From assembly GCA_026770025.1 (NCBI GenBank), contig JAMXDE010000010.1:1612001-1676000 (forward strand): a stretch of DNA of 64,000 nt, in the 5' to 3' direction. Source of the stretch: Craspedostauros australis (taxonomy: Eukaryota > Bacillariophyta > Bacillariophyceae > Mastogloiales > Achnanthaceae). Under the pieces are notes generated by a model. That model was not told the DNA's origin. It searched no databases and saw nothing but the letters and a program-made list of their open reading frames with translations. Of this stretch, positions 1-64,000 are shown one piece after another (within the stretch, counting starts at the first letter, position 1; the number at the start of each line of letters is the position of its first letter). A program made the translations under genes and the position numbers.

Positions 1-1743
1 GATAACCCTCGATTTTCCGTTCTCCCCCCCCCCCCCCCCCCCCCTAGAGCAGAGATGGAAAAAGAGCACTCAGAGCATGGGCACTTGTGTTTCCAATTTC
101 CTGTCTTCACATTTGATTCCATTCCATCCCATTTTGTTGCTTTGGATTGCATCGGATCGGCAACCAGCTTCTTCTGTCCGCCTGATCTTGTGAGTAAAAG
201 AGTGGATTCCAGGGAGAAATGGTTGCCAGTACCTCTTTTTCTACCTTGACCTTTATCATGTCTCTGTGAGCGTCGATGCAATGCTATGCGATGAGATGTC
301 TCCCTGAGGCACAACCTACCCTCTTCGTACCGATTTTCCGATCATCGTCTTCATCATGTTCCGGAAAGTTGGAACATGGGAAGTGATCAGACGAACAGCT
401 CCAAACAAGTTCTGGGACTCTTCGGAGAGCAGAGCCCTGCACATAGCTCGTACGCTGCGATCATGACCAATGCTCACAAAGCAGATCTTTCTCCAACTCG
501 CCCCTCTGCCCTCACAGAGGCACTTCTATACCTCAACGCCGTTGTTGGCCTGACCGCTCCATCCACCTCCACGTGAACGGAAAGAAAGGGACAGAAATGA
601 AACAGAGCAGTCCAAACATTCCGTTGAGATCGAAGATGGAGAAGAAAAACGAGAAGATGATAAAGTCCCCTCGCACAGATTCGCCCCGTGCAGCTATGAA
701 AGCCGATGATGACTTTCTCCCTTGTAGAATGGTCGCAACGTATTCATGGCATCTTCATGATTGAAGTCCGAGAGGCAATGTGTAAAAGGAGCACGCAGAG
801 AACCAATGGAGTGCCCAAGAGTGGTCTACGCTGCGACCGATGCTCTGCGCATTGTTTGTTGGACCACATCACGAATGGGATGTAGGAGCATCGCAATCCC
901 ACAAACATGATTCGCAACAGCAAGCGGTTCCTTGGGTTTGTTCTGGAAGCGCGAAGACACTCAGTTCATCTCCCAGGGGCGCCCACGCAGAACGTTGCTG
1001 GACACCCCTGCCAGGCTCCGCGCTTGAACTGTCCTGTCCTGGTGACAGACGATCGACCAGTATGGTACCGTCCATTCTCATCGTACGCAATCTATCGAGA
1101 TTAGAGTCCAAGCGCAAGTGATCGCAGTGTCAACTCTTCTGGACCAGTATGACAGCCGCGTTCATGCCTGACATCTCATGCAAGTACGTGGAGTGTGCCG
1201 ATAGCACGAGCAGATCATATGCCATGGTTGAACATCAGAGCCCGATACTCTGCGACCTACAGATCTTTTCCTCCAATCTTCCTGGGTGTGAGAGGTGTTC
1301 ATTGCGCGATACCACTCTGTCGGACGCTGCTCGTTCGGTACGGCATTCTGTCCACCTACTCTACCGCGTGTGAAGGCAATGCGCTCGTGCTGTACCCATT
1401 CCTCGTGGATCCTTGTGCTCGTCGTTGTCGTGTGAAGACAGCTTTGCACGCACCAAGACAATGAGAGACTCTGGTCTCTTCTTCATGTTCTGTGGCCGAA
1501 CATGCATGATGATCATTGTTCCACCGATGAAATACGCTACCATCCTTTTGTCCGATTTGCTAAACACGAGGAGACAGATGATTGCAAGTCTGGAATCTTC
1601 GCGCTCTCCACCAAGAACGCAAGAATCAATCCACACAACAGCTCTCCATCCATAGAACCCTTGGAGTGGAGCACTCTACCGCTCTCTCTCTCTAGATTGA
1701 ATTGTTACTCTATCTTGAACCCTTCTACCTGGACAGAAACAGG
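1..1743. other. Gene-poor flank
   Basis: No open frame here shows a domain, a biased composition or a plausible start and stop that would support a gene; the frames present are short and overlap one another on both strands. The only clear structure is the poly-C tract near the left edge. The region lies downstream of the minus-strand TPR-like gene, so part of it should be that gene's 3' flank. Confidence 0.5.
24..44. repeat. Poly-C tract
   Basis: An uninterrupted run of 21 cytosines. Its length is likely to vary between individuals and to be error-prone in assemblies. Confidence 0.9.
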
Positions 1744-2877
1744 TCATGCTGCGACGGCCGTTGTCGGTTCGACAATGTCCTGAAGAAAGACATTGAGCAA
1801 GAACGTGTTCGTCTGCTCACGAACGTACTCGGCCTGCCGGTCATCGTCGTACTGCCGACAATGCAGACGCAGCACGAGCTGAAGGAACTGGATAGACACG
1901 GCCTGGGCCCGCCCGCCGAGCCGTTTCCGTATCTGACCGAGATGCGTGAGGTTGTTCCATGTGCATACTTGGATCCATTCGAACACGAAGCAGCTCTCGT
2001 GCGGCACGGTGAGCTCGTCGACGATGCGGAAGATCTGATCGTAGAGATCGCGCGTGCGGTTCATGAGGGCCAGCACATCCTGCGCATGCCTGCACAGCAG
2101 ACACATGGTGTGATGGACGAGGGCGAGGTTGTAGATGGCGATGGCCAGCCGCAGTGGCTTCTCACGCGCAACCAACGTCGACATGAGGTTGGTGTCGCTC
2201 GTGATCATGCGGATTGGTTGGGCGTGGAAGATGCTCGCGTTTGGATCGTTGAACTTCATGCGCAGCTGTTGGAGATTGAGTCGTTCGCTGTTGGGATGTT
2301 TTCCGTGATGTGGACTTTGATGCTGATGCTGATGCTGGCAATGCTGCTGCTCCTCGTCGCCTCGAATGCAGTTGAAGAGCTCGCTCAACGTGGATAGCGC
2401 ATCGGTCTCAGCATTCGCTCTTGTTGGATCAGACAGATTCCTCCTCGGTGATGCCAACGGTGATGCCAACGATGGCGATACCATCATGGCGGCGTCAGCT
2501 GAACTGTGCTGATGCTGTTGCGGCGCAGCATCGCAGCAGGATTGCTTGCAAGGCGAGTGAGGAGCTGTCGGAGACGATGGTGCGGGGGCAGTGCTCGTGC
2601 TCGCATTGGCACTGTCGTCAGCGTCCTGAGCTGTCACATGCACCGTTTTTTGGATCTCCTCGAGGCTGCTTCGGAAGCAATGGATGGCCTCCATGAAACT
2701 GCCCGATACGAGGTAGTGCACACCCTGGTTGTTGAACGACGCGCATCTGCTCTGGCTGGATCCATGGCTCGAGTGCCATTGCGGTGGTTGTTGTCGCTGC
2801 TGCTGTTGCTGTGATTGTGGACACGGCTGGACGTCGTCCTCCATGTCATCTTGAACCATCGGATCGTTGGCTTCCAT
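1744..2877 (-). CDS. TPR-like repeat protein, unknown function
   Basis: A protein of 377 residues if translation starts at the ATG at 2877 (MEANDPMVQDD). The open frame continues further upstream, but without a better ATG start. The N-terminal third is rich in Gln, Ser and Pro. A helix pair, NNQGVHYLVSGSFMEAIHCF, has the TPR pattern of alternating small and aromatic residues. A second helical region (AIAIYNLALVHHTMCLL) follows a low-complexity Ala/Ser/Pro/His linker. Single-exon proteins with one N-terminal TPR-like pair, a disordered linker and a C-terminal helical block are common uncharacterised proteins in diatoms (from general knowledge). They probably act as intracellular scaffolds, but the partner is unknown. 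No signal peptide or membrane segment follows the chosen start. The stop is TGA. Confidence 0.7.
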   Translation of the reverse strand: MEANDPMVQDDMEDDVQPCPQSQQQQQRQQPPQWHSSHGSSQSRCASFNNQGVHYLVSGSFMEAIHCFRSSLEEIQKTVHVTAQDADDSANASTSTAPAPSSPTAPHSPCKQSCCDAAPQQHQHSSADAAMMVSPSLASPLASPRRNLSDPTRANAETDALSTLSELFNCIRGDEEQQHCQHQHQHQSPHHGKHPNSERLNLQQLRMKFNDPNASIFHAQPIRMITSDTNLMSTLVAREKPLRLAIAIYNLALVHHTMCLLCRHAQDVLALMNRTRDLYDQIFRIVDELTVPHESCFVFEWIQVCTWNNLTHLGQIRKRLGGRAQAVSIQFLQLVLRLHCRQYDDDRQAEYVREQTNTFLLNVFLQDIVEPTTAVAA

Positions 2878-5702
2878 GATCAAGCTCGTTGTGGCGGTCG
2901 TTGGGGTTGGGTCACGTATGTGTATGTCCCTTTGTCTCTCTTGACGTTGGTTGTTGTTGTTGCGATTGTCGTTGTCGTTGTCGAATAGCATGTATGGCAC
3001 GCACGAGTATGAGAGGAGCGCAGGGAGGGCCCATGCGAGTGTCGCCAGCTGGTAAGTGCTGACGAGGAGATCGGATGGCAAGAGAAGGAGTCGGAGAGTG
3101 TACTGGGAGTTGCACAGCGCGAGCACCAATTTTCTTGTCAGTGGAAACTTCGTGTGTTGTTGTTCAATGAAACAAGGCTCTGGTGCACCGATGAGTGTTC
3201 TGAGGTGACGTTCGATACAAACAAACAGAGAGAGAGAGAAGGATGTGGTGCCGATCAAGATTATGAACGAGGAAGTTCAAGGGCGGAGTGGAGCAAGCAA
3301 AGTGTGCGTGGTATGTCCAAGTATGCACTACCATGTACGAATATGCATCGTACATACTCGTAGGCACGCGCTAATTCGATTGTGGGAGCAACATGACACT
3401 CGTACTCGTACTCGTGTTCGCGCCCGTGACAGCAACGCACTGCGATGCGCCGCTCGAAATCGTGCGGTTCTGTGCGCACCTCTCGTCATTGGTCTGCGTT
3501 TCTCGTCATCATCCTTTCTCTGCGTTCGTCAAAAGTTATCTCCACACGCAGCACGGAAGCGCGGACACGCAAACTCTTTCGCTCCACACGTGAATTCGCG
3601 ACATTGCCCTTTTATCATCCGTGCTGTTTCTGTGCGTTTCGATCTGCGGGCTTCTCTGATTCTCCAGCGCTGTCCGTTTATGTGATGTCGCAGCGGCGCT
3701 GGTCGCAAAAACGAACCCCTTTTTTGTCCTGTGCTATCGTATGCAGGCGCCCATCTTCTTAGCTCGCAAAGTCCCACTGGTATTCAACTTCTCTGCTACA
3801 CTTAGCAACCAAGAATAAGCTCCCACACGTCATTTTCTGCGACACAAGCCACACGAAAACAACGGATGGCGATCCTTTCGTCGGAGATGTTGTGTGCGAA
3901 ACAAGGAGCTAACTCAGTCGAAACTATGAACACGTTTTTGACTACATGGAGTGAATATCCGACAAAGGAAGCCGTGGTGAGATGTTGTTCAACACGATGC
4001 GATCCGGGTGGCGTCTTGGAATCACGATCAGAATTCAGTTTCTCGTCGCCGAGACAATCCGAAACGGCATCCACGACTGATCGAGGAACGAAAAACGGCG
4101 CCAAACAAAGTGGACGCAGGACAAAAGCGCAGCGGGAGCGAACAGGTGTGCACTGGCCATGATGATGCGATGCGGAATGACCATCGATGCCTTTGGGGCA
4201 CTCGTGTCCGGTTGCCGACAACATCCCCGCTTCATCACATCTATGGCGGCGCACTTAATCTCCAAGACCCGAGGACAAGATGGTGAGGCCTCTGCATTCC
4301 AGTGTATGGTGCTGCGTCATCGATGGACGGAGAAGGTTGGTCTTGCCCCATACTTCCATTTGCATACTTGTTGGACAACAATCACAATGGCCGATGTTGT
4401 GCCTTGGGCTGCTCGACTGCTCTCCCGTTTTTAAAGTGCAGTTGGCCTGTGTTACTCTGCGATACTCGACACAAGAGTATAGTACAGGGTACGCAGATGT
4501 GGAAGTCATTGGCACAGCCACGTCGGCAGGTCGTGACCGTTCCGCCCAAGAGACATCAGCATCGCATTCCAATACCGAGATAGTTGGGTCGCGCAAACGA
4601 AAGCGGAAGGCAGAAGCGCAACACATCAAATTGGAGATCATACGCTCATCATCATCTTGCTTGGCGGGTCGTCGTCGTCGCCGCAGAGACACGTGGGTGG
4701 AAACCGGCAGGGATGGCAGGGATCGTTTGACTTTGAAAGTACGCTTGTTCCTCTGTCCTATGATGCAAGATTGTTGTTGTTGTTGATGTAACCAGTCTTA
4801 TACTTCCATTGGTGTTGTTGATGATATTGTTGATGATGTTGCCGCTGGTGTGTCGCCTCATTATTGTATTGGTTCATGCGATACACCGCTTGTGCGCAAC
4901 CGCACCAGCATACCAGAAGACACCAACTCTGTCAAGATCCTTTCTCCTGTTCGCGACGTGCAGACTCAAGTGTTGAGTCGTTGGCTGCGGATCTTCGTGA
5001 TGTGATGCCATTCAGAGTAATGGCGTTGAAGTGCATTTTTTGTCCTGGACTATTTGTTCCCCTTTGGGTGCGCTCTGGGACGGCGCAGGCAAAAAGTCCG
5101 CAACCCAAGTGCTTCCAGCACTGTTTTGTCCCGACGTGGCCCTGCTCGGTTGGCATGTCGAACTCGTCACTCTCTATGTATGCGCGCTGTGCCCTGTGTT
5201 GGTGTGATTCATGATCGAGCAAAGAAGCGCGGAGCCACTGAGAAGTGGATCCATCGCTGCTTCATCGATCAGTCAGACACGGCAAAAGAGCATCAATCGG
5301 TGATGATGATGTTCTCGCACAGCGCGTTGATAATGAGAGAGTCCGATCGTGCCAACGATCGTTGTTAGGCAGTCCCTCCACTTCACTTCATTTCACTTCA
5401 CTTCACTTCACTGGAGCGAGTCCGGAACGGAAAGGACAGAAAAGAGCCCGTTCCTTCTCATCCCGGCTCAACTCACTCGTGCCCAGCACAGGAGGTTCGT
5501 GATTCGAAAGAAGGCAAGGTGGCCAAATTCACGTCACATAGTCGGGAGCAACCGGTGACGTGCATTGGACCGACCGGTGGACGCGTCGGTGTGTTGTTGT
5601 TTGATCCCCGCACACGGCGGAGCCTGGTGTTGTCAGGCATCGGCCGTGCATTGATGCATATGCGTCGCGCCTGCGACGTGCCCCTTGACCGCGCCGTTCT
5701 AC
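2878..5702. other. Intergenic, no supported gene
   Basis: This stretch lies between the start of the TPR-like gene and the stop of the ankyrin gene. It holds overlapping anonymous frames, for instance about 3866-4162 on the plus strand and 3802-4254 on the minus strand. They cover the same bases and neither has a recognisable domain, so I do not call either. A short CACTT array lies near its right end. Confidence 0.5.
5379..5412. repeat. CACTT pentanucleotide array
   Basis: About seven units of CACTT, one of them altered, in a row. It is a simple repeat in the 3' flank of the ankyrin gene. Confidence 0.8.
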
Positions 5703-6776
5703 CTACCTGGAGAACAGCGCGTGACGCGAGAAGCGCGCCTTGTTCTTGTCGAGGTACTCGCACCAGACGCCCCAGTGCTCCTTGCGGACGTACTCCAGCG
5801 GCGTGCAACCGCGCTTGTCCGCTATCAGGAGCAGGCCGGGGCACTCGTTCATGAGGATGTCGACGAGGTCGAAGATGGGCTTGTTGGTCCAGCACGCGTC
5901 GTGGAAGGGCGTGCGGCCGTAGTCGTCGATGACCTTGACGGAGACCATGGCGTGCTCGGCCAGGAAGCGCAGGCAGTCGATCTCGCCGCGGCGGCAGCAG
6001 GTGTGGACGATGGACTCGCCGAACTTGTTGCAGACCTGCAGGACCTCGCCGCGCTGCCACATCTCCTCGAGGGCGCTGACGTTGGAGGTGCGGATGGCGG
6101 CCAGCTTGTCCATGGAGTAGGCGCGCACGTTGGCCTTGGTCATGGGGACGAAGAAGCCGTCGAGCGTGAGGGCGGCGATCTTGGAGGGCACGCTCTCGTT
6201 CTGGATGATGGTCTCGAAGTGCTCCTGCGGCGAGATCTCCGGCGCCATGGGCTTCTTGGGCGGCTGCGGGATCATGGAGCGCGGCAGGCCGGGCGGTCCC
6301 TTCTCCACGCTGGTGCCCTCGTAGACCTCGATGGACTTGCCGACGATGGAGTCGGCCTTGCTGATGCGCTCCATGAGGGACTTGGGCATGCCGGCCGTGA
6401 GGTGGGGCGCGGAGCTGCTCATGAGGGCCTCCGAGCGGTCCACCTGCTTGGTGAGGGACTTCTTCATGAGGCGCGTGTGCATGGCGGCGATGGCCGGCGA
6501 GGAGTTGTGCACCAGGGACTCCGACAGCATGAGGTGCACGTCGGTCTCCACCAGCTCGATGGGCATGTTCTTCTCGTCCCAGCCGGAGAAGTTGGAGGTG
6601 GCGTCGATGTCGTCATCGTCGTCGGAGCTGCTGTAGTAGGTCCAGTCGCCGGAGCTGTCGGTGCCCGTGGAGCCTGTGGAGTCGTCGTCCTTCACGAACT
6701 CCCCGTCTCTGCCCAAGGTCTCGTTTCCGAACTGCTGCCTCATGGCGGCTTCCGTTGCTGCGAATGGGTCTGTCAT
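5703..6776 (-). CDS. Ankyrin-repeat protein
   Basis: A 357-residue protein with an ATG start at 6776. The first 230 residues are disordered and include an acidic Ser/Asp patch (YYSSSDDDDDIDA). About residues 205-245 form a linker containing MTKANVRAYSMDKLAAIR. Ankyrin-type repeats then follow to about residue 345: FGESIVHTCCRRGEIDCLRF, DDYGRTPFHDACWTNKP and ADKRGCTPLEYVRKEHWGVW. This arrangement, ending in an EHWGxW block, is familiar from a large set of diatom ankyrin proteins, whose role is presumed to be protein binding in the cytosol or nucleus. The TAG stop lies inside CAG|GTAGGT, which also matches a splice donor, so a further 3' exon cannot be excluded. The ending shown already fits the family. 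Confidence 0.85.
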   Translation of the reverse strand: MTDPFAATEAAMRQQFGNETLGRDGEFVKDDDSTGSTGTDSSGDWTYYSSSDDDDDIDATSNFSGWDEKNMPIELVETDVHLMLSESLVHNSSPAIAAMHTRLMKKSLTKQVDRSEALMSSSAPHLTAGMPKSLMERISKADSIVGKSIEVYEGTSVEKGPPGLPRSMIPQPPKKPMAPEISPQEHFETIIQNESVPSKIAALTLDGFFVPMTKANVRAYSMDKLAAIRTSNVSALEEMWQRGEVLQVCNKFGESIVHTCCRRGEIDCLRFLAEHAMVSVKVIDDYGRTPFHDACWTNKPIFDLVDILMNECPGLLLIADKRGCTPLEYVRKEHWGVWCEYLDKNKARFSRHALFSR

Positions 6777-8370
6777 TGTGTATATGTTGCTGCTGTTGTT
6801 GCTGTCTGTTGCTGTCTGTGTTAGGCTATGGTGATGGTGGCGTGCGGAATTTGTGACAAGGTGGGCTGGAGTGTGCTTACGAGTCTGAACCTCGACCTTC
6901 CTTGTTACTGTTACACTGTTGCTGCTACTGTTGCTGCTACTGTTGACGTTGTCGAAGGGATGGTCCCAAGATGAATGCTACCTATGATCTGCTGTGGTCT
7001 GCTATGGTCTCTTGTTTATGAAGGGCAAACAAGTCGGATGACAGAGGAGTGTTGGACACGTCGATCGTATTCGTGAGAGAGCGGCTTCCGAGGGTGACGA
7101 ATGCGAGGGCTGCCCGGATCGATCGATTGACAAAAGAACAAAAGGACCTTGTCGGTGGTGTCGTGGCGAGGATGCAGAGTCGTTTCTCTCAACTGTCAGA
7201 CGCTATTGGTTATGATTGTGGTTGTGGCAGTGATGTCGCTGGATGGTGCTCTTCGTGGTGTGCTTCTATGGTTGCTATTGTCACGTTGTCTTTGTTGTGA
7301 TTTCCGTGTCCTTCTTGTTCTCGCCACCCCTGTCTGTGCGTGTTACAAGCACCAGCATCCCAATACGGTGCTAAACAACGTGTGGTTTGCTCGGTTTTGC
7401 CGTTCATCACAACGCTGCCGGCTCCTGGGCGAAACGCCAACAGATAACACGCAGCGAAATCGTGGGAACTGTGGAAATCATGGAACAACGTTGAATCTGG
7501 ATTTTGTGGACGTGGTTTGTGGCCACCTCAGCATCCGAGGATGACGCGTGTCGGATTGGATATAATGGTATGATGTCGTAGCGACACTCGAAGTGTACGA
7601 CTGTACCTTGACCTGTCAGCGACAACAAGATCGGCCGGACTAAATCATTTAACAAAGCACTTTTTGCAATGACCAAACACGTTGCACCTGAGACATTGCC
7701 TCGAACACGTCACGTTTTGCATAATGCGCATCCGTCATCCCATGCGTCACTCCATCTGGAAGCGATCACGTCCCGAACTTTGCAATCTGCATTGCGAGTC
7801 GACGAAACGCCGAAAGCGTGGTCGCCCAAACGAGACATGTCACGATCCCGCATCTCGGAGGGTCCTTGTCAGACGAGCCTTAGAATTCTTCTTGCAGAAG
7901 CTGTGCAGCGTTGGCGTAGGGGATGCGTCAAAGTTAGAATCTACCATCACAAGAGGGGTGTTGTGGCGTGCGTCATCTTCGAGAGCACCAGTATGTAGGT
8001 GTCCTCTCTGCAACGACACCCACCACCACCACTATCGCGATGACGATCGCCACTATGACTATTAGACCCGAGCCCTTCAGCATCTCGCGGAGGTCCTCAC
8101 ATACGACCAGTCATGAGACGTCCAAGATCTGATGAGCATGGTAGGTAAAGTTAGCTATTCTATGTTGGAGAATATAGCATAGTAACATGGTATTGCGCAA
8201 TACTCGCCATGGAAGCACTCCAGAGCAAGACAGGGATCAGCATGTCGACAGCACGAAGATAGCAGAGTGGAGTAGCTGGTATAATACTTCGGAATAGAAT
8301 AGGAGAGCATAAGCAATCCCAAATAGATCGACCATAGTAACAACCTCTCTCTCTCTCGATGATACAGTAG
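6777..8370. other. Upstream flank of the ankyrin gene
   Basis: It should hold the promoter and 5' leader of the minus-strand ankyrin gene, including CTG/TTG-rich low-complexity DNA just upstream of the start. No further gene, RNA or repeat is supported. It ends at the inverted-repeat element that begins at 8371. Confidence 0.5.
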
Positions 8371-8410
8371 GACCCCATTCAGGATAGAAACGTACGTTTT
8401 TGCGGATTTT
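8371..8410. repeat. Left terminal inverted repeat of the 6.3 kb element
   Basis: It matches the reverse complement of 14649-14686 with few differences and is also shared with the left end at 61,488. Confidence 0.8.
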
Positions 8411-11400
8411 TAAAGTAAGCACTTAGATCATCCTATTATGTTGCATAGAGTATATGAGTGAAGTTACAAGATCCTGGGCCTTGTAGTTAAAAAGTTTATA
8501 TTTTTCGCATTAGTCTACGACTAGAAACGTTGAGCATGCGGACGTAGACGGGCACATGGGGTTCGGAATCGCCAGTCGTGCTTTGGCTCGCTGTCCAGTC
8601 GTGTCCATCATCGGCGCTCTCGCATTTCGCACGGGGCGGTTGGGTGCGAAGAAATGATGAGGATTGCGCAGTGGCGGCAGGCTTGCTGAGGCCGATGCTT
8701 CGTCTGGGCTGCCGATCAGGCATCGCAATCCAGAGTTGTGGGTTGGTGGGTAATCCAGATCTTGATGCCCAGCTTGACTTCCACACTGCTTTGTTCTCTG
8801 TTCTGCTGCTATTCACGGCCATCGTTGGCTTCTGGCCGTTGTTCATCTGCTTTGCTCTTGGCTTCTTGTTTCAGTGTCAATCACTTGATTCTTCCGAATT
8901 GAACGCAGTTTTGTGTGTTTTCCCGTTTCCGGAGACGCATGATTTTCTTGTTCTCAACGTATTTCACGTTTTGGACGAGAACAAAGGCCTGACGTCATCA
9001 AATATTGATTCCAAATTTCTGATTTCTGATCATGTGTCGGCGAGAGGTGTTCTCCATGAAACTATTTGAATTTTCAGTGACCAATCATTTCTTCTCGATG
9101 TCGCACAATATCTTTACGAAAGAGGGACAGACCTTGTATTTGGCAGTGAATACCAGTGGCGGTTGGGATCTTGGTGGGAGAGAGTTCAACTCGTGATCCT
9201 GTTGTGTTGGGTGCAATCTCTCCAAGTTCGCCAACCTCTATCGCACCCACACACCACAAGCTACGATTCCAACAACAACAACAATGACAACAACAATCTA
9301 ACCACAAAAGCAGCTCCTGAAGAATCTGCGTTGTGACCGCCAGTTGTCATGATCGGAGATCGTTCCATGGAAGCGATTGAAAGCACAACCGGCATCCACT
9401 ACTGAATTCATTGTTGGGGGCAACACGCATCTCGCACACTCAAAATTTGTCACTCTGCCTGGGAAACCTTTGACCGTGCGAGATGTGTGCGCTCCGCGCG
9501 CGCGCAACACTTGTGATGTTGACATCTGTCGAAGGACCACTTTCGATTCGCATTGTCCACGTCGCGTGCAATGATTGGTGCAAAAACAAGTCCATCCGGT
9601 CGAGGGTTGTGACATGTTGGTGATTCCTTCGGTCTCTCTTGGGTCATTCATCCAAGGAATGTCGGATGAAGGATCAGGCGCGTGCCGCCGGGATCGATCA
9701 GTGTTTGCAGATTGAGATGGTGGCACTCAAGTATCAGATCGGTGTTGCCCCTGGCATCTGGCCTAGCACAAGTATCCATTTGATTTTCATTCTTTCCATG
9801 CTTTGTGACTGACAGCAAAGGTATGAGCTTAATGCTCGACTCGATTGCAGCGGACAATGATGATGGCGATAGTAGTATTTAATGACATGAAAGTCGCTGG
9901 ATGGTCCAAGTGTTGAGGGTTCACACACAGCAGTATAGCATGATGCATGCCATGCAACAGAGATGAAGAACAACTCCAACGCAATACGCACCATGTGGTG
10001 TCAGAGTCTGAGCCACGAATGCAATGTTCCCATACACGCACAATGCCATCACCGATGCACTTACCTGGTGCAGGGCACCCCATCTTCTGCATGCTTTTCG
10101 CAATCCCCCCATCGACCCTCTTCCGGTATCGCCTTGCGCATATGGACGACTGACCCGTAGAAGCAACGTCTGCACGAGGCAACCGATCTCGCGATTGGCA
10201 TATTCCAACAACAATGGACCCCACATGACAGGGTATGTGAGCAGTCATCTCCCCTCTTCCAATATCTTCTCTTCCAATATCTTCTCCTCACTTCTTTCCA
10301 TTGTCAGGCGCACCCTGATATGAAGCCAGCATACGTCTCAAGTCTAGTATATGCCATCTGGGATCTGTGCACATGGCCGGTGTAGGAAGGCATTATATCG
10401 CCAAGGCCCAAGCTCCAACTACGTGGCAACCGACTTGTGTACGTCGCTGCTGCGTATTCTGGTGTACGCAGAGCCTGACAGGACTGTTTCCATGACTGTA
10501 CCGAATGCTGATCGCTGGATGCACTAAAACACTGACATTGGCGCGTGTGTAGAGGCAGCATCTTTGCCCAGTTGCCAACAGCCAAGCTCTCGCAACCTGG
10601 GCACATTCCATGCAGACATATAGATGTGGCGCATCGCTAGTCCCATGCATTGTTGCCTCCTCCTCATGATCGTAGCCTGCGTTGCAACACATCTCACCTA
10701 TTTTAGTCGTTCAACGCTGCCAAGCCGGATACCCTGGGCGGCCAAAGCGCTCTTGTGGTATGATCGTTGCTCGTTGCATGTGATCGTTGCCAAGTTTCTG
10801 CCAAGTATTTGAACGGATTGACTGATGACAATTGTGAGCCAAAAGAATCGATTCTGATGGTGCAGAGGCCGTCAGCAATGAACCGCGACCGTGCTCATGA
10901 CATACCATTTCACTGTTGCCATTGCCCTTGTCATGGCGCATTTGACATGTTCCATTCTCCAATGATGCAGGTTGGGCACGAAGCCCGACACGCAGATTCG
11001 CATCAGCAATCTGGCCACCACACATATGCGAATGAGCTCGGTTGTGATGTGTTTTCCTCAACTCTTGTGTTGATTGTACTGCATCTTCTTTCGGCTGTCT
11101 ATCACTGTGGCGAACTCCTCACGCAATGGACACCACAGCTGGTGCTTGAGCTTTGTTCTCCTGATGAGGTGGGGTTAGAGTTTAATATAGATGGAGGGAT
11201 TCACGATGACTGCTGCAAGGATAGACTCAAACAGCAGTTGCAAATCTTGCCTTATTCGCTTGTAGGATGGCCAGTCAATCATGAGAGCTTTCATTTCCGT
11301 TCGGTGCGCTTACACCAACTACCTTGGCCCCATGTGTTCATCCGCATCCTTGGGGGCATTGCCTGTGCTTTCTTCGTGGGCTACTGCCTGTACTTTTCTT

Positions 11401-14400
11401 GTCCCTACTTCCTCTTCCACGTTCTTCATGATCTTTGCTTTCAGCTTATTAGCACACTGCTTTATTCACCTAATACGTTTTCTGATTTGTCCGTCCTGGT
11501 ATGTGCTGAAACATTCTTTCCTCCAGACACATGATTCTTGGCATAGGGAACACACTAGAGAACATCAGAGATTTGGTCTGGCCACCACCTGGCAATCATG
11601 TGACACCAAGTTTAGCTTGATCTACTTCCCAACTAAACCTGAAGTGACACCACCTTCAACAACCTCAAGCATCATCAATGGAATGTGGAATCGACAGAGC
11701 CATGGAATGGTGATGAGTGACGTCGACACAGGAGACGTAATTGCCACATCATGGGTCATCTCCACATCAGAACAAGATTGCAAAGATGCATGACCGAGAG
11801 CTGCCCTTGAACACAGCAACATGAGATACATCTCAATGAAGATAACATAGATTCAGAAGTCACTTTACCCAATCAGTGCCTTCATTACACCAGCTCATTG
11901 CCATCTTCCTGAAAGACTTGATCTCTCTTGACGGATTCGTGTGATTTCACTGTGTACAATAACAGGATAACACAGCTCCTCCACAGGCTGTTCTGACTCT
12001 TGAAGGTGGACAGAGGTGTTTGGATGCTTTCGCACATGTGTGTGGACGGTCTTGCTGGACTCGTGAACACAACCACAGATGACCCGTCCGGATCCTTCGA
12101 GATGGTACATAACGTTTTTGGAATTCGCTCTGTGTTGATTGTTGTTGCTGAGCCGAGGCTGCTTCATCTGGAAGGAGAAAAAGTTCAAAGAGGATAGGCT
12201 TGTTAGGATTGGTGCTTTGAAGATGGTGCTGGACAAGGGGTAAAGGAGGGAGGATTCAAATTCATCTTCCATGCTGCGACCATTGAGGTTGGGATCAGCA
12301 GGGAAGATGTGAGTTGATGCATCCTGGCAGTTCACATGGAAGATGGCATGACCAGGGGTCTGTGTGGAATGGAATAACACTGTCCCTGATAGTTTATCAT
12401 CATGCACCTGGGACGGAAAGTCGTTGCACAAGTTGCTGTTCAAGGAAACCACCTCCTTGGCAATGATAGGCGTCTGCATTCGTTCCCCGCGCAACCTTGT
12501 GGAAAATTCTACCGACATATGCCGATGAGCATCGCGGACAGTGCCGACATTCGGATTGCCCATGGACCAATTTCAAAGGTCGTACATGGGGGAGAATCCA
12601 ATTGGCAGTGAGCTCTTGCCATGGTCACAAGGTCACAACCATGTTGGCTGTGGAGGCTGGGACCCAGTTCGCTCAAATCCGGCCAACTTGGTGTTGCAAG
12701 CCGGTTCAAAGCCGTTTTGATTGGCACTCCTTCCTTGTGGTTGTTGGAATCACAATGATATCATCAGTTGCAGGAATATTATACCTTGTTTTGACATCTG
12801 GTGTCCTGAGCGTATATTGTGCATGGCCACTGGCCACTGCTGTAATAATGGTGGCAAAATGAGGAGGTGTGGCTGCAAGGAACCTTGCACAATGCCTCCT
12901 GCCTCCTCTTCTTGTTCCCGTTCCACTGCTGCTGGAGTTGTCACACCCTCTGTTGCGGATCGAATTGGTACTGCTGATCCTGATGTAATCAAGGATCCTG
13001 GTGCAGCCAAAGATATCAGGATTTGTACCAACGAAGGCACACAGTTTATGCTGGAACCTGTCTTCTGTTGACACCAATGGCACAATAGCCAGCAACTCTC
13101 TCCAGTTTTGTACAGACTGCACAAAAGGGCGCATGGTTGATGTCTTGGCGTGCTCTTCACAACAGGAGTAGATGAGATGATGCTGCTACTGCTGCTACTC
13201 AATCCTATTGGTTCTTCACCAGCAACCTCCACTGTTCTGATGTATGTGCATGTTCCAAGGATGTTGGTGGCTGGAGGCTTTGGATGCAGTCGTCATGATG
13301 GCCATGTTGTCTCTTGTGGCCACCTGCTTGCCTGCTGATGGTTGGATGGATGGAGGGATGGACAACGCCATCTATTCGTGTATCGTGCAAGCCCATATGG
13401 GATGCTGTGAAAAGCATGGACCTGGCCTGGTAGAAGTATGATGGGTCTGTACATGTATGGGAGAGCAGAATTGATGTGAGGTGCGTCTGTGGATGGATCT
13501 TTTCCCAGAGTATACCACGCTCAGCACCAACATTGCAATACGTTGGCAGCGCATGCCAAGTTGAATGCTTCCACAGGTGCATGGAAAAGTTGGTGGATGG
13601 ATGGGCCAGCCCATGTGATAATGCTGGAATATACTGTATTCCATGTCGAAGGCAAGGATGGCAACAGCCGAGAAAAACTGTCACTCCCACAGATCACCAG
13701 ATGCAAAACGTTGAACGGATCATCCGATGTGACCGCAGCAGCCAAAAAGCTTGTCGCGGCTAGTAGCAGTCCGCCCTTGACTTGGCTTCCCCTGCAAAAC
13801 CAGGTACGAAACACTCTTTGGCTGATCTGCACCAACACTGGATGTCCAATTCTCAGCAGAATGGTTTGACAGTAGAGCGCATTCTCGTGTTGTTTGTCTC
13901 TGCTCGATCCCTAAAAATGACAAATTCAACGTCTGTCCCACCACCAGGATCAGAAGCACCAAAACGTGTTCTGACGCCAGATCATGCAAACGGAACCATG
14001 GAATTGGAAAAAATGTGGTCATTTGGTACCTTCTTCCAGCCCAAATCGTGTTGCCATTTGCACAATGATGGCTGCCACAACAGGAAAGGTCAAAATCAAC
14101 CGACAAGCACTGAAACACAACAAAGGAAACAACACTGCCGCCACCAGTCTCTTTCCGCGTCGTGCCATCAGCTCAGCAAGGGGAGAGATGCAGGTTGCGC
14201 AGGACTTTGTATTTACAAACTAAGCTTAACATTAAATAGTATAATATCATAAAATATTTTGCATACCACAGGATAAGCCACTGTGATCCATTACATTATA
14301 TAATACTGTGTTGTGTGGTATTCGCAAGTGTTGCTGTTGCTGTGAACATGGACGTGCAGGGACGCTACCACCAACGCTGTGCTGTTTGACACAAAAAGGA

Positions 14401-14648
14401 AGCACACAACAGAACCAAATCACCAACAACGCGAGGAATCAAGGCAACACCGAATCTGCGACAACGTCACCATCCACACCGTCAATACCATCACCGTCTG
14501 ATATCGACCGTCAAAGACGTCATCAATTTCGTCTGCGGTGAAGACAAGTCAGCCAGGTATTTGTGTCGTATAAGCTAGCTAAATATATCTAACCCTAATT
14601 GACAACGCGACGTATCGTTATCTAAATATATCACGTTTTACGATTTCA

Positions 14649-14686
14649 AATCCGCAAAAACGTACGATTCTATCCTGAATGGGGCC
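14649..14686. repeat. Right terminal inverted repeat of the 6.3 kb element
   Basis: It reads AAATCCGCAAAAACGTACG onward to CCTGAATGGGGCC and is the inverse of the left end. GTAG follows immediately. Confidence 0.8.
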
Positions 14687-14940
14687 GTAGGCTTGGGTGG
14701 CTGATCAAAACGCGTTTGCATTCTTTCGACCAACAATGATCTTCTCATACTCTTGTGGGCGCTGCAGATTGTCGTCGAATTCAGGTTTCTGTCCATGCTT
14801 CGCATCCGTATTTGTCCGCACATCTTTACATCCGTGGCTATTCTCGAGAGCGTTCCAGCGGCATGGCTCTATCCTCATCTCTCCCTGGCCCTCTCTTTCC
14901 CTCAGTCTACTATCACCACCACCACCACTGATGCTCCTCT

Positions 14941-17799
14941 CTAGTCATCCATCCAATCGCTGTCAACGTCGGTGTCGAAATCGCTGTCGGTGTCATCGTC
15001 CGAGTAATTGGAACGAAAGTCGTCGTCAGTCTCGCAGTCACTGTCGAAAGCATCGGTGTCATCAATGTCCATGCCGTACCGATCTTGGTGGAAATGAGGT
15101 CTCGCATGCGCGCTGGCTCCCGTGCCGTTCCATGTCACGTCCCCCGTATCGTCGTCGTCGCTGTCGGCAGTATGAAAGAAGTCTGCCGTGGCCTGACCCA
15201 GATGGTAGAAATCGCCCATGTCCGTTTCCCATCTCAGCACGGGCTGCTGCGATTGCGGCACGCTTGATTTTGGTGGCACCGATCCGTCCCAGCTCTCGAC
15301 GTTGCGATCGTCGTCGTCGTCCATGCTGCGAAGACCTTGCCTGTAGTAGCTCACGGGCGTCTGATCTCCCGCTTGCATGAACGAGTAGAGACTCTGCGAG
15401 TAGGTGTTGGGCAGGCGGGTGGGCGGGACCTGATACCGGGCGCGCACAAAGTCCCGCATCTCCAAGGCGGGCATGCCAGTCGATTTCACAAACGATTTCC
15501 AATGATTTGACGACTGGTGTCCCGATGCTGATGATTGTGCTGTCGCGCTGGCCTGTTGCTGCGCATTGACCTGCGACATGACGCTGATGAAGCAGGCGAG
15601 GTTGAGCAGACGGAACATGTCCGAGGGAGAATACCCGTGCGTTCGCCTCACCATCTCTTCGAGCAGCTGCGGGGATACGGACCGGTGCAAGGATCCGCAC
15701 CAGTGCTGGAGGAGCTCACGACGTTCGGAATAGTTCGGAAGACCCATGTAGAAGGACCACGCCAGCCGCCGATGCACGGACGTGTCGACATCGAAGGGAC
15801 GGTTGGTGGCACCGATGACAATCAAACCGTTTCGCGGTCTTGTCGATGAAGCCTGCTGACCCTGATTCCGTTGGCTTTCTCCAGCACCAGCAGCAGACGT
15901 TATCCCTTGACCACCAGAACGCGGTGGCGGAGAAATGGTCGCGGCATCCCACCCTTGATAGAACTCGCTGCGAAAGTCCTTCGCCTTGTCGTTCTCCGTG
16001 TATCCGATATCGTGCCCGCTGTAGCGATCGCGGAACATGGCGTCGATTTCGTCAATGATGAGGACGCAGTCATTGTCCAACGTGTGCGAGATGAGACGGA
16101 ACATGGTTCGAACGGCGTGGATGGTCTCGTCATGCCACCGCCTCTGCAGCACCGACGGCTTCAGCGTGAGCACCACTCTGGGCGGAAGCTCCGCCGACAA
16201 GGCTCGCAGCATGAGCGACTTGCCGCATCCGGGAGGTCCGTACAGCATGATGCCTTGCGGTGCGGTTGCTGCTTCGACTGGGAATGATCCCGGCATGCTG
16301 CTGAGGAGGTTGTGTATCAGTCGTCCTTTCTGTTGACTCTGGTTGCCTGCGTTGTTGGAGTTGCGAAGTCGCGCCTTCCCATCATCCAACTTGGCAGCGT
16401 TTGCCTGGGACATAAACCGCCGCGCCAATCGATGCTGCAGGAGCCACGACAAGAGCAACGATTTGACATGGTGCAGACCGCGGATGTTGGCGAAGGAGTC
16501 GTTCGGATCGTGAACCACCAACATGCTGTCCAACAAAGCTGCCTGCGGCATCGTCAGGCGTTGGAATATCGACTCGATGCTGATTGGAGTTGGCCTCGCA
16601 AACGATGATGACGATGGTTGTGGTGATGTGAGCGGCACGCCGCTCTTCATGAGCTTGAGAGCCAGCTTGGTTGCCATCGGTGGGACCTTTCTGGCATTGG
16701 GCGAACGGACCGGTTTGCGGTGCGATGCAATTCTCCCAGTGCTTCCAGACCGCTGATTCGAGCTGCTGCTTGAACGCCTCGACATCAACGCACGCAGATA
16801 GTCTAGCAGTTGAGGCAGGTTGGTGCTCGATATGAGCAGATCATCTTCGAAGGATGACGACGGCGTGAAGAATATTCCCTGCAGCATGGCGGTGTCGCGA
16901 GTCTCTTCCCTCAAGGCATCCACGACTTCCCCCATCGCGTCGCGGCATTCCAACGTGAACTGGACGGCAATGTAAAGCAGCAAACCAAGCTGCGTCACTT
17001 TGAATATTCGGGAAATGAGCTCCTGCGGCGATTCGGCGCTGCCAAAGAGATATGGGAACAGGGCCCTGCAGAAGTTGGAACCGTGATGCGCGCAGTACCG
17101 GAAGCCGGCAGTGACAGAGTTGGATACCGTCGTTAGGCACGTCTTCAGTAGACCGGTGCATCTAGTGGCAGCAAATATCGCTGCTGGTATGGGTACAGAA
17201 GAGGTGGGTTCATCTGCTATTGACGCGGATGCTGCTGTGGACTTTCCTGTGGATGGTGTTGCTCTTGATTTAGCTGGTGCCGTTGGTGTCGTTGGTGTTT
17301 CTGCGAGGGTTTGGGCAGGACTCGTATTCGCTGTCGTGGTGGAGTTTGTAGTCGACGCAGCGTCTGCCGGCGTGGATTTCCACGATCGATCTCTTCCGAA
17401 GATCCGCTTGCGCTGTCGCCACTCCTGCTGTTGTTCAGACACCGCGGGCTCATCCGTTTGCTCTTCCTCTTCTTGTTCTGGATTTGGACGCGCTCGGTTT
17501 GCCGCGATACTGCCCAATCTCGCACGCCATCGTCTTGGCTGGAATTGCTCTGGCATCTGCGAGCTGGCTTCCGTGTTGGCGAAGGAGTCATCGCCCCATA
17601 ACTGGCTGGCTTCATCGTGTGACTCTCTTGTTTGCTTCGCATCCACCGGTGAAGACCGCCGCAACGAGAATAGCGATCGTGATGGCGATGATGACGATGA
17701 TGACCTTGCATCGACCAGAGGCGCGCGATGGTTGCCTGCCGCCATCAACAGCAATCCAAGCAGCATGCTAGCGCCGTGCGTTTTAGTTAGGGACAGCAT
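14941..17799 (-). CDS. Msp1/ATAD1-type AAA ATPase with signal peptide
   Basis: A 952-residue protein with an ATG start at 17799. It begins with a hydrophobic signal-like segment (MLLGLLLMAAG, about residues 12-22). A disordered Ser/Thr/Ala region follows, then a membrane-like stretch near residues 268-288 (LGLLLYIAVQF). The AAA core has Walker A GPPGCGKS at about 521, Walker B VLIIDEID at about 578, RSEFYQGWD, the sensor GATNRPFDVD near 662 and a closing GYSPSDMFRLLNLA. These match the Msp1/ATAD1 branch, membrane AAA proteins that pull mislocalised tail-anchored proteins out of membranes. The domain order (signal, long lumen-like spacer, membrane span, ATPase, acidic tail DSDFDTDVDSDWMDD) is not that of Msp1, which has only a short N-terminal anchor. 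The target membrane, ER or plastid-associated, is inferred only. A disordered insert of about 35 residues separates Walker B from the sensor. Confidence 0.85.
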   Translation of the reverse strand: MLSLTKTHGASMLLGLLLMAAGNHRAPLVDARSSSSSSPSRSLFSLRRSSPVDAKQTRESHDEASQLWGDDSFANTEASSQMPEQFQPRRWRARLGSIAANRARPNPEQEEEEQTDEPAVSEQQQEWRQRKRIFGRDRSWKSTPADAASTTNSTTTANTSPAQTLAETPTTPTAPAKSRATPSTGKSTAASASIADEPTSSVPIPAAIFAATRCTGLLKTCLTTVSNSVTAGFRYCAHHGSNFCRALFPYLFGSAESPQELISRIFKVTQLGLLLYIAVQFTLECRDAMGEVVDALREETRDTAMLQGIFFTPSSSFEDDLLISSTNLPQLLDYLRALMSRRSSSSSNQRSGSTGRIASHRKPVRSPNARKVPPMATKLALKLMKSGVPLTSPQPSSSSFARPTPISIESIFQRLTMPQAALLDSMLVVHDPNDSFANIRGLHHVKSLLLSWLLQHRLARRFMSQANAAKLDDGKARLRNSNNAGNQSQQKGRLIHNLLSSMPGSFPVEAATAPQGIMLYGPPGCGKSLMLRALSAELPPRVVLTLKPSVLQRRWHDETIHAVRTMFRLISHTLDNDCVLIIDEIDAMFRDRYSGHDIGYTENDKAKDFRSEFYQGWDAATISPPPRSGGQGITSAAGAGESQRNQGQQASSTRPRNGLIVIGATNRPFDVDTSVHRRLAWSFYMGLPNYSERRELLQHWCGSLHRSVSPQLLEEMVRRTHGYSPSDMFRLLNLACFISVMSQVNAQQQASATAQSSASGHQSSNHWKSFVKSTGMPALEMRDFVRARYQVPPTRLPNTYSQSLYSFMQAGDQTPVSYYRQGLRSMDDDDDRNVESWDGSVPPKSSVPQSQQPVLRWETDMGDFYHLGQATADFFHTADSDDDDTGDVTWNGTGASAHARPHFHQDRYGMDIDDTDAFDSDCETDDDFRSNYSDDDTDSDFDTDVDSDWMDD

Positions 17800-18311
17800 G
17801 GTCGCGTCGTCTGTTCGGGTGGAGGTTCAGATCTCTACGGGCGAGACCAGGGATGTGTGGCACTTGCAGGCACTTGCAAGGTGGAGGGTACAAGTAGATC
17901 GTATAATAGTAGTATGACAGTTGCGATCTTTTGTGTGGATGGAAGAGGTGGGAATGTGCAATGTGGAGGTGCTATGCAGATTGTGTGTGCGGTGACATCA
18001 GCGTGGATTTCAACACTTTCTTGTTCTCCTCTGTGATCAAAAAAATCTCAAACAAAAGAAATCGGTTCGTGGAACATGAGATGTCCTCGTTCAATCACGA
18101 GATGTCGTGTCGACTGGGTCGCGAGTGTTCAAATACGAAATCTACGTACATCTAGTCTAGCCATGGCTACACGTGTTGAAAATCAACGCATGCGCAGACT
18201 CTATCAGAGTACCTGCAATGTTTCTATCTATCGTATTATCGTATGAATTTTATGAATTTGTATTGCACTGGAATGTGCAACCTTCGATATTTCCCGTGCA
18301 CATGCCATGCA
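17800..18311. other. Intergenic, promoter side of the AAA gene
   Basis: About 510 bases between the AAA gene start and the stop of the Cys-rich membrane protein, both on the minus strand. I see no gene, repeat or RNA in it. Confidence 0.5.
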
Positions 18312-19388
18312 TCAATTTCTTGCGACACAAACCGCCTCCAGGGGTGTGTCGATCCCACCGCCCATCTCGAGATCAACCGGCTCCATCTCCTCGTCTTCGT
18401 CGTCATTATCATCATCATTGCCGTCGCTGTTGTCGTTGTCGTTGTTGCTCCCGTCCGAGTTGGTTCCAGCATCGGATGCCTTGCCGCCTGCTGCTGCGAG
18501 GTTGTTGTTGGGTTTCTTTCCCATGCAGTACACAAGAGCCACCACGATGCCAACTCCCAACACGCCAGCGGCGACGATCAAACCAACAATTGCATCGTCG
18601 GATAGTTCATCGTTTGTGCTAGCCTCCAAGTTGCTGGAGGTTGTCGATTCGTCGCTTTCATCGTTCTCATCGATGTCGTTCTCGATAGAGTCACTGTCAT
18701 TCTCGGTAGAATCGCTGTCATTCTCATCAGAATCGCTATCAGTCTCGACAGAGTCGCTATCAGTCTCGACAGAGTCTTCCGATGCGACATCTTCGGAGAC
18801 GTTGCACTGCGGAGAGACCTCATTACCATCGCAGTCGTATTGCACTTCGGCGAGAACTTCTGCGCCAGACCGTCGCAACACGCGCACGTGGGCAGAGTCG
18901 AATTCCACACCGATATCACCGCAGGACGTCGTCGTGACTTCGAACGTCGCGATCTGCAGCAGCGCCGACATGTCCAGATCGTCAGCAGTCGTCGTGGATT
19001 CGTCATTATGCACGGCCGCGATCAGACAATCCTTGAGACTGTCGACGGCCATCTCCTGGAATCGCATATCGGGTCCCGGCGTGATGATGTTTGCCACGCA
19101 CGTTCCGACGCTGTCGCCTTTCCTCTCGTCATCGGGGATGCATGTTGTCAGCGGATGGCACTTGTTGCGCAACCAGAAAGGGAAGAATCCGCCGCAGCTG
19201 TCTCCTTCTTGCAGGTATGCCACGCATACCTTGTTTGTTTTAATGAGATCCGTGGGGCGGCACCAGGCGCTGCTGGAGCAGTCGTCGTCTGTTGCGCAAG
19301 GGACGGGGTCCGATGGCATGGCATGGGTCTGTTGTGCGGTGGTCACGAGAAGAGGAAGGAGGAGCGAGGAAATGGTTGCGGACTTCAT
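18312..19388 (-). CDS. Cys-rich single-pass membrane protein
   Basis: A 358-residue protein if started at the ATG at 19388. The open frame extends further upstream but without a better ATG. A signal peptide is clear (MKSATISSLLLPLLVTTAQQ). The mature N-terminus has eight cysteines between residues 31 and 97, spaced like small disulfide-bonded extracellular modules (CATDDDCSSSAWC, GDSCGG, CHPLTTC). About residues 200-245 form an acidic linker built from short repeats of SVETDSD/STENDSD type. One membrane helix follows (VGLIVAAGVLGVGIVVALVY, about 269-288). The cytosolic tail is Asn/Asp-rich. The layout is that of a type I surface receptor or adhesion protein. The ligand is unknown and I do not recognise a named family. 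Confidence 0.8.
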   Translation of the reverse strand: MKSATISSLLLPLLVTTAQQTHAMPSDPVPCATDDDCSSSAWCRPTDLIKTNKVCVAYLQEGDSCGGFFPFWLRNKCHPLTTCIPDDERKGDSVGTCVANIITPGPDMRFQEMAVDSLKDCLIAAVHNDESTTTADDLDMSALLQIATFEVTTTSCGDIGVEFDSAHVRVLRRSGAEVLAEVQYDCDGNEVSPQCNVSEDVASEDSVETDSDSVETDSDSDENDSDSTENDSDSIENDIDENDESDESTTSSNLEASTNDELSDDAIVGLIVAAGVLGVGIVVALVYCMGKKPNNNLAAAGGKASDAGTNSDGSNNDNDNSDGNDDDNDDEDEEMEPVDLEMGGGIDTPLEAVCVARN

Positions 19389-20013
19389 ACTGCTGATGGC
19401 GCTTGTTGTTGAGAGTACTTTGTGGTTGGTGGGTTGGATGTTGTGTTTTGGGGTGCTTTTGTGTTGTCGAATTTTGAAGTTGTGAGCCAACGAATATGAT
19501 GAAATGCATCGTGATCACAGGATGACCGCAGACCACCGGTTTGGCTGTGTGATGGCAACAGGATCGCAGAAGCTACGAATGCTCCCGATACGAAGTGTGC
19601 CCTGCCTGTGAACACCTTCACATGGTATCATACTGCATCATTGTCAGTCACAGTGTAGTCACAGTGTAGTCACAGTAAGGCAGCAAGTGAGAGCGGGGTA
19701 ACCTCTGTTTGCCGCGAATGAGCCAAGTCGAGTCTCCCATCAATCACACTTTCAGCACCGGTGACCGATCCTTGGATCCGAAAATGTCGCGGCCAACATC
19801 CACACAGATCGAGCAGAGCAGAGATGAATCTCTAAACACGCGGATCTATTGTAGAATACGAGACGGTTGTCCCACCAAATCCTCGTCGAACTCAAGTAAA
19901 GTAAAGTGGATAGTTCCCTGTTAATGCTGTACTGCGCCATAACGCTGCAATACGCTGTATGTCTCTCTAGAGGCTCGTTGAGTATAGTATTGTCACGCCC
20001 GTACGTTATGAAC
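19389..20013. other. Intergenic
   Basis: About 625 bases between two minus-strand genes. It contains a short tandem motif, CACAGTGTAGT, repeated near 19,645-19,675, and nothing that supports a gene. Confidence 0.5.
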
Positions 20014-22365
20014 TCACTCCGGCATGTCGACACCCAACCGTTCGTAGACGGCCTTCGTATCGACGACGGGCAGACCCGTCTCATCTTCGACGACCGCAAT
20101 GAGACTGCCCTGCCCGCACGTGAGATCTAGACACTTGCGATTTTGCATGCAGAAGGTGGGACGCGAGGACGACGCCTGCCGTTTCGTGGTTTGGTTGTCA
20201 TCGTCGGACGTCATGTGGAACTCGCCGGCGATGCCCTGCCCCCACACGACAGTGTCGCCCAGCGTCGTCGTGGCGGCGACCATGGTGCTGGCGCAGCCGA
20301 CGTGCGTGACGACGTGTCCGTTGTTGGCGAGCTCGTTGACGACCGTGGGGCGCATGGCGGCCTCCTGGTTCGAGCGGTGCTTGCCCCAGTAGTAGACGTG
20401 GCCCCCGGATATGTGGGGGTCGTCCGTGTCGCTGTCCGTGATGAGGAGGGAGCAGGAGGTACCGGCGAAGACCTTGGCGACGCGGAGGCCGGGGAGGTAG
20501 CCCGGCAGCTGGATCATGCGCGGGAAGTACTCGTCCGCCTGGCGACCATGTCCCAGGCATCCGTAGTTGCCGCTGCCCCATGTGAAGACGCGCGGCGGCA
20601 GGGTCTTGGTGGCATCCGTTTCGCCGTCGACGACCTTGACGCGAGGTGCTTCGACGGCCAAGGTGTGATGCCTGCCGCATCCAATTTCGCTGAGGCGGAT
20701 CTCGGAGGACTTGGGGATCTGGACCGTCTTGGCGACTACCTTGTTGCGCGACGAGGCCGACGCGCTGCCCGGTTCCTCGTAATGAAAGACGGATCGGCGC
20801 ACGAATCTGTATGAGTTGACGAAGGCCAGCTTGTTGGCCGCGACGAAGTACTCGCCCGTCTCCCCGTTCCCCAGCTGACCGAACTCCGAGCTGCCTGCCG
20901 AATAGAGCTTGCCGTCCGTGTCCAACGCCATGGTGAAGTCTTCGCCGCAGGAGATCCTGGCCATGAGGACGCCATCCGGCACGATGGGCGGCTTGAAGGA
21001 GCGCACGCTGTCCATGGATTCCCGCATGCCGCACTGGCCCACCTTGTTGGAGCCGACGGCCGACAGGGTGCCGTCCGCGTGCAGCAGGACGGAGTGTGAC
21101 TTGCCGACGGCAGCGGCCACGACGGGCTTGGTGACGCCTGGCAGAAGGGTGGGCGTGGGGACCGTGGGCTTGGGCAGCGAGGATGTGAGCTGATCGAGCT
21201 CGTTGCGTCCCCAGCCGTAGATCTGGCGGGCCGAGTCGATGGCCATGGCGTGGGCGCCGCTGACGGACGCGATGACGTTGGTGATGGCGATCTTGGGCAG
21301 CAGGACCGTGGGGATCTTGAGCATGGTGGGGTTGGTGATGTCGTTGACCTTGAATCCCTTGGGCTTGCGGCCGACGGCGGTGGAGTCCAGCGTGCCGATG
21401 TGCACCAGCGTTCCGAAGGCCTTGGCGGTCTTGGCCTTCTTGGCGGGACGCGAGGCGCTTGCCGCTGGCTTGGCGGCGCCCAGAGAGGCGAGCTGCAGCG
21501 TGGTGAGGTCGTAGTCGTAGTCGTTGTCATCGTGGTCCTCCTCCGCGGCCATGCCATTGCCAGTGCCGCCACCGGCCGACGCCGATCCCCTGGTGGACGA
21601 GGCGTGGTCCATGGAGGATGCGTTGGCGCCATCGACGCCTTCCTCCTCCATGAAGGAGGCCCAGGCATTGGACGTCGGCGCGGAGGCCGCCGCAGAAGCC
21701 TCATCGTCCGCAGCCGCGCTGCGCCGCGTGCGACGGATGCCGCGTCCCTGGCTGGCCATGACTTCCGTTACGACCTCCGTCGTCAGTCCACCGCCCAGCT
21801 CGGAGGCGAGTCGTTCCAGATCCTCGGCAGTGCCAAAGCCTGGCGCGATGATGGGCTTTCTCGAGCGCCGTGAGCGCCGTTGCAGGATGTTGCTGTTGCT
21901 GTCGTTGTTGCTGTTGTTACTGTTGCTCTGAGTACTGTTGCTGTTACTGTTGGAGGATGGAGCAACGTCCGCAGAAGATGCAGCCTCCTTGCCCTTCGAT
22001 GATGATGATGATGATGATGCTGCGATGGGCTTCTTGCTGCTGCCGCTGATACTGCTGCCGTGGATGGAACTCGTGGCGCCGGTGGTCGTGCTGGGGGTGT
22101 TGGAGGACGTGATGGTGCCTGCTGCTTCCTGATGCGATCCCGATGTCAACGACGGAATCAGACGATGTGGTTGCGTTGGTATTTGGTCTACAATGGTGTC
22201 TACAATGGTGCTGTCTTGTGTGGCAGGATGTGGTCGATGCTTGCTCTCTTGCTTGCTCTCTTGCTTGGTCTGTGTTACTTTGTTTTGTGTCGGTTTGTTG
22301 TGATACGATCCGATCAGCAATTGTGCGATTTCGGCGCATTGCCAAACTGCGTGCCAAAACATCAT
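20014..22365 (-). CDS. RCC2-like RCC1-repeat beta-propeller protein
   Basis: A 783-residue protein if started at the first ATG (22365). The first 315 residues are low complexity (Ser, Asn, Ala, Asp) with a basic patch RRSRRSRKP. A seven-bladed RCC1-type propeller then runs to the C-terminus: GTLVHIGTLDSTAVGRK, IYGWGRNELDQL, SAVGSNKVGQCG, LYSAGSSEFGQLGNG, VFTWGSGNYGCLGHG, VYYWGKHRSN and VVWGQGIAGEF. The opening strand and the blade order resemble RCC2/TD-60 more than RCC1; RCC2 acts in chromosome passenger and small-GTPase control. Only two adjacent ATGs precede the long disordered region, and the peptide they start (MMFWHAVWQCAEIAQ) is unlike a nuclear protein. The true start could therefore lie in an unseen upstream exon. 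Confidence 0.8.
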   Translation of the reverse strand: MMFWHAVWQCAEIAQLLIGSYHNKPTQNKVTQTKQESKQESKHRPHPATQDSTIVDTIVDQIPTQPHRLIPSLTSGSHQEAAGTITSSNTPSTTTGATSSIHGSSISGSSKKPIAASSSSSSSKGKEAASSADVAPSSNSNSNSTQSNSNNSNNDSNSNILQRRSRRSRKPIIAPGFGTAEDLERLASELGGGLTTEVVTEVMASQGRGIRRTRRSAAADDEASAAASAPTSNAWASFMEEEGVDGANASSMDHASSTRGSASAGGGTGNGMAAEEDHDDNDYDYDLTTLQLASLGAAKPAASASRPAKKAKTAKAFGTLVHIGTLDSTAVGRKPKGFKVNDITNPTMLKIPTVLLPKIAITNVIASVSGAHAMAIDSARQIYGWGRNELDQLTSSLPKPTVPTPTLLPGVTKPVVAAAVGKSHSVLLHADGTLSAVGSNKVGQCGMRESMDSVRSFKPPIVPDGVLMARISCGEDFTMALDTDGKLYSAGSSEFGQLGNGETGEYFVAANKLAFVNSYRFVRRSVFHYEEPGSASASSRNKVVAKTVQIPKSSEIRLSEIGCGRHHTLAVEAPRVKVVDGETDATKTLPPRVFTWGSGNYGCLGHGRQADEYFPRMIQLPGYLPGLRVAKVFAGTSCSLLITDSDTDDPHISGGHVYYWGKHRSNQEAAMRPTVVNELANNGHVVTHVGCASTMVAATTTLGDTVVWGQGIAGEFHMTSDDDNQTTKRQASSSRPTFCMQNRKCLDLTCGQGSLIAVVEDETGLPVVDTKAVYERLGVDMPE

Positions 22366-22691
22366 CGCCAACACCAACTCGCCACAAGATCCTGCTCTCG
22401 ACTCATGCGATTCACTCAGTCTACTCGTTCTGCGTAGAGTGGGGAACACACATGTGTGGGGATTTCAATCAGCGCCATGTTTGCAGCAGCAACAAGGTGA
22501 AGGAATATCATAGCAGAAGCAGATTGCACACGCGCTGGTCCATAAACAGAGTGTACTTGTCATTACTTGTTCCAGATATTGTTGTTGTTGTTATTATTAT
22601 CATTGCTGTTGTCGCAGTTTCCCCCAAGGTAACGATTTGTGGTGTGGTGCTCTCCGTTGCGATGCGCTGGATATTCATGCAGGCATGAAGT
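22366..22691. other. Short intergenic gap
   Basis: About 325 bases upstream of the RCC2-like gene and downstream of the Asn/Tyr-rich gene. It contains a short GTT/ATT-rich run near 22,580-22,610. No gene is seen. Confidence 0.5.
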
Positions 22692-24269
22692 TTAGGCAGC
22701 GACACCGGTGCTCTCGGACAGGTTGAGCTTGCGTCCCATCTTCTTGTGGAGGTACGAGACGTACAAGACGAGCAGAACGCAGGCGATTCCGAACAACCAT
22801 GCGAAGGCGACGGCGGTGCTGGCCCCTCGTCCCGTGACGGCGCGGTTCAGCTTGGTCAGGGTCGAGTGGATCATCTCGCAGGCGGACTCATCGGGGTACA
22901 TGTTGACGGAGCTGTCCATGTTGCGCTCGCAGTGTCCAGCCTCTTCGTACAGCTTCTCGCAGAAGTCGGAGACCTCGTCCTGGTCGTAGTAGTCGTTGCC
23001 GTACTGGTTGTTCTCGTCCTGGTCGGCCTCCTCCTTGCAGCTGATGCACTCGTAGTCGACGACTGGGTCGGTGGGCAGGGAGTAGCCGAACATCTTCTCG
23101 TAGGTTCCGGATGGAGCGCGGCTGGTGCACGTGCTGTCGGTGAAGAGGTCGATGAACACACCCTTTCCGTTGCAGTATGCGCCCTGGTAGTACTGCTGGT
23201 AGTTGTTGTTATTGTTGTTGTAGTAGTACGCGTTGTTGTTGTTGTTGTCGTTGTCGTTCTCGAGGGCGCGGCACTCCATGAACTCCTCGTAGTTCATGTC
23301 TTCGTTCTCATCCTGCTGGCAGTAGCTCATACCGTTGTTAATCCTGTGAATGCAATCAAGCAGTTATGAGTGTCCACGCGCGTGTATCGGCAATAAAAGT
23401 CAATGAGGGATTCCATGTGTGAGTAGACACGCTCTTGTATACACGCATCGGTTGCACGTCGTGTCACCAGCAGCCAATTCATGTGACCGCCATGCCATAC
23501 TTACATGCAGTTGTAGATGCAGGTCTCCTCGTCATATCCGTTGTTGTTGTTCCCATCGCCGTTGTCGCCGTTGTTGTTTCCATCGTAGTTGTAGTTGTAA
23601 GCCTCGTTTTGGCAAGTGTACTCGCAGGCCTCCTCCTGGACCTCACAGTTGTACTCCTGCGCCTCCAGCTTGGCATCGCGGACGGCCTCGACGAACTCAC
23701 GCATCTCCACAACGTACTCGCCGCTTCGTGGGCACGAGTTGCACGAACCGGTTGGGCACAGGCGGAACTTGGCAAGCATGCGCGTGCGAAGTCCTTCATC
23801 CTTCTCGAATTCAGGGATGGCGGTGCATCCGTCGAACTTCACGGAGTACTTGGCGATCCAGTTGCTGTGCTCGGTTGGGTGCGCGAACGACAAGTTGAGA
23901 CGATGAATGAGGAAGTGGCGGTGTTAGTTCTCCATCTGCAGATGCACAGCATGGATGGTCATCGCACTCGCCACACGCAATGTGTCTTCCTCGTTACTAC
24001 ATCCATCCATCCATCCATCCATCAATCAATCAATCAATCAATCAGTCAATCGATCAGCCAATGACCGCATGGATCAATCCGCCGCAGTCCGACACTTACT
24101 AATATTGGTTGTCATTGTTATTGTCCAAAGCACGGGCCTTCGACATGAGGCTCTGACCAGCAGACGAGTGGGTGTTGAGGGCTGCGGGTGCCTTGAGCTT
24201 GCCTGATGCGGCGGCAACCAAAGGAAGCATCAGCGAGGCGGCGAGGATTGGGAAGGCACGGGCGAACAT
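22692..24269 (-). CDS. Three-exon Asn/Tyr/Cys-rich secreted membrane protein
   Basis: Assembled as exons 24269-24100, 23864-23505 and 23343-22692, with introns of 235 and 161 bp. Both donors are GTAAGT, both acceptors are CACAG, and the phases agree. The first split codon is TA+C (Tyr) and the second is AT+G (Met). The product is 393 residues. It opens with a signal peptide (MFARAFPILAASLMLPLVAA). The ectodomain has CPTGSCNSCP and many other cysteines, with Asn/Asp/Tyr-rich spacers (NNNGDNGDGNNNNGYDEE; AYYYNNNNNNYQQYY). A single membrane helix lies near the end (FAWLFGIACVLLVLYVSYLH), followed by a short basic tail. Similar Asn-rich, Cys-rich type I proteins occur as uncharacterised families in diatoms. 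A role at the cell surface or in the secretory pathway is inferred. Confidence 0.85.
23999..24050. repeat. CATC/AATC tetranucleotide array inside an intron
   Basis: Tandem CATC units pass into AATC units. The array lies wholly inside the first intron of the Asn/Tyr-rich gene. Confidence 0.85.
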
Positions 24270-24969
24270 GGTGGTGTGTCTTCTGATGTTGGCGTCAATT
24301 GGGATTGTGATGGAATGGATCAACACAGCTGATCTCTTCTTGGTTGTGGGTGCTCGTCTCTTGTGTTTCTCGTTCGTTCGAGTGCCGCCACACATCAGTG
24401 TTGTTGCCGTGCGGTTGTTCCCAGATTTGTTTGGTTGTCGCAAGCTCCATCCGAAAGCCAATGTTCCACGGTGCGCGCGTGTGGCACGATTCGTCGATCC
24501 ATGATAAATGTATTCATGCGTGAATACTTCAAAGTGTCGCCAATAGGAGACGTGGACACTCATTGAGCAAACACGCCATACTCAAGCCGTTGAGGCCAAT
24601 AAGTATTACATGTGTGTATTTCACGGACAATCACAGAACGCCAGGCGATGCAACTCACACAAAACACAAATGCTGACGATCCAACTCCGCCATCCATGAC
24701 CATCATTATCATTCAATACTCTCTCATACTCTCTGAAGAGAGAGAGAGAGAGCATCCAGACGAGGAGAGGAATGTCATCAATAACACCACACTATCACAC
24801 TATCACACAATTAGAACGCCACCAATGCGGTAGCCCACGTGCTCTATTCATCGATCGTCCATACGAATGGTGACCCGTTTCGAAGACAAGTGGTGCAAAG
24901 AGGCATCGCCTTCATCGCAGTCGCTATTGCCGCTACTGTGACCATCCTCACAAACGGCATCACTCTGCT
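24270..24969. other. Intergenic between two minus-strand genes
   Basis: It holds the promoter side of the Asn/Tyr-rich gene and, from 24,584, the first copy of the 430 bp direct repeat. A short GAGAGA run lies near 24,740. No other gene is seen. Confidence 0.6.
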
Positions 24970-25014
24970 CTACCTGTTTGGGTACGTGGTGGTACGAAAG
25001 TGATCCCAACCATA
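24584..25014. repeat. 430 bp direct repeat, copy 1
   Basis: It matches 28121-28550 closely from AAGCCGTTGAG to GATCCCAACCAT, with small differences throughout. This copy covers the last 15 codons of the sulfotransferase-like gene and about 390 bases of its 3' flank. Confidence 0.9.
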
Positions 25015-27042
25015 ATGGATCGACCAATCTCTCTGCGATCTGCCATCTGATCCACCGCTGCTCGTTTCATTCAACGCCTCCAGCAACCCAGTCCATATCT
25101 TCACACCTTCGAACAACCGCTTCGTATCAATGCTGCAAAACTCGAGCTTGTCGTAGGCGAGCCTTCGGAAGGATGATCGATGTGCCTCTTGCGCCTGCGG
25201 TGATGCGTACCATTGCGGCATCCACTCCTCTTCCATGCGCAAGGATGCGTTCAGGAGAGAATCAAGATCATCGTCAGTGGGACAGGCCAGCGGAAGATCG
25301 GCGATGGTCTTGTTCAGCACAGTCTGATGATACTGCACCAGCTCATCCGTGGCTTGGATGCGGGTCTTCTCTCGTTGGACCCCCTTGCCGATGATGTAAC
25401 GTGAGGCACCAGCATAGATGATCTGGTTGTAGATGTACCACTGCATGTCACGTGAGTTGTGAACCGGATTCTCACTGCGACCCTCCAGGTACTTGCAAGA
25501 TTTGGGAGCATCCTCGATGATGTCACACACAAGCTGCTGTGTGATGTGACGCTTCGCATGCACGTTGAGAAAGCGGACTTCGAAGCCTCCTTCTCTCCAC
25601 ATCTGGGTTGATCCATCCATGTACATGTAGGAATCTGTCAAGGTCCCGTTGATTGCGAAATGGGTCGAATCTTGGCCTGATGTCCAATCTCGAGCCTGTG
25701 GCCATGGCTGTTGCATTGGCAATCCTCTTTCTGCTGGCCACCTGTGCATCGTGTATTTTTCGTACAATCCGATCTTCGCATTCGTCTCTTTTACACAGCT
25801 CAGCATCCATTCGAACATGCGACGGTAAGCGATCACGATCACCACATCCCATCCTTCGAAGATGGCATGCATGTTGGAGAAGAAGTTTGGGTTTCTGTAA
25901 ACTCCCATGTAGGTGACAAACCTGCCGAAGTAAGAATGCGCTTCATCGCTTGCGATCAAAGATGTCTGGTCAAGTCGCAAGACATCAAGCACTGCTTTTG
26001 CATCGACGATGCATTCGGGAACCTCCAAAGGTGTTGTTACGTTGCCAGAGGATCCACCAATGTTGGTACCAGACACTGATTCGTCCTGGGTCCGATTGTA
26101 TCTCCACAGAAAGAAATTGAGATCATTTTGACAATCATTCTCAAACAACTTGCGCAATGGTTCGATTTTTATGCCTTTGTGCCTGGCTTTGCCTCCGTAG
26201 CGTCCCCAATAGGCGTAATTGTCTTGCTGAAGCACTCTGAGCTTGAACATCTCGACCAGATCTTTCTGTATTGTTGTGGTAGCCGTCTTCGATGGTCCAA
26301 TGTGCAGGAAGAACTTCGGTTTCTTCCTCCCATCGTTGACTATGTCAGCATTAATAGAACCGAAGAATGCCTTGCGATTGGTAGCGATGATTGGGTCCAC
26401 CATTGCTTCTGTTCTTTTGTTTCGGAAATGTGACGCACCGAGACTCATGACCTTTTCATTTGTTGGGGATGGCGTAAGCAAGACTTTCTGGAGTTTCTTC
26501 CGGCCACTCAGTCTCCCTTTTGCGGTGCTCATTTCCATCGTGGTCACGTTTCGGTCTGGAAGCGCGGTGCTGCTTTTACCATTCTGTGGCTGATATCCTC
26601 GTCTCAAAGCCGCATCGTTGGTTTCAGTCTTTGGGTTGGGAGAAGGTGATGTATTTTCGGTCTCGTCAAATCTGCTTGTCTTGAGAATGGCAGTGTGCTT
26701 CTGGTTGGGATTGTGATCATTTTTGTTGATGTCTTGATTCGCACCATGGTTGCTACCTCTACCAATACCATTGTCTCGAGTTGCAACCGCTTTGTCATTT
26801 GTATAGCCACCGGCATTTGAATCGACGCTTGGGTGTGTATCATGAATTCGAACATCTTGCTCTGCCTTCGGTCTCGCAAACTCATGCAACGTTTCCCGCA
26901 ACGAGGAATCGCCTCCCGCTGCGTCTGCAGAGATGGGTACCGAGGTCACTGGAACGTGGACGAATGAGATGAAAATGACCTGCAGGATGACGAAGCATGC
27001 CGCCGCAACGCCGAACGCGACAGAGAGCTTGTTGATCTTCAT
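24970..27042 (-). CDS. Membrane-anchored sulfotransferase-like protein
   Basis: A 690-residue protein with an ATG start at 27042. A membrane anchor occupies about residues 8-30 (VAFGVAAACFVILQVIFISF). A stem of some 200 disordered residues follows. The catalytic-type domain opens near residue 244 with FFLHIGPSKTATTTIQKDL, which has the shape of the PAPS-binding loop of carbohydrate sulfotransferases. A later motif, VIAYRRMFEWMLS, fits the second (3'-phosphate) binding region. The expected reaction is transfer of sulfate from PAPS to a glycan or protein in the Golgi lumen. The acceptor cannot be told. The order of cytosolic tail, anchor, stem and domain is that of a type II Golgi enzyme. Its last codons lie in a 430 bp repeat, and a second copy of those codons survives about 3.5 kb upstream. 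Confidence 0.75.
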   Translation of the reverse strand: MKINKLSVAFGVAAACFVILQVIFISFVHVPVTSVPISADAAGGDSSLRETLHEFARPKAEQDVRIHDTHPSVDSNAGGYTNDKAVATRDNGIGRGSNHGANQDINKNDHNPNQKHTAILKTSRFDETENTSPSPNPKTETNDAALRRGYQPQNGKSSTALPDRNVTTMEMSTAKGRLSGRKKLQKVLLTPSPTNEKVMSLGASHFRNKRTEAMVDPIIATNRKAFFGSINADIVNDGRKKPKFFLHIGPSKTATTTIQKDLVEMFKLRVLQQDNYAYWGRYGGKARHKGIKIEPLRKLFENDCQNDLNFFLWRYNRTQDESVSGTNIGGSSGNVTTPLEVPECIVDAKAVLDVLRLDQTSLIASDEAHSYFGRFVTYMGVYRNPNFFSNMHAIFEGWDVVIVIAYRRMFEWMLSCVKETNAKIGLYEKYTMHRWPAERGLPMQQPWPQARDWTSGQDSTHFAINGTLTDSYMYMDGSTQMWREGGFEVRFLNVHAKRHITQQLVCDIIEDAPKSCKYLEGRSENPVHNSRDMQWYIYNQIIYAGASRYIIGKGVQREKTRIQATDELVQYHQTVLNKTIADLPLACPTDDDLDSLLNASLRMEEEWMPQWYASPQAQEAHRSSFRRLAYDKLEFCSIDTKRLFEGVKIWTGLLEALNETSSGGSDGRSQRDWSIHYGWDHFRTTTYPNR

Positions 27043-28120
27043 CGGATCTCGCTTTTGCCGCTGCTCCTGCTGCTGCTGCTGCGTTTTGTGATGCTACAGT
27101 TGGCCGTGCCCCAGTTGGTGATGTTGCCACTGTTGGCTCCGTGGATGCTGATAACTCCTGGCCTCTCGTCGTCCCCACAGTTTCGAATGCCCTACTCGTG
27201 CGACGCGAGCAGACCTGGCCTTCTCGCCACCTGGATCGAACCTCGCTGGGCTCAGATCTGCGTCTGTTATCCCTTATTGGAGCGCGATATACGTATGGAT
27301 TATGAGCGCGGGTGTGGTGTGGCACATGAGGAGCAGCCCTGTGCGACAATGGTATGGCAGCAGCAGAGGCTGGCGCTTGTGTCTGTGTGCGCCCATGTCA
27401 ACAGAGAGGCATCACCTGCAACATCACAACACAATCCAACGGCACGAATTGCGAGTGACTCGACAGGTTGTGTCTTTGTCAGCGAATCCACGATTGGATC
27501 CCGCAGCGCAGTCCCGAAAGAATGAACTCCTGTTGGCTGAAGTGCTGCCTGAGCCAATCACAACTCTCCGTTTCTGGTAGCTCGGCCAGCCCTGCGACAA
27601 AACTGTCTCTAGTCTCATTGAGACACTATAAAGTCAAGAACTCTGCAATGTGGCTCAAGTATCGAAACTTCGATGCCATGCTGTACAGATAGCGACACAG
27701 ATTGCGAGTGGTGTTGGAGAATCGAGTACTCTACTCTAGCGCACGTGCAGCCAAACGTCGCTTGCCTGTCGCGGCGGCGCAAACTTGCGAGAGTGGAAAG
27801 CATGCAGTGGCAACGACAAGGCGATTGGAGAGCCTTGTCCGAACTGTTCCATCAGCCTCACAGTTGCAAAAGAGGACGCTAGCAGTGGAGAGGAAGGAGC
27901 ACGACCTATGGCATGGAGCCCCATTGCCGATCCCATCGTGGCCTCATCTTTGAGGCTGATGTGGTGGGGCGAGCGCGACAATCCAGACAATTTCCATGTC
28001 GCATGTGACATAGAAAGGGGTTGTAAATGCGGGTATTGATGAGAAACCCCATATTTTATACTACATTAGTGCATGTATTAATGTTTATATATAGAGCAAG
28101 CCAGTGCTTCGACAAAGATA

Positions 28121-28550
28121 AAGCCGTTGAGTCCAATAAGTATTACATGTGTGTATTTCACGGACAATCACAGAACGCCAGGCGATGCAACTCACACAAA
28201 ACACAAATGCTGACATTCCAACCCCGTTATCCGTGACCATCATTATCATTCAATACTCCTTCATACTCTCTGAAGAGAAAGAGAGAGAGCATCCGGACGA
28301 GGAGAGGAATGTCATCAATAACACCACACTATCACACTATCACACAATTAGAACGCGACCAGTACAGTAACCCACTTGCTCTATTCATCGATCTTCAATA
28401 CGAATGGTGACCCGTTTCGAAGACAAGTGGCGCAAAGAGGCATCGCCTTCGTAGCAGTCATCAGTGCCGCTACTGTGAACATCTTCACAAACGGCATCAC
28501 TCTGCTCTACCTTGTTGGGTACGTGTTGGTAAGAAAGTGATCCCAACCAT
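28121..28550. repeat. 430 bp direct repeat, copy 2
   Basis: Same orientation and nearly the same length as 24584-25014. It lies upstream of the sulfotransferase-like gene, so the pair brackets that gene. Confidence 0.9.
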
Positions 28551-28551
28551 A
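28507..28551 (-). pseudogene. Remnant of the 3' end of a second sulfotransferase-like gene
   Basis: On the minus strand this encodes YGWDHFLTNTYPTR followed by TAG. It matches the end of the intact gene (YGWDHFRTTTYPNR plus TAG) with the stop in the same place. Upstream of it the similarity ends abruptly. It is best read as the last codons of a tandem paralogue whose body has been lost. Confidence 0.65.
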
Positions 28552-29547
28552 GTTGAATTCGTGCGCTGTTCGCTGTCACGATTCGGTGAGATAAGCCTTG
28601 CGAACAGCTGGTTTCAGGAAAAACCGTTTGATGCAGTTCACACAGAGTGAGCTTGTTGAATAAGAGTTACAGTTCGATGAATAAGAGTAGTGTTTGTTGT
28701 GCTAATCTCGATCTTGTGTTATTATGAGTTAGTTAGTTGTGATAGTAGCATGAAAAGATGTTCACATAGTTGACACGACTCTGCACTGATCCTCATGGTT
28801 CAGTGTGTTGAGGACAGACCAACTGCTTCTTCTACTCCGTCTTCAATCTGCTGTTGCCTTGCAATGTATTATAGATCATAACACTCAGCATTCTGTTGAA
28901 GTTGCAATCAAATGGCTGCAGCTGTTGTTGTCGAAATTCGCTGTTAGATTCCCTGCCGTTGTTGATGCAGGCTGGATCTCCAATGCATTGTCATCATGAT
29001 GTTGTTGGTGTTGTAGTTCAAAAAGGCATCGAGAAAGTTTGCAATTCAAAAGATCAGGAGCGCATATCACCCAGAGAGAAGAAGGAGGCCATTGCAGCCA
29101 TCGGGGTCGGAATGTTGTGTGATGCTATTTTCGAGCATCGAGGTGGGACATCAGACGTTTGGAGATAGTGTGTCCCTGGATGAATTGTGTCATATCCCAT
29201 TCCCATTAACAAGTGACTCAAATTGATCGAATCATCCACGACTGATGCGTGCTTTCAATAATTGCGAAACCAACGCCTCACAAAATGAAACGGCCTGCAA
29301 ACACGAAACAAAGAACAATTCGAAAACACAACGGTCAACGCTTTGACGGCGCTGCCGTACATGCTGCAGAATGATCTCATCAACACGGATACGGGCACAT
29401 TGATCACCAACAAGCTAAATAACGAATCCACCAACCATAACTCCACGTTCTCGCATCCTCACGTCTTCACCTTATTGCTTCCCAGCTGTCACTCAAATCA
29501 ATCAGATCATCCACCTGTTCCAACTTCGATTCCTTGCTCGTTTGGAG

Positions 29548-30939
29548 ATGACGTTCCACGAGCCCATTGGCAGCTGCAAAGCAAAGCCAAGCAACATCAT
29601 GCAGGTTCAATCCAGACTCTCCAATCGTCAGCAGCAACAGCAGAGGCAGCAAAGAAAGCAGCACGAGCACAGAAATTCATTGATGATTTTCTCCGTCATA
29701 TCCTTCGCGGCGATCACGCTCCTGACGATGCACCAAAGCCTCGACGTGCACAGATCGTTGACGGCATCCAACCTGCGAGCCAGCGAGTACAGCGATGCGT
29801 ATCAACCGCCTGTTCCGAACGAAGCATCGAGCTTGTCGAAGAACGGAAGATCATCAACGACGGCAGCACCACACAGTCGGCCGTTCTTCTCTCCGAAGTT
29901 CCACCAACCGCCGCCCGCGCCGTACATGGCAGCAACGACGGAGCAGTACTTCATTGACAATGCAAGGAGCGACGATCTTCTATTCCATGAAGTCAACGCC
30001 ACCACCTGCCGGATCTGGCGGAACAAGACCGGCCCGGTGTACATGCAGGAACGATTGCATCGCTACCTCGGCGAGCTGGAAGATTACAATCAAAGACTCG
30101 CAGATTTCCGACCAACGCACATTAACGTCATGTCTGCCGTTCGCAGAGGAGCAGCGGGGGATGACGGCTCGACGAAAGGTCAAACAATCTCACAACGACA
30201 AACGTGCAAGTCGTTGCGACTGCATCCAGAGGGGCATGACGCCATCTTCTCATCGCAGCAGCTCTCGACGTCTCCCACCGGGTACATCGAACCGTTGCTG
30301 CCGCCACTGCGGCATCCCAGTTTCTGCGTCCGGCGTAGCCGAGACCATTTGATGGATCTTTCCTACCTTGTACATGACTTTGAGGCCATCTGCAACAAGC
30401 TCAAGCCGCACTCCCGCATCATCCTCATGGACCTCGGCGCCAGCTTGGATTTCCATCACCGCGACGAGAATTTCATCGATTCGCCGGCGATGTACTTGGT
30501 GGAGCTGTACAAGAAGTTCGGAATCCACTTCGACCACATCTACGCCTACGAAACGACGCCGACACCACCGGCCGAAGTCTTCCAACTGATCCCAGATGAT
30601 CTCCTACCGGCGTACCATTGGATCAATATGGGCGTCAGTGCGGAGCCGGGACACAAGCTGAACCCTTGGAAGATGGCGCTGGAGTCCTTCACGGAGGATG
30701 ACCTGGTGATCGTGAAGCTTGACATCGACACGCCAGAGGTCGAGTTGCCGTTGACACAGCAGCTGCTGCAGGATCCGAGGCTGCACAAGATCGTCGATCA
30801 TTTTTACTTTGAGCACCATGTGGCCATGCGCGAGTTGCTGGGGCCATGGGGGCCTGGAGTCCACGGGACCGTGGAGGATTCGTTCAATCTATTCCACGAG
30901 CTGCGTGAGAAAGGGGTTGCTGCGCATTCGTGGGTGTAG
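29548..30939 (+). CDS. Type II membrane protein with FkbM-like methyltransferase fold
   Basis: A 463-residue protein with an ATG start at 29548. An alternative ATG lies 17 codons further on (MQVQSRLSN). After a Gln/Arg-rich cytosolic tail comes a membrane anchor (SLMIFSVISFAAITLL). The folded part starts near residue 130. RIILMDLGASLDFHHRD at about 290-305 resembles the glycine-containing SAM loop of class I methyltransferases. VIVKLDIDTPEVELPLTQQ near 387 resembles the acidic KLDIEGxE strand of FkbM-type enzymes. An N-linked site (NATT) lies in the lumenal part. The likely place is the Golgi, the likely substrate a glycan, and both are inferred. It converges on the HMG-box gene. Confidence 0.7.
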   Translation: MTFHEPIGSCKAKPSNIMQVQSRLSNRQQQQQRQQRKQHEHRNSLMIFSVISFAAITLLTMHQSLDVHRSLTASNLRASEYSDAYQPPVPNEASSLSKNGRSSTTAAPHSRPFFSPKFHQPPPAPYMAATTEQYFIDNARSDDLLFHEVNATTCRIWRNKTGPVYMQERLHRYLGELEDYNQRLADFRPTHINVMSAVRRGAAGDDGSTKGQTISQRQTCKSLRLHPEGHDAIFSSQQLSTSPTGYIEPLLPPLRHPSFCVRRSRDHLMDLSYLVHDFEAICNKLKPHSRIILMDLGASLDFHHRDENFIDSPAMYLVELYKKFGIHFDHIYAYETTPTPPAEVFQLIPDDLLPAYHWINMGVSAEPGHKLNPWKMALESFTEDDLVIVKLDIDTPEVELPLTQQLLQDPRLHKIVDHFYFEHHVAMRELLGPWGPGVHGTVEDSFNLFHELREKGVAAHSWV

Positions 30940-31317
30940 ACCGGGAGCATAGCGGGGAGATGGTTTCTCTCACCACGCTTGTGGCGGATGTACGAGGTAT
31001 GGCGATGATGCCAGCACCTCCCGAAAACAAACCTCCCCAACGCAGTAGCCGGTAGACGAGGAACCAATTCAAATCTACCGGTTCCAACAGATTTCAATGC
31101 AGTGCGAGCGCATCTGCGTACTTCCTGTAATACAAGAGAGTGCCATTTGCTCTACTCTATAGCATTTACTTATGTATTCATACTTAACGAAAGAAAGCTG
31201 AAATAGATTACATTCGACATCAAAACTGTTGATGTCTGCTCCTCACACCAACGCCAAGTCTCCCCCCATCGACCTGCACGGTTGTCAAGTAGATAGATCC
31301 TGATGCATGATGCAGCC
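30940..31317. other. Convergent 3' intergenic gap
   Basis: About 380 bases between the stops of two convergent genes. No gene or repeat is seen; both 3' untranslated regions should fall here. Confidence 0.6.
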
Positions 31318-33940
31318 TTAGATGCTTGCAAATGCTCGTGGCGGAGACAAGATCTCGTGGTGCAGGAGCAGCGGAGACGTTTTCGGAGATTTTGATGGCG
31401 AGTGGCGGTCATTGGGTGACTGTGACGCTGGGGCAAGGGGTTGCGATTGACGGCGTTGTTCTGGGAATGCTTGTTGACTCGAATAGCTCCCATACGAGAC
31501 AGATTCCGTCTCACTGCGATCGGAGCGAAGCGGGGTCAGCGGCAATCGACGGTATACGTCCGATGATCGTGGTTCCGTCTTCGTGTTGACTGGAGCACAC
31601 ATGCCACCTTCGTGGACACCGAAGACATCCGTCGGGCTGATTGGCGTGCCGTGTTTGGAACCGCAAGTGCACTGCATTCGTCGGTTACTGCGCTGGATGC
31701 TTGGAGGGTTCATAGCAGGAGGCACGTAGTAACCACGTTGGTGTGATGTCCTGTCCGTTGTCGTGTGTGGCAGGCACATTGATGCTGGCGTTGCTGGAGA
31801 TGAAGCTGCGACATCGTAGTGTCTCGAGTTGTGAAGGTAATACGCAGGATACGCGTATCCTCTTGGCTCTGTGAAAGCATGGCGACGGGAATGAGAAAGA
31901 TAACATTGGTGTTTCGTGTGGAACAGGTGAAAGTTAATGATGTGGTGGGAAGCATGTGTGCGTGTGTGAGTGTGTGAGTGGAGATCCGTTGTAAGGTTCG
32001 AGCGCAGCAATCGATCGGATGGTGCTGCGGCACGATGCACCCGCACCATTGCTCTGGCCAACGATGTCACCATTATCTCCTCAAATTGCAGCATAGCAGC
32101 AGGCAGCGTCAACATCACCAAACAGGCCAGACTTGAACAACGAACGTACCGTCTCTGTATGTCACTCTTTCCGACTGGTATCTGAACCGGTAGTACATGT
32201 CCGGTGATCTCCTGTGGCCGTGCATGGATTCTCCGAAGTTGCCACTGCCGTGTACCTTGACCTTGGAGTTTGGCGAGGATGCGAATGCCATTCCTCTTTG
32301 GCTTCGATCTGGCGTGTTCAGCAGGAAGAATCGTCCTCGCGGTGATCTGCACGAACGCGCAAAGTTGCCTGACAAGTTCGTTGGGCGGAGAGCGGCATCG
32401 TCGCTCGTGCTGTCGAGCGTGGCCGAGCCGTCACGTGACGTTCGCAGGAATGGCGCAATGGTCGGTTTTGCGAACTGCATCAATGGGTACGGGGACAGCA
32501 TCGCATCCTTTGCTTGCAGCAGATGCGACTCAGTTGCAGCAGTCTCCCTGCACACGGACATTGGCATGCCGTTTTGGAAGGGAGAGCTTGCAGCATGTGA
32601 GTTCGCAAGCGTTGCGTGGAGATCAACGGGCGACAGTGCTGCCATGATTGGTGATCGTCTCGCAACGTCGGAACTTGACTTCCGTGGGGTTTGTACGGAA
32701 ATGCACTTGCGCTCCGATGTTTTCTTTCGGGATGACGTTCTCTTCTGAACGGAGCGCTTTGTGCATTGCTTCCTCTTTCTCTTTTTCTTTGGGCTGGCCG
32801 GTTGTGGCGGGGATGCGGCAGCAGCGGCGGTGTTGGGGCTGGCATTACGACCATAGCTGCTCGCGTCACCATGGGGAGGGAGAACGTGGGCATTCCCTTC
32901 AGCGACGGAGCTGGGTTGCACGAGCGGGCTCCATGCCTTTCCTGTCTTCATGCCCGTTGAGCTGAATGACGTTTTAGCGACACTGATATCCATTGGGGAC
33001 ATCGCCCATGAAGCTGTCGACGGGGAGGTGGACCGCATCGCACGAGTACTTGTATCCGCATTTGACTGTGCGTCTTCGCCATGTGGATCCCATGCCATGG
33101 CGATCGTCATCGCTTCAGCTTCGCGCTTCGAGCGGACAGAGTCCTCCCTCTTCTTCTTCTCGTTGTCCCAAACGGTCTTCGCTGCCTTGTAGATCTTGCG
33201 CAGTCGGAACTCTTCGTCGGTGTACGGCTTGCGTTCGGATGGGAGGAGGCTGGACCACACTTGGGAGAGCCTTTTTGAGATTTCAGCATTCTTCATGCCA
33301 GGGTGGCGACGTCGGTAATCAGCACGTCGCGAGTTGGAGAATGCCAGAAATGCTGACATGGGTCGCTTTGGCGCCGACGGATCCTTGGTCCTCGTGGCTG
33401 TCTTGCTGACCTTCCACGGGCCACTGTACATGTCCTTTTCCACTTCGTAACGGAGTTTATCGCACCGTGCGAGCTCGTCCCAGTGCTCCCGATCTTCACG
33501 GCTGAGCTCCTTCCATTCCTTCGCAACCTGCTTGGCTACGTCGGTAGTCTTCATCTGAGCAGCGAAACATGCGGATGGCACAGTCGCGGTTGCATATTCA
33601 GACAGCGTGATAAGAGCACAAGGGTGGGTGGATGGATGAATGAATGGATCAACAAGTGCGGACAGAGCGATTTGTTGAGTTGAAATTCGATGATGAGGAA
33701 GATGTCGAACGGCGGCGGATACACCATAGGTGCAGGTTCAGTGTGAAGACTATCGCCATCAGCCATGCCTCCATCGATGCATCGTGCCATGCGAATACAC
33801 TCGCCGAGTACACGAATGCTTACCTTCTTGTCAGCATGTTGGCGAATTTCCTTGTGCTTTGAGGAGGAGAACAAGACGAAGCTGCTTCTGAAGCGCTTTG
33901 GCGCATTCGGGTTCTTCTTGAGCTTTGGTGAATCGGGCAT
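31318..33940 (-). CDS. Two-HMG-box protein, three exons
   Basis: Assembled as exons 33940-33824, 33554-32150 and 31868-31318. The introns are 269 and 281 bp, with donors GTAAGC and GTACGT and acceptors CTCAG and CACAG. The phases agree, the second split codon being G+AG (Glu). The product is 690 residues. HMG box 1 spans about residues 10-83 and crosses the first intron (NAPKRFRSSFVLFSSSKHKE joined to MKTTDVAKQVAKEWKEL). Box 2 spans about 97-168 (PSAPKRPMSAFLAFSNSRR, SLLPSERKPYTDEE). A lysine-rich nuclear signal follows (SPKKKRKRKQ). The rest is Ser/Pro/Gln-rich and disordered. It should bind and bend DNA in the nucleus as an architectural or transcription factor. Targets are unknown. Confidence 0.85.
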
Positions 33941-34640
33941 GTTGGCGAAAGGGTTGGAGTGATGTGGTGCTTGGGTGTAACTGCGTTGAGCTGTTGTTGA
34001 TTGGCAAGCATGGCATGATAATCACGAGGGTGCAAGTTGATGCCATACAGCGCGAGTCATCGGTGTCGCATCAACAACGTGCATCACAAGTGTGACAGAG
34101 CACGAGCAAGGCGCCGCGTTCAATATCACATCGTGGATGCAAGAAGAGTAGAAGAAAGCAGATGAGGACGAAGCAACATGGAGAGAAATACGGCGAGAGC
34201 GAGAGAGATAGAAACAGCAATTGCGAGACTGTTCGTGAGTACTGGAAGGCAGGTGTGTTGTCGACCGCGGCTCATCGTCTTTTGAACATGAAGAGCGGTG
34301 GCTGTCACAACTCGGACAATAATCATTCGTTGTCCTTGGGGGATATGATATGGTATCGTATTGTGTGGGAGGGAGCAGCATGGCACGGCACGGCACCGCA
34401 TCGCGTGGCATGCATCTCTGATGCGACTTGCACCAGCAACATCCAACCATCAACTCCATCATTTGGTTTGACATTCGTTTGGCTGTGTGGCTGTGTGGCC
34501 ATGGACATCGACATGGGCATGGACGATGTGGTGTGGAATGCGATGTGATCGTGATGACTGATTCGTCATGGGTCCATAGCCTCTTGCCGGATGCTGATGG
34601 CAATTGACTTCATTTCAACACCATTCGTCATCATTGCCAT

Positions 34641-34671
<31 letters not shown>

Positions 34672-36719
34672 AGCAGTGGCGGGAGCAGCAGACCCAGCAT
34701 CCGGAACATGATTACCATCGCCTGATTTGCCAATCCGACGAAGGCTTGGGTGTGTCGTACTCACAGGACTGGAGCGGAGGTGCGCAGGTGTAAGGGTCAG
34801 AGTGAGGGATTGACTTCAGGTTTTTGATGTTGAAATAGTATGGATGGCAGGAAGGGAGTGTGTTTGTTTGTGTGTTTGTATGCGGCGACGAAAGAACGTT
34901 GGTGGGTTTGCCGTGGACCGACTTTGGTGGGTTTGTTCTTGGTGTGGGTGGGTGTGTGTGTGTATGTGTGTTCGTCGTCACTGGTGGTGGAGTAGAGACG
35001 AGGTGCACGCACTGTAAAACGGTATGGAGTAGGAGACTTGGAGTGTATGCTTGATGCAATGTACACTGATGCTGGTGAGGATGTATCGAGCGTCGAAGTG
35101 GGATTTTGTTGAGTTGTGAGAAAAAAGCAAACATGGCAGGAATAGTCTCGCATGACAGCGGAAGGATCCAGGTTGGTTGCGATGATTCTTTGGTCGGGTC
35201 CATCTCCTCGTCCATCTTGACTGCCCATTCGTGCAGTGAATGTGTCAGATACAGTCAGGCCAAAAGTGGATGGCCTTGTTGATGATCTCGTTCGCATCCG
35301 CTGCGTCCGTTTGAATTCAAACCCATCACCACCAGGGCATCGGCATCCATATTGTATCAGCACCGACGGCAGTGGCAGAGAAAGTTGTGGTGGCAGCTGT
35401 TGGTTGTTTCTTCTGTCTTGTTTCTTGTTGGTTTGTATTCGATGTTCATCCGTGTTTGCTCCAAGTCACTGTTGATGAATGTGAGCGCCATCAAGTCGAA
35501 AGTTGCGTGATGCCGGAGGAGAAAGAACCTGCCGGTGTTGTTGTTGTCGTCGAAGAGGCGTGCCCGCAATGTGCGTGCGTCTCCTTCGTTCACACCGCAA
35601 CACATTGAAACTCTTTTGCCAACACTGCGATCCTGGATGTGTTCAAAAGATGTATTTTGTGGATGCAGTGTCGGAAATTGTGTACGTCGTGGAAGATTCT
35701 GTCGGCGCGGCCGGCTCGCACGGCTTGCCAACTCTTCGTTGAGTCGTTGACGACGTTCCAGTGTGACATTGCACATGAAACACTCCGTCACAAAGTTTGA
35801 CAAGGCACACAAAAATGCACACTGTGCTCTTCGTTTGGAGGGAGAGCGGTTGCCTGCACGTGCGCGTTGTGTGCATCGTGTTGCGTTCTGCTCCATCAGT
35901 ATCATGGGAGAGTGTGAAACTCGAGTGTTGGATTGAGTGCTACTCAAACCGCGATTGTCTAATGGAGTACAGCGAAGCGGAGTGGAGTGGAGCGAATGCA
36001 GCAGTACCGGCCAGCTTGAAGTGTCTGGTTGGAAGCAGATGTTGTGTGATGTCGAGTTGATGCCAACAAACAGAAGCAGAAACAAGGTAATGTGGGTGAT
36101 TGAGTGCGTGAGTGGATGAGCAATTGATCGAGTGATCTCAGGAGAGAAGAAGATGGATGAAGCGAAAAGGGCTGCGCAATCACAAGGTGTTGGTCTCACA
36201 TTTCCAACTCCCCGATTTCTCGGGCATGGGCTCTTCGCGTTGGTTCTTCTGTTGCGTGGGAACTGAGCCGAGCAATGGACGAGCTGAACGTGCTGAACGT
36301 GCTGAACGTGCCGAACATTTGGACTTGGATTCAGAGTCGCTGCGTGTTCGTTCCATGAGGTGTGATACGTATTCAGACTGTGCGTATTGCACGCCCGGCA
36401 CCCCCAACATCCCGCGTGGATGGATGGATGCGTGGATGGATGGATGGATGCATGGATGCATGTCATCGGCATCATGGGCATCATCGTTGCTGATCCTCTC
36501 GTCCATCCGCACTCTTTTTCGCCAGAATCGGCGCCGTTTGTTTCAGCTGAAAGGCCATCCTCGAATCTTTGGGCTGGTTTGTGGGGGAGCGCCTCATACG
36601 ATGTTTGTCACATGCAGCCCAGCATCCAATGTGGCGTCACCGAATCTGGGACGAACTGCCGAACGTGGTTGTTGTCAACAACCAAGGTCTTCGGCGGCTG
36701 TGCGGCGCAGTCCCCCAAC
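33941..36719. other. Gene-poor region, one unresolved candidate
   Basis: The region is upstream of the HMG-box gene and rich in simple runs: CA/TG runs near 34,930, an ATC/AGC run near 34,640-34,675 and GGAT units near 36,420-36,470. Apart from the unresolved minus-strand candidate at 34,615-35,215, no gene is supported. Confidence 0.45.
34615..35215 (-). other. Possible small minus-strand gene, structure unresolved
   Basis: Several minus-strand segments look protein-like but do not join into one certain frame. A start MDEEMDPTKESSQP lies at 35,215. A pyrimidine-rich tract ending CTCCGCTCCAG near 34,770 resembles an acceptor. After it, two frames stay open. One ends SCEYDTPKPSSDWQIRRW with a stop at 34,712. 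The other runs on through Ala and Asp runs to GNDDEWC with a stop at 34,615. The Ala and Asp runs come from GCT and GAT trinucleotide repeats, which argues for caution. Transcript data would decide. Confidence 0.25.
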
Positions 36720-37121
36720 ATGAAATCCGCCAGCACCCAACTCGATGCGATTGCGAAGGGTCAGGATCCCTCCACCCAGCTACAGGATCCTTCCAGAGGT
36801 GAGCGAGATGCGCACCATGTCTCCTCATGCACACGATGCGCACTCGCTCCTTGCAACTGACACGAAGCGAATTGCACACTGTTCGTGCCTCCTTTCCCTC
36901 TCCGGTTGTCGATGCCCACGTCTGGTTGGATTACGCCAGGGAGATGGCCCCTCGCGTTGTCTTGGCCTCTCTCCTCTTCGTTCTCTTCTTGTCTTGGACC
37001 TCAAGTTGCTGTTGATGCGGCTGTTGCGTTCTTTGGCTCCATTGCTCGTTTCTTGTCCTTTGTTCGTACTTCCGTTGTTTGCTTGTTGCCTTCATCTGTC
37101 TGTCTGGTGGCTTCTTTGTGA
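36720..37121 (+). CDS. Possible two-exon small membrane protein
   Basis: A tentative model. Exon 1 (36720-36798) encodes MKSASTQLDAIAKGQDPSTQ and a few more residues and ends at a GTGAGC donor. A 207 bp intron follows, whose 3' end is strongly pyrimidine-rich and ends CAAG. Exon 2 (37006-37121) then gives a hydrophobic segment (VDAAVAFFGSIARFLSFVRT) and a TGA stop. The phases agree, giving 64 residues. No family is recognised and the fit could be chance. Confidence 0.2.
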
Positions 37122-39107
37122 TTGTTTCCGTAGTTGGGCGTTCTTATGGAGGGGGAGCTGCGACCGACACACAGTCACCTTAAATGTGACGAGACTTAAC
37201 CGACGGAACTTCAAGTTGACATCAACAATAGAATGTCTCACGATTCTTGACCTATTTCTTCCGCACAGGCTAAAGCGAAGTATAGAGAGAGCGAGAGATA
37301 GTCCAATTCGAAGATGCCTTGCTCGACTCCATTGCAAGATTGCTCCATCTTTCTCTCCTTCATTTTCGAGGTGCGGATCTCCATCTCCATCTGCGTCTAT
37401 CAACGACAACGACAACGAGTTGCGTGAGGAAATGGAGCAGATGTGTCGGACGGTCGATTTGGGGACACGGGTTCACAGAAAAACGTCGATCTTTCTTGCA
37501 ATCACGAACACAAGTTGAATGTTGTGTCGCAAGGGCGATTCAATTCTGTCATCTTGTCTGATGAACCAGGTTTTCGGTCGCCGACCTCAACCGTTGACAT
37601 TTTTCTCTGTCTGCGTCGAATTTGGAACACAGCGCAGCACGCGTTGGTACGACACGATAACGGCATCTTCGCGAGCACCACCAAAGACACAGCGACAGAA
37701 CGTGTGACACGGCGCATCCACGCGCTATCGACGCCAACGGCGAACAAGTCACTGCTGTGCCGCACAACCGGTGAGGACAGTACGTGCTCTAACTTCTCAA
37801 GAAGACTGGAGAGTGAATCTTGGCCGTGTCCGTGCTGAATCAGCACGAAAGTTGTGGTAATGGTTGCGACAATTGCACAGAAATCCACAAGGCGCAACAC
37901 AAGAATGACAGCAGAAACAAGAATGACAGAAGCAGAATCGACTCCCAAACACACAGCTTCTTTTCTCTCGTGGTGGTTTCCCACCGTCAAATGGTGAAGC
38001 CAAGGAGTGGAAAATAACAGAAAATAGCGATCCCTCTGCGTTTGTGCCAACGCAATTGAGAGAACTTCTTCCCCACAACGGCAACAGGCACGGACGCCTT
38101 CATGCGCTCCCTCGACCAAACCGTGGTAGAGAGACCCCTCCCAATAGCCTAACCCGACCAAATTGCGTGTACCACGCTCGCGCACTTACGCACAACACGT
38201 ACTTCGCTTTCAAGTACGTGCACAGCACGTAGCAAACAACGACAAAACACAACAAACGACAAAGAGTCCAAAGGAAACCATAACAGCACAATCGCCCTTC
38301 AACAAGAGCCTGCGCTCACGGTCACAGAGCAAAACTCGGTGACAAACGCAAGAACGACCAGACAAAGGTCCATCAAACGTCAACACCTGCCGAGACATAG
38401 TATCATCACATAGCCCCGACTTCTCAATCAGGCACCACCTTCACTCAACCAGTGTCAACATCAACATCAACACAACCAGAATCAGAATCAGCATCAAGAA
38501 AACGACAAGGGAGAGAGAGTGATAGCGATCGGATTCCGAGGTCGTGCAATCGTTACCACAACAGCGTCGCGCCAAGGAGTACCGCACAAGGTATTATACA
38601 ACGGAAGAGAGCATTCGTACACACAAGATCACTCAGGCATTGTTCGTGCTCCAGCCACTCTTGCCCAAGTTGTGCATAAACCGCATCCCTTGGTGATTCC
38701 ATTCTTGGCACGATCACAGTGATCATTGAAGGAGGGCCTGTACCTGTTGGTGTCCACTAATCACAACAACAGCAACAACAGCAGCGACTTTGAATCAGAA
38801 GCAGCAGTCTGCGAACTATTGTGCTCTGTTGCAACTTGGGACACACATCCCCATCGAACAGCAGCGACAGAAATCGAGACAGCCGAAACGCACCACAAGC
38901 CGGCATCAGCAGCGACGCCACCGAAGCAAACAAGTCGGAGGGCAGAACCATCCTTCTCATCGACCACAACACTCGTTCTCGCTGCTCTACCTTCAGCACA
39001 CAACAGCGTTCCAACAGCAACAATCAGGACACAGTCCATCCATAGACCTATTGACCCATTGACAACCAACCAAGCAAGAGCACAAGCAAGAGCACAAACG
39101 ACCTGCC
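37122..39107. other. Upstream flank of the large ankyrin gene
   Basis: No supported gene. CAA/CAG-rich DNA just before 39,108 probably forms the 5' leader of the ankyrin gene. Confidence 0.5.
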
Positions 39108-42100
39108 ATGAACACGCTGGATACAGCACTCACAATGAGCAGTGGCAGCGGCACAATGAAGAACGAAGATCTGGCATCCGCATCCACCTTCGCGACGACG
39201 TCGCTGGAGGATTCAGTCGGCGGCGACGGCGACTTCTTCGACAAGTTCCTCAGAGACAATGCGGATGATATGAACTCGGAGTCCTTGGCCAATGTCAACA
39301 ACAGCAGCTTCCGGGCATCCAGTATGCTCGGAGGAGGCGCTGGCGGTGCTGGCAGCGGAGATGTGGATACGGATGCCTTCCTCACGCTCGGCAACCTGTC
39401 GATGAACGGCTCCATGAATGGATCCATCTCCATGATGATGGACTTCATGTCATCAGCCAACAATCTAGGCGAAGATGGCAACAACAGCAACAACAACAAC
39501 AACAACAGCATCTCCAAATTCCACTCCAACCACTCCAGCAGCACACCGCCTCTGCACAACAGCGCTGGCATCGCGGATGACGGTCTCCACACGGACAACA
39601 ACTCCTTGTCGTTGCAAGCCATGTCGCACCACTCCAACAACTCGTCATCAGCTGACAAGAGCGATAGCAGAATGCTGTCCGGCTCCTTCAACAGGCCAGC
39701 CCCAGGTGCGGGCATGGGACCGGCCCCCTCCAATTCCAACAGCCTTCAGTTCGGTCTGCCGTATCCTGGCGTCAACGCGTCCGCCAATGGCGCGATCAAC
39801 AGCGACGTCGCCATGGGGCAGCAACAGCGCAACGTGCCATCCAACCGAAACATGAATTCTGGCGCCACGAACAAAGCCGTTTCCGGCATGAAGCAGTCTG
39901 CCAGCTTCCATCCCGTCGACGATGCCACCACAGACATTGCATTTGGGAACGCGGCTGTCCCCAACAACGGCAACCACCAATTCAGCAACAACCGAATCAA
40001 GACGAAAGGCAACTCCACCTTTGCGTCCGTCTTCCCGACCAACGCGTCGCCATCGTTATCCACGCTTTTCCAAGGCAACAATGCCCTCCAAAAAAGCCGC
40101 AAGGCAGCCATGCAGGGCAACAACAACAACAGCAATACCAACAACAACAACAACAGCAGCAGCATATTCGATGCCAGCACATTGGACGAAATTCCAATGC
40201 TGGCCAGCCCATCCGAAACATCGCTGGGAATCGGCGGTCCCATGGGCATGCAACTCGGTTCCTCAGGACAGAACATGCAGGCATCGTCGTTGTCGTCAAC
40301 GGCAGGCGATGCGTCCATGTCGCCATTTGAACTCTACAAGGAGAAGAAACTGAAACAGCAGCAGCAGAACTCCACGCAGCCAACCAACAACGCCTCAAGG
40401 CCCAACAACCCAGGCACCCATTCCTCCGTCTTCCACAACATGAACGCCTCACAGCTCAAGTCCACCATGTCCGACGGCATGCTCGCCCGCGTCCTCAAGG
40501 CCAAGTACAACACATCCGGCGGCTCCGGCAACGGCGGGATGGGCAACGCTAACTTCTCCTTCAGCAACAACAAGAACGCCCGCGGCATGATGGCACCGGG
40601 ATTCAACCGCGTCTCGGGTCTGCCAAGGAACGCCATTTCATCCGCTGTCCTGTCGGGACCCTCCAGAGGACCCATCGCCGCCAGCATATCGAGGTCCAAG
40701 CTGCGCCATGCGGCCAACACGAGCTCCGGCTACATCAACGCCGGGAGCCGATCTCGTTTGGCCGCCATCGAAATATCGGGACCAGACGAATCTGGACAGA
40801 AGAATGCCACGTGGGGAAGCTCGACGAAGAGATCGAGCTCCGCCCTCTTCGCGAAGCTCCTCAGCAGCAAGGGAATGAAGAAGGACCCCTCCAAGCTGGT
40901 CTCCACCAAGTCCACCTCCAGCATCTCCAAGCTACTCGCATCCAGGAGGCACAGCAGCCGCAACCTCCTATCCTCCGGGGCGGCGGGCAGCATGGCGGCA
41001 TCGGGATCGTCCTCGACATCCATCAACAACTTCCTCAGGAATTCAAAGAAGCTCACCAAGACCCAATCCCTGCTGCGGCAGTCGTCTCAGAAATCACTCT
41101 CCAAAAGGCAATCCTTTCAGAATCTGACAGATTCGTCGGCTCCCGGCAAGGTCGACCTCTCCTTCCTTCTCCCGCCATCCCACACGAAGCCGCAGTTCCC
41201 TGATGCACAGCAGGGACAAAACCAGCAGCAACAACGTGAACAGCAGCAGCAGATGCAGCGAGGGTCTGGCCAAAGCGGAGGAATGCCGCCGCTCCTGTCT
41301 CCTGGTAGTATCCTGCACGCCGATAACGGAGTTGCCGCCAGGCGTAGCGGTGCGTTCCCCATGGCCGGTGTGTCGGGATCCGCCGTCGTCAACAAATCCA
41401 GCCAGGGGATGAGAAACAACGGTGGCGCAGCTTCGGGCGACGCCATCTCCACCGATTCCAGTCTCCTGCATCAATCCTGTCGGCTGTATCCAACGACTGC
41501 AGCTGTTGTGGAATCGGCCATCCGCATAGACCCCAACGCGGTGCGCCGTGCTGTGCCTATCACAACGACGGACGCCAACGGGCGACAAAGCGGCGGCGAT
41601 GTCTACGGATACCCAATCAACATCGCCATCAAGCACAACGCAACCGCGGAAGTCGTGCAGATGCTGGCGCAGGCCGATCCCAACGTCCTCGTGCAGAAGG
41701 ATGGACAAGAGGGATCCAGTTCGCTCGCGATTGCCATCCAAACAAAGTGCGATCCATCGATCCTCCAGGTGCTGTACCAAACGAATCCAAAATGCGTCGA
41801 AGTGCCGGATCGCCGCGCCAACACCCCGTTGCATACGGCCGTGAGTTCCGGCGCCGCAGTCTCCATCGTCAAGCAGCTCTACAAGCTCTATCCGAAGGCG
41901 TTGGAAATGAGGAACTTCAACTCCATGACGCCCTTGGACCTCGCTCAGCAATCCACGCGCTGCTCGGAAGATGTCATGAACTTCTTGCAATCCTCCGCCT
42001 TTTCGCCGTTGGAAAATCGCGCCTACCATTTCGACTCGGCCAAGGAACCCACCAAGGCCAAGCATTTTGGCATGGGAGGTGTGGGCAATGCCATGCCAAC

Positions 42101-42179
42101 GGGTCTCATGTCAATGGCGGGTGTGCCAGGGACGCTGGAGGAAGGGCTGGACGACATCATGGAAGCAAACATACAGTAA
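39108..42179 (+). CDS. Large Asn/Ser-rich protein with C-terminal ankyrin repeats
   Basis: A 1023-residue single-exon protein with an ATG start at 39108. The first 780 residues are low complexity with Asn, Ser, Gln and Met runs (GNNNNSNTNNNNNSSS, QNQQQQREQQQQMQ) and Arg/Lys/Ser-rich stretches in the middle. The C-terminal part, about residues 790-960, has ankyrin-like helices: SCRLYPTTAAVVESAIRIDP, INIAIKHNATAEVVQMLAQA, SLAIAIQTKCDPSILQVLY, NTPLHTAVSSGAAVSIVKQL and MTPLDLAQQ. Disordered N-terminus plus ankyrin C-terminus is a common diatom layout of unknown role, presumably scaffolding. The segment 40976-41390 recurs as decayed fragments in two spacers of the adjoining GPCR array, so this gene was part of the duplicated unit. 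It converges on GPCR copy 1. Confidence 0.85.
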   Translation: MNTLDTALTMSSGSGTMKNEDLASASTFATTSLEDSVGGDGDFFDKFLRDNADDMNSESLANVNNSSFRASSMLGGGAGGAGSGDVDTDAFLTLGNLSMNGSMNGSISMMMDFMSSANNLGEDGNNSNNNNNNSISKFHSNHSSSTPPLHNSAGIADDGLHTDNNSLSLQAMSHHSNNSSSADKSDSRMLSGSFNRPAPGAGMGPAPSNSNSLQFGLPYPGVNASANGAINSDVAMGQQQRNVPSNRNMNSGATNKAVSGMKQSASFHPVDDATTDIAFGNAAVPNNGNHQFSNNRIKTKGNSTFASVFPTNASPSLSTLFQGNNALQKSRKAAMQGNNNNSNTNNNNNSSSIFDASTLDEIPMLASPSETSLGIGGPMGMQLGSSGQNMQASSLSSTAGDASMSPFELYKEKKLKQQQQNSTQPTNNASRPNNPGTHSSVFHNMNASQLKSTMSDGMLARVLKAKYNTSGGSGNGGMGNANFSFSNNKNARGMMAPGFNRVSGLPRNAISSAVLSGPSRGPIAASISRSKLRHAANTSSGYINAGSRSRLAAIEISGPDESGQKNATWGSSTKRSSSALFAKLLSSKGMKKDPSKLVSTKSTSSISKLLASRRHSSRNLLSSGAAGSMAASGSSSTSINNFLRNSKKLTKTQSLLRQSSQKSLSKRQSFQNLTDSSAPGKVDLSFLLPPSHTKPQFPDAQQGQNQQQQREQQQQMQRGSGQSGGMPPLLSPGSILHADNGVAARRSGAFPMAGVSGSAVVNKSSQGMRNNGGAASGDAISTDSSLLHQSCRLYPTTAAVVESAIRIDPNAVRRAVPITTTDANGRQSGGDVYGYPINIAIKHNATAEVVQMLAQADPNVLVQKDGQEGSSSLAIAIQTKCDPSILQVLYQTNPKCVEVPDRRANTPLHTAVSSGAAVSIVKQLYKLYPKALEMRNFNSMTPLDLAQQSTRCSEDVMNFLQSSAFSPLENRAYHFDSAKEPTKAKHFGMGGVGNAMPTGLMSMAGVPGTLEEGLDDIMEANIQ

Positions 42180-43263
42180 TGGTCGGCCGTGGCCGTCATC
42201 AAATTTTGGGCAAACTACAAAACAACAACAAAGGAGAATGAAGCAGCAATCACGAGAGCAAACAACAGAGATCCAGTTTTTCAGAGGGCAGAACGCTGCC
42301 CGCTCGTACTCCGGTATGGCGGGGATGCGGTACAGACAAACTGCTCGTGGTAAACCATTCACTGAATAGATTCGCAATATTTATATGTCAGACTATTTAT
42401 TGTGCAATGCTTATTGCGTCATCAAAGGCAGGCAACTGTAGGTGTGGCCATGTCCATGTTTGCTGCCTCCATGTCTACCAGAAATGTGCATTTTTCGCCC
42501 AAGGGATGTTGGTGCTTGTGCATGAGCTGCAAACGGTTGTCCTGTACCACTCCGTCCGTAATGTTTCGGCGCTTCGAGCGGTGTGGCGTCAAGGCCGAAA
42601 CTTTAACGGACGCAGTAGTATTTGCAGAGCCTTGCTGCAGCGCTGCCATATGCTTCTCCTGTTGGTGATGCCACATGCTCTCACGATGTCATATGCACGG
42701 ATGGATGCAACCGCGATACTTCCATAGATGTGGCCGTGTTGAGTATTGTCCAAGCTGGTCGCCCAGATCTATACGGGCGTACGCAAATCCTGGTGGCCGT
42801 CATATTTCCTGACCACACCATTTATAAATGATCCCGTTTGCGAATCAGCGATGTCCAGAAGGCTGCCGTCATGAAAAGGGGGCTTTCAACGACGGCACCG
42901 AGAGCGCATTTGATTGAATTGTTCATGAACGCTCTGAATGCCTCTTTGACAAGTGCCGCGTTGACAATCTCCTGCAGGTTTAGCCCCGGGTGGAGTTTGG
43001 TTCTGTCCACATCGGATCACGCTTGTGCTCAGGTAGGAGGGCAAAGGACGTTCTTCCGATGGGGGGTGAGGACCATGGCTGGTACGGTGGAGGGCACGAT
43101 CAGATGTGACGTAAATGCAGTCATCCTTGGGTGAGGAGGAGGCAGCGGCGACAGAGAAGTCGGGCAAGTAAGGAGCACGGCACTTGTCATGATCAAGACG
43201 TAGAGGGGCATTGCACTGGCGGTGACGATCCTAGACCATCATGTGCGTGGAATCATTGGTGTT
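42180..43263. other. Convergent spacer, ancestral form of the array's 3' block
   Basis: It lies between the ankyrin gene stop and the stop of GPCR copy 1. From about 42,480 it resembles the downstream blocks of the other three copies, for example GAGGACCATGGCTGGTACGG near 43,069 and the ACCATCATGTGCG motif just before the stop. No gene is present. Confidence 0.65.
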
Positions 43264-44928
43264 CTATTGGATTCCGTCGAGTGACTCTGGGGGGCTTCCT
43301 GAATTGACTGTCTCTTCATGTTCCCGATCAGTGCTGTTGGATTCCTCCTTCGGTGCAAATATTGGTTCGCTTCCACCTGGTGACCTGCAAGAGCTGCTGC
43401 CGCATTCCTTGTGCTTCATCACAGATGATGGTGGCGCCTGTGCCGCGTTCCTTGTAACTCGGGGTAGTTCATCTGCGTCCCACCTGCCAGGTGCGGGTGT
43501 ACTGGAAATGCATTTGTGCAGCGTCTCCGAGGGGTGATGGAGTTTTGTGGAACTTGTCCGCGACTTTGGACGCTGGGCCTTCGGCACGTCCCGGCTGGAT
43601 ATGGAGCACCGCAGCACGTACATCAACGACTCGTCAGGCAGTGCTCTTCTCCATTGCTGGTACCTCGGCATGATGAAAATGATGAAGTTGAAGAATCCTT
43701 GCAGTGGGAAGAAGAGAAATGCCGCGAACTTCACAGCAAAGATCCCAAATTCACCCTTGTGCTCGTCGAAGTCAATCATTCTCATCGTCAATTCAGATAC
43801 GCCCGACCAAAGGACGGTGTTGAAATATGCGCTGCGGATGGCATTGTTGTTGTTGTGGTTGGTGGTGGTGGTGGCGGTGGATGGGATGCAGAGCATAGTG
43901 GTGATTGGCGTCGATGGTTGGTGTTTGATTTCATTCCATTCCATTCCATTCGATTCGATGCAGCGGAACAAGCAAATGTCGATGTGAGTGCGACACAAAG
44001 GCATCGATGTGAATTGGATTGAGCCGAGTTGATCTGAGTTTTGCCCAACGTTGTCATCTCGTGCCAAATATAGTTTCAGTCTTTGACTGTCGCATACACC
44101 GCACAACGCAACGACAGGATCTGACCCACAGCAACCCGGACGAGATTCTATCAGCGAGGGTACTTACAGCGCGTACAGGACGCATTGTCTCGACACCAGC
44201 CGCAACCGGTTCTTCCTGCTATCGTCGAGCGCTGCTTCTTCACCGCCGAAGGCATGGCGGTCGCTCTGAAGGGTGATGCTGCGGACCGTGCGGTACAGGA
44301 GGAAGGTGCAGACAACGCCCAGCAATCCGAAGAAGCAGGTCGTGTACAACTGCATCGTTGACAGATACGGATCTGCAGCCTCCCCACGCTCGCATTCAAC
44401 ATTGTCATCTGCTATGCAACCATCTGGGTAGGCCCTTATCACGCAAAGCCCATTGTGTTCCGAGGCTGTTATCCCTTGCATCGCGATGCCTGCGATTGGA
44501 ATTCCGAGACCGACCGTTGTGGCGATGATGTGGAACATGGTCTCCAACCTCTTCTTGACCTGTTCGTCCGTCCACTCGTATCGAATCTGTAGAAGGAAGT
44601 TGAGGGAGAGGAAGGAGCTGTGGATCGTGAGGAAGAGAAAGGAGCCGTAGAGGAAGAAACCCATGGCGGAGCACGATGCCGTGTTCCCAATTGCGTACGG
44701 AGCGGTGGTCCTCTCGGAGTCGAGGAGGTACGGGTGGAGCACGTTGGATATGCTCATCACCAGATCTCCCAGACAGATCATGAGCAGGATACGATGATAC
44801 ACCTTCTTGAGGTTCTTGCTGATTTGGATGATGATCAGGATCGAGCAGACGATCGATAGCAGACTGCTGATCGTCAGCGCCGCCGCAAGGGCGACGTACT
44901 GGCCCGTTGTATGTAGTTGCGTGGCCAT
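43264..44928 (-). CDS. GPCR array copy 1
   Basis: Exons 44928-44168 and 43831-43264 with a 336 bp intron (donor GTAAGT, acceptor CGCAG) give 442 residues. Seven hydrophobic segments can be read: about 13-35, 44-64, 84-114, 130-150, 193-213, 245-268 and 283-305. TM6 is split by the intron (VLYAL joined to AYFNTVLW). Receptor-like signs are CLGDL in TM2, QIRYEW after TM3, and PLQGFFNFIIFIMPRY in TM7, which resembles the family holding Dictyostelium cAMP receptors and secretin-like GPCRs. Cys86 at the top of TM3 and Cys162 in loop 2 could form the usual disulfide. The tail is about 135 residues, Ser/Thr/Glu-rich and probably cytosolic. The ligand is unknown. It ends ESLDGIQ, unlike the other copies. 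Confidence 0.88.
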
Positions 44929-45020
44929 CCAGGTCGTCTCGTCGATTGCTCTGTGGGTGCCGTTGTTGGTGACGATGACAATGAGCGCAAACGATGGTGC
45001 GCCAGAGAACAGGACTTGTT

Positions 45021-45060
45021 GGTCAGCAAATATGATCGACAGTGGTGGAACTTTCAGGTT
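45021..45060 (-). promoter_or_regulatory. Conserved upstream block, GPCR copy 1
   Basis: On the coding strand it reads AAAGTTCCACCACTGTCGAT followed by CATATTTGCTGACC, about 93 bases before the ATG. The same block lies upstream of all four copies. Whether it is promoter or 5' leader is not known. Confidence 0.5.
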
Positions 45061-45720
45061 GTGGAATGAACAGCGTCGGAGATGTCAGAGACTGCGTTGA
45101 GTTGAAATTGTGTGAGTGTGGTTGGGATCGGAGGAGGAGAAGGCTTTATGTGATGTTCGTGACTCTGGAGTTGTTGACGCACAATCTTCCCACAACGACA
45201 GCGCCGGACGTCGAAAGGTTCCATTCCTGGAGTGATTACGCCCCTCTTGGTTGTTTGTGTGGAGAATTAATCTGTTATCCAGCCCGGAAGTCACGTATCA
45301 GCGAACGCAAACAAGGGGGGAATTGTAGCGGCAGCAATGTCGATCGGGCTTAGGTACGAGCCATGAACAGAGGACGAACGGGAGCAATTACGTCGAAGCG
45401 CTTGCGCTCTGCTTTGCTTGTGTGGAGAAAAGCTTCTATCTTTGTTCATGTCGTGAACCCAAGAGAATATCTTGGACACGGAACACCCCTTCTCCGACCT
45501 TTCTGAATGTGTCACAGAGGCCCAATAACCATCCAAAGGACGATCCATGAGCGAGAAGCCATTGCGGGTGGCCGATGGGGACGCTGGCGGAGGCCAGAGA
45601 TCGCCCACATCCTCTTCATGAATCACAGCGCCACCAGGTCGACATCTTGCCTGTTCTAAAGAGGTATAGTTTTCGCCAAACATCGCAGGCATTGAGCTTG
45701 TTGTCCAGCCTGCCCTCATG

Positions 45721-46099
45721 CGCGGTTGCTGGTAGCATGGGTGCCATCGACAATTTCCTTGGCAATTCGAAGAAACCCAACAGGACCGAGCCTGTGCTGT
45801 GGTAGTCGTCCCGATAGTCCCTCCCCAAGTGACAACCCTCCCAGAATCTGACCGACTCGTCCACTCCCGAGCAAGGTCAGCCTCTCCTTGCTTCTCCCAC
45901 CATCCCACACGAAGCCGCAGTCCCCTGGTTCGAACCCTCTTGTCGCACAACAGCAGATGCAGATTCGGCAAGGGTTCGGTTGAGGTGAAAGAATGTCGCC
46001 TCTCCTGTCTCTGGACAGTATCCTGCACGTCGACAACGGAGGCGGTGAAGAGTGTAGCGGAGCATTCTGCATGACCTGTGTGTCAGGATGTGCCGTCGT
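45721..46099 (+). pseudogene. Decayed fragment of the large ankyrin gene
   Basis: It aligns with 40976-41390 of the ankyrin gene, both over the NFL-NSKK segment and over LLPPSHTKPQ, and on to the segment ending GCCGTCGT. It has stops and shifts and no start. Its right end joins directly to the 3' block of the GPCR unit, skipping the rest of the ankyrin gene. The same junction occurs near 50,775. Confidence 0.8.
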
Positions 46100-46720
46100 A
46101 TTGTTTCTTCTTCTCGCAATGCCACGTACGTTTGTGGTGTGGTGCGCATAGTTGGATGCAAACGCGATACTTCCGTAGCTGTAGCAATGGCCGAATGGAG
46201 CACATGTTCGACATCTGTATCCATGCTTTCACGAAATAGAATAGGTTGGCCGTCGTCTTTCATGGACAGAGCAGCGTTCATGGTTCTCACATTCGGGTCA
46301 CAAGTGTCCAGGCTTGACACGGTGCTGTGGTATCAGAGCGAGCCTCTCTGAGCCATTTGGTTCATCGCGGGATTCTGCGACAGCGACGAGGCTACATTCA
46401 ATTGATTGCATCCGTGAACACTCATGATGTCTTGTCGGCAAGCGCCACAGTCGCGAACTCCCAACAGGTTCAACTTCGACATCGACTTGCTCCCATTGAC
46501 ATCGGATCTTGCGTTTGTACTCAGATGGTTCGGCACAGGATGATCTCCCAATCAGAAGTGAGGACCATGACCGGTACGGAGAGCGTGATCAGATGCGACG
46601 CAAATGCAACCCTGATCGTTGTCACCGTCGAATAAGCTGGGCGCATCAGGAGCATGATTTGTGCCATGACCACGACGTACATACCGTTGTACTCAATGGA
46701 TGGAGACCATGCCAGGACCA

Positions 46721-48506
46721 TCATGTGCGAGTTTCATTGGTGCTCTGTTGGCTATCGTCAAGTGCCTCTGTTGGGCTGACTGAATTGGATGTCTCTTCAT
46801 GCTCCCGATCAGTGGTGTTGGATTCCTTCTCCTCCTCCTCTGCAGTGCTCGCACCGGGTTCAGTTTGACGTGATGATCTGTTGGGACTGCTGCATTCCTT
46901 GTGCTTTGCTGCAGATGGCGACAATGCTTGCGCAGCGTGCCTTGTAACTCTGAACGGTTCAGATGCATGTGATCTACCAGATGGAGGTCTGTCAGAGATG
47001 CGGAAATGTAAAGCTTCTGACGGGTGATGGAATTTTGTGGAACTTGTCCGCGACCCTGGACGTCGAACCCTGGGCACATCCCGACTGGATACAGAGCACC
47101 GCAGCACGTAAGACCATGGCTCATCAGGCAGCGCTCTTCTCCATTGCTGGTACCTCGGCATGGTGAAGATGATGAAGTTGAAGAATCCTTGCAGTGGGTA
47201 GAAGAGGAATGTTGCGAACTTCAGCGCGAAGATCCCAAATTCACCCTTGTGCTCGTCGAAGTCAATATTGTCCAACGTGAATTGGGCCAAGCCTGGCCAA
47301 AGGATGGTATTAAAGTATGCGCTGAGGATGGCATTGTCAGTGTCGAGAGTGAATGGTGGATGGAAGGAAGAGCACAATAGTGGTGGCCGTTGATTTGCAG
47401 TGTTTGGTTACATCGTTCCATTCCATTTCATTGGGTGGAGGTGGCAAGTTTGAATGTGAATGTGGCAAAAGGCATCGATGTGAAGTGAATTGAATTGAGT
47501 TCAGCTGGGCTGGGTCGAATCGTGAATAGCGCGAAGTTCATGCTCGGCGGATTGATGACTTGTTCGCCAGCATACTTCATCTACTCCTGGACGTATCAAA
47601 GAAGGTTTTAGTCCATGGCTATCGCATGCGCCGCACAGCGCGACGCACGACGCAATATTGCGGCGTACGTGGCACCATTTCCAGCACAACCACCGGATCT
47701 GATCCGCAGCAACCTGCATGAAATTGAATCGCCGATAGAACTTACAGCGCGTACAGGACGCATTGTCTCGACACCAGCCGCAACCGGTTCTTCGTGCTAT
47801 CGTCCAGCGCTTCCTCTTCACCGCCGAAGGCATGGCGGTCGCTCCGAAGGGTGACGCTGCGGACCGTGCGATACAAGAGGAAGGTGCACACAACGCCCAA
47901 TGACCCAAAGAAGTAGGTCGTGTACAACTGCGCGGCCAACACATAGGTCTCCGTGATCTCTCCACGCTCGCATTCAACATTGTCATCTGATATGCAACCG
48001 TTCGGGTAGGCGATCATCAAGCAAAGATCGGCCTGTTCTGAGGTTGTTATCCCCTGCGTCGCGATGCCTGCGATTGGAATTCCGAGACCGACCGTTGCGG
48101 CGATGATGTGGAACATGGTCTCGGCCCGCGTCTTCACCTGCTGCTCCGTCCAATTGTATCGAATCTGCAGGAGAAAGTTGAGGGAGAGGAAGGAGCTGTG
48201 GATCGAGAGGAAGAGGAAGGAACCGTAGAGGAAGAAGCCTACGACGGAGCACGACGCCGTATTCCCGACCGCGTATGGAGCGGTAGTTTTCTTGGAGTCC
48301 AGAAGGTACGGGTGGAATAGGTTGGATGTGCTCATCGCCAGATCTCCCAGACAGATCATGAGCAGGATGCGATGATACACCTTCTTGAGGTCCTTCTTGA
48401 CCTGGATGATGATCAGGATCGAGCAGACGATTGACAGCAGACTGCTGATCGTCAGCGCCGCCGCAAGGGCGACATACTGACCCGTTGTATGTAGTTGCGT
48501 GGCCAT
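46721..48506 (-). CDS. GPCR array copy 2
   Basis: Exons 48506-47746 and 47321-46721 with a 424 bp intron (donor GTAAGT, acceptor CTCAG) give 453 residues. Exon 1 is the same length as in copy 1 and very similar to it (MATQLHTTGQYVALAAALTI identical). TM3 ends with QIRYNW. The intron again splits TM6. TM7 reads FYPLQGFFNFIIFTMPRYQQ. The mid-tail resembles copy 1 (RTSSTKFHHPSEALH against RTSSTKLHHPSETLH), while the end of the tail (PTEALDDSQQSTNETRT) is nearly the same as in copy 3. Topology and role are as for copy 1. Confidence 0.88.
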
Positions 48507-48600
48507 CCAGGTCGTCTCGTCGATTGCTCTGTGAGTGTCGTTGTTGGCGACAATGACAATGAGCGCAAACGATGGTGCGCCAGAGAACAGGACTTGTTGA

Positions 48601-48640
48601 TCAGCAAAGATGATCGACAGTGGTGGAACTTCCAGGTTGC
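48601..48640 (-). promoter_or_regulatory. Conserved upstream block, GPCR copy 2
   Basis: The coding strand reads GAAGTTCCACCACTGTCGAT followed by CATCTTTGCTGA, about 95 bases before the ATG, matching the block before copy 1. Confidence 0.5.
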
Positions 48641-48766
48641 GGAAAGAGCGGTGTGGGAGATGCCGAAGGCCGTGTTGGGATGCGATTGTGCGGTCATGGT
48701 TGGGATCGGAGGAGAAGACCGGTTGTGTTTGTGGTGGTGTTGTCCCTGTCGTTGATGTTCGTGACT

Positions 48767-49867
48767 AGAGGCCTATCGCATTTCACATTGGGAGTCCCAC
48801 GGTACAAAATAACCTGATAATGATATTTTTAGAGGGGCAACATGCGAACTTCCCCCTCGGAAAGTGAAACTCGATTGCGTTTTAGGAGCCAAAAACACAA
48901 TTGAGTTTCACATTGCAGTCCCGGCAATCCAACCTTCCACGTGTTGGAACGAAACGAATGGCCAATCATTTCTCTTCATTTGCAGAAATGTTGAGTCGTC
49001 CTTGTCGTAACAATGATATTTTTTTGAGATGCTAGTGATGATGAAACTAGCATTCCGAATGAGAGGTGCATGGAGCGATAGAGAGCGATTAAGATGTCGA
49101 ATATGCCTGTAAGCTTCACATATGATATCTACGCGCAAATATAAAAGGACCCCTTCATGATCCAGCTGAGGAATCTTTGCTCATATCCTAGTTCACCCGA
49201 TACAACATCCACGGCGTGTTCCTGATGCTCTGAGGACTAGTGTAGTCAGATACGACCAGGGACTTCGACCAACGCGCATTTTGCATCTTTTGGAGATCCT
49301 GACTGCCATATCGGAAGTCGTTGTTGGTCTCCAACCAACCCAACGCGCAATCGCAATAGTTCTGTGTAGACTGCGTGGAGACCTTCTATTGGACAACAAA
49401 CTGCTGATCCATCTCCATGATACAGTGATCAAGAGGTCTCTGTCATCGATATTGGCAACAGAGCCTTGAACAAGCTATGAATCAGCAGGGACAAAGTGCT
49501 TGCGCATATGTTACCGGACCTCTGTTAGTAGCAAAGTTGAGACAGAAGAGATGGCAGCGAAACTCTCAGAACACGAAGCTCCTAAGAGAAGAAAGAGGGA
49601 TGTGCGTTGCGTGCAACTCAGAGCACACCCATTAATGATCCTATCAACCTTTGGTCTCAACAAGTGATGCGATAACATGCAAGGAGCATTCATATCAGAG
49701 CAGTCTAAACTAGAGCTCTATTCTACAGAAGAGAAGCCGATTCAGTCATGTTGGTCGTCTTTCTGAGTAGATCACGAACTAGTCACGAGTACCAATGTGA
49801 AATCCGAACGTGAGTGCCACATGTGACATGAGCACAGGGGTGTGAATGTGAAATGCGATAGGCCTCT
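48767..49867. mobile_element. 1.1 kb non-autonomous element with inverted repeats
   Basis: The ends are perfect inverted repeats of 23 bases, beginning AGAGGCCTATCGCATTTCAC. ACT flanks both ends (48764-48766 and 49868-49870). The preceding spacer has the unoccupied form, GTGACTCTGG, with ACT once, so this is a clean insertion with a 3 bp target duplication. The interior has no long open frame; a stretch near 49,281-49,469 (MHLLEILTAISEVVVGLQPT) is the most protein-like and is not recognised. The superfamily cannot be named: 3 bp duplications occur in PIF/Harbinger and CACTA groups, but neither the site nor the termini are typical of them. Confidence 0.85.
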
Positions 49868-50397
49868 ACTCTCTCTGTGGTTGTTGCCACATAGGCATTC
49901 ACGAATTCCCGCCACAGAACGCAAAAACAAGAACGAGCAACCGGCACCGAGAAACACGACCACCACGCAATCTCCCCACATCGGCAACACTGAACGCCGA
50001 AAGGCTCCATTCCCAGCATGGCCACGCCCCTCGTGGTTGTTTGTGTGGAGAATTAATCTATTATCCAGCCCGAGAGCCACGTGTGTGCGAATGCGGACAA
50101 AGGGAAATGTCGTAACAGCAACGTCTATCGGGCTGAGGTACGAGCCATGAACAGAGGACTAATGGGAACGGCTGCGTGCATGTCGAAGCGCTGTTGCTCT
50201 GCTATGCTTGTGTGGAGAAAAGCTCTATCTTTGGTCATGTCATGAACCCGATGGAGACTCTGCTCGAGGCTAGAGGTCGTGCACATCCTCTTCATGAATC
50301 ACAGCGTCGCCAGGTCAACATCTTGCCTGTTCCAGAGAGGTATAGTTTTCGCCAAACATCGCAGGCATTGAGCTTGTTGTCCAGCCTGCCCTCATGC

Positions 50398-50775
50398 GCG
50401 GTTGCTGACAGCATGGATGCCATCGACAACTTCCTTTTCAATTCGAAGAAACCCAACAGGACCGAGCCTGTGCTGTGGTAGTCGTCTCAACAGTCTCTCT
50501 CCAAGTGACAACCCTTCCAGAATCTGGCCGACTCGTCCACTCCCGAGCAAGGTCGTCCTCTCCTTGCTTCTCCCACCGTCCCACACGAAGCCGCAGTTCC
50601 CTGGTTCGAATCATCTTGTCGCGCAGCAGCAGATGCAGATTCGGCAAGGGTCCAGTCGAGGTGAAAGAATGTCGCCTCTCCTGTCTCCGGACAGTGTCCT
50701 GCACGTCGACAACGGAGGTGCTGAAGGGTGTAGCGGAGCATTCTGCATGACTTGTGTGTCAGGATGCGCCATCGT
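50398..50775 (+). pseudogene. Second decayed fragment of the large ankyrin gene
   Basis: It is homologous to 45721-46099 and to 40976-41390 of the ankyrin gene. It keeps the readable segment LLLPPSHTKPQFPG and SPLLSPDSVLHVDNGG, against LLPPSHTKPQFPD and PPLLSPGSILHADNG in the intact gene. It has the same junction to the GPCR 3' block as the first fragment, so the deletion came before the duplication that made copies 2 and 3. Confidence 0.8.
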
Positions 50776-51231
50776 ATTGTTTCTTCTTCTCACAATGCCA
50801 CATGCTTTTGTGGTATCAGAGCGAGCCTCTCTGAGCCATTTGGTTCATCGCGGGATTCTGCGACAGCGACGAGGCTACATTCAATTGATTGCGTTCGTGA
50901 ACACTCATGATGTCTTGTCGGCAAGCGCTGCAGTCGCGAACTCCCAACAGGTTCAACTTCGACGTCGACTTGCTCCCATTGACATCGGATCTTGCGTTTG
51001 TACTCAGATGGTTCGGCACAAAATGATCTCCCAATCAGAAGTGAGGATCATGACCGGTACGGAGAGCGTGATCAGATGCGACGCAAATGCAGCCCTGATC
51101 TTTGTCGCCGTCAAAGTCAGAGCCGGCGAGTGGAGGAGGCGAATGAGTTGGGCGCATCAGGAGCATGATTTGTGTCATGACCACGACGTACATACCGTTG
51201 AACTCAATGGATGGAGACCATGCCAGGACCA

Positions 51232-52982
51232 TCATGTGCGAGTTTCATTGGTGCTCTGTTGGCTATCGTCAAGTGCCTCTGTCGGGCTGACTGAATCGGA
51301 TGTCTCTTCATGCTCTCGATCAGTGGTGTTGGATTCCTTCTCCTCCTCCTCTGCAGTGCTCGCACCGGGTTCAGTTTCACGTGATGGTCTGTTGGGACTG
51401 CTGCATTCTTTGTGCTTTGCTGCAGATGGCGACAATGCTTGCGCAGCGTGCCTTGTAACTCTGAACGGTTCAGATGCATGTGATCTACCAGATACAGGTC
51501 TGCTGTAGGTAAACTTCTGCGAAACTTCAGAAGTGTACTGGGATCTGATGGAGCCTATCCGCGACCCTACACCCCGAGCCTTGGGCACATCCCGGCTGGA
51601 TATGGAGCACCGCAGCACGTACATCCATGGTTCATCAGGCAGCGCTCTTCTCCATTGCTGGTACCTCGGCATGATGAAGATGATGAAGTTGAAGAATCCT
51701 TGCAGTGGGTAGAAGAGGAATGCCACGAACTTCAGCGCAAAGATCCCAAATTCACCTTTGTGCTCGTCGAAGTCAATGAATGTCAAAATGAGTTGAGTCA
51801 CGCCCGGCCAAAGGATGGTGTTGAAATATGCGCTGCAGATGGCGTTGGCGATACCAGCATCGGTGGTACAGGAATTGTCATTCCAATCCACGTCAAACCC
51901 ATCCCATTCCATGGAGAAGACAAATGTGGATGTGGCAAGAGACATCAGTGTGAGTTGAATTGAGTTGGCTTGGGGTAAGCTGGATGGTGAACAGGGTAAA
52001 GTTCGTGCTCTTTGCGTTGCTGTCCTATTGTTCCAACAAACGCCATCGTCTTCGACTGTGCTGCAGAATGTAACAACCTTCACAATGGCACGCATACCAC
52101 GGGCGCAGCGTAATGCAATAGAAAGCAAGACAGTGAAGTGCAGAGCAATGCGATGCGTACGTGACAGCACCTCCAGCGCAACCACCGGATCCGATCCGAT
52201 TCAATCAGCCATGGAACTTACAGAGCGTACATAACGCATTGTCTCGACACCAGCCGCAGCCGTTTCTTCTTGCTATCGTCCAGCGCAGATTCGTCGCCGC
52301 CGAATGTATGACGTTCGCTCTGAAGAGTGATGCTGCGGACTGTGCGGTAAAGGATGAAGGTGCAGGTAAAGCCCAGCAATCCGAAGAAGTAGGTCGTGTA
52401 GGATTGTATGGGCGCCACATACGTCTCCGTGATCTCTCCACGCTCGCATTCAATGTCGTCATCTATGATGCAACCGTGCGGGTAGGCGATCATCAAGCAA
52501 AGCCCGATCTGCTCCGAGGTTGTCATCCCCTGCGTCGCAATTGCTGCGATTGGAATGCCGAGACCGACCGTTGTGGCGAATATATGGAATGTCGTCTCGG
52601 CCCATTTCCTGACCTGGTCCTCCGTCCACTTGAAGCGGATTTGCAGGAGGAAACTGATAGAGAGGAAGGAGCTGTGGATCGAGAGGAAGATGAATGGACC
52701 GTAGAGGAAGAAACCCATAACGGAGCACGACGCCGTATTCCCAATTGCGTAGGGAGCGGTGGTCCTCTCGGAGTCGAGGAGGTACGGGTGGATTATGTTG
52801 GACATGCTCATCGCCAGATCTCCCAGACAGATCATGAGCAGGATGCGATGGTACACCTTCTTGAGGTCCTTCTTGACCTGGATGATGATCAGGATCGAGC
52901 AGATGATCGACATCAGACTGCTGGTCGCCAGCGCCGCCGCAAGGGCGACATACTGGCCAGTTGTATGTAGTTTCGTGACCAT
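51232..52982 (-). CDS. GPCR array copy 3, mosaic
   Basis: Exons 52982-52222 and 51832-51232 with a 389 bp intron (donor GTAAGT, acceptor TGCAG) give 453 residues. The start reads MVTKLHTTGQYVALAAALAT. Exon 1 and the first half of the tail resemble copy 4 (PIQSYTTYFFGLLG; DVPKARGVGSRIGSIRSQYT). The second half of the tail and the DNA beyond the stop resemble copy 2 (SGRSHASEPFRVTRHAAQ; STNETRT). The switch is near 51,490. Membrane topology and the TM6-splitting intron are as in the other copies. Confidence 0.88.
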
Positions 52983-54945
52983 CCAGGTCGTCTCGTCGAT
53001 TGCTCTGTGGGTGTGGGTGTTGACAGCAGCGGCTCCTGCTGTTTCTATGGCTTCTGTTGCTGATGATCACGGCCAAGATTGGCGCGAAGGATGGCGCGAG
53101 CACCTACGAGCCACGCCAGAGAAACAGGACTCTGTGATGCTGTGAGTTCCAGGCGTGTGCAGGCAAGTCAACAGAGCAGCTCGTACGGTATAGTCCTGGA
53201 AATTGCTCCGTCATGCAGCCCAGAGTGCGAGGATGTGATGGGCAAAGATGATCGACAGCGATGGAGCTTCCAGTTTGTTGAACAAACAGCAGCACAAACG
53301 CCAAGGGGGGCGGACCGTGAAGTGTGTGTGTGTGTGGATGCAAGCAGGAGAAGCACGTTGGTGGCAGCCACAACCTGTGTGCTGTCCATTGTGATGCTGT
53401 CGTGCGAACAAGAGAAAGCAACAAGCACACCAACACACACAGGAGGCACCAAGAAACAGGCAACAACCCAAAGCGCGTTGGGCGTGACAGGAATTCCCGT
53501 CCCCTTCGGTGAAAAAAAGTTTTTCGCCTCCATCTCGACAGATCACGTTTCGCAACGGAGTCAATTGTTTAAGCGACAACAACACGAAGCATGATGTAAT
53601 CGGGATCAACTTGCGAGCAACATTTTCCCGCGCACAAACATTTTCCCATACTAAGGCACTACATGTTTGCGAAGAACAAGAATGCAACTTACACTACATA
53701 TGAATTTCTACTTAGTGCATCATTCTCTTCAACAGCTTTGATATGGTTCCTTGCGACCATGACCCATCGATTGTCACCAGCTTTGCTTGGAAGATGTCAA
53801 GATCTTCAGTTTTGTTCTTCGAGTGTTGTGTTGAGAAGAGAATAAGTGTCATCAGAGAAAAACACGTCTTTGTGGCCTTTTCCAGCTTGCTGAAGATCCC
53901 CAAAAGAACCAACTTCGAGCAAGATGGCATAGTGACTCACCATGCACGTCTCAGATAGCTAAGTCATTTATGATTATTTAGTACATTCCACATAGCTCCC
54001 ACATGATGTGTGGGAAGAAACCGTAGTCGTCTTTCTAGACCGAGCAAAGATTAGTTCATAGCACAAGTGCGAGGCAACGGCATGAGTCCCAGTCTAGAGT
54101 CCCAGCATAAGACGTAGAGCAGTCCTTCTTCTTGCATTTGGAGTTGGCTGGAGCATGGCGGTCCGAGGCCTTCGCTCCACAGCATCCCAAGTGTCAGCGC
54201 TCTCTCCGCATGCAGGACACGTCGTCAGCGCAAAGCATGATTTCCACGGCCGTACGAGTATTGGCATAATGGGATCGCCAAAGGGTCGACACGCACAGGT
54301 GGCAGAGCGTGCTCCTACTGCAGAGCTGCCATATCGTTTCTCCTTTTCGCAGTACCACATGGTCTATCTGTGTGTTGCGGACCAATGGATGCAAACGCGG
54401 TACTTGGTTGGCCGTAGCCGTGTCGAGTGCACGCCGATGGATGCAAATGTGGTGCTTGCTTGGCCGTCACGTGTCTTGAGCCCATCCTTGATCGTCGATC
54501 TCGCATACGGCTCAGCAATGCTCGAAAGGCTGCTGCTGTGATACCAAAGGAGCCTCCCTGCGGTAGCACCGAGCGCGGAGTTGATTGATTGCACTCGTGA
54601 ATACTCTGAATATCGTATCGATATGTGCTGGAGTTGACAGCCTCCTGCAGATTCAGCCCCGAGCGGAGCTTGGCTTCGTCAACATCGGATCACGTTTGTG
54701 CTCAGGCATGAGGGAGCTGGACAGTTTGCCGATCGGGAATGAGGACCACGGCTGGTACGGCGAGCGCGATCTGATGTCACGTGAATGCAATTGCTGTTAC
54801 GATCGACATCGGATCCGGAGCTGGCGACTGGAGGAGGAAGCGATGATGGCGGCGGCGGCAGAGAAGCTGGGCAAGCGACGAGCACGATCACTGGTCATGA
54901 TCAGCATGTAGATGCCATTGCATGGATGGAGACCATCCCGGACCA
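52983..54945. other. Spacer between GPCR copies 3 and 4
   Basis: It holds the upstream block of copy 3, then about 0.7 kb (53,300-54,050) with no match elsewhere in the array, then a 3' block from about 54,150 that resembles the ancestral form at 42,480-43,263. No ankyrin fragment is seen here. A minus-strand frame at 53,712-53,930 is open but unrecognised. Confidence 0.6.
53241..53277 (-). promoter_or_regulatory. Conserved upstream block, GPCR copy 3
   Basis: The coding strand reads GGAAGCTCCATCGCTGTCGA followed by TCATCTTTGCC, about 259 bases before the ATG. It is farther away than in copies 1 and 2 because of extra intervening sequence. Confidence 0.5.
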
Positions 54946-56619
54946 TCATGTGCGCACATCATCGGTGCTCTGCTGGCTGTCGTCAAGTGATTCTGTGGGG
55001 CTGCCTGAATTGGATGCTTCCTCGTGGTCCCGACTTGCGCAGTTGGATTTCTCCTCCTCCTTCACCACCTTGCTCATATCTGGTTCGTTTTCATCTGATG
55101 ACCTCTCAGGGCTGTTGCATTCCTTTTGCTCTGTTGCGGGCGGTGACGATGCCTGTGGCGCATGCCTTGTAGCGCTGAACGATTCAGATACCTGACATCT
55201 ACCTGATCCCGGTCTGCCGAAGGTGCACCTATGCGACGTTTCTGAGGTGTACTGGGATCTTGCGGAACCTGTCCGCGACCCTACACCGCGAGCCTTGGGC
55301 ACATCCTGGCTGGATATAGAGCACCGCAGAACGTACATCCATGGCTCGTCCGGCAGCGCCCTTCTCCATTGCTGATACCTTGGTATGATGAAGATGATGA
55401 AGTTGAAGAATCCTTGCAGCGGGTAGAAGAGGAATGCCACGAACTTCAGAGCAAAGATCCCGAATTCGCCTTCGTGCTCTTCGAGGTCAATCATGGTCAA
55501 TGCTAATTGAGTCACGCCCGGCCAAAGGATGGTGTTGAAGTATGCGCTGCGGATGAAATTGGTGACGACAGCGATGTTTGGTGTTCATTCCATTCCATTC
55601 GATTCAATTCGATGCAGTTGGAAGAGGCAAGTGTTGATGTGGATGTGACGAAGGTATCGGTGTGAGTTGAGTTGAGTCCAGCCGAGTTGTGGACAGCGCG
55701 AATTTCTGTGGGAGTAGATTCCTGCCTAATTGAAGGCTGCAGTCTGGACTGTTGCGTGCACCACGCCAGGCAGCACAATGCAATGTACGACGGCGTCTCC
55801 AGCACAAACAACAGGGCCTGACTCGTGGCAACCCAAGCAAGATTCAATCAGCGATGGAACTTACAGAGCGTACATGACGCATTGTCTCGACACCAGCCGC
55901 AGCCGTTTCTGCTGCGCGTTGTCCGGCGTCGCTGCCTCGCCACCGAATGCATGACGTCCGCTCTGAAGGGTAATGCTGCGGACCGTGCGGTAAAGGATAA
56001 AGGTGCAGATGAAGCCCAGCAGTCCGAAGAAGTAGGTCGTGTAGGATTGCATGGGTGCCACATACGTCTCCGTAATCTCTCCGCGCTCGCATTCTACGTC
56101 GTCATCTGTTGTGCAACCGAGCGGGTAGGCGATCATCACGCAAAGTCCAATCTGATCCGATGCCGATATCCCCTGCGTCGCGATTGCAGCGAGTGGAATT
56201 CCGAAACCAACCGTCGTGGCGATGATATGGAATATGATCTCCGCCCGTTTCTTGATCTTTTCCTCCGTCCACTTGAAACGGATCTGCAGAAGGAAGTTGA
56301 TGGAGAGGAGGGAGCTGTGGATCGAGAGGAAGATGAACGAACCGTAGAGGAAGAAGCCCATGGCAGAGCACGAGGCCGCGTTCCCAACAGCGTACGGAGC
56401 GGGACTTCTCTCGGAGTCCAGAAGGTACGGGTGGAATAGATTGGATATACTCATCACCAGATCTCCCAGACAGATCATGAGCAGGATGCGATGGTACACC
56501 TTCTTGAGGTCCTTCTTGATTTGCATGATGATCAGGATCGAGCAGACGATCGACAGCAGACTGCTGGTCGTCAGCGCCACCGCAAGGGCGACATACTGGC
56601 CAGTTGTGTGTTGCCCCAT
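54946..56619 (-). CDS. GPCR array copy 4
   Basis: Exons 56619-55865 and 55546-54946 with a 318 bp intron (donor GTAAGT, acceptor CGCAG) give 451 residues. The ATG at 56619 gives MGQHTTGQYVALAV, two codons shorter than the other copies. The frame remains open upstream but has no ATG. TM2 keeps ICLGDLVMSI, TM3 is followed by QIRFKW, and TM7 is FYPLQGFFNFIIFIIPRYQQ. The tail is the most diverged in the array (SRDHEEASNSGSPTESLDDS, ending STDDVRT). This copy and copy 3 form one pair, copies 1 and 2 the other, judged on exon 1. Confidence 0.88.
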
Positions 56620-56741
56620 GGCTATCCAGGTCGTCTCGTCAAGCACTCTGGGTGTTGTTGTTGTTGGTGGTGGTGGTGTTGTTGGTGGCTGCTGCAACTA
56701 CTGCTGCTTATGCACTTCTGATGTTGGTGGCAATGCAGATG

Positions 56742-56764
56742 ACTCTACTCTACTCTACTCTACT
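56742..56764. repeat. ACTCT pentanucleotide array
   Basis: Four to five tandem units between the start of GPCR copy 4 and its conserved upstream block. Confidence 0.85.
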
Positions 56765-56934
56765 TGTATTTGGAGCCGAGCGATGGGGACTCTTCGATGC
56801 TGTGACTGCCAGGTGTGTATTGGTGGGCAAGACAGCAGAGTATTGGTTAGGTGCAGCGCTCTGGCCTGCTCTGCGATGACTGTGGGCTGTGGAGTCGATG
56901 TGGGGATTTGACACTCGTCGATGAGCTCGTTGAT

Positions 56935-56972
56935 GAGCAATGATGGTCAGCAGCGACGGAACTTTCAAATTT
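56935..56972 (-). promoter_or_regulatory. Conserved upstream block, GPCR copy 4
   Basis: The coding strand reads AAAGTTCCGTCGCTGCTGAC followed by CATCATTGCTCAT, about 316 bases before the ATG. It matches the blocks of the other copies with a few changes. Confidence 0.45.
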
Positions 56973-57907
56973 TGTTGGACGAATGGCATCAAGGATGGTG
57001 AGGGAGGCAGGGGCACGGCCGATGGGTACCTCGTTGACCACGAAGGCTGCGCTATGTGTTGAGCGGGGAGAAGCTTGTTGTTGTTGTCGTTACTGTTGCT
57101 GCTGCTGCCGTCGGTGGGTGCCATCTGTTTGCGTTGCCGGATAATACGACGGTACCAAGAACATGTATGGCAAAGAGGGAGGAGGCGCAAACTTCTCGCT
57201 CCCACACCGGCGGGGCGCATGACCATTGCGACCAGAGCGAGTGAGACGCGTGTTTCTCCCGCGGTGCCAATGCGAGAGATGGAAAAGCCCAACCGGAATT
57301 AGTGAACGGCGTGACAATTGCTACCGCGGTGAACAAACAACGAACAACGACCAACAACACACCCAGGACCAAAAATATCCGTCGTTGATTGAGGACCCAA
57401 GAAGAATGCGAATTGTGCATGTGTTACTTATGTGGTCGTTTTTTTCATGTCGTTGTGCGGATTCGCCACAGCCATGACCAATCCCTTGGGACTCTTGTGC
57501 ACTCCCGAGTTGTCATGACATTTATCCAATGCAGTTACTAGTGCCCCATCGAAAGACAAGAAAGCGCGTGACTAAACTCTCCCTTTGGACTTGCTCGACT
57601 CTTTGTTGATGCGCAACAAATAATCGCTTCGCGACGTCACAGCTGACCACGTGTTCACTTGTTGAGATTGGGCGTTGTCGTTACAAATTGAATATATACT
57701 ACCGCAACTCCCGAAGGTTTCCGACGAACACATGTTATCGTCCTAGCTTTCCATCAAACATAGAAAACTACGCAAGTGGAGCGAGTAGGACGTCATCTGT
57801 GTTGACATTTTCGGGAGATGACATCAGCAGCAGTTTGGGTTCGGCAACCTCAGCGTCAACATGAGCATGGGAGGCAGTTGCCGTTTCTGCATTGGAACGG
57901 GTTGCAC

Positions 57908-57928
57908 ATGTGAAATGCGATAGGCCTC
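57908..57928. repeat. Lone terminus of the 1.1 kb element family
   Basis: It reads ATGTGAAATGCGATAGGCCT plus C, the same as the right end of the element at 48,767-49,867. No matching left end was found upstream, so this is a solo end or a remnant. Confidence 0.6.
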
Positions 57929-58266
57929 GAATGAAATGCTAACTGTTGTGTTACTGTTGCCGTCGTTGTTGTGGTAATGTGACACAGAAGCTAAAATGAT
58001 TTAATGTTTGAGATGATGCATGCCGTATCGTGGATGGCCACACCATACAGGCGATGTGCTCCCTGGGAGTACACCGGTGTGTATGATATGAGCGTGTAGA
58101 GAGTAAGTATCACCTGGGAACCAAAACTGGAGAAAAGAGTACGAGCAAAGCCATTCGGGGCGTGTCCCATTCGAAGCCGTTGTTGCTACGCACAATGTTC
58201 AGCCTACGTAACGAGAATGACGCCGCGCTGCAAACGCGATGGATGGCAAGCGACCGCGGTGTCGCC

Positions 58267-59118
58267 TTAGGCCTTCCGACTATCGCCGTTCATCTCCTTG
58301 GCGTTGTTGGCCGCTTGCATGACGAGGCTGGCAACCGCGTTGTTGAAGGCCGCATGCTGCTGCGCCGTGATCATGGCAGCTGCAGCATCTTGGATGAGTG
58401 CGGTGTGGGTCGGTGCCGGCTGCGGTGCTGCCTGCTGCCCCATGCCCTGCACAGCGGCCTGCATCGCTGCGGTTGCGGCCTGCTGGAAGCTGGCCATGGC
58501 CTTCATGGATGCACCCGGTTGCATCTGCGGCATGGCGAAGGCTTCGTTGATGGTGCCCTGCGCGCTGTTGTTGCAAGCCGCGGGCTGCGCGCCAGAGTGC
58601 TCTGGTGCCGATGCCGCCTGCTCCTTCAACTGCTGCTGCTTGGCGCGTTCCTGCTGCTGCTTCTGCAGGAGCGCGTGCTGCTCTATCAGGGCCACCTTGG
58701 CCTGCGCCTGCAGGAGGATGCGGGTGAGCTCGTCGTTCTGCTGCTTGAGGGCGCCGTTGGCCCTGGAGAAGAAGATGACGCTGCGCTGCAGCTCCTCGAC
58801 CATGCCCTTCTTGCGTCGACGCGACTCCTTCGCTGCCTTCCTGTTCTGCTCCAGCCTGATCTCGCGGGCCTTGGAGGTGCTCACGCGGCGCTTCACGGGC
58901 CTCGCGGACTTGGGATGCGGCATCAGCGGAGCTGTGTGGGACATGGAGGTCGTTGCGCATGGGACCTTTGGCAGGAGGGCGGTGGTGATGCCGCTGCGGT
59001 TCTCGAATTTCATCATCTTGTGGGAGCCCATGGCGACAGCCGCTTCCTCTTGCTTGCGCTTCAGCGACAGCACCGCGTTGGCCGATGCCTGGTCGGAGTA
59101 CGTTGCCATGGATGTCAT
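58267..59118 (-). CDS. bZIP transcription factor
   Basis: A 283-residue protein with an ATG start at 59118. The basic region at residues 85-104 reads REIRLEQNRKAAKESRRRKK and keeps the Asn-x7-Arg signature (N92, R100). A short leucine zipper follows, with hydrophobic positions at L110, L124, L131, I134/L135 and I145. A Gln-rich coil (residues 150-170) and an Ala/Gln/Met-rich C-terminal half look like a transactivation region. It should bind DNA as a dimer in the nucleus. Targets and subgroup are not clear from the sequence; N-R-K-A-A-K-E-S-R is of the Asn-Ala-Ala-x-Ser type seen across stramenopile bZIPs, with Lys at the variable place. Confidence 0.9.
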   Translation of the reverse strand: MTSMATYSDQASANAVLSLKRKQEEAAVAMGSHKMMKFENRSGITTALLPKVPCATTSMSHTAPLMPHPKSARPVKRRVSTSKAREIRLEQNRKAAKESRRRKKGMVEELQRSVIFFSRANGALKQQNDELTRILLQAQAKVALIEQHALLQKQQQERAKQQQLKEQAASAPEHSGAQPAACNNSAQGTINEAFAMPQMQPGASMKAMASFQQAATAAMQAAVQGMGQQAAPQPAPTHTALIQDAAAAMITAQQHAAFNNAVASLVMQAANNAKEMNGDSRKA

Positions 59119-59980
59119 GTTGGCAGGTCTGTATCAGTAGACTGGGAAGTTGTGTGTTTAGATGTGGGATGGCCGCGGGTTGTTGCGATGCGACAGAAGA
59201 ATGGAACTCTGTTTGTAGTTGTTTGTCCTAGGGAAATATTCTATGATTTGTGATGGAACGATGATGCCATGAATCGAGAAGGAGTGGGTGGCGATAAACT
59301 CGGCCGATTGATCAGCAGATCACTCAATCACCAGCGGTGACACAGGTGGAACGCTTTCGGAAACGAGATCGCAACGCAGAGCAATTGTGACATCGACGAT
59401 GCGGAAACGAAAACGCAACGCTGCAGGCACAAAACAGCCAAGCCTCCGCTTCGATTGGCCGCGTGACGCAACGGCTGTGCTGACATCATCATCTTTCCAT
59501 TCTTTTCTGTCTTGTTTTCGGGGTTACGTCAGCTGCTGACGTATTGCGGTTCAACATGCGATACTACTACCTTCTCCCATTCCGAATTCCGGTAGCTCAA
59601 GCTAGCGCAACCAGTGACAACAGAAGATACCAAAGGAATCTTCGCGTCGCTGAGCTGTGACGATGCTGTTTCTCCGAGCTTTCCCAAGACCACCAGAATC
59701 ACGGCGGGAATCTCCAACGGTTCGGATTCATGTTTCTCCTGTGACGTAAGCACGTCTAATCGTAATCCATGATATTCCATCGAAAGACTACGTCGACTAA
59801 ATACGAACTTGATCAGCTTCGTCCATGAGGAGCGTGCACGATTCAAAAAAGCTACATGCACGGCTGGAACAATCTATCATCTACTCATGCTCGTTCAACG
59901 CATTCAAATGTGTGTGAGACTGCCTTGTGCCTGTTGCTCCATAATAATGATGATGATATTGCTGTGCTGCAGATTGATCT
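59119..59980. other. Intergenic between bZIP and transporter genes
   Basis: About 860 bases: the promoter side of the bZIP gene and the 3' flank of the transporter gene. No gene, RNA or repeat is identified. Confidence 0.5.
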
Positions 59981-61222
59981 CTACTCCTTCTTGTTCTTGC
60001 GACCACCATCAACACTGCTGCCTCCGCTCATTGCTGACGACGACAGCCTGATCGGATTGGAGAAGAAGTAGACGCTGGCGAGAATGATGACGGCCCCGAC
60101 GGCGAACTGGGTGGACAGCGACGAGCCACCGGCCTTCTCGCCGAGCACCAGCACGGATACCAGCGTCGACACGCAGACTGAGACGCCCGTGGCGAGACCC
60201 TTCATGACGTTGTCGGCGTACTTGATGACGGCCGCCACCAGCATCCCGCCGACGGCCTGCAAGAACACGAGCAGCCATACCCATCCCGTGAAACCGTACA
60301 GGAGGCCCACGTCGGCGGTGCTCTCAACAGCCGCATGCGTGCTGCTGGCGTATTTTCTCCATGCCGTCCGCGCCATGCTCGTGCAGATCGTGAAGAATGC
60401 CAATTGGATGTTGCGCATCCACACGCTCACGGGCGGCGGCCGCGCTTGATCGTTGGCCGCCGTCTCGACGGCACGATTGCTGCCAGCCTTCACGACCTTC
60501 TCGAAGTAAACGCCCGCCATCGCGCTCGAGAAGCACGCCATGGTGACGGCGGACAATCCCTTCACCAACGATGCCGTATCGGCCGCCGTGGCGATCGACT
60601 TGGCCCGCTGCGATGACTGATCCAGCACGACGATGGCCACCCCCAGGCTCAACGCCACGATGCATACCCACTGCTGCGGGCTGTACTTGCGCTTCAGCAT
60701 GACGACGGAGACCAGTGCGGTGGTGACGAGCTTGCTCTGGTAGGTGACATGAAAGATCGGGGCGGCCAAGTTCGACAGGGCGACGTAGTACAGGGAGTTC
60801 TGGAACATGTACAGCAGCGCTGGGACCAAGCTCTTCAGGGCGTCCATGGGATGTTCCACGATGTGCACCTGGATGGAATGAAGCAGACCGCCGCCGCCAC
60901 CGCCTTGTCCATCATCACAATCAGAAGCGGAGTCTGCTGTCAATTGTTCCAAAATGGCGCTGAGGATGAGCTTGGCGACTTCCGTGATGAGGATGAGGTT
61001 GCCGACTTGGTACAGTTCCTCCTTGGGAACCGCCGTCCTCGTGTACCTGCTGACCAGAACAGTCGTCGAGTTTTGCAGCACCATTGCCGCCAGTAGCAGG
61101 AGTTTGAATGTGGGGGACGCGGCATCCGATTTCGCGTCCTCCACTGTTGCTGATGCTGATGCTATCATGGTGCTTTGGGACGCGGCGGTCGGTATCGATA
61201 CCACGGATGTGATTGGCCTCAT
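59981..61222 (-). CDS. Nucleotide-sugar transporter, SLC35A-like
   Basis: A 413-residue protein with an ATG start at 61222. It has about ten membrane segments from residue 38 onward. Family marks are LQNSTTVLVSRYTR in TM1, VPALLYMFQNSLYYVALSNL, YQSKLVTTALVSVVMLKRKY near 161-180, SGVYFEK-like AMAGVYFEKVVK, and GVSVCVSTLVSVLVLGEK near the end. These match the UDP-galactose/UDP-GlcNAc/CMP-sialic acid transporter group. It should exchange a cytosolic nucleotide sugar for nucleoside monophosphate across the Golgi or ER membrane. The sugar cannot be assigned. The C-terminus (DGGRKNKKE) is short and lysine-rich, which may aid ER/Golgi retrieval. A tetranucleotide array lies just before the start codon. 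Confidence 0.9.
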   Translation of the reverse strand: MRPITSVVSIPTAASQSTMIASASATVEDAKSDAASPTFKLLLLAAMVLQNSTTVLVSRYTRTAVPKEELYQVGNLILITEVAKLILSAILEQLTADSASDCDDGQGGGGGGLLHSIQVHIVEHPMDALKSLVPALLYMFQNSLYYVALSNLAAPIFHVTYQSKLVTTALVSVVMLKRKYSPQQWVCIVALSLGVAIVVLDQSSQRAKSIATAADTASLVKGLSAVTMACFSSAMAGVYFEKVVKAGSNRAVETAANDQARPPPVSVWMRNIQLAFFTICTSMARTAWRKYASSTHAAVESTADVGLLYGFTGWVWLLVFLQAVGGMLVAAVIKYADNVMKGLATGVSVCVSTLVSVLVLGEKAGGSSLSTQFAVGAVIILASVYFFSNPIRLSSSAMSGGSSVDGGRKNKKE

Positions 61223-61232
61223 GGTTAAGCTT

Positions 61233-61275
<43 letters not shown>

Positions 61276-61326
61276 GGTTGGTTGGTTGGTTGGTTGGTTG
61301 GTTGGTTGGTTGGTTGGTTGGTTGGT
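61233..61326. repeat. TTAG/TTGG tetranucleotide array
   Basis: About ten TTAG units pass into about thirteen TTGG units. On the transporter's coding strand this reads CCAA then CTAA repeats, ending about ten bases before the ATG, so it is probably 5' leader or promoter. Confidence 0.9.
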
Positions 61327-62550
61327 GAATGGTATCCTTTGGGGCTTTGGGTATTGTGCGTGTGTTTGTCTCACTCGACACTCGTACGAGCACTGCTTTG
61401 AAGCCTGGGTTCTCGTCCTTGGTGTTCAGAGTATTGCTGCTGTTTGCTGTGGTTGATAATACGATGCATGTAGCTTGCGACCCATACGACCCCATTCAGG
61501 ATACAAAGGTATTATCGTGCCGATTTTTAGTTTGAGGACTTCGTTCATCCTATAATGCCGTAGAGAGTATATGTGTGAAGTGATAAGCTCCTGAGCCTTG
61601 TAGTTAAAAAGTTTATATTTTTCGCATTAGTCTATGACTAAACACGTTGGGAATACGGACGTAGACGTGCAATTGGGTTTGGAAACGCCAGTCGTGCTTC
61701 AATTTGATGTCCAGTCGTGCCCATCATCGACACACTCACATTTAGCGTTGGTGAGGCGGCTGGTTTCGAAGAAGTGTTGAGGATTGCGTGGCAGCGGTAG
61801 GCATGCCAAGGATGCTGATTCATCTGGGCCATGGATCAGTTGTCAAAATTCAGAGTTGTGGGCTAGTGGGTAATCCAGATCTTGACCCCCAGCTTGACTT
61901 TCACACTGTCTTGTTCTCGGTTCTGCTGCCGTTTATGTTCCAGGACGTCGATCTTTGTCCATGTCCCAATCAGCACACACTGCCTTCCCTCCATATGCCT
62001 ACTCTTTATTGCGGCCTTGTCCTCATTTCAGATCTATTCTCTGTTTGTTCCTTTGGACCTCCTCTCTGCTCGTCGTCGCCAACAGCCATCTCTGGCTGCT
62101 GGCTGTTGTTCATCTGCTCTCCTCTTGGCTTGTTATTTTGGTGTCAATGAATCTGGAAGCACACGAATCACAACACGAAAACAACATGGAAAACAACACC
62201 ACTGCCACCAGGCTCTTTCCGCACCATGCCAACAGCTCAGCAGATGACCTCAGCATCCCCTGTCCAATGGAAGCAAAGCAGGTTGCGCAGGACTTTGTAT
62301 TAACACACTAAGCTTAGTGTGAAATAATGCTAAATTTTGCATACTAAAGAATGTCCCATGGCTCTTCCACAGTTGATGACGTACGTAGGACCAGCACAAA
62401 AATTCTCATGTAGAACCTGTAGAATCAGTACTAGAACAAAATCTTTGACAATGGTGTGCACAGGCGCACAAAACAGCTCTGGCAAAGTCAACCAGAGCGC
62501 TCGATCGATGCCGACCATGGCGCAAGGATGTCCAGGACAAGGAGGCCGAG

Positions 62551-62943
62551 GTGGCAAGCGACTCTCCAGGCAACAAGACGACAAAAAAGCAACCCACTGA
62601 AAACGAGAACCATTGGACTTGGAGTCATCAGCATGAGAGAAGTTGGGGTGACATCCTCCGCAAGAGGAATCTGATGACATGGGGCTTGGAACCTTTCCAA
62701 GCTGCATCTGGGGAAGAGGGCGCATTTGACGAGCCCATTGCCTTCGTAAAGGAGATGAGGGACGATCTGGCAGACGGGGCATCCTGCAAACAGTGGAAGC
62801 AGCTGTTCAGCGATGCATACAACAACAAACTAACTGCAGAATCCAACCTGCTGATGGTGCAAATCATGGTGCAACTGTTGGCAACATCCAACATCTTCTC
62901 CTCTTTGATGTGGAATTTGGACAGATCCTATCCACACATGTGA
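62551..62943 (+). CDS. Open segment within the second element, unrecognised
   Basis: An open segment of about 130 codons without an obvious ATG near its left end. It includes SWGDILRKRNLMTWGLEPF and KLTAESNLLMVQIMVQLLAT. It is hydrophilic, then helical. It has no motif I know and is likely part of the element's own coding capacity. Confidence 0.4.
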   Translation: MASDSPGNKTTKKQPTENENHWTWSHQHERSWGDILRKRNLMTWGLEPFQAASGEEGAFDEPIAFVKEMRDDLADGASCKQWKQLFSDAYNNKLTAESNLLMVQIMVQLLATSNIFSSLMWNLDRSYPHM

Positions 62944-63319
62944 CAGCCATGTGGATTGAAGCAAGGATGGTATTCATGGAGGTCAAGGGCATCCATCTCG
63001 ACAATACGAAGATGAAGACGTTCCACAGGCCAACTCTCCAAACCCCACATCCAAAAAGAAGTCATACAAGCCAAAAAACAAAGTAACGGCGTACCCAAGG
63101 AAGAACCCACAAGCTTGAGAACTGGTGAGCATCAATGATGTCCTCAGCAACATTCACAAGAGCTTCTTTGATGTGTGTCTGCCAATGTCAAGGGAGGGCA
63201 ATGATACTCTGTTGGTGCAAGTCATCGCAGGATTGAATGCGTTACGCGCATACATTTTCCGCACTGACTCCAAGGCGAAAGTCCTGGCATGACAGAAAAG
63301 CAAAAAGCTATGACCCTGG

Positions 63320-63967
63320 ATGGCCACGGACGTTGCGTGGACCAGCTGTGAGATGCTGAAGCAATTTGTAGAGAGTCTCTATGCAAGAACAGGATTCATG
63401 ACCTACACATTCATTTGGGTTGCCCACAAACAGGACCTCGACACTTTTGAGGATGATGGAACACTAGTAACAGCTGCGATGGCTTTCAGGAAGTCTGGCA
63501 TTCAGGAACACAACATTGTGGCAGCAGGCTGGTTGTTTGGCAGCCACAGCACCATGAATACGGAAGATTTGGCAGAAGTAATCCATGAGCATGAGGTTGT
63601 GAAGAACCAATGCATAGTTCAACTTCACATCCATAAGATTCAACTGGTGAAGAAGAGAGGACAACGATCCGAATTAGATAGCTACCGCAACTGGCCAAGG
63701 GCCACCCACATCATGTGCAGCGAGTCAAAGCCCAGATCCTGCCATGTCGCAATGAACGACATGTTCAACAACCGCGCGGACACGGTACTCATCCTCGGAA
63801 AACAGATGAGGTTCATGCTGGACGCTCTTGACCAACGGTTCTATCACCCACCCTTGGAACTCGCGAACTTGAGTTCGATGGTAGCACATCAGGCCGCATT
63901 TGAAAAGAAAATGGTGACAGAGGGCATGTACTCTATCATACAGTTGGATGTGGAAGTGCTGATATGA
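63320..63967 (+). CDS. Uncharacterised element-encoded protein, 215 codons
   Basis: It opens with an ATG (MATDVAWTSCEMLKQF) and ends in TGA. Segments such as TLVTAAMAFRKSGIQEHNIV, GKQMRFMLDAL and LSSMVAHQAAFEKKM give the general impression of the anonymous proteins found in diatom repeat elements. No nuclease, polymerase or recombinase motif could be identified. It may be one part of a longer product. Confidence 0.45.
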   Translation: MATDVAWTSCEMLKQFVESLYARTGFMTYTFIWVAHKQDLDTFEDDGTLVTAAMAFRKSGIQEHNIVAAGWLFGSHSTMNTEDLAEVIHEHEVVKNQCIVQLHIHKIQLVKKRGQRSELDSYRNWPRATHIMCSESKPRSCHVAMNDMFNNRADTVLILGKQMRFMLDALDQRFYHPPLELANLSSMVAHQAAFEKKMVTEGMYSIIQLDVEVLI

Positions 63968-64000
63968 AGACTCACTCTGTGCAAGGTCATCTTGAATCTT

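Follow-up and report, generated by a model that had tools for sequence, protein, structure and literature searches.

We have analyzed a window of 64,000 nucleotides from the diatom Craspedostauros australis, a stretch without N, in which four GPCR-like genes (c1 to c4) lie head to tail, all on the minus strand, and span exactly positions 43264-56619. The initial annotation had described four intact receptor genes of two exons each, and the open frames and splice sites bear this out, as do the gene models for the exon lengths given there, the GTAAGT donor and an intron that cuts TM6. The models, with splicing predicted from the genomic sequence, are the following:

44168..44928, minus strand, c1 exon 1, 761 b, from TM1 to the start of TM6
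43832..44167, minus strand, c1 intron, 336 b, GTAAGT...CAG, phase 2
43264..43831, minus strand, c1 exon 2, 568 b, with the rest of TM6, TM7 and the tail
47746..48506, minus strand, c2 exon 1, 761 b
47322..47745, minus strand, c2 intron, 424 b
46721..47321, minus strand, c2 exon 2, 601 b
52222..52982, minus strand, c3 exon 1, 761 b
51833..52221, minus strand, c3 intron, 389 b
51232..51832, minus strand, c3 exon 2, 601 b
55865..56619, minus strand, c4 exon 1, 755 b
55547..55864, minus strand, c4 intron, 318 b
54946..55546, minus strand, c4 exon 2, 601 b

In all four copies the donor falls at the same codon, the acceptor is CAG and the phase is 2; once spliced, each frame runs uninterrupted between its ATG and its stop. 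The predicted proteins have 442 (c1), 453 (c2), 453 (c3) and 451 (c4) amino acids, the C-terminal end of c1 (at 43264) being 8 residues short of the end common to c2-c4. The first exons are 82-87% identical in DNA among the copies, a value too low for them to be alleles or a duplicated piece of assembly.

The topology of the proteins was assessed on an alignment of 16 of the 21 spliced family models (L017b, L018, L021, L022 and L023, close to rows that were kept, were omitted). The averaged hydropathy of these 16 cores showed eight maxima, two of them within TM3, i.e., seven segments; in the single sequence of c3 no peak above 1.4 appeared at TM5 and TM6. With the TM ends set by hand, the intracellular stretches were net positive (+1.7, +1.9, +2.6 and +2.8) and the extracellular ones net negative (-0.4, -1.6, -5.6 and -2.3; means of the 16 sequences). 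Hydropathy and loop charges together indicate seven TM segments with the N terminus outside and the C terminus inside. Thirty columns were invariant, and C86 (TM3), C162, C171 and C179 (ECL2) and N302 and F306 (TM7) were found in 16/16 rows, so that the cysteines for the predicted disulfide between TM3 and ECL2 are present. About 11 residues precede TM1. The AlphaFold model of exon 1 alone, predicted from the four window copies, was poor (pLDDT 38) and does not confirm a GPCR fold.

None of the four array proteins reached the cut-off of any Pfam family, GPCR families included. The nearest match was Frizzled (21.5 of 22.3 bits, c4), and Git3 (at best 13.9 of 24.2 bits) and GPR_Gpa2_C (17.9 of 21 bits) also remained below. 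At E<=1 the four proteins gave no match to Dicty_CAR (PF05462) nor to 7tm_3, and thus are not assigned to class C. By E-values only, at E<=0.1, the 16 cores matched GPR_Gpa2_C (6), Frizzled (5), Git3 (2) and 7tm_1 (1), and non-GPCR models were also among the matches, BCLP (E=0.0014 in 2 of the 16) scoring as well as GPR_Gpa2_C. The best match in PDB was Frizzled-3 (E=0.014 over ~90 residues). The tails, with a Ser/Thr content of 25-29%, had weak matches far under cut-off (DUF6473, E=0.22; POM121, E=0.52). Among eight distant relatives (L029 and L036, which contain stops, were excluded) all matches were weak and likewise below cut-off: 7tm_1 in four, Str in one, Dicty_CAR in one, DUFs and COX14, with two having no Pfam match. 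We consider the array proteins GPCR-like by these sequence criteria and assign them to no class.

The array belongs to a larger family. In the 74.8-Mb assembly (90 contigs) we found 44 places matching exon 1 of c1 and 30 matching exon 2 of c3 (one of the latter, C28:609015, taken into the analysis as exon 2 only). Neighbouring family copies exist also on other contigs, such as C39, C22 and C3. The same phase-2 junction, on the same codon of TM6, was detected in 25 genes: the four of the array and 21 outside, comprising 17 modelled genes and four more (L025 twice, L026 and L027), GTGAGT replacing the GTAAGT donor in some of them. The filter that selected the 17 required phase 2 and a conserved motif past the junction, and most of the same junctions are visible without it in the raw contexts, in which the offsets are wrong for L010a and L014 and L024 is not placed. 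Besides the 25, three of the 44 places appear to be read through and 16 were left unassigned, among them L024, covered only for residues 7-167, and a stop-bearing piece at C22:266985. The TM6 intron is therefore not special to the array but a feature shared within the family, and the 25 genes assigned in this genome show that, as far as predicted structures tell, it is older than the array and was inherited from an ancestor of the family. In L030 and L041 the match seems to run through the intron site, and less surely in L032, where a surplus of 46 residues leaves room for an in-frame intron; the TM6 intron may thus be the mark of a single clade within the family.

A longer N terminus was considered and dropped, since the start Met of most of the 17 modelled relatives has nearly the same position; that of L013 and L014 lies further upstream. 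In a related receptor clade (L016-L022, on C22, C62, C66 and C60) the motif DHTG-x-V-K/R stands at or near the end of the tail in 6 of the 9 modelled genes and its variants IDHAGIVK and INYAGDIR in two more tails, L023 being without it. When viral contigs were scanned with the profile of 16 rows, 63 pattern matches and no relative came up.

In a tree of 31 core rows the four copies form a clade with 100/100 support, within which c4 branches first, then c3 (98/92) and then c1+c2 (100/98). Being both adjacent and monophyletic, they are a case of tandem expansion, and the sequences between them preserve part of its record:

39108..42179, plus strand, intact ankyrin-repeat gene, 1023 aa, Ank_2
45744..46099, plus strand, ankyrin-gene fragment in a spacer, 71% to 41020-41389
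50420..50775, plus strand, ankyrin-gene fragment in a spacer, 73% to 41020-41389
45572..46138, spacer block, 91% identity with 50248-50814
46326..47336, spacer and c2 exon 2, 89% identity with 50809-51847

Some 370 bases of the ankyrin gene are found again downstream of c2 and of c3, in spacers whose blocks are ~90% alike; a piece of the neighbour gene was thus copied with the unit. The 3' spacer of c4 is similar to that of c1 (71%) and has no ankyrin fragment. The spacers thus show that the array grew by segmental duplication and that the c2/c3 unit carried part of the ankyrin gene. Two further repeat pairs are found elsewhere in the window, 24584-25014 with 28121-28551 (92.6% identity) and 8368-8809 with 61485-61929 (79% identity).

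A second layer of history became apparent from the informative sites, counted here for the groupings 12/34, 13/24 and 14/23 of the copies, in this order. The 5' flank (23, 1 and 5) and exon 1 (30, 6 and 12) favour the first grouping and the 3' flank overwhelmingly the last (1, 4 and 61); the tail counts were 11, 1 and 21, and those of the intron (8, 1 and 11) and the exon-2 core (2, 3 and 2) do not decide the mosaic. The change is sharp: at codons 341-362, 11 of 13 sites are for 12/34, and from codon 371 onward all 15 are for 14/23. In the direction of the gene, exon 2 of c2 is c1-like to ~46999 and c3-like from ~46972 (coordinates calculated manually, with codon columns 362 and 371 as the basis). 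Accordingly, the c2/c3 pair has a dS of 0.10 [0.03-0.19] for the distal tail but 0.38 [0.26-0.50] for exon 1. Both the distal tail and the 3' flank of c2 and c3 are almost identical, and together with this breakpoint they show the transfer of the two by gene conversion or unequal crossing-over. The mosaic of the tail is the most interesting new point of the array.

The rates of nucleotide change were compared for cores and tails, a check that had been proposed with the initial annotation. Cores had omega values of 0.25-0.35 in 6/6 pairs, and the upper ends of the bootstrap intervals stayed below 1 in exon 1 as well as in the exon-2 core. Omega of the distal tails was 0.27-0.43 in the five pairs other than c2/c3, again bounded below 1, and 0.77 [0.36-2.46] in c2/c3 (dN 0.08). 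Cores, and distal tails in 5/6 pairs, are therefore under clear purifying selection. For the proximal tail the values went from 0.21 to 1.52, the only one above 1 being that of c2/c4, with an interval of 0.58-9.28. Outside c2/c3, dN was 0.22-0.46 in the tails against 0.09-0.13 in the cores. Synonymous divergence was 0.33-0.48 in the cores and 0.64-1.41 in the distal tails of the five pairs other than c2/c3; the values of c1 against the others (1.3-1.4) have wide intervals and misalignment may inflate them. The check thus pointed to tails less constrained than cores, with no good sign of positive selection. The earlier statement that the tails differ holds for five of the six pairs and fails for c2/c3, with its near-identical distal tails.

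The regions that differ most are the 5' flanks, c1/c2 excepted. Further upstream than ~40 bases from the ATG, an unbroken alignment is obtained only for c1 with c2 (86% over 212 b); c3 and c4 are divergent. An element of 40-80 bases, located ~75-290 bases from the ATG, can nevertheless be aligned in 4/4 copies:

45009..45089, minus strand, upstream element of c1
48582..48667, minus strand, upstream element of c2
53223..53305, minus strand, upstream element of c3
56910..56988, minus strand, upstream element of c4

Matches of the element within the four copies are by construction, and blastn left those of c1 and c4 unpaired. Among the 35 further loci searched, nothing matched it convincingly (best E=0.072). 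We regard it as a candidate promoter element. The 5' flanks diverge far more than the cores, which favours divergence in expression; the copies likely differ mainly in the timing of expression and perhaps in the tuning to the ligand.

We have looked in the genome for the proteins with which such receptors could act. A single G-alpha gene was over the Pfam cut-off (C1:471181-472693, two stretches taken as one) and three other stretches were under it, in a search that works exon by exon and that a gene split into small exons could escape. This sits uneasily with the G-alpha of all four classes that, together with G-beta, are reported for four diatoms by Port 2013 (PMC3727952), where G-gamma is given only for T. 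pseudonana. Four Arrestin_C stretches were over cut-off, and there were 26 stretches of class C 7tm_3 (25 over cut-off), located away from the array. Nucleotide cyclases (PF00211) had 155 candidate stretches, of which 150 were scored, some genes giving more than one. RGS, G-gamma and Dicty_CAR gave no match in the genome, nor did any control genome in the same searches, so the absence of these proteins is not shown. The same genome contains 88 stretches matching the silicon transporter (PF03842) at E<=0.001, with no control genome over cut-off, and these matches support its being a diatom genome. At least 25 are stop-free, near-full-length frames (~500 of 513 positions) on many contigs, e.g., L044-L046; a 2026 survey mentions 'more than 30 copies' as the upper figure for diatoms and Parmales (PMC13403384).

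Taken together, we find it probable that the array is a GPCR-like tandem clade specific to this locus, built by segmental duplication, later reshuffled, with an inherited TM6 intron, and coding for chemoreceptors that work via the single G-alpha. The proteins would be located at the plasma membrane, with an extracellular N terminus, and a small external chemical cue would be sensed in the helix bundle and the second extracellular loop. The receptors would then activate the single G-alpha and influence second messengers, perhaps via the many nucleotide cyclases. The Ser/Thr-rich tails would act in desensitisation and trafficking, instead of serving separate partners. In our opinion the proteins are most likely cell-surface chemoreceptors that use a single G protein and have diversified chiefly in their expression.

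Other readings have to be weighed against this one. The initial annotation had offered dosage expansion, i.e., four near-equivalent copies that provide more of one protein, and the intactness of all four genes and the recombination that keeps some stretches alike would suit it. But the synonymous divergence of the cores, and 5' flanks of which only the c1/c2 pair can be aligned without a break, suggest old, diverging copies, and the flanks favour diversification of expression instead; we hold dosage as a possible but rather unlikely explanation. It is similarly doubtful that the 44 places represent a large class of diatom receptors distinct from those GPCR classes that have names, with one G-alpha, a very large number of cyclases and distal tails that conversion exchanges as cassettes within arrays, a reading under which tail and core would evolve as separable modules. 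The annotation had also suggested one ligand-binding core with tails wired to different intracellular partners. Tails do diverge more than cores outside c2/c3; however, c2 and c3 have the distal tail in common, and its transfer argues against each tail being a separate adaptation. In the other five pairs the dS of the distal tail is also high and omega gives no positive selection, only one G-alpha gene is over cut-off and no tail match comes near a Pfam cut-off, all of which oppose this wiring and make it improbable.

A role as light receptors, similar to opsins, has been suggested in print for a tandem GPCR family of diatoms; for the array it is very unlikely. The retinal lysine of animal opsins, which we take to be located six residues before the TM7 Asn, was not found in the 26 motif-bearing rows (of 31), where this residue is Pro or Ser in 26/26; in this the array proteins are unlike opsins, and they were not classed as type II opsins. 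In favor of light there would be, if the two families are the same, the 'GPCR rhodopsin-like' family of Seminavis robusta, tandem-expanded and with a P. tricornutum orthologue that goes up in blue-green light (PMC7335047). That the genes are pseudogenes or an artefact of the assembly, as the end of c1 8 codons before the others could suggest, is hardly credible given four open frames with common splice sites, core omega below 1 and the identity of the first exons.

We return then to chemoreceptors acting through one G protein. The array is a real, small cluster, shuffled by recombination, of a larger family, and a fairly ordinary though instructive case of gene duplication; alone it overturns nothing. 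The sensing of outside cues by diatoms is poorly known, and a compact array with intact receptors, a common intron, one candidate G-alpha and a mosaic history that can be traced is a usable test bed for such cues.

No receptor paper could be tied to the array in a literature search of incomplete coverage, but several known systems can be compared with it. The similarity to Frizzled/Smoothened (class F) covers ~80-90 residues in the region of TM3-ECL2, with E=0.00012 at best, and for the array proteins it stays under the cut-off. The Frizzled family has an N-terminal Fz domain (PMC12716839), and the ~11 residues before TM1 leave no room for this cysteine-rich domain, so the proteins are not placed in class F. 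To the fungal Git3/Gpr1 glucose receptors there is a weak resemblance at TM6-TM7, through GPR_Gpa2_C, again sub-cut-off, and to the cAMP receptors of Dictyostelium through the distant relative L033, which matches Dicty_CAR at E=0.067. The class C-like GPCRs of diatoms (Port 2013, PMC3727952; GPCR1A and GPCR4 of Phaeodactylum tricornutum, PMC7452957) are likewise diatom GPCR candidates, from which the array differs in its short stretch before TM1 and in having no 7tm_3 match at E<=1. Cells of P. tricornutum with a GPCR1A or GPCR4 construct are reported to turn mostly oval (PMC7452957), and a GPCR3 homologue in Pseudo-nitzschia multistriata is reported to go up in response to sexual cues (PMC5485032). 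Like the array, the Seminavis robusta family consists of tandem GPCR-type genes of a diatom, a likeness by description rather than by sequence (PMC7335047).
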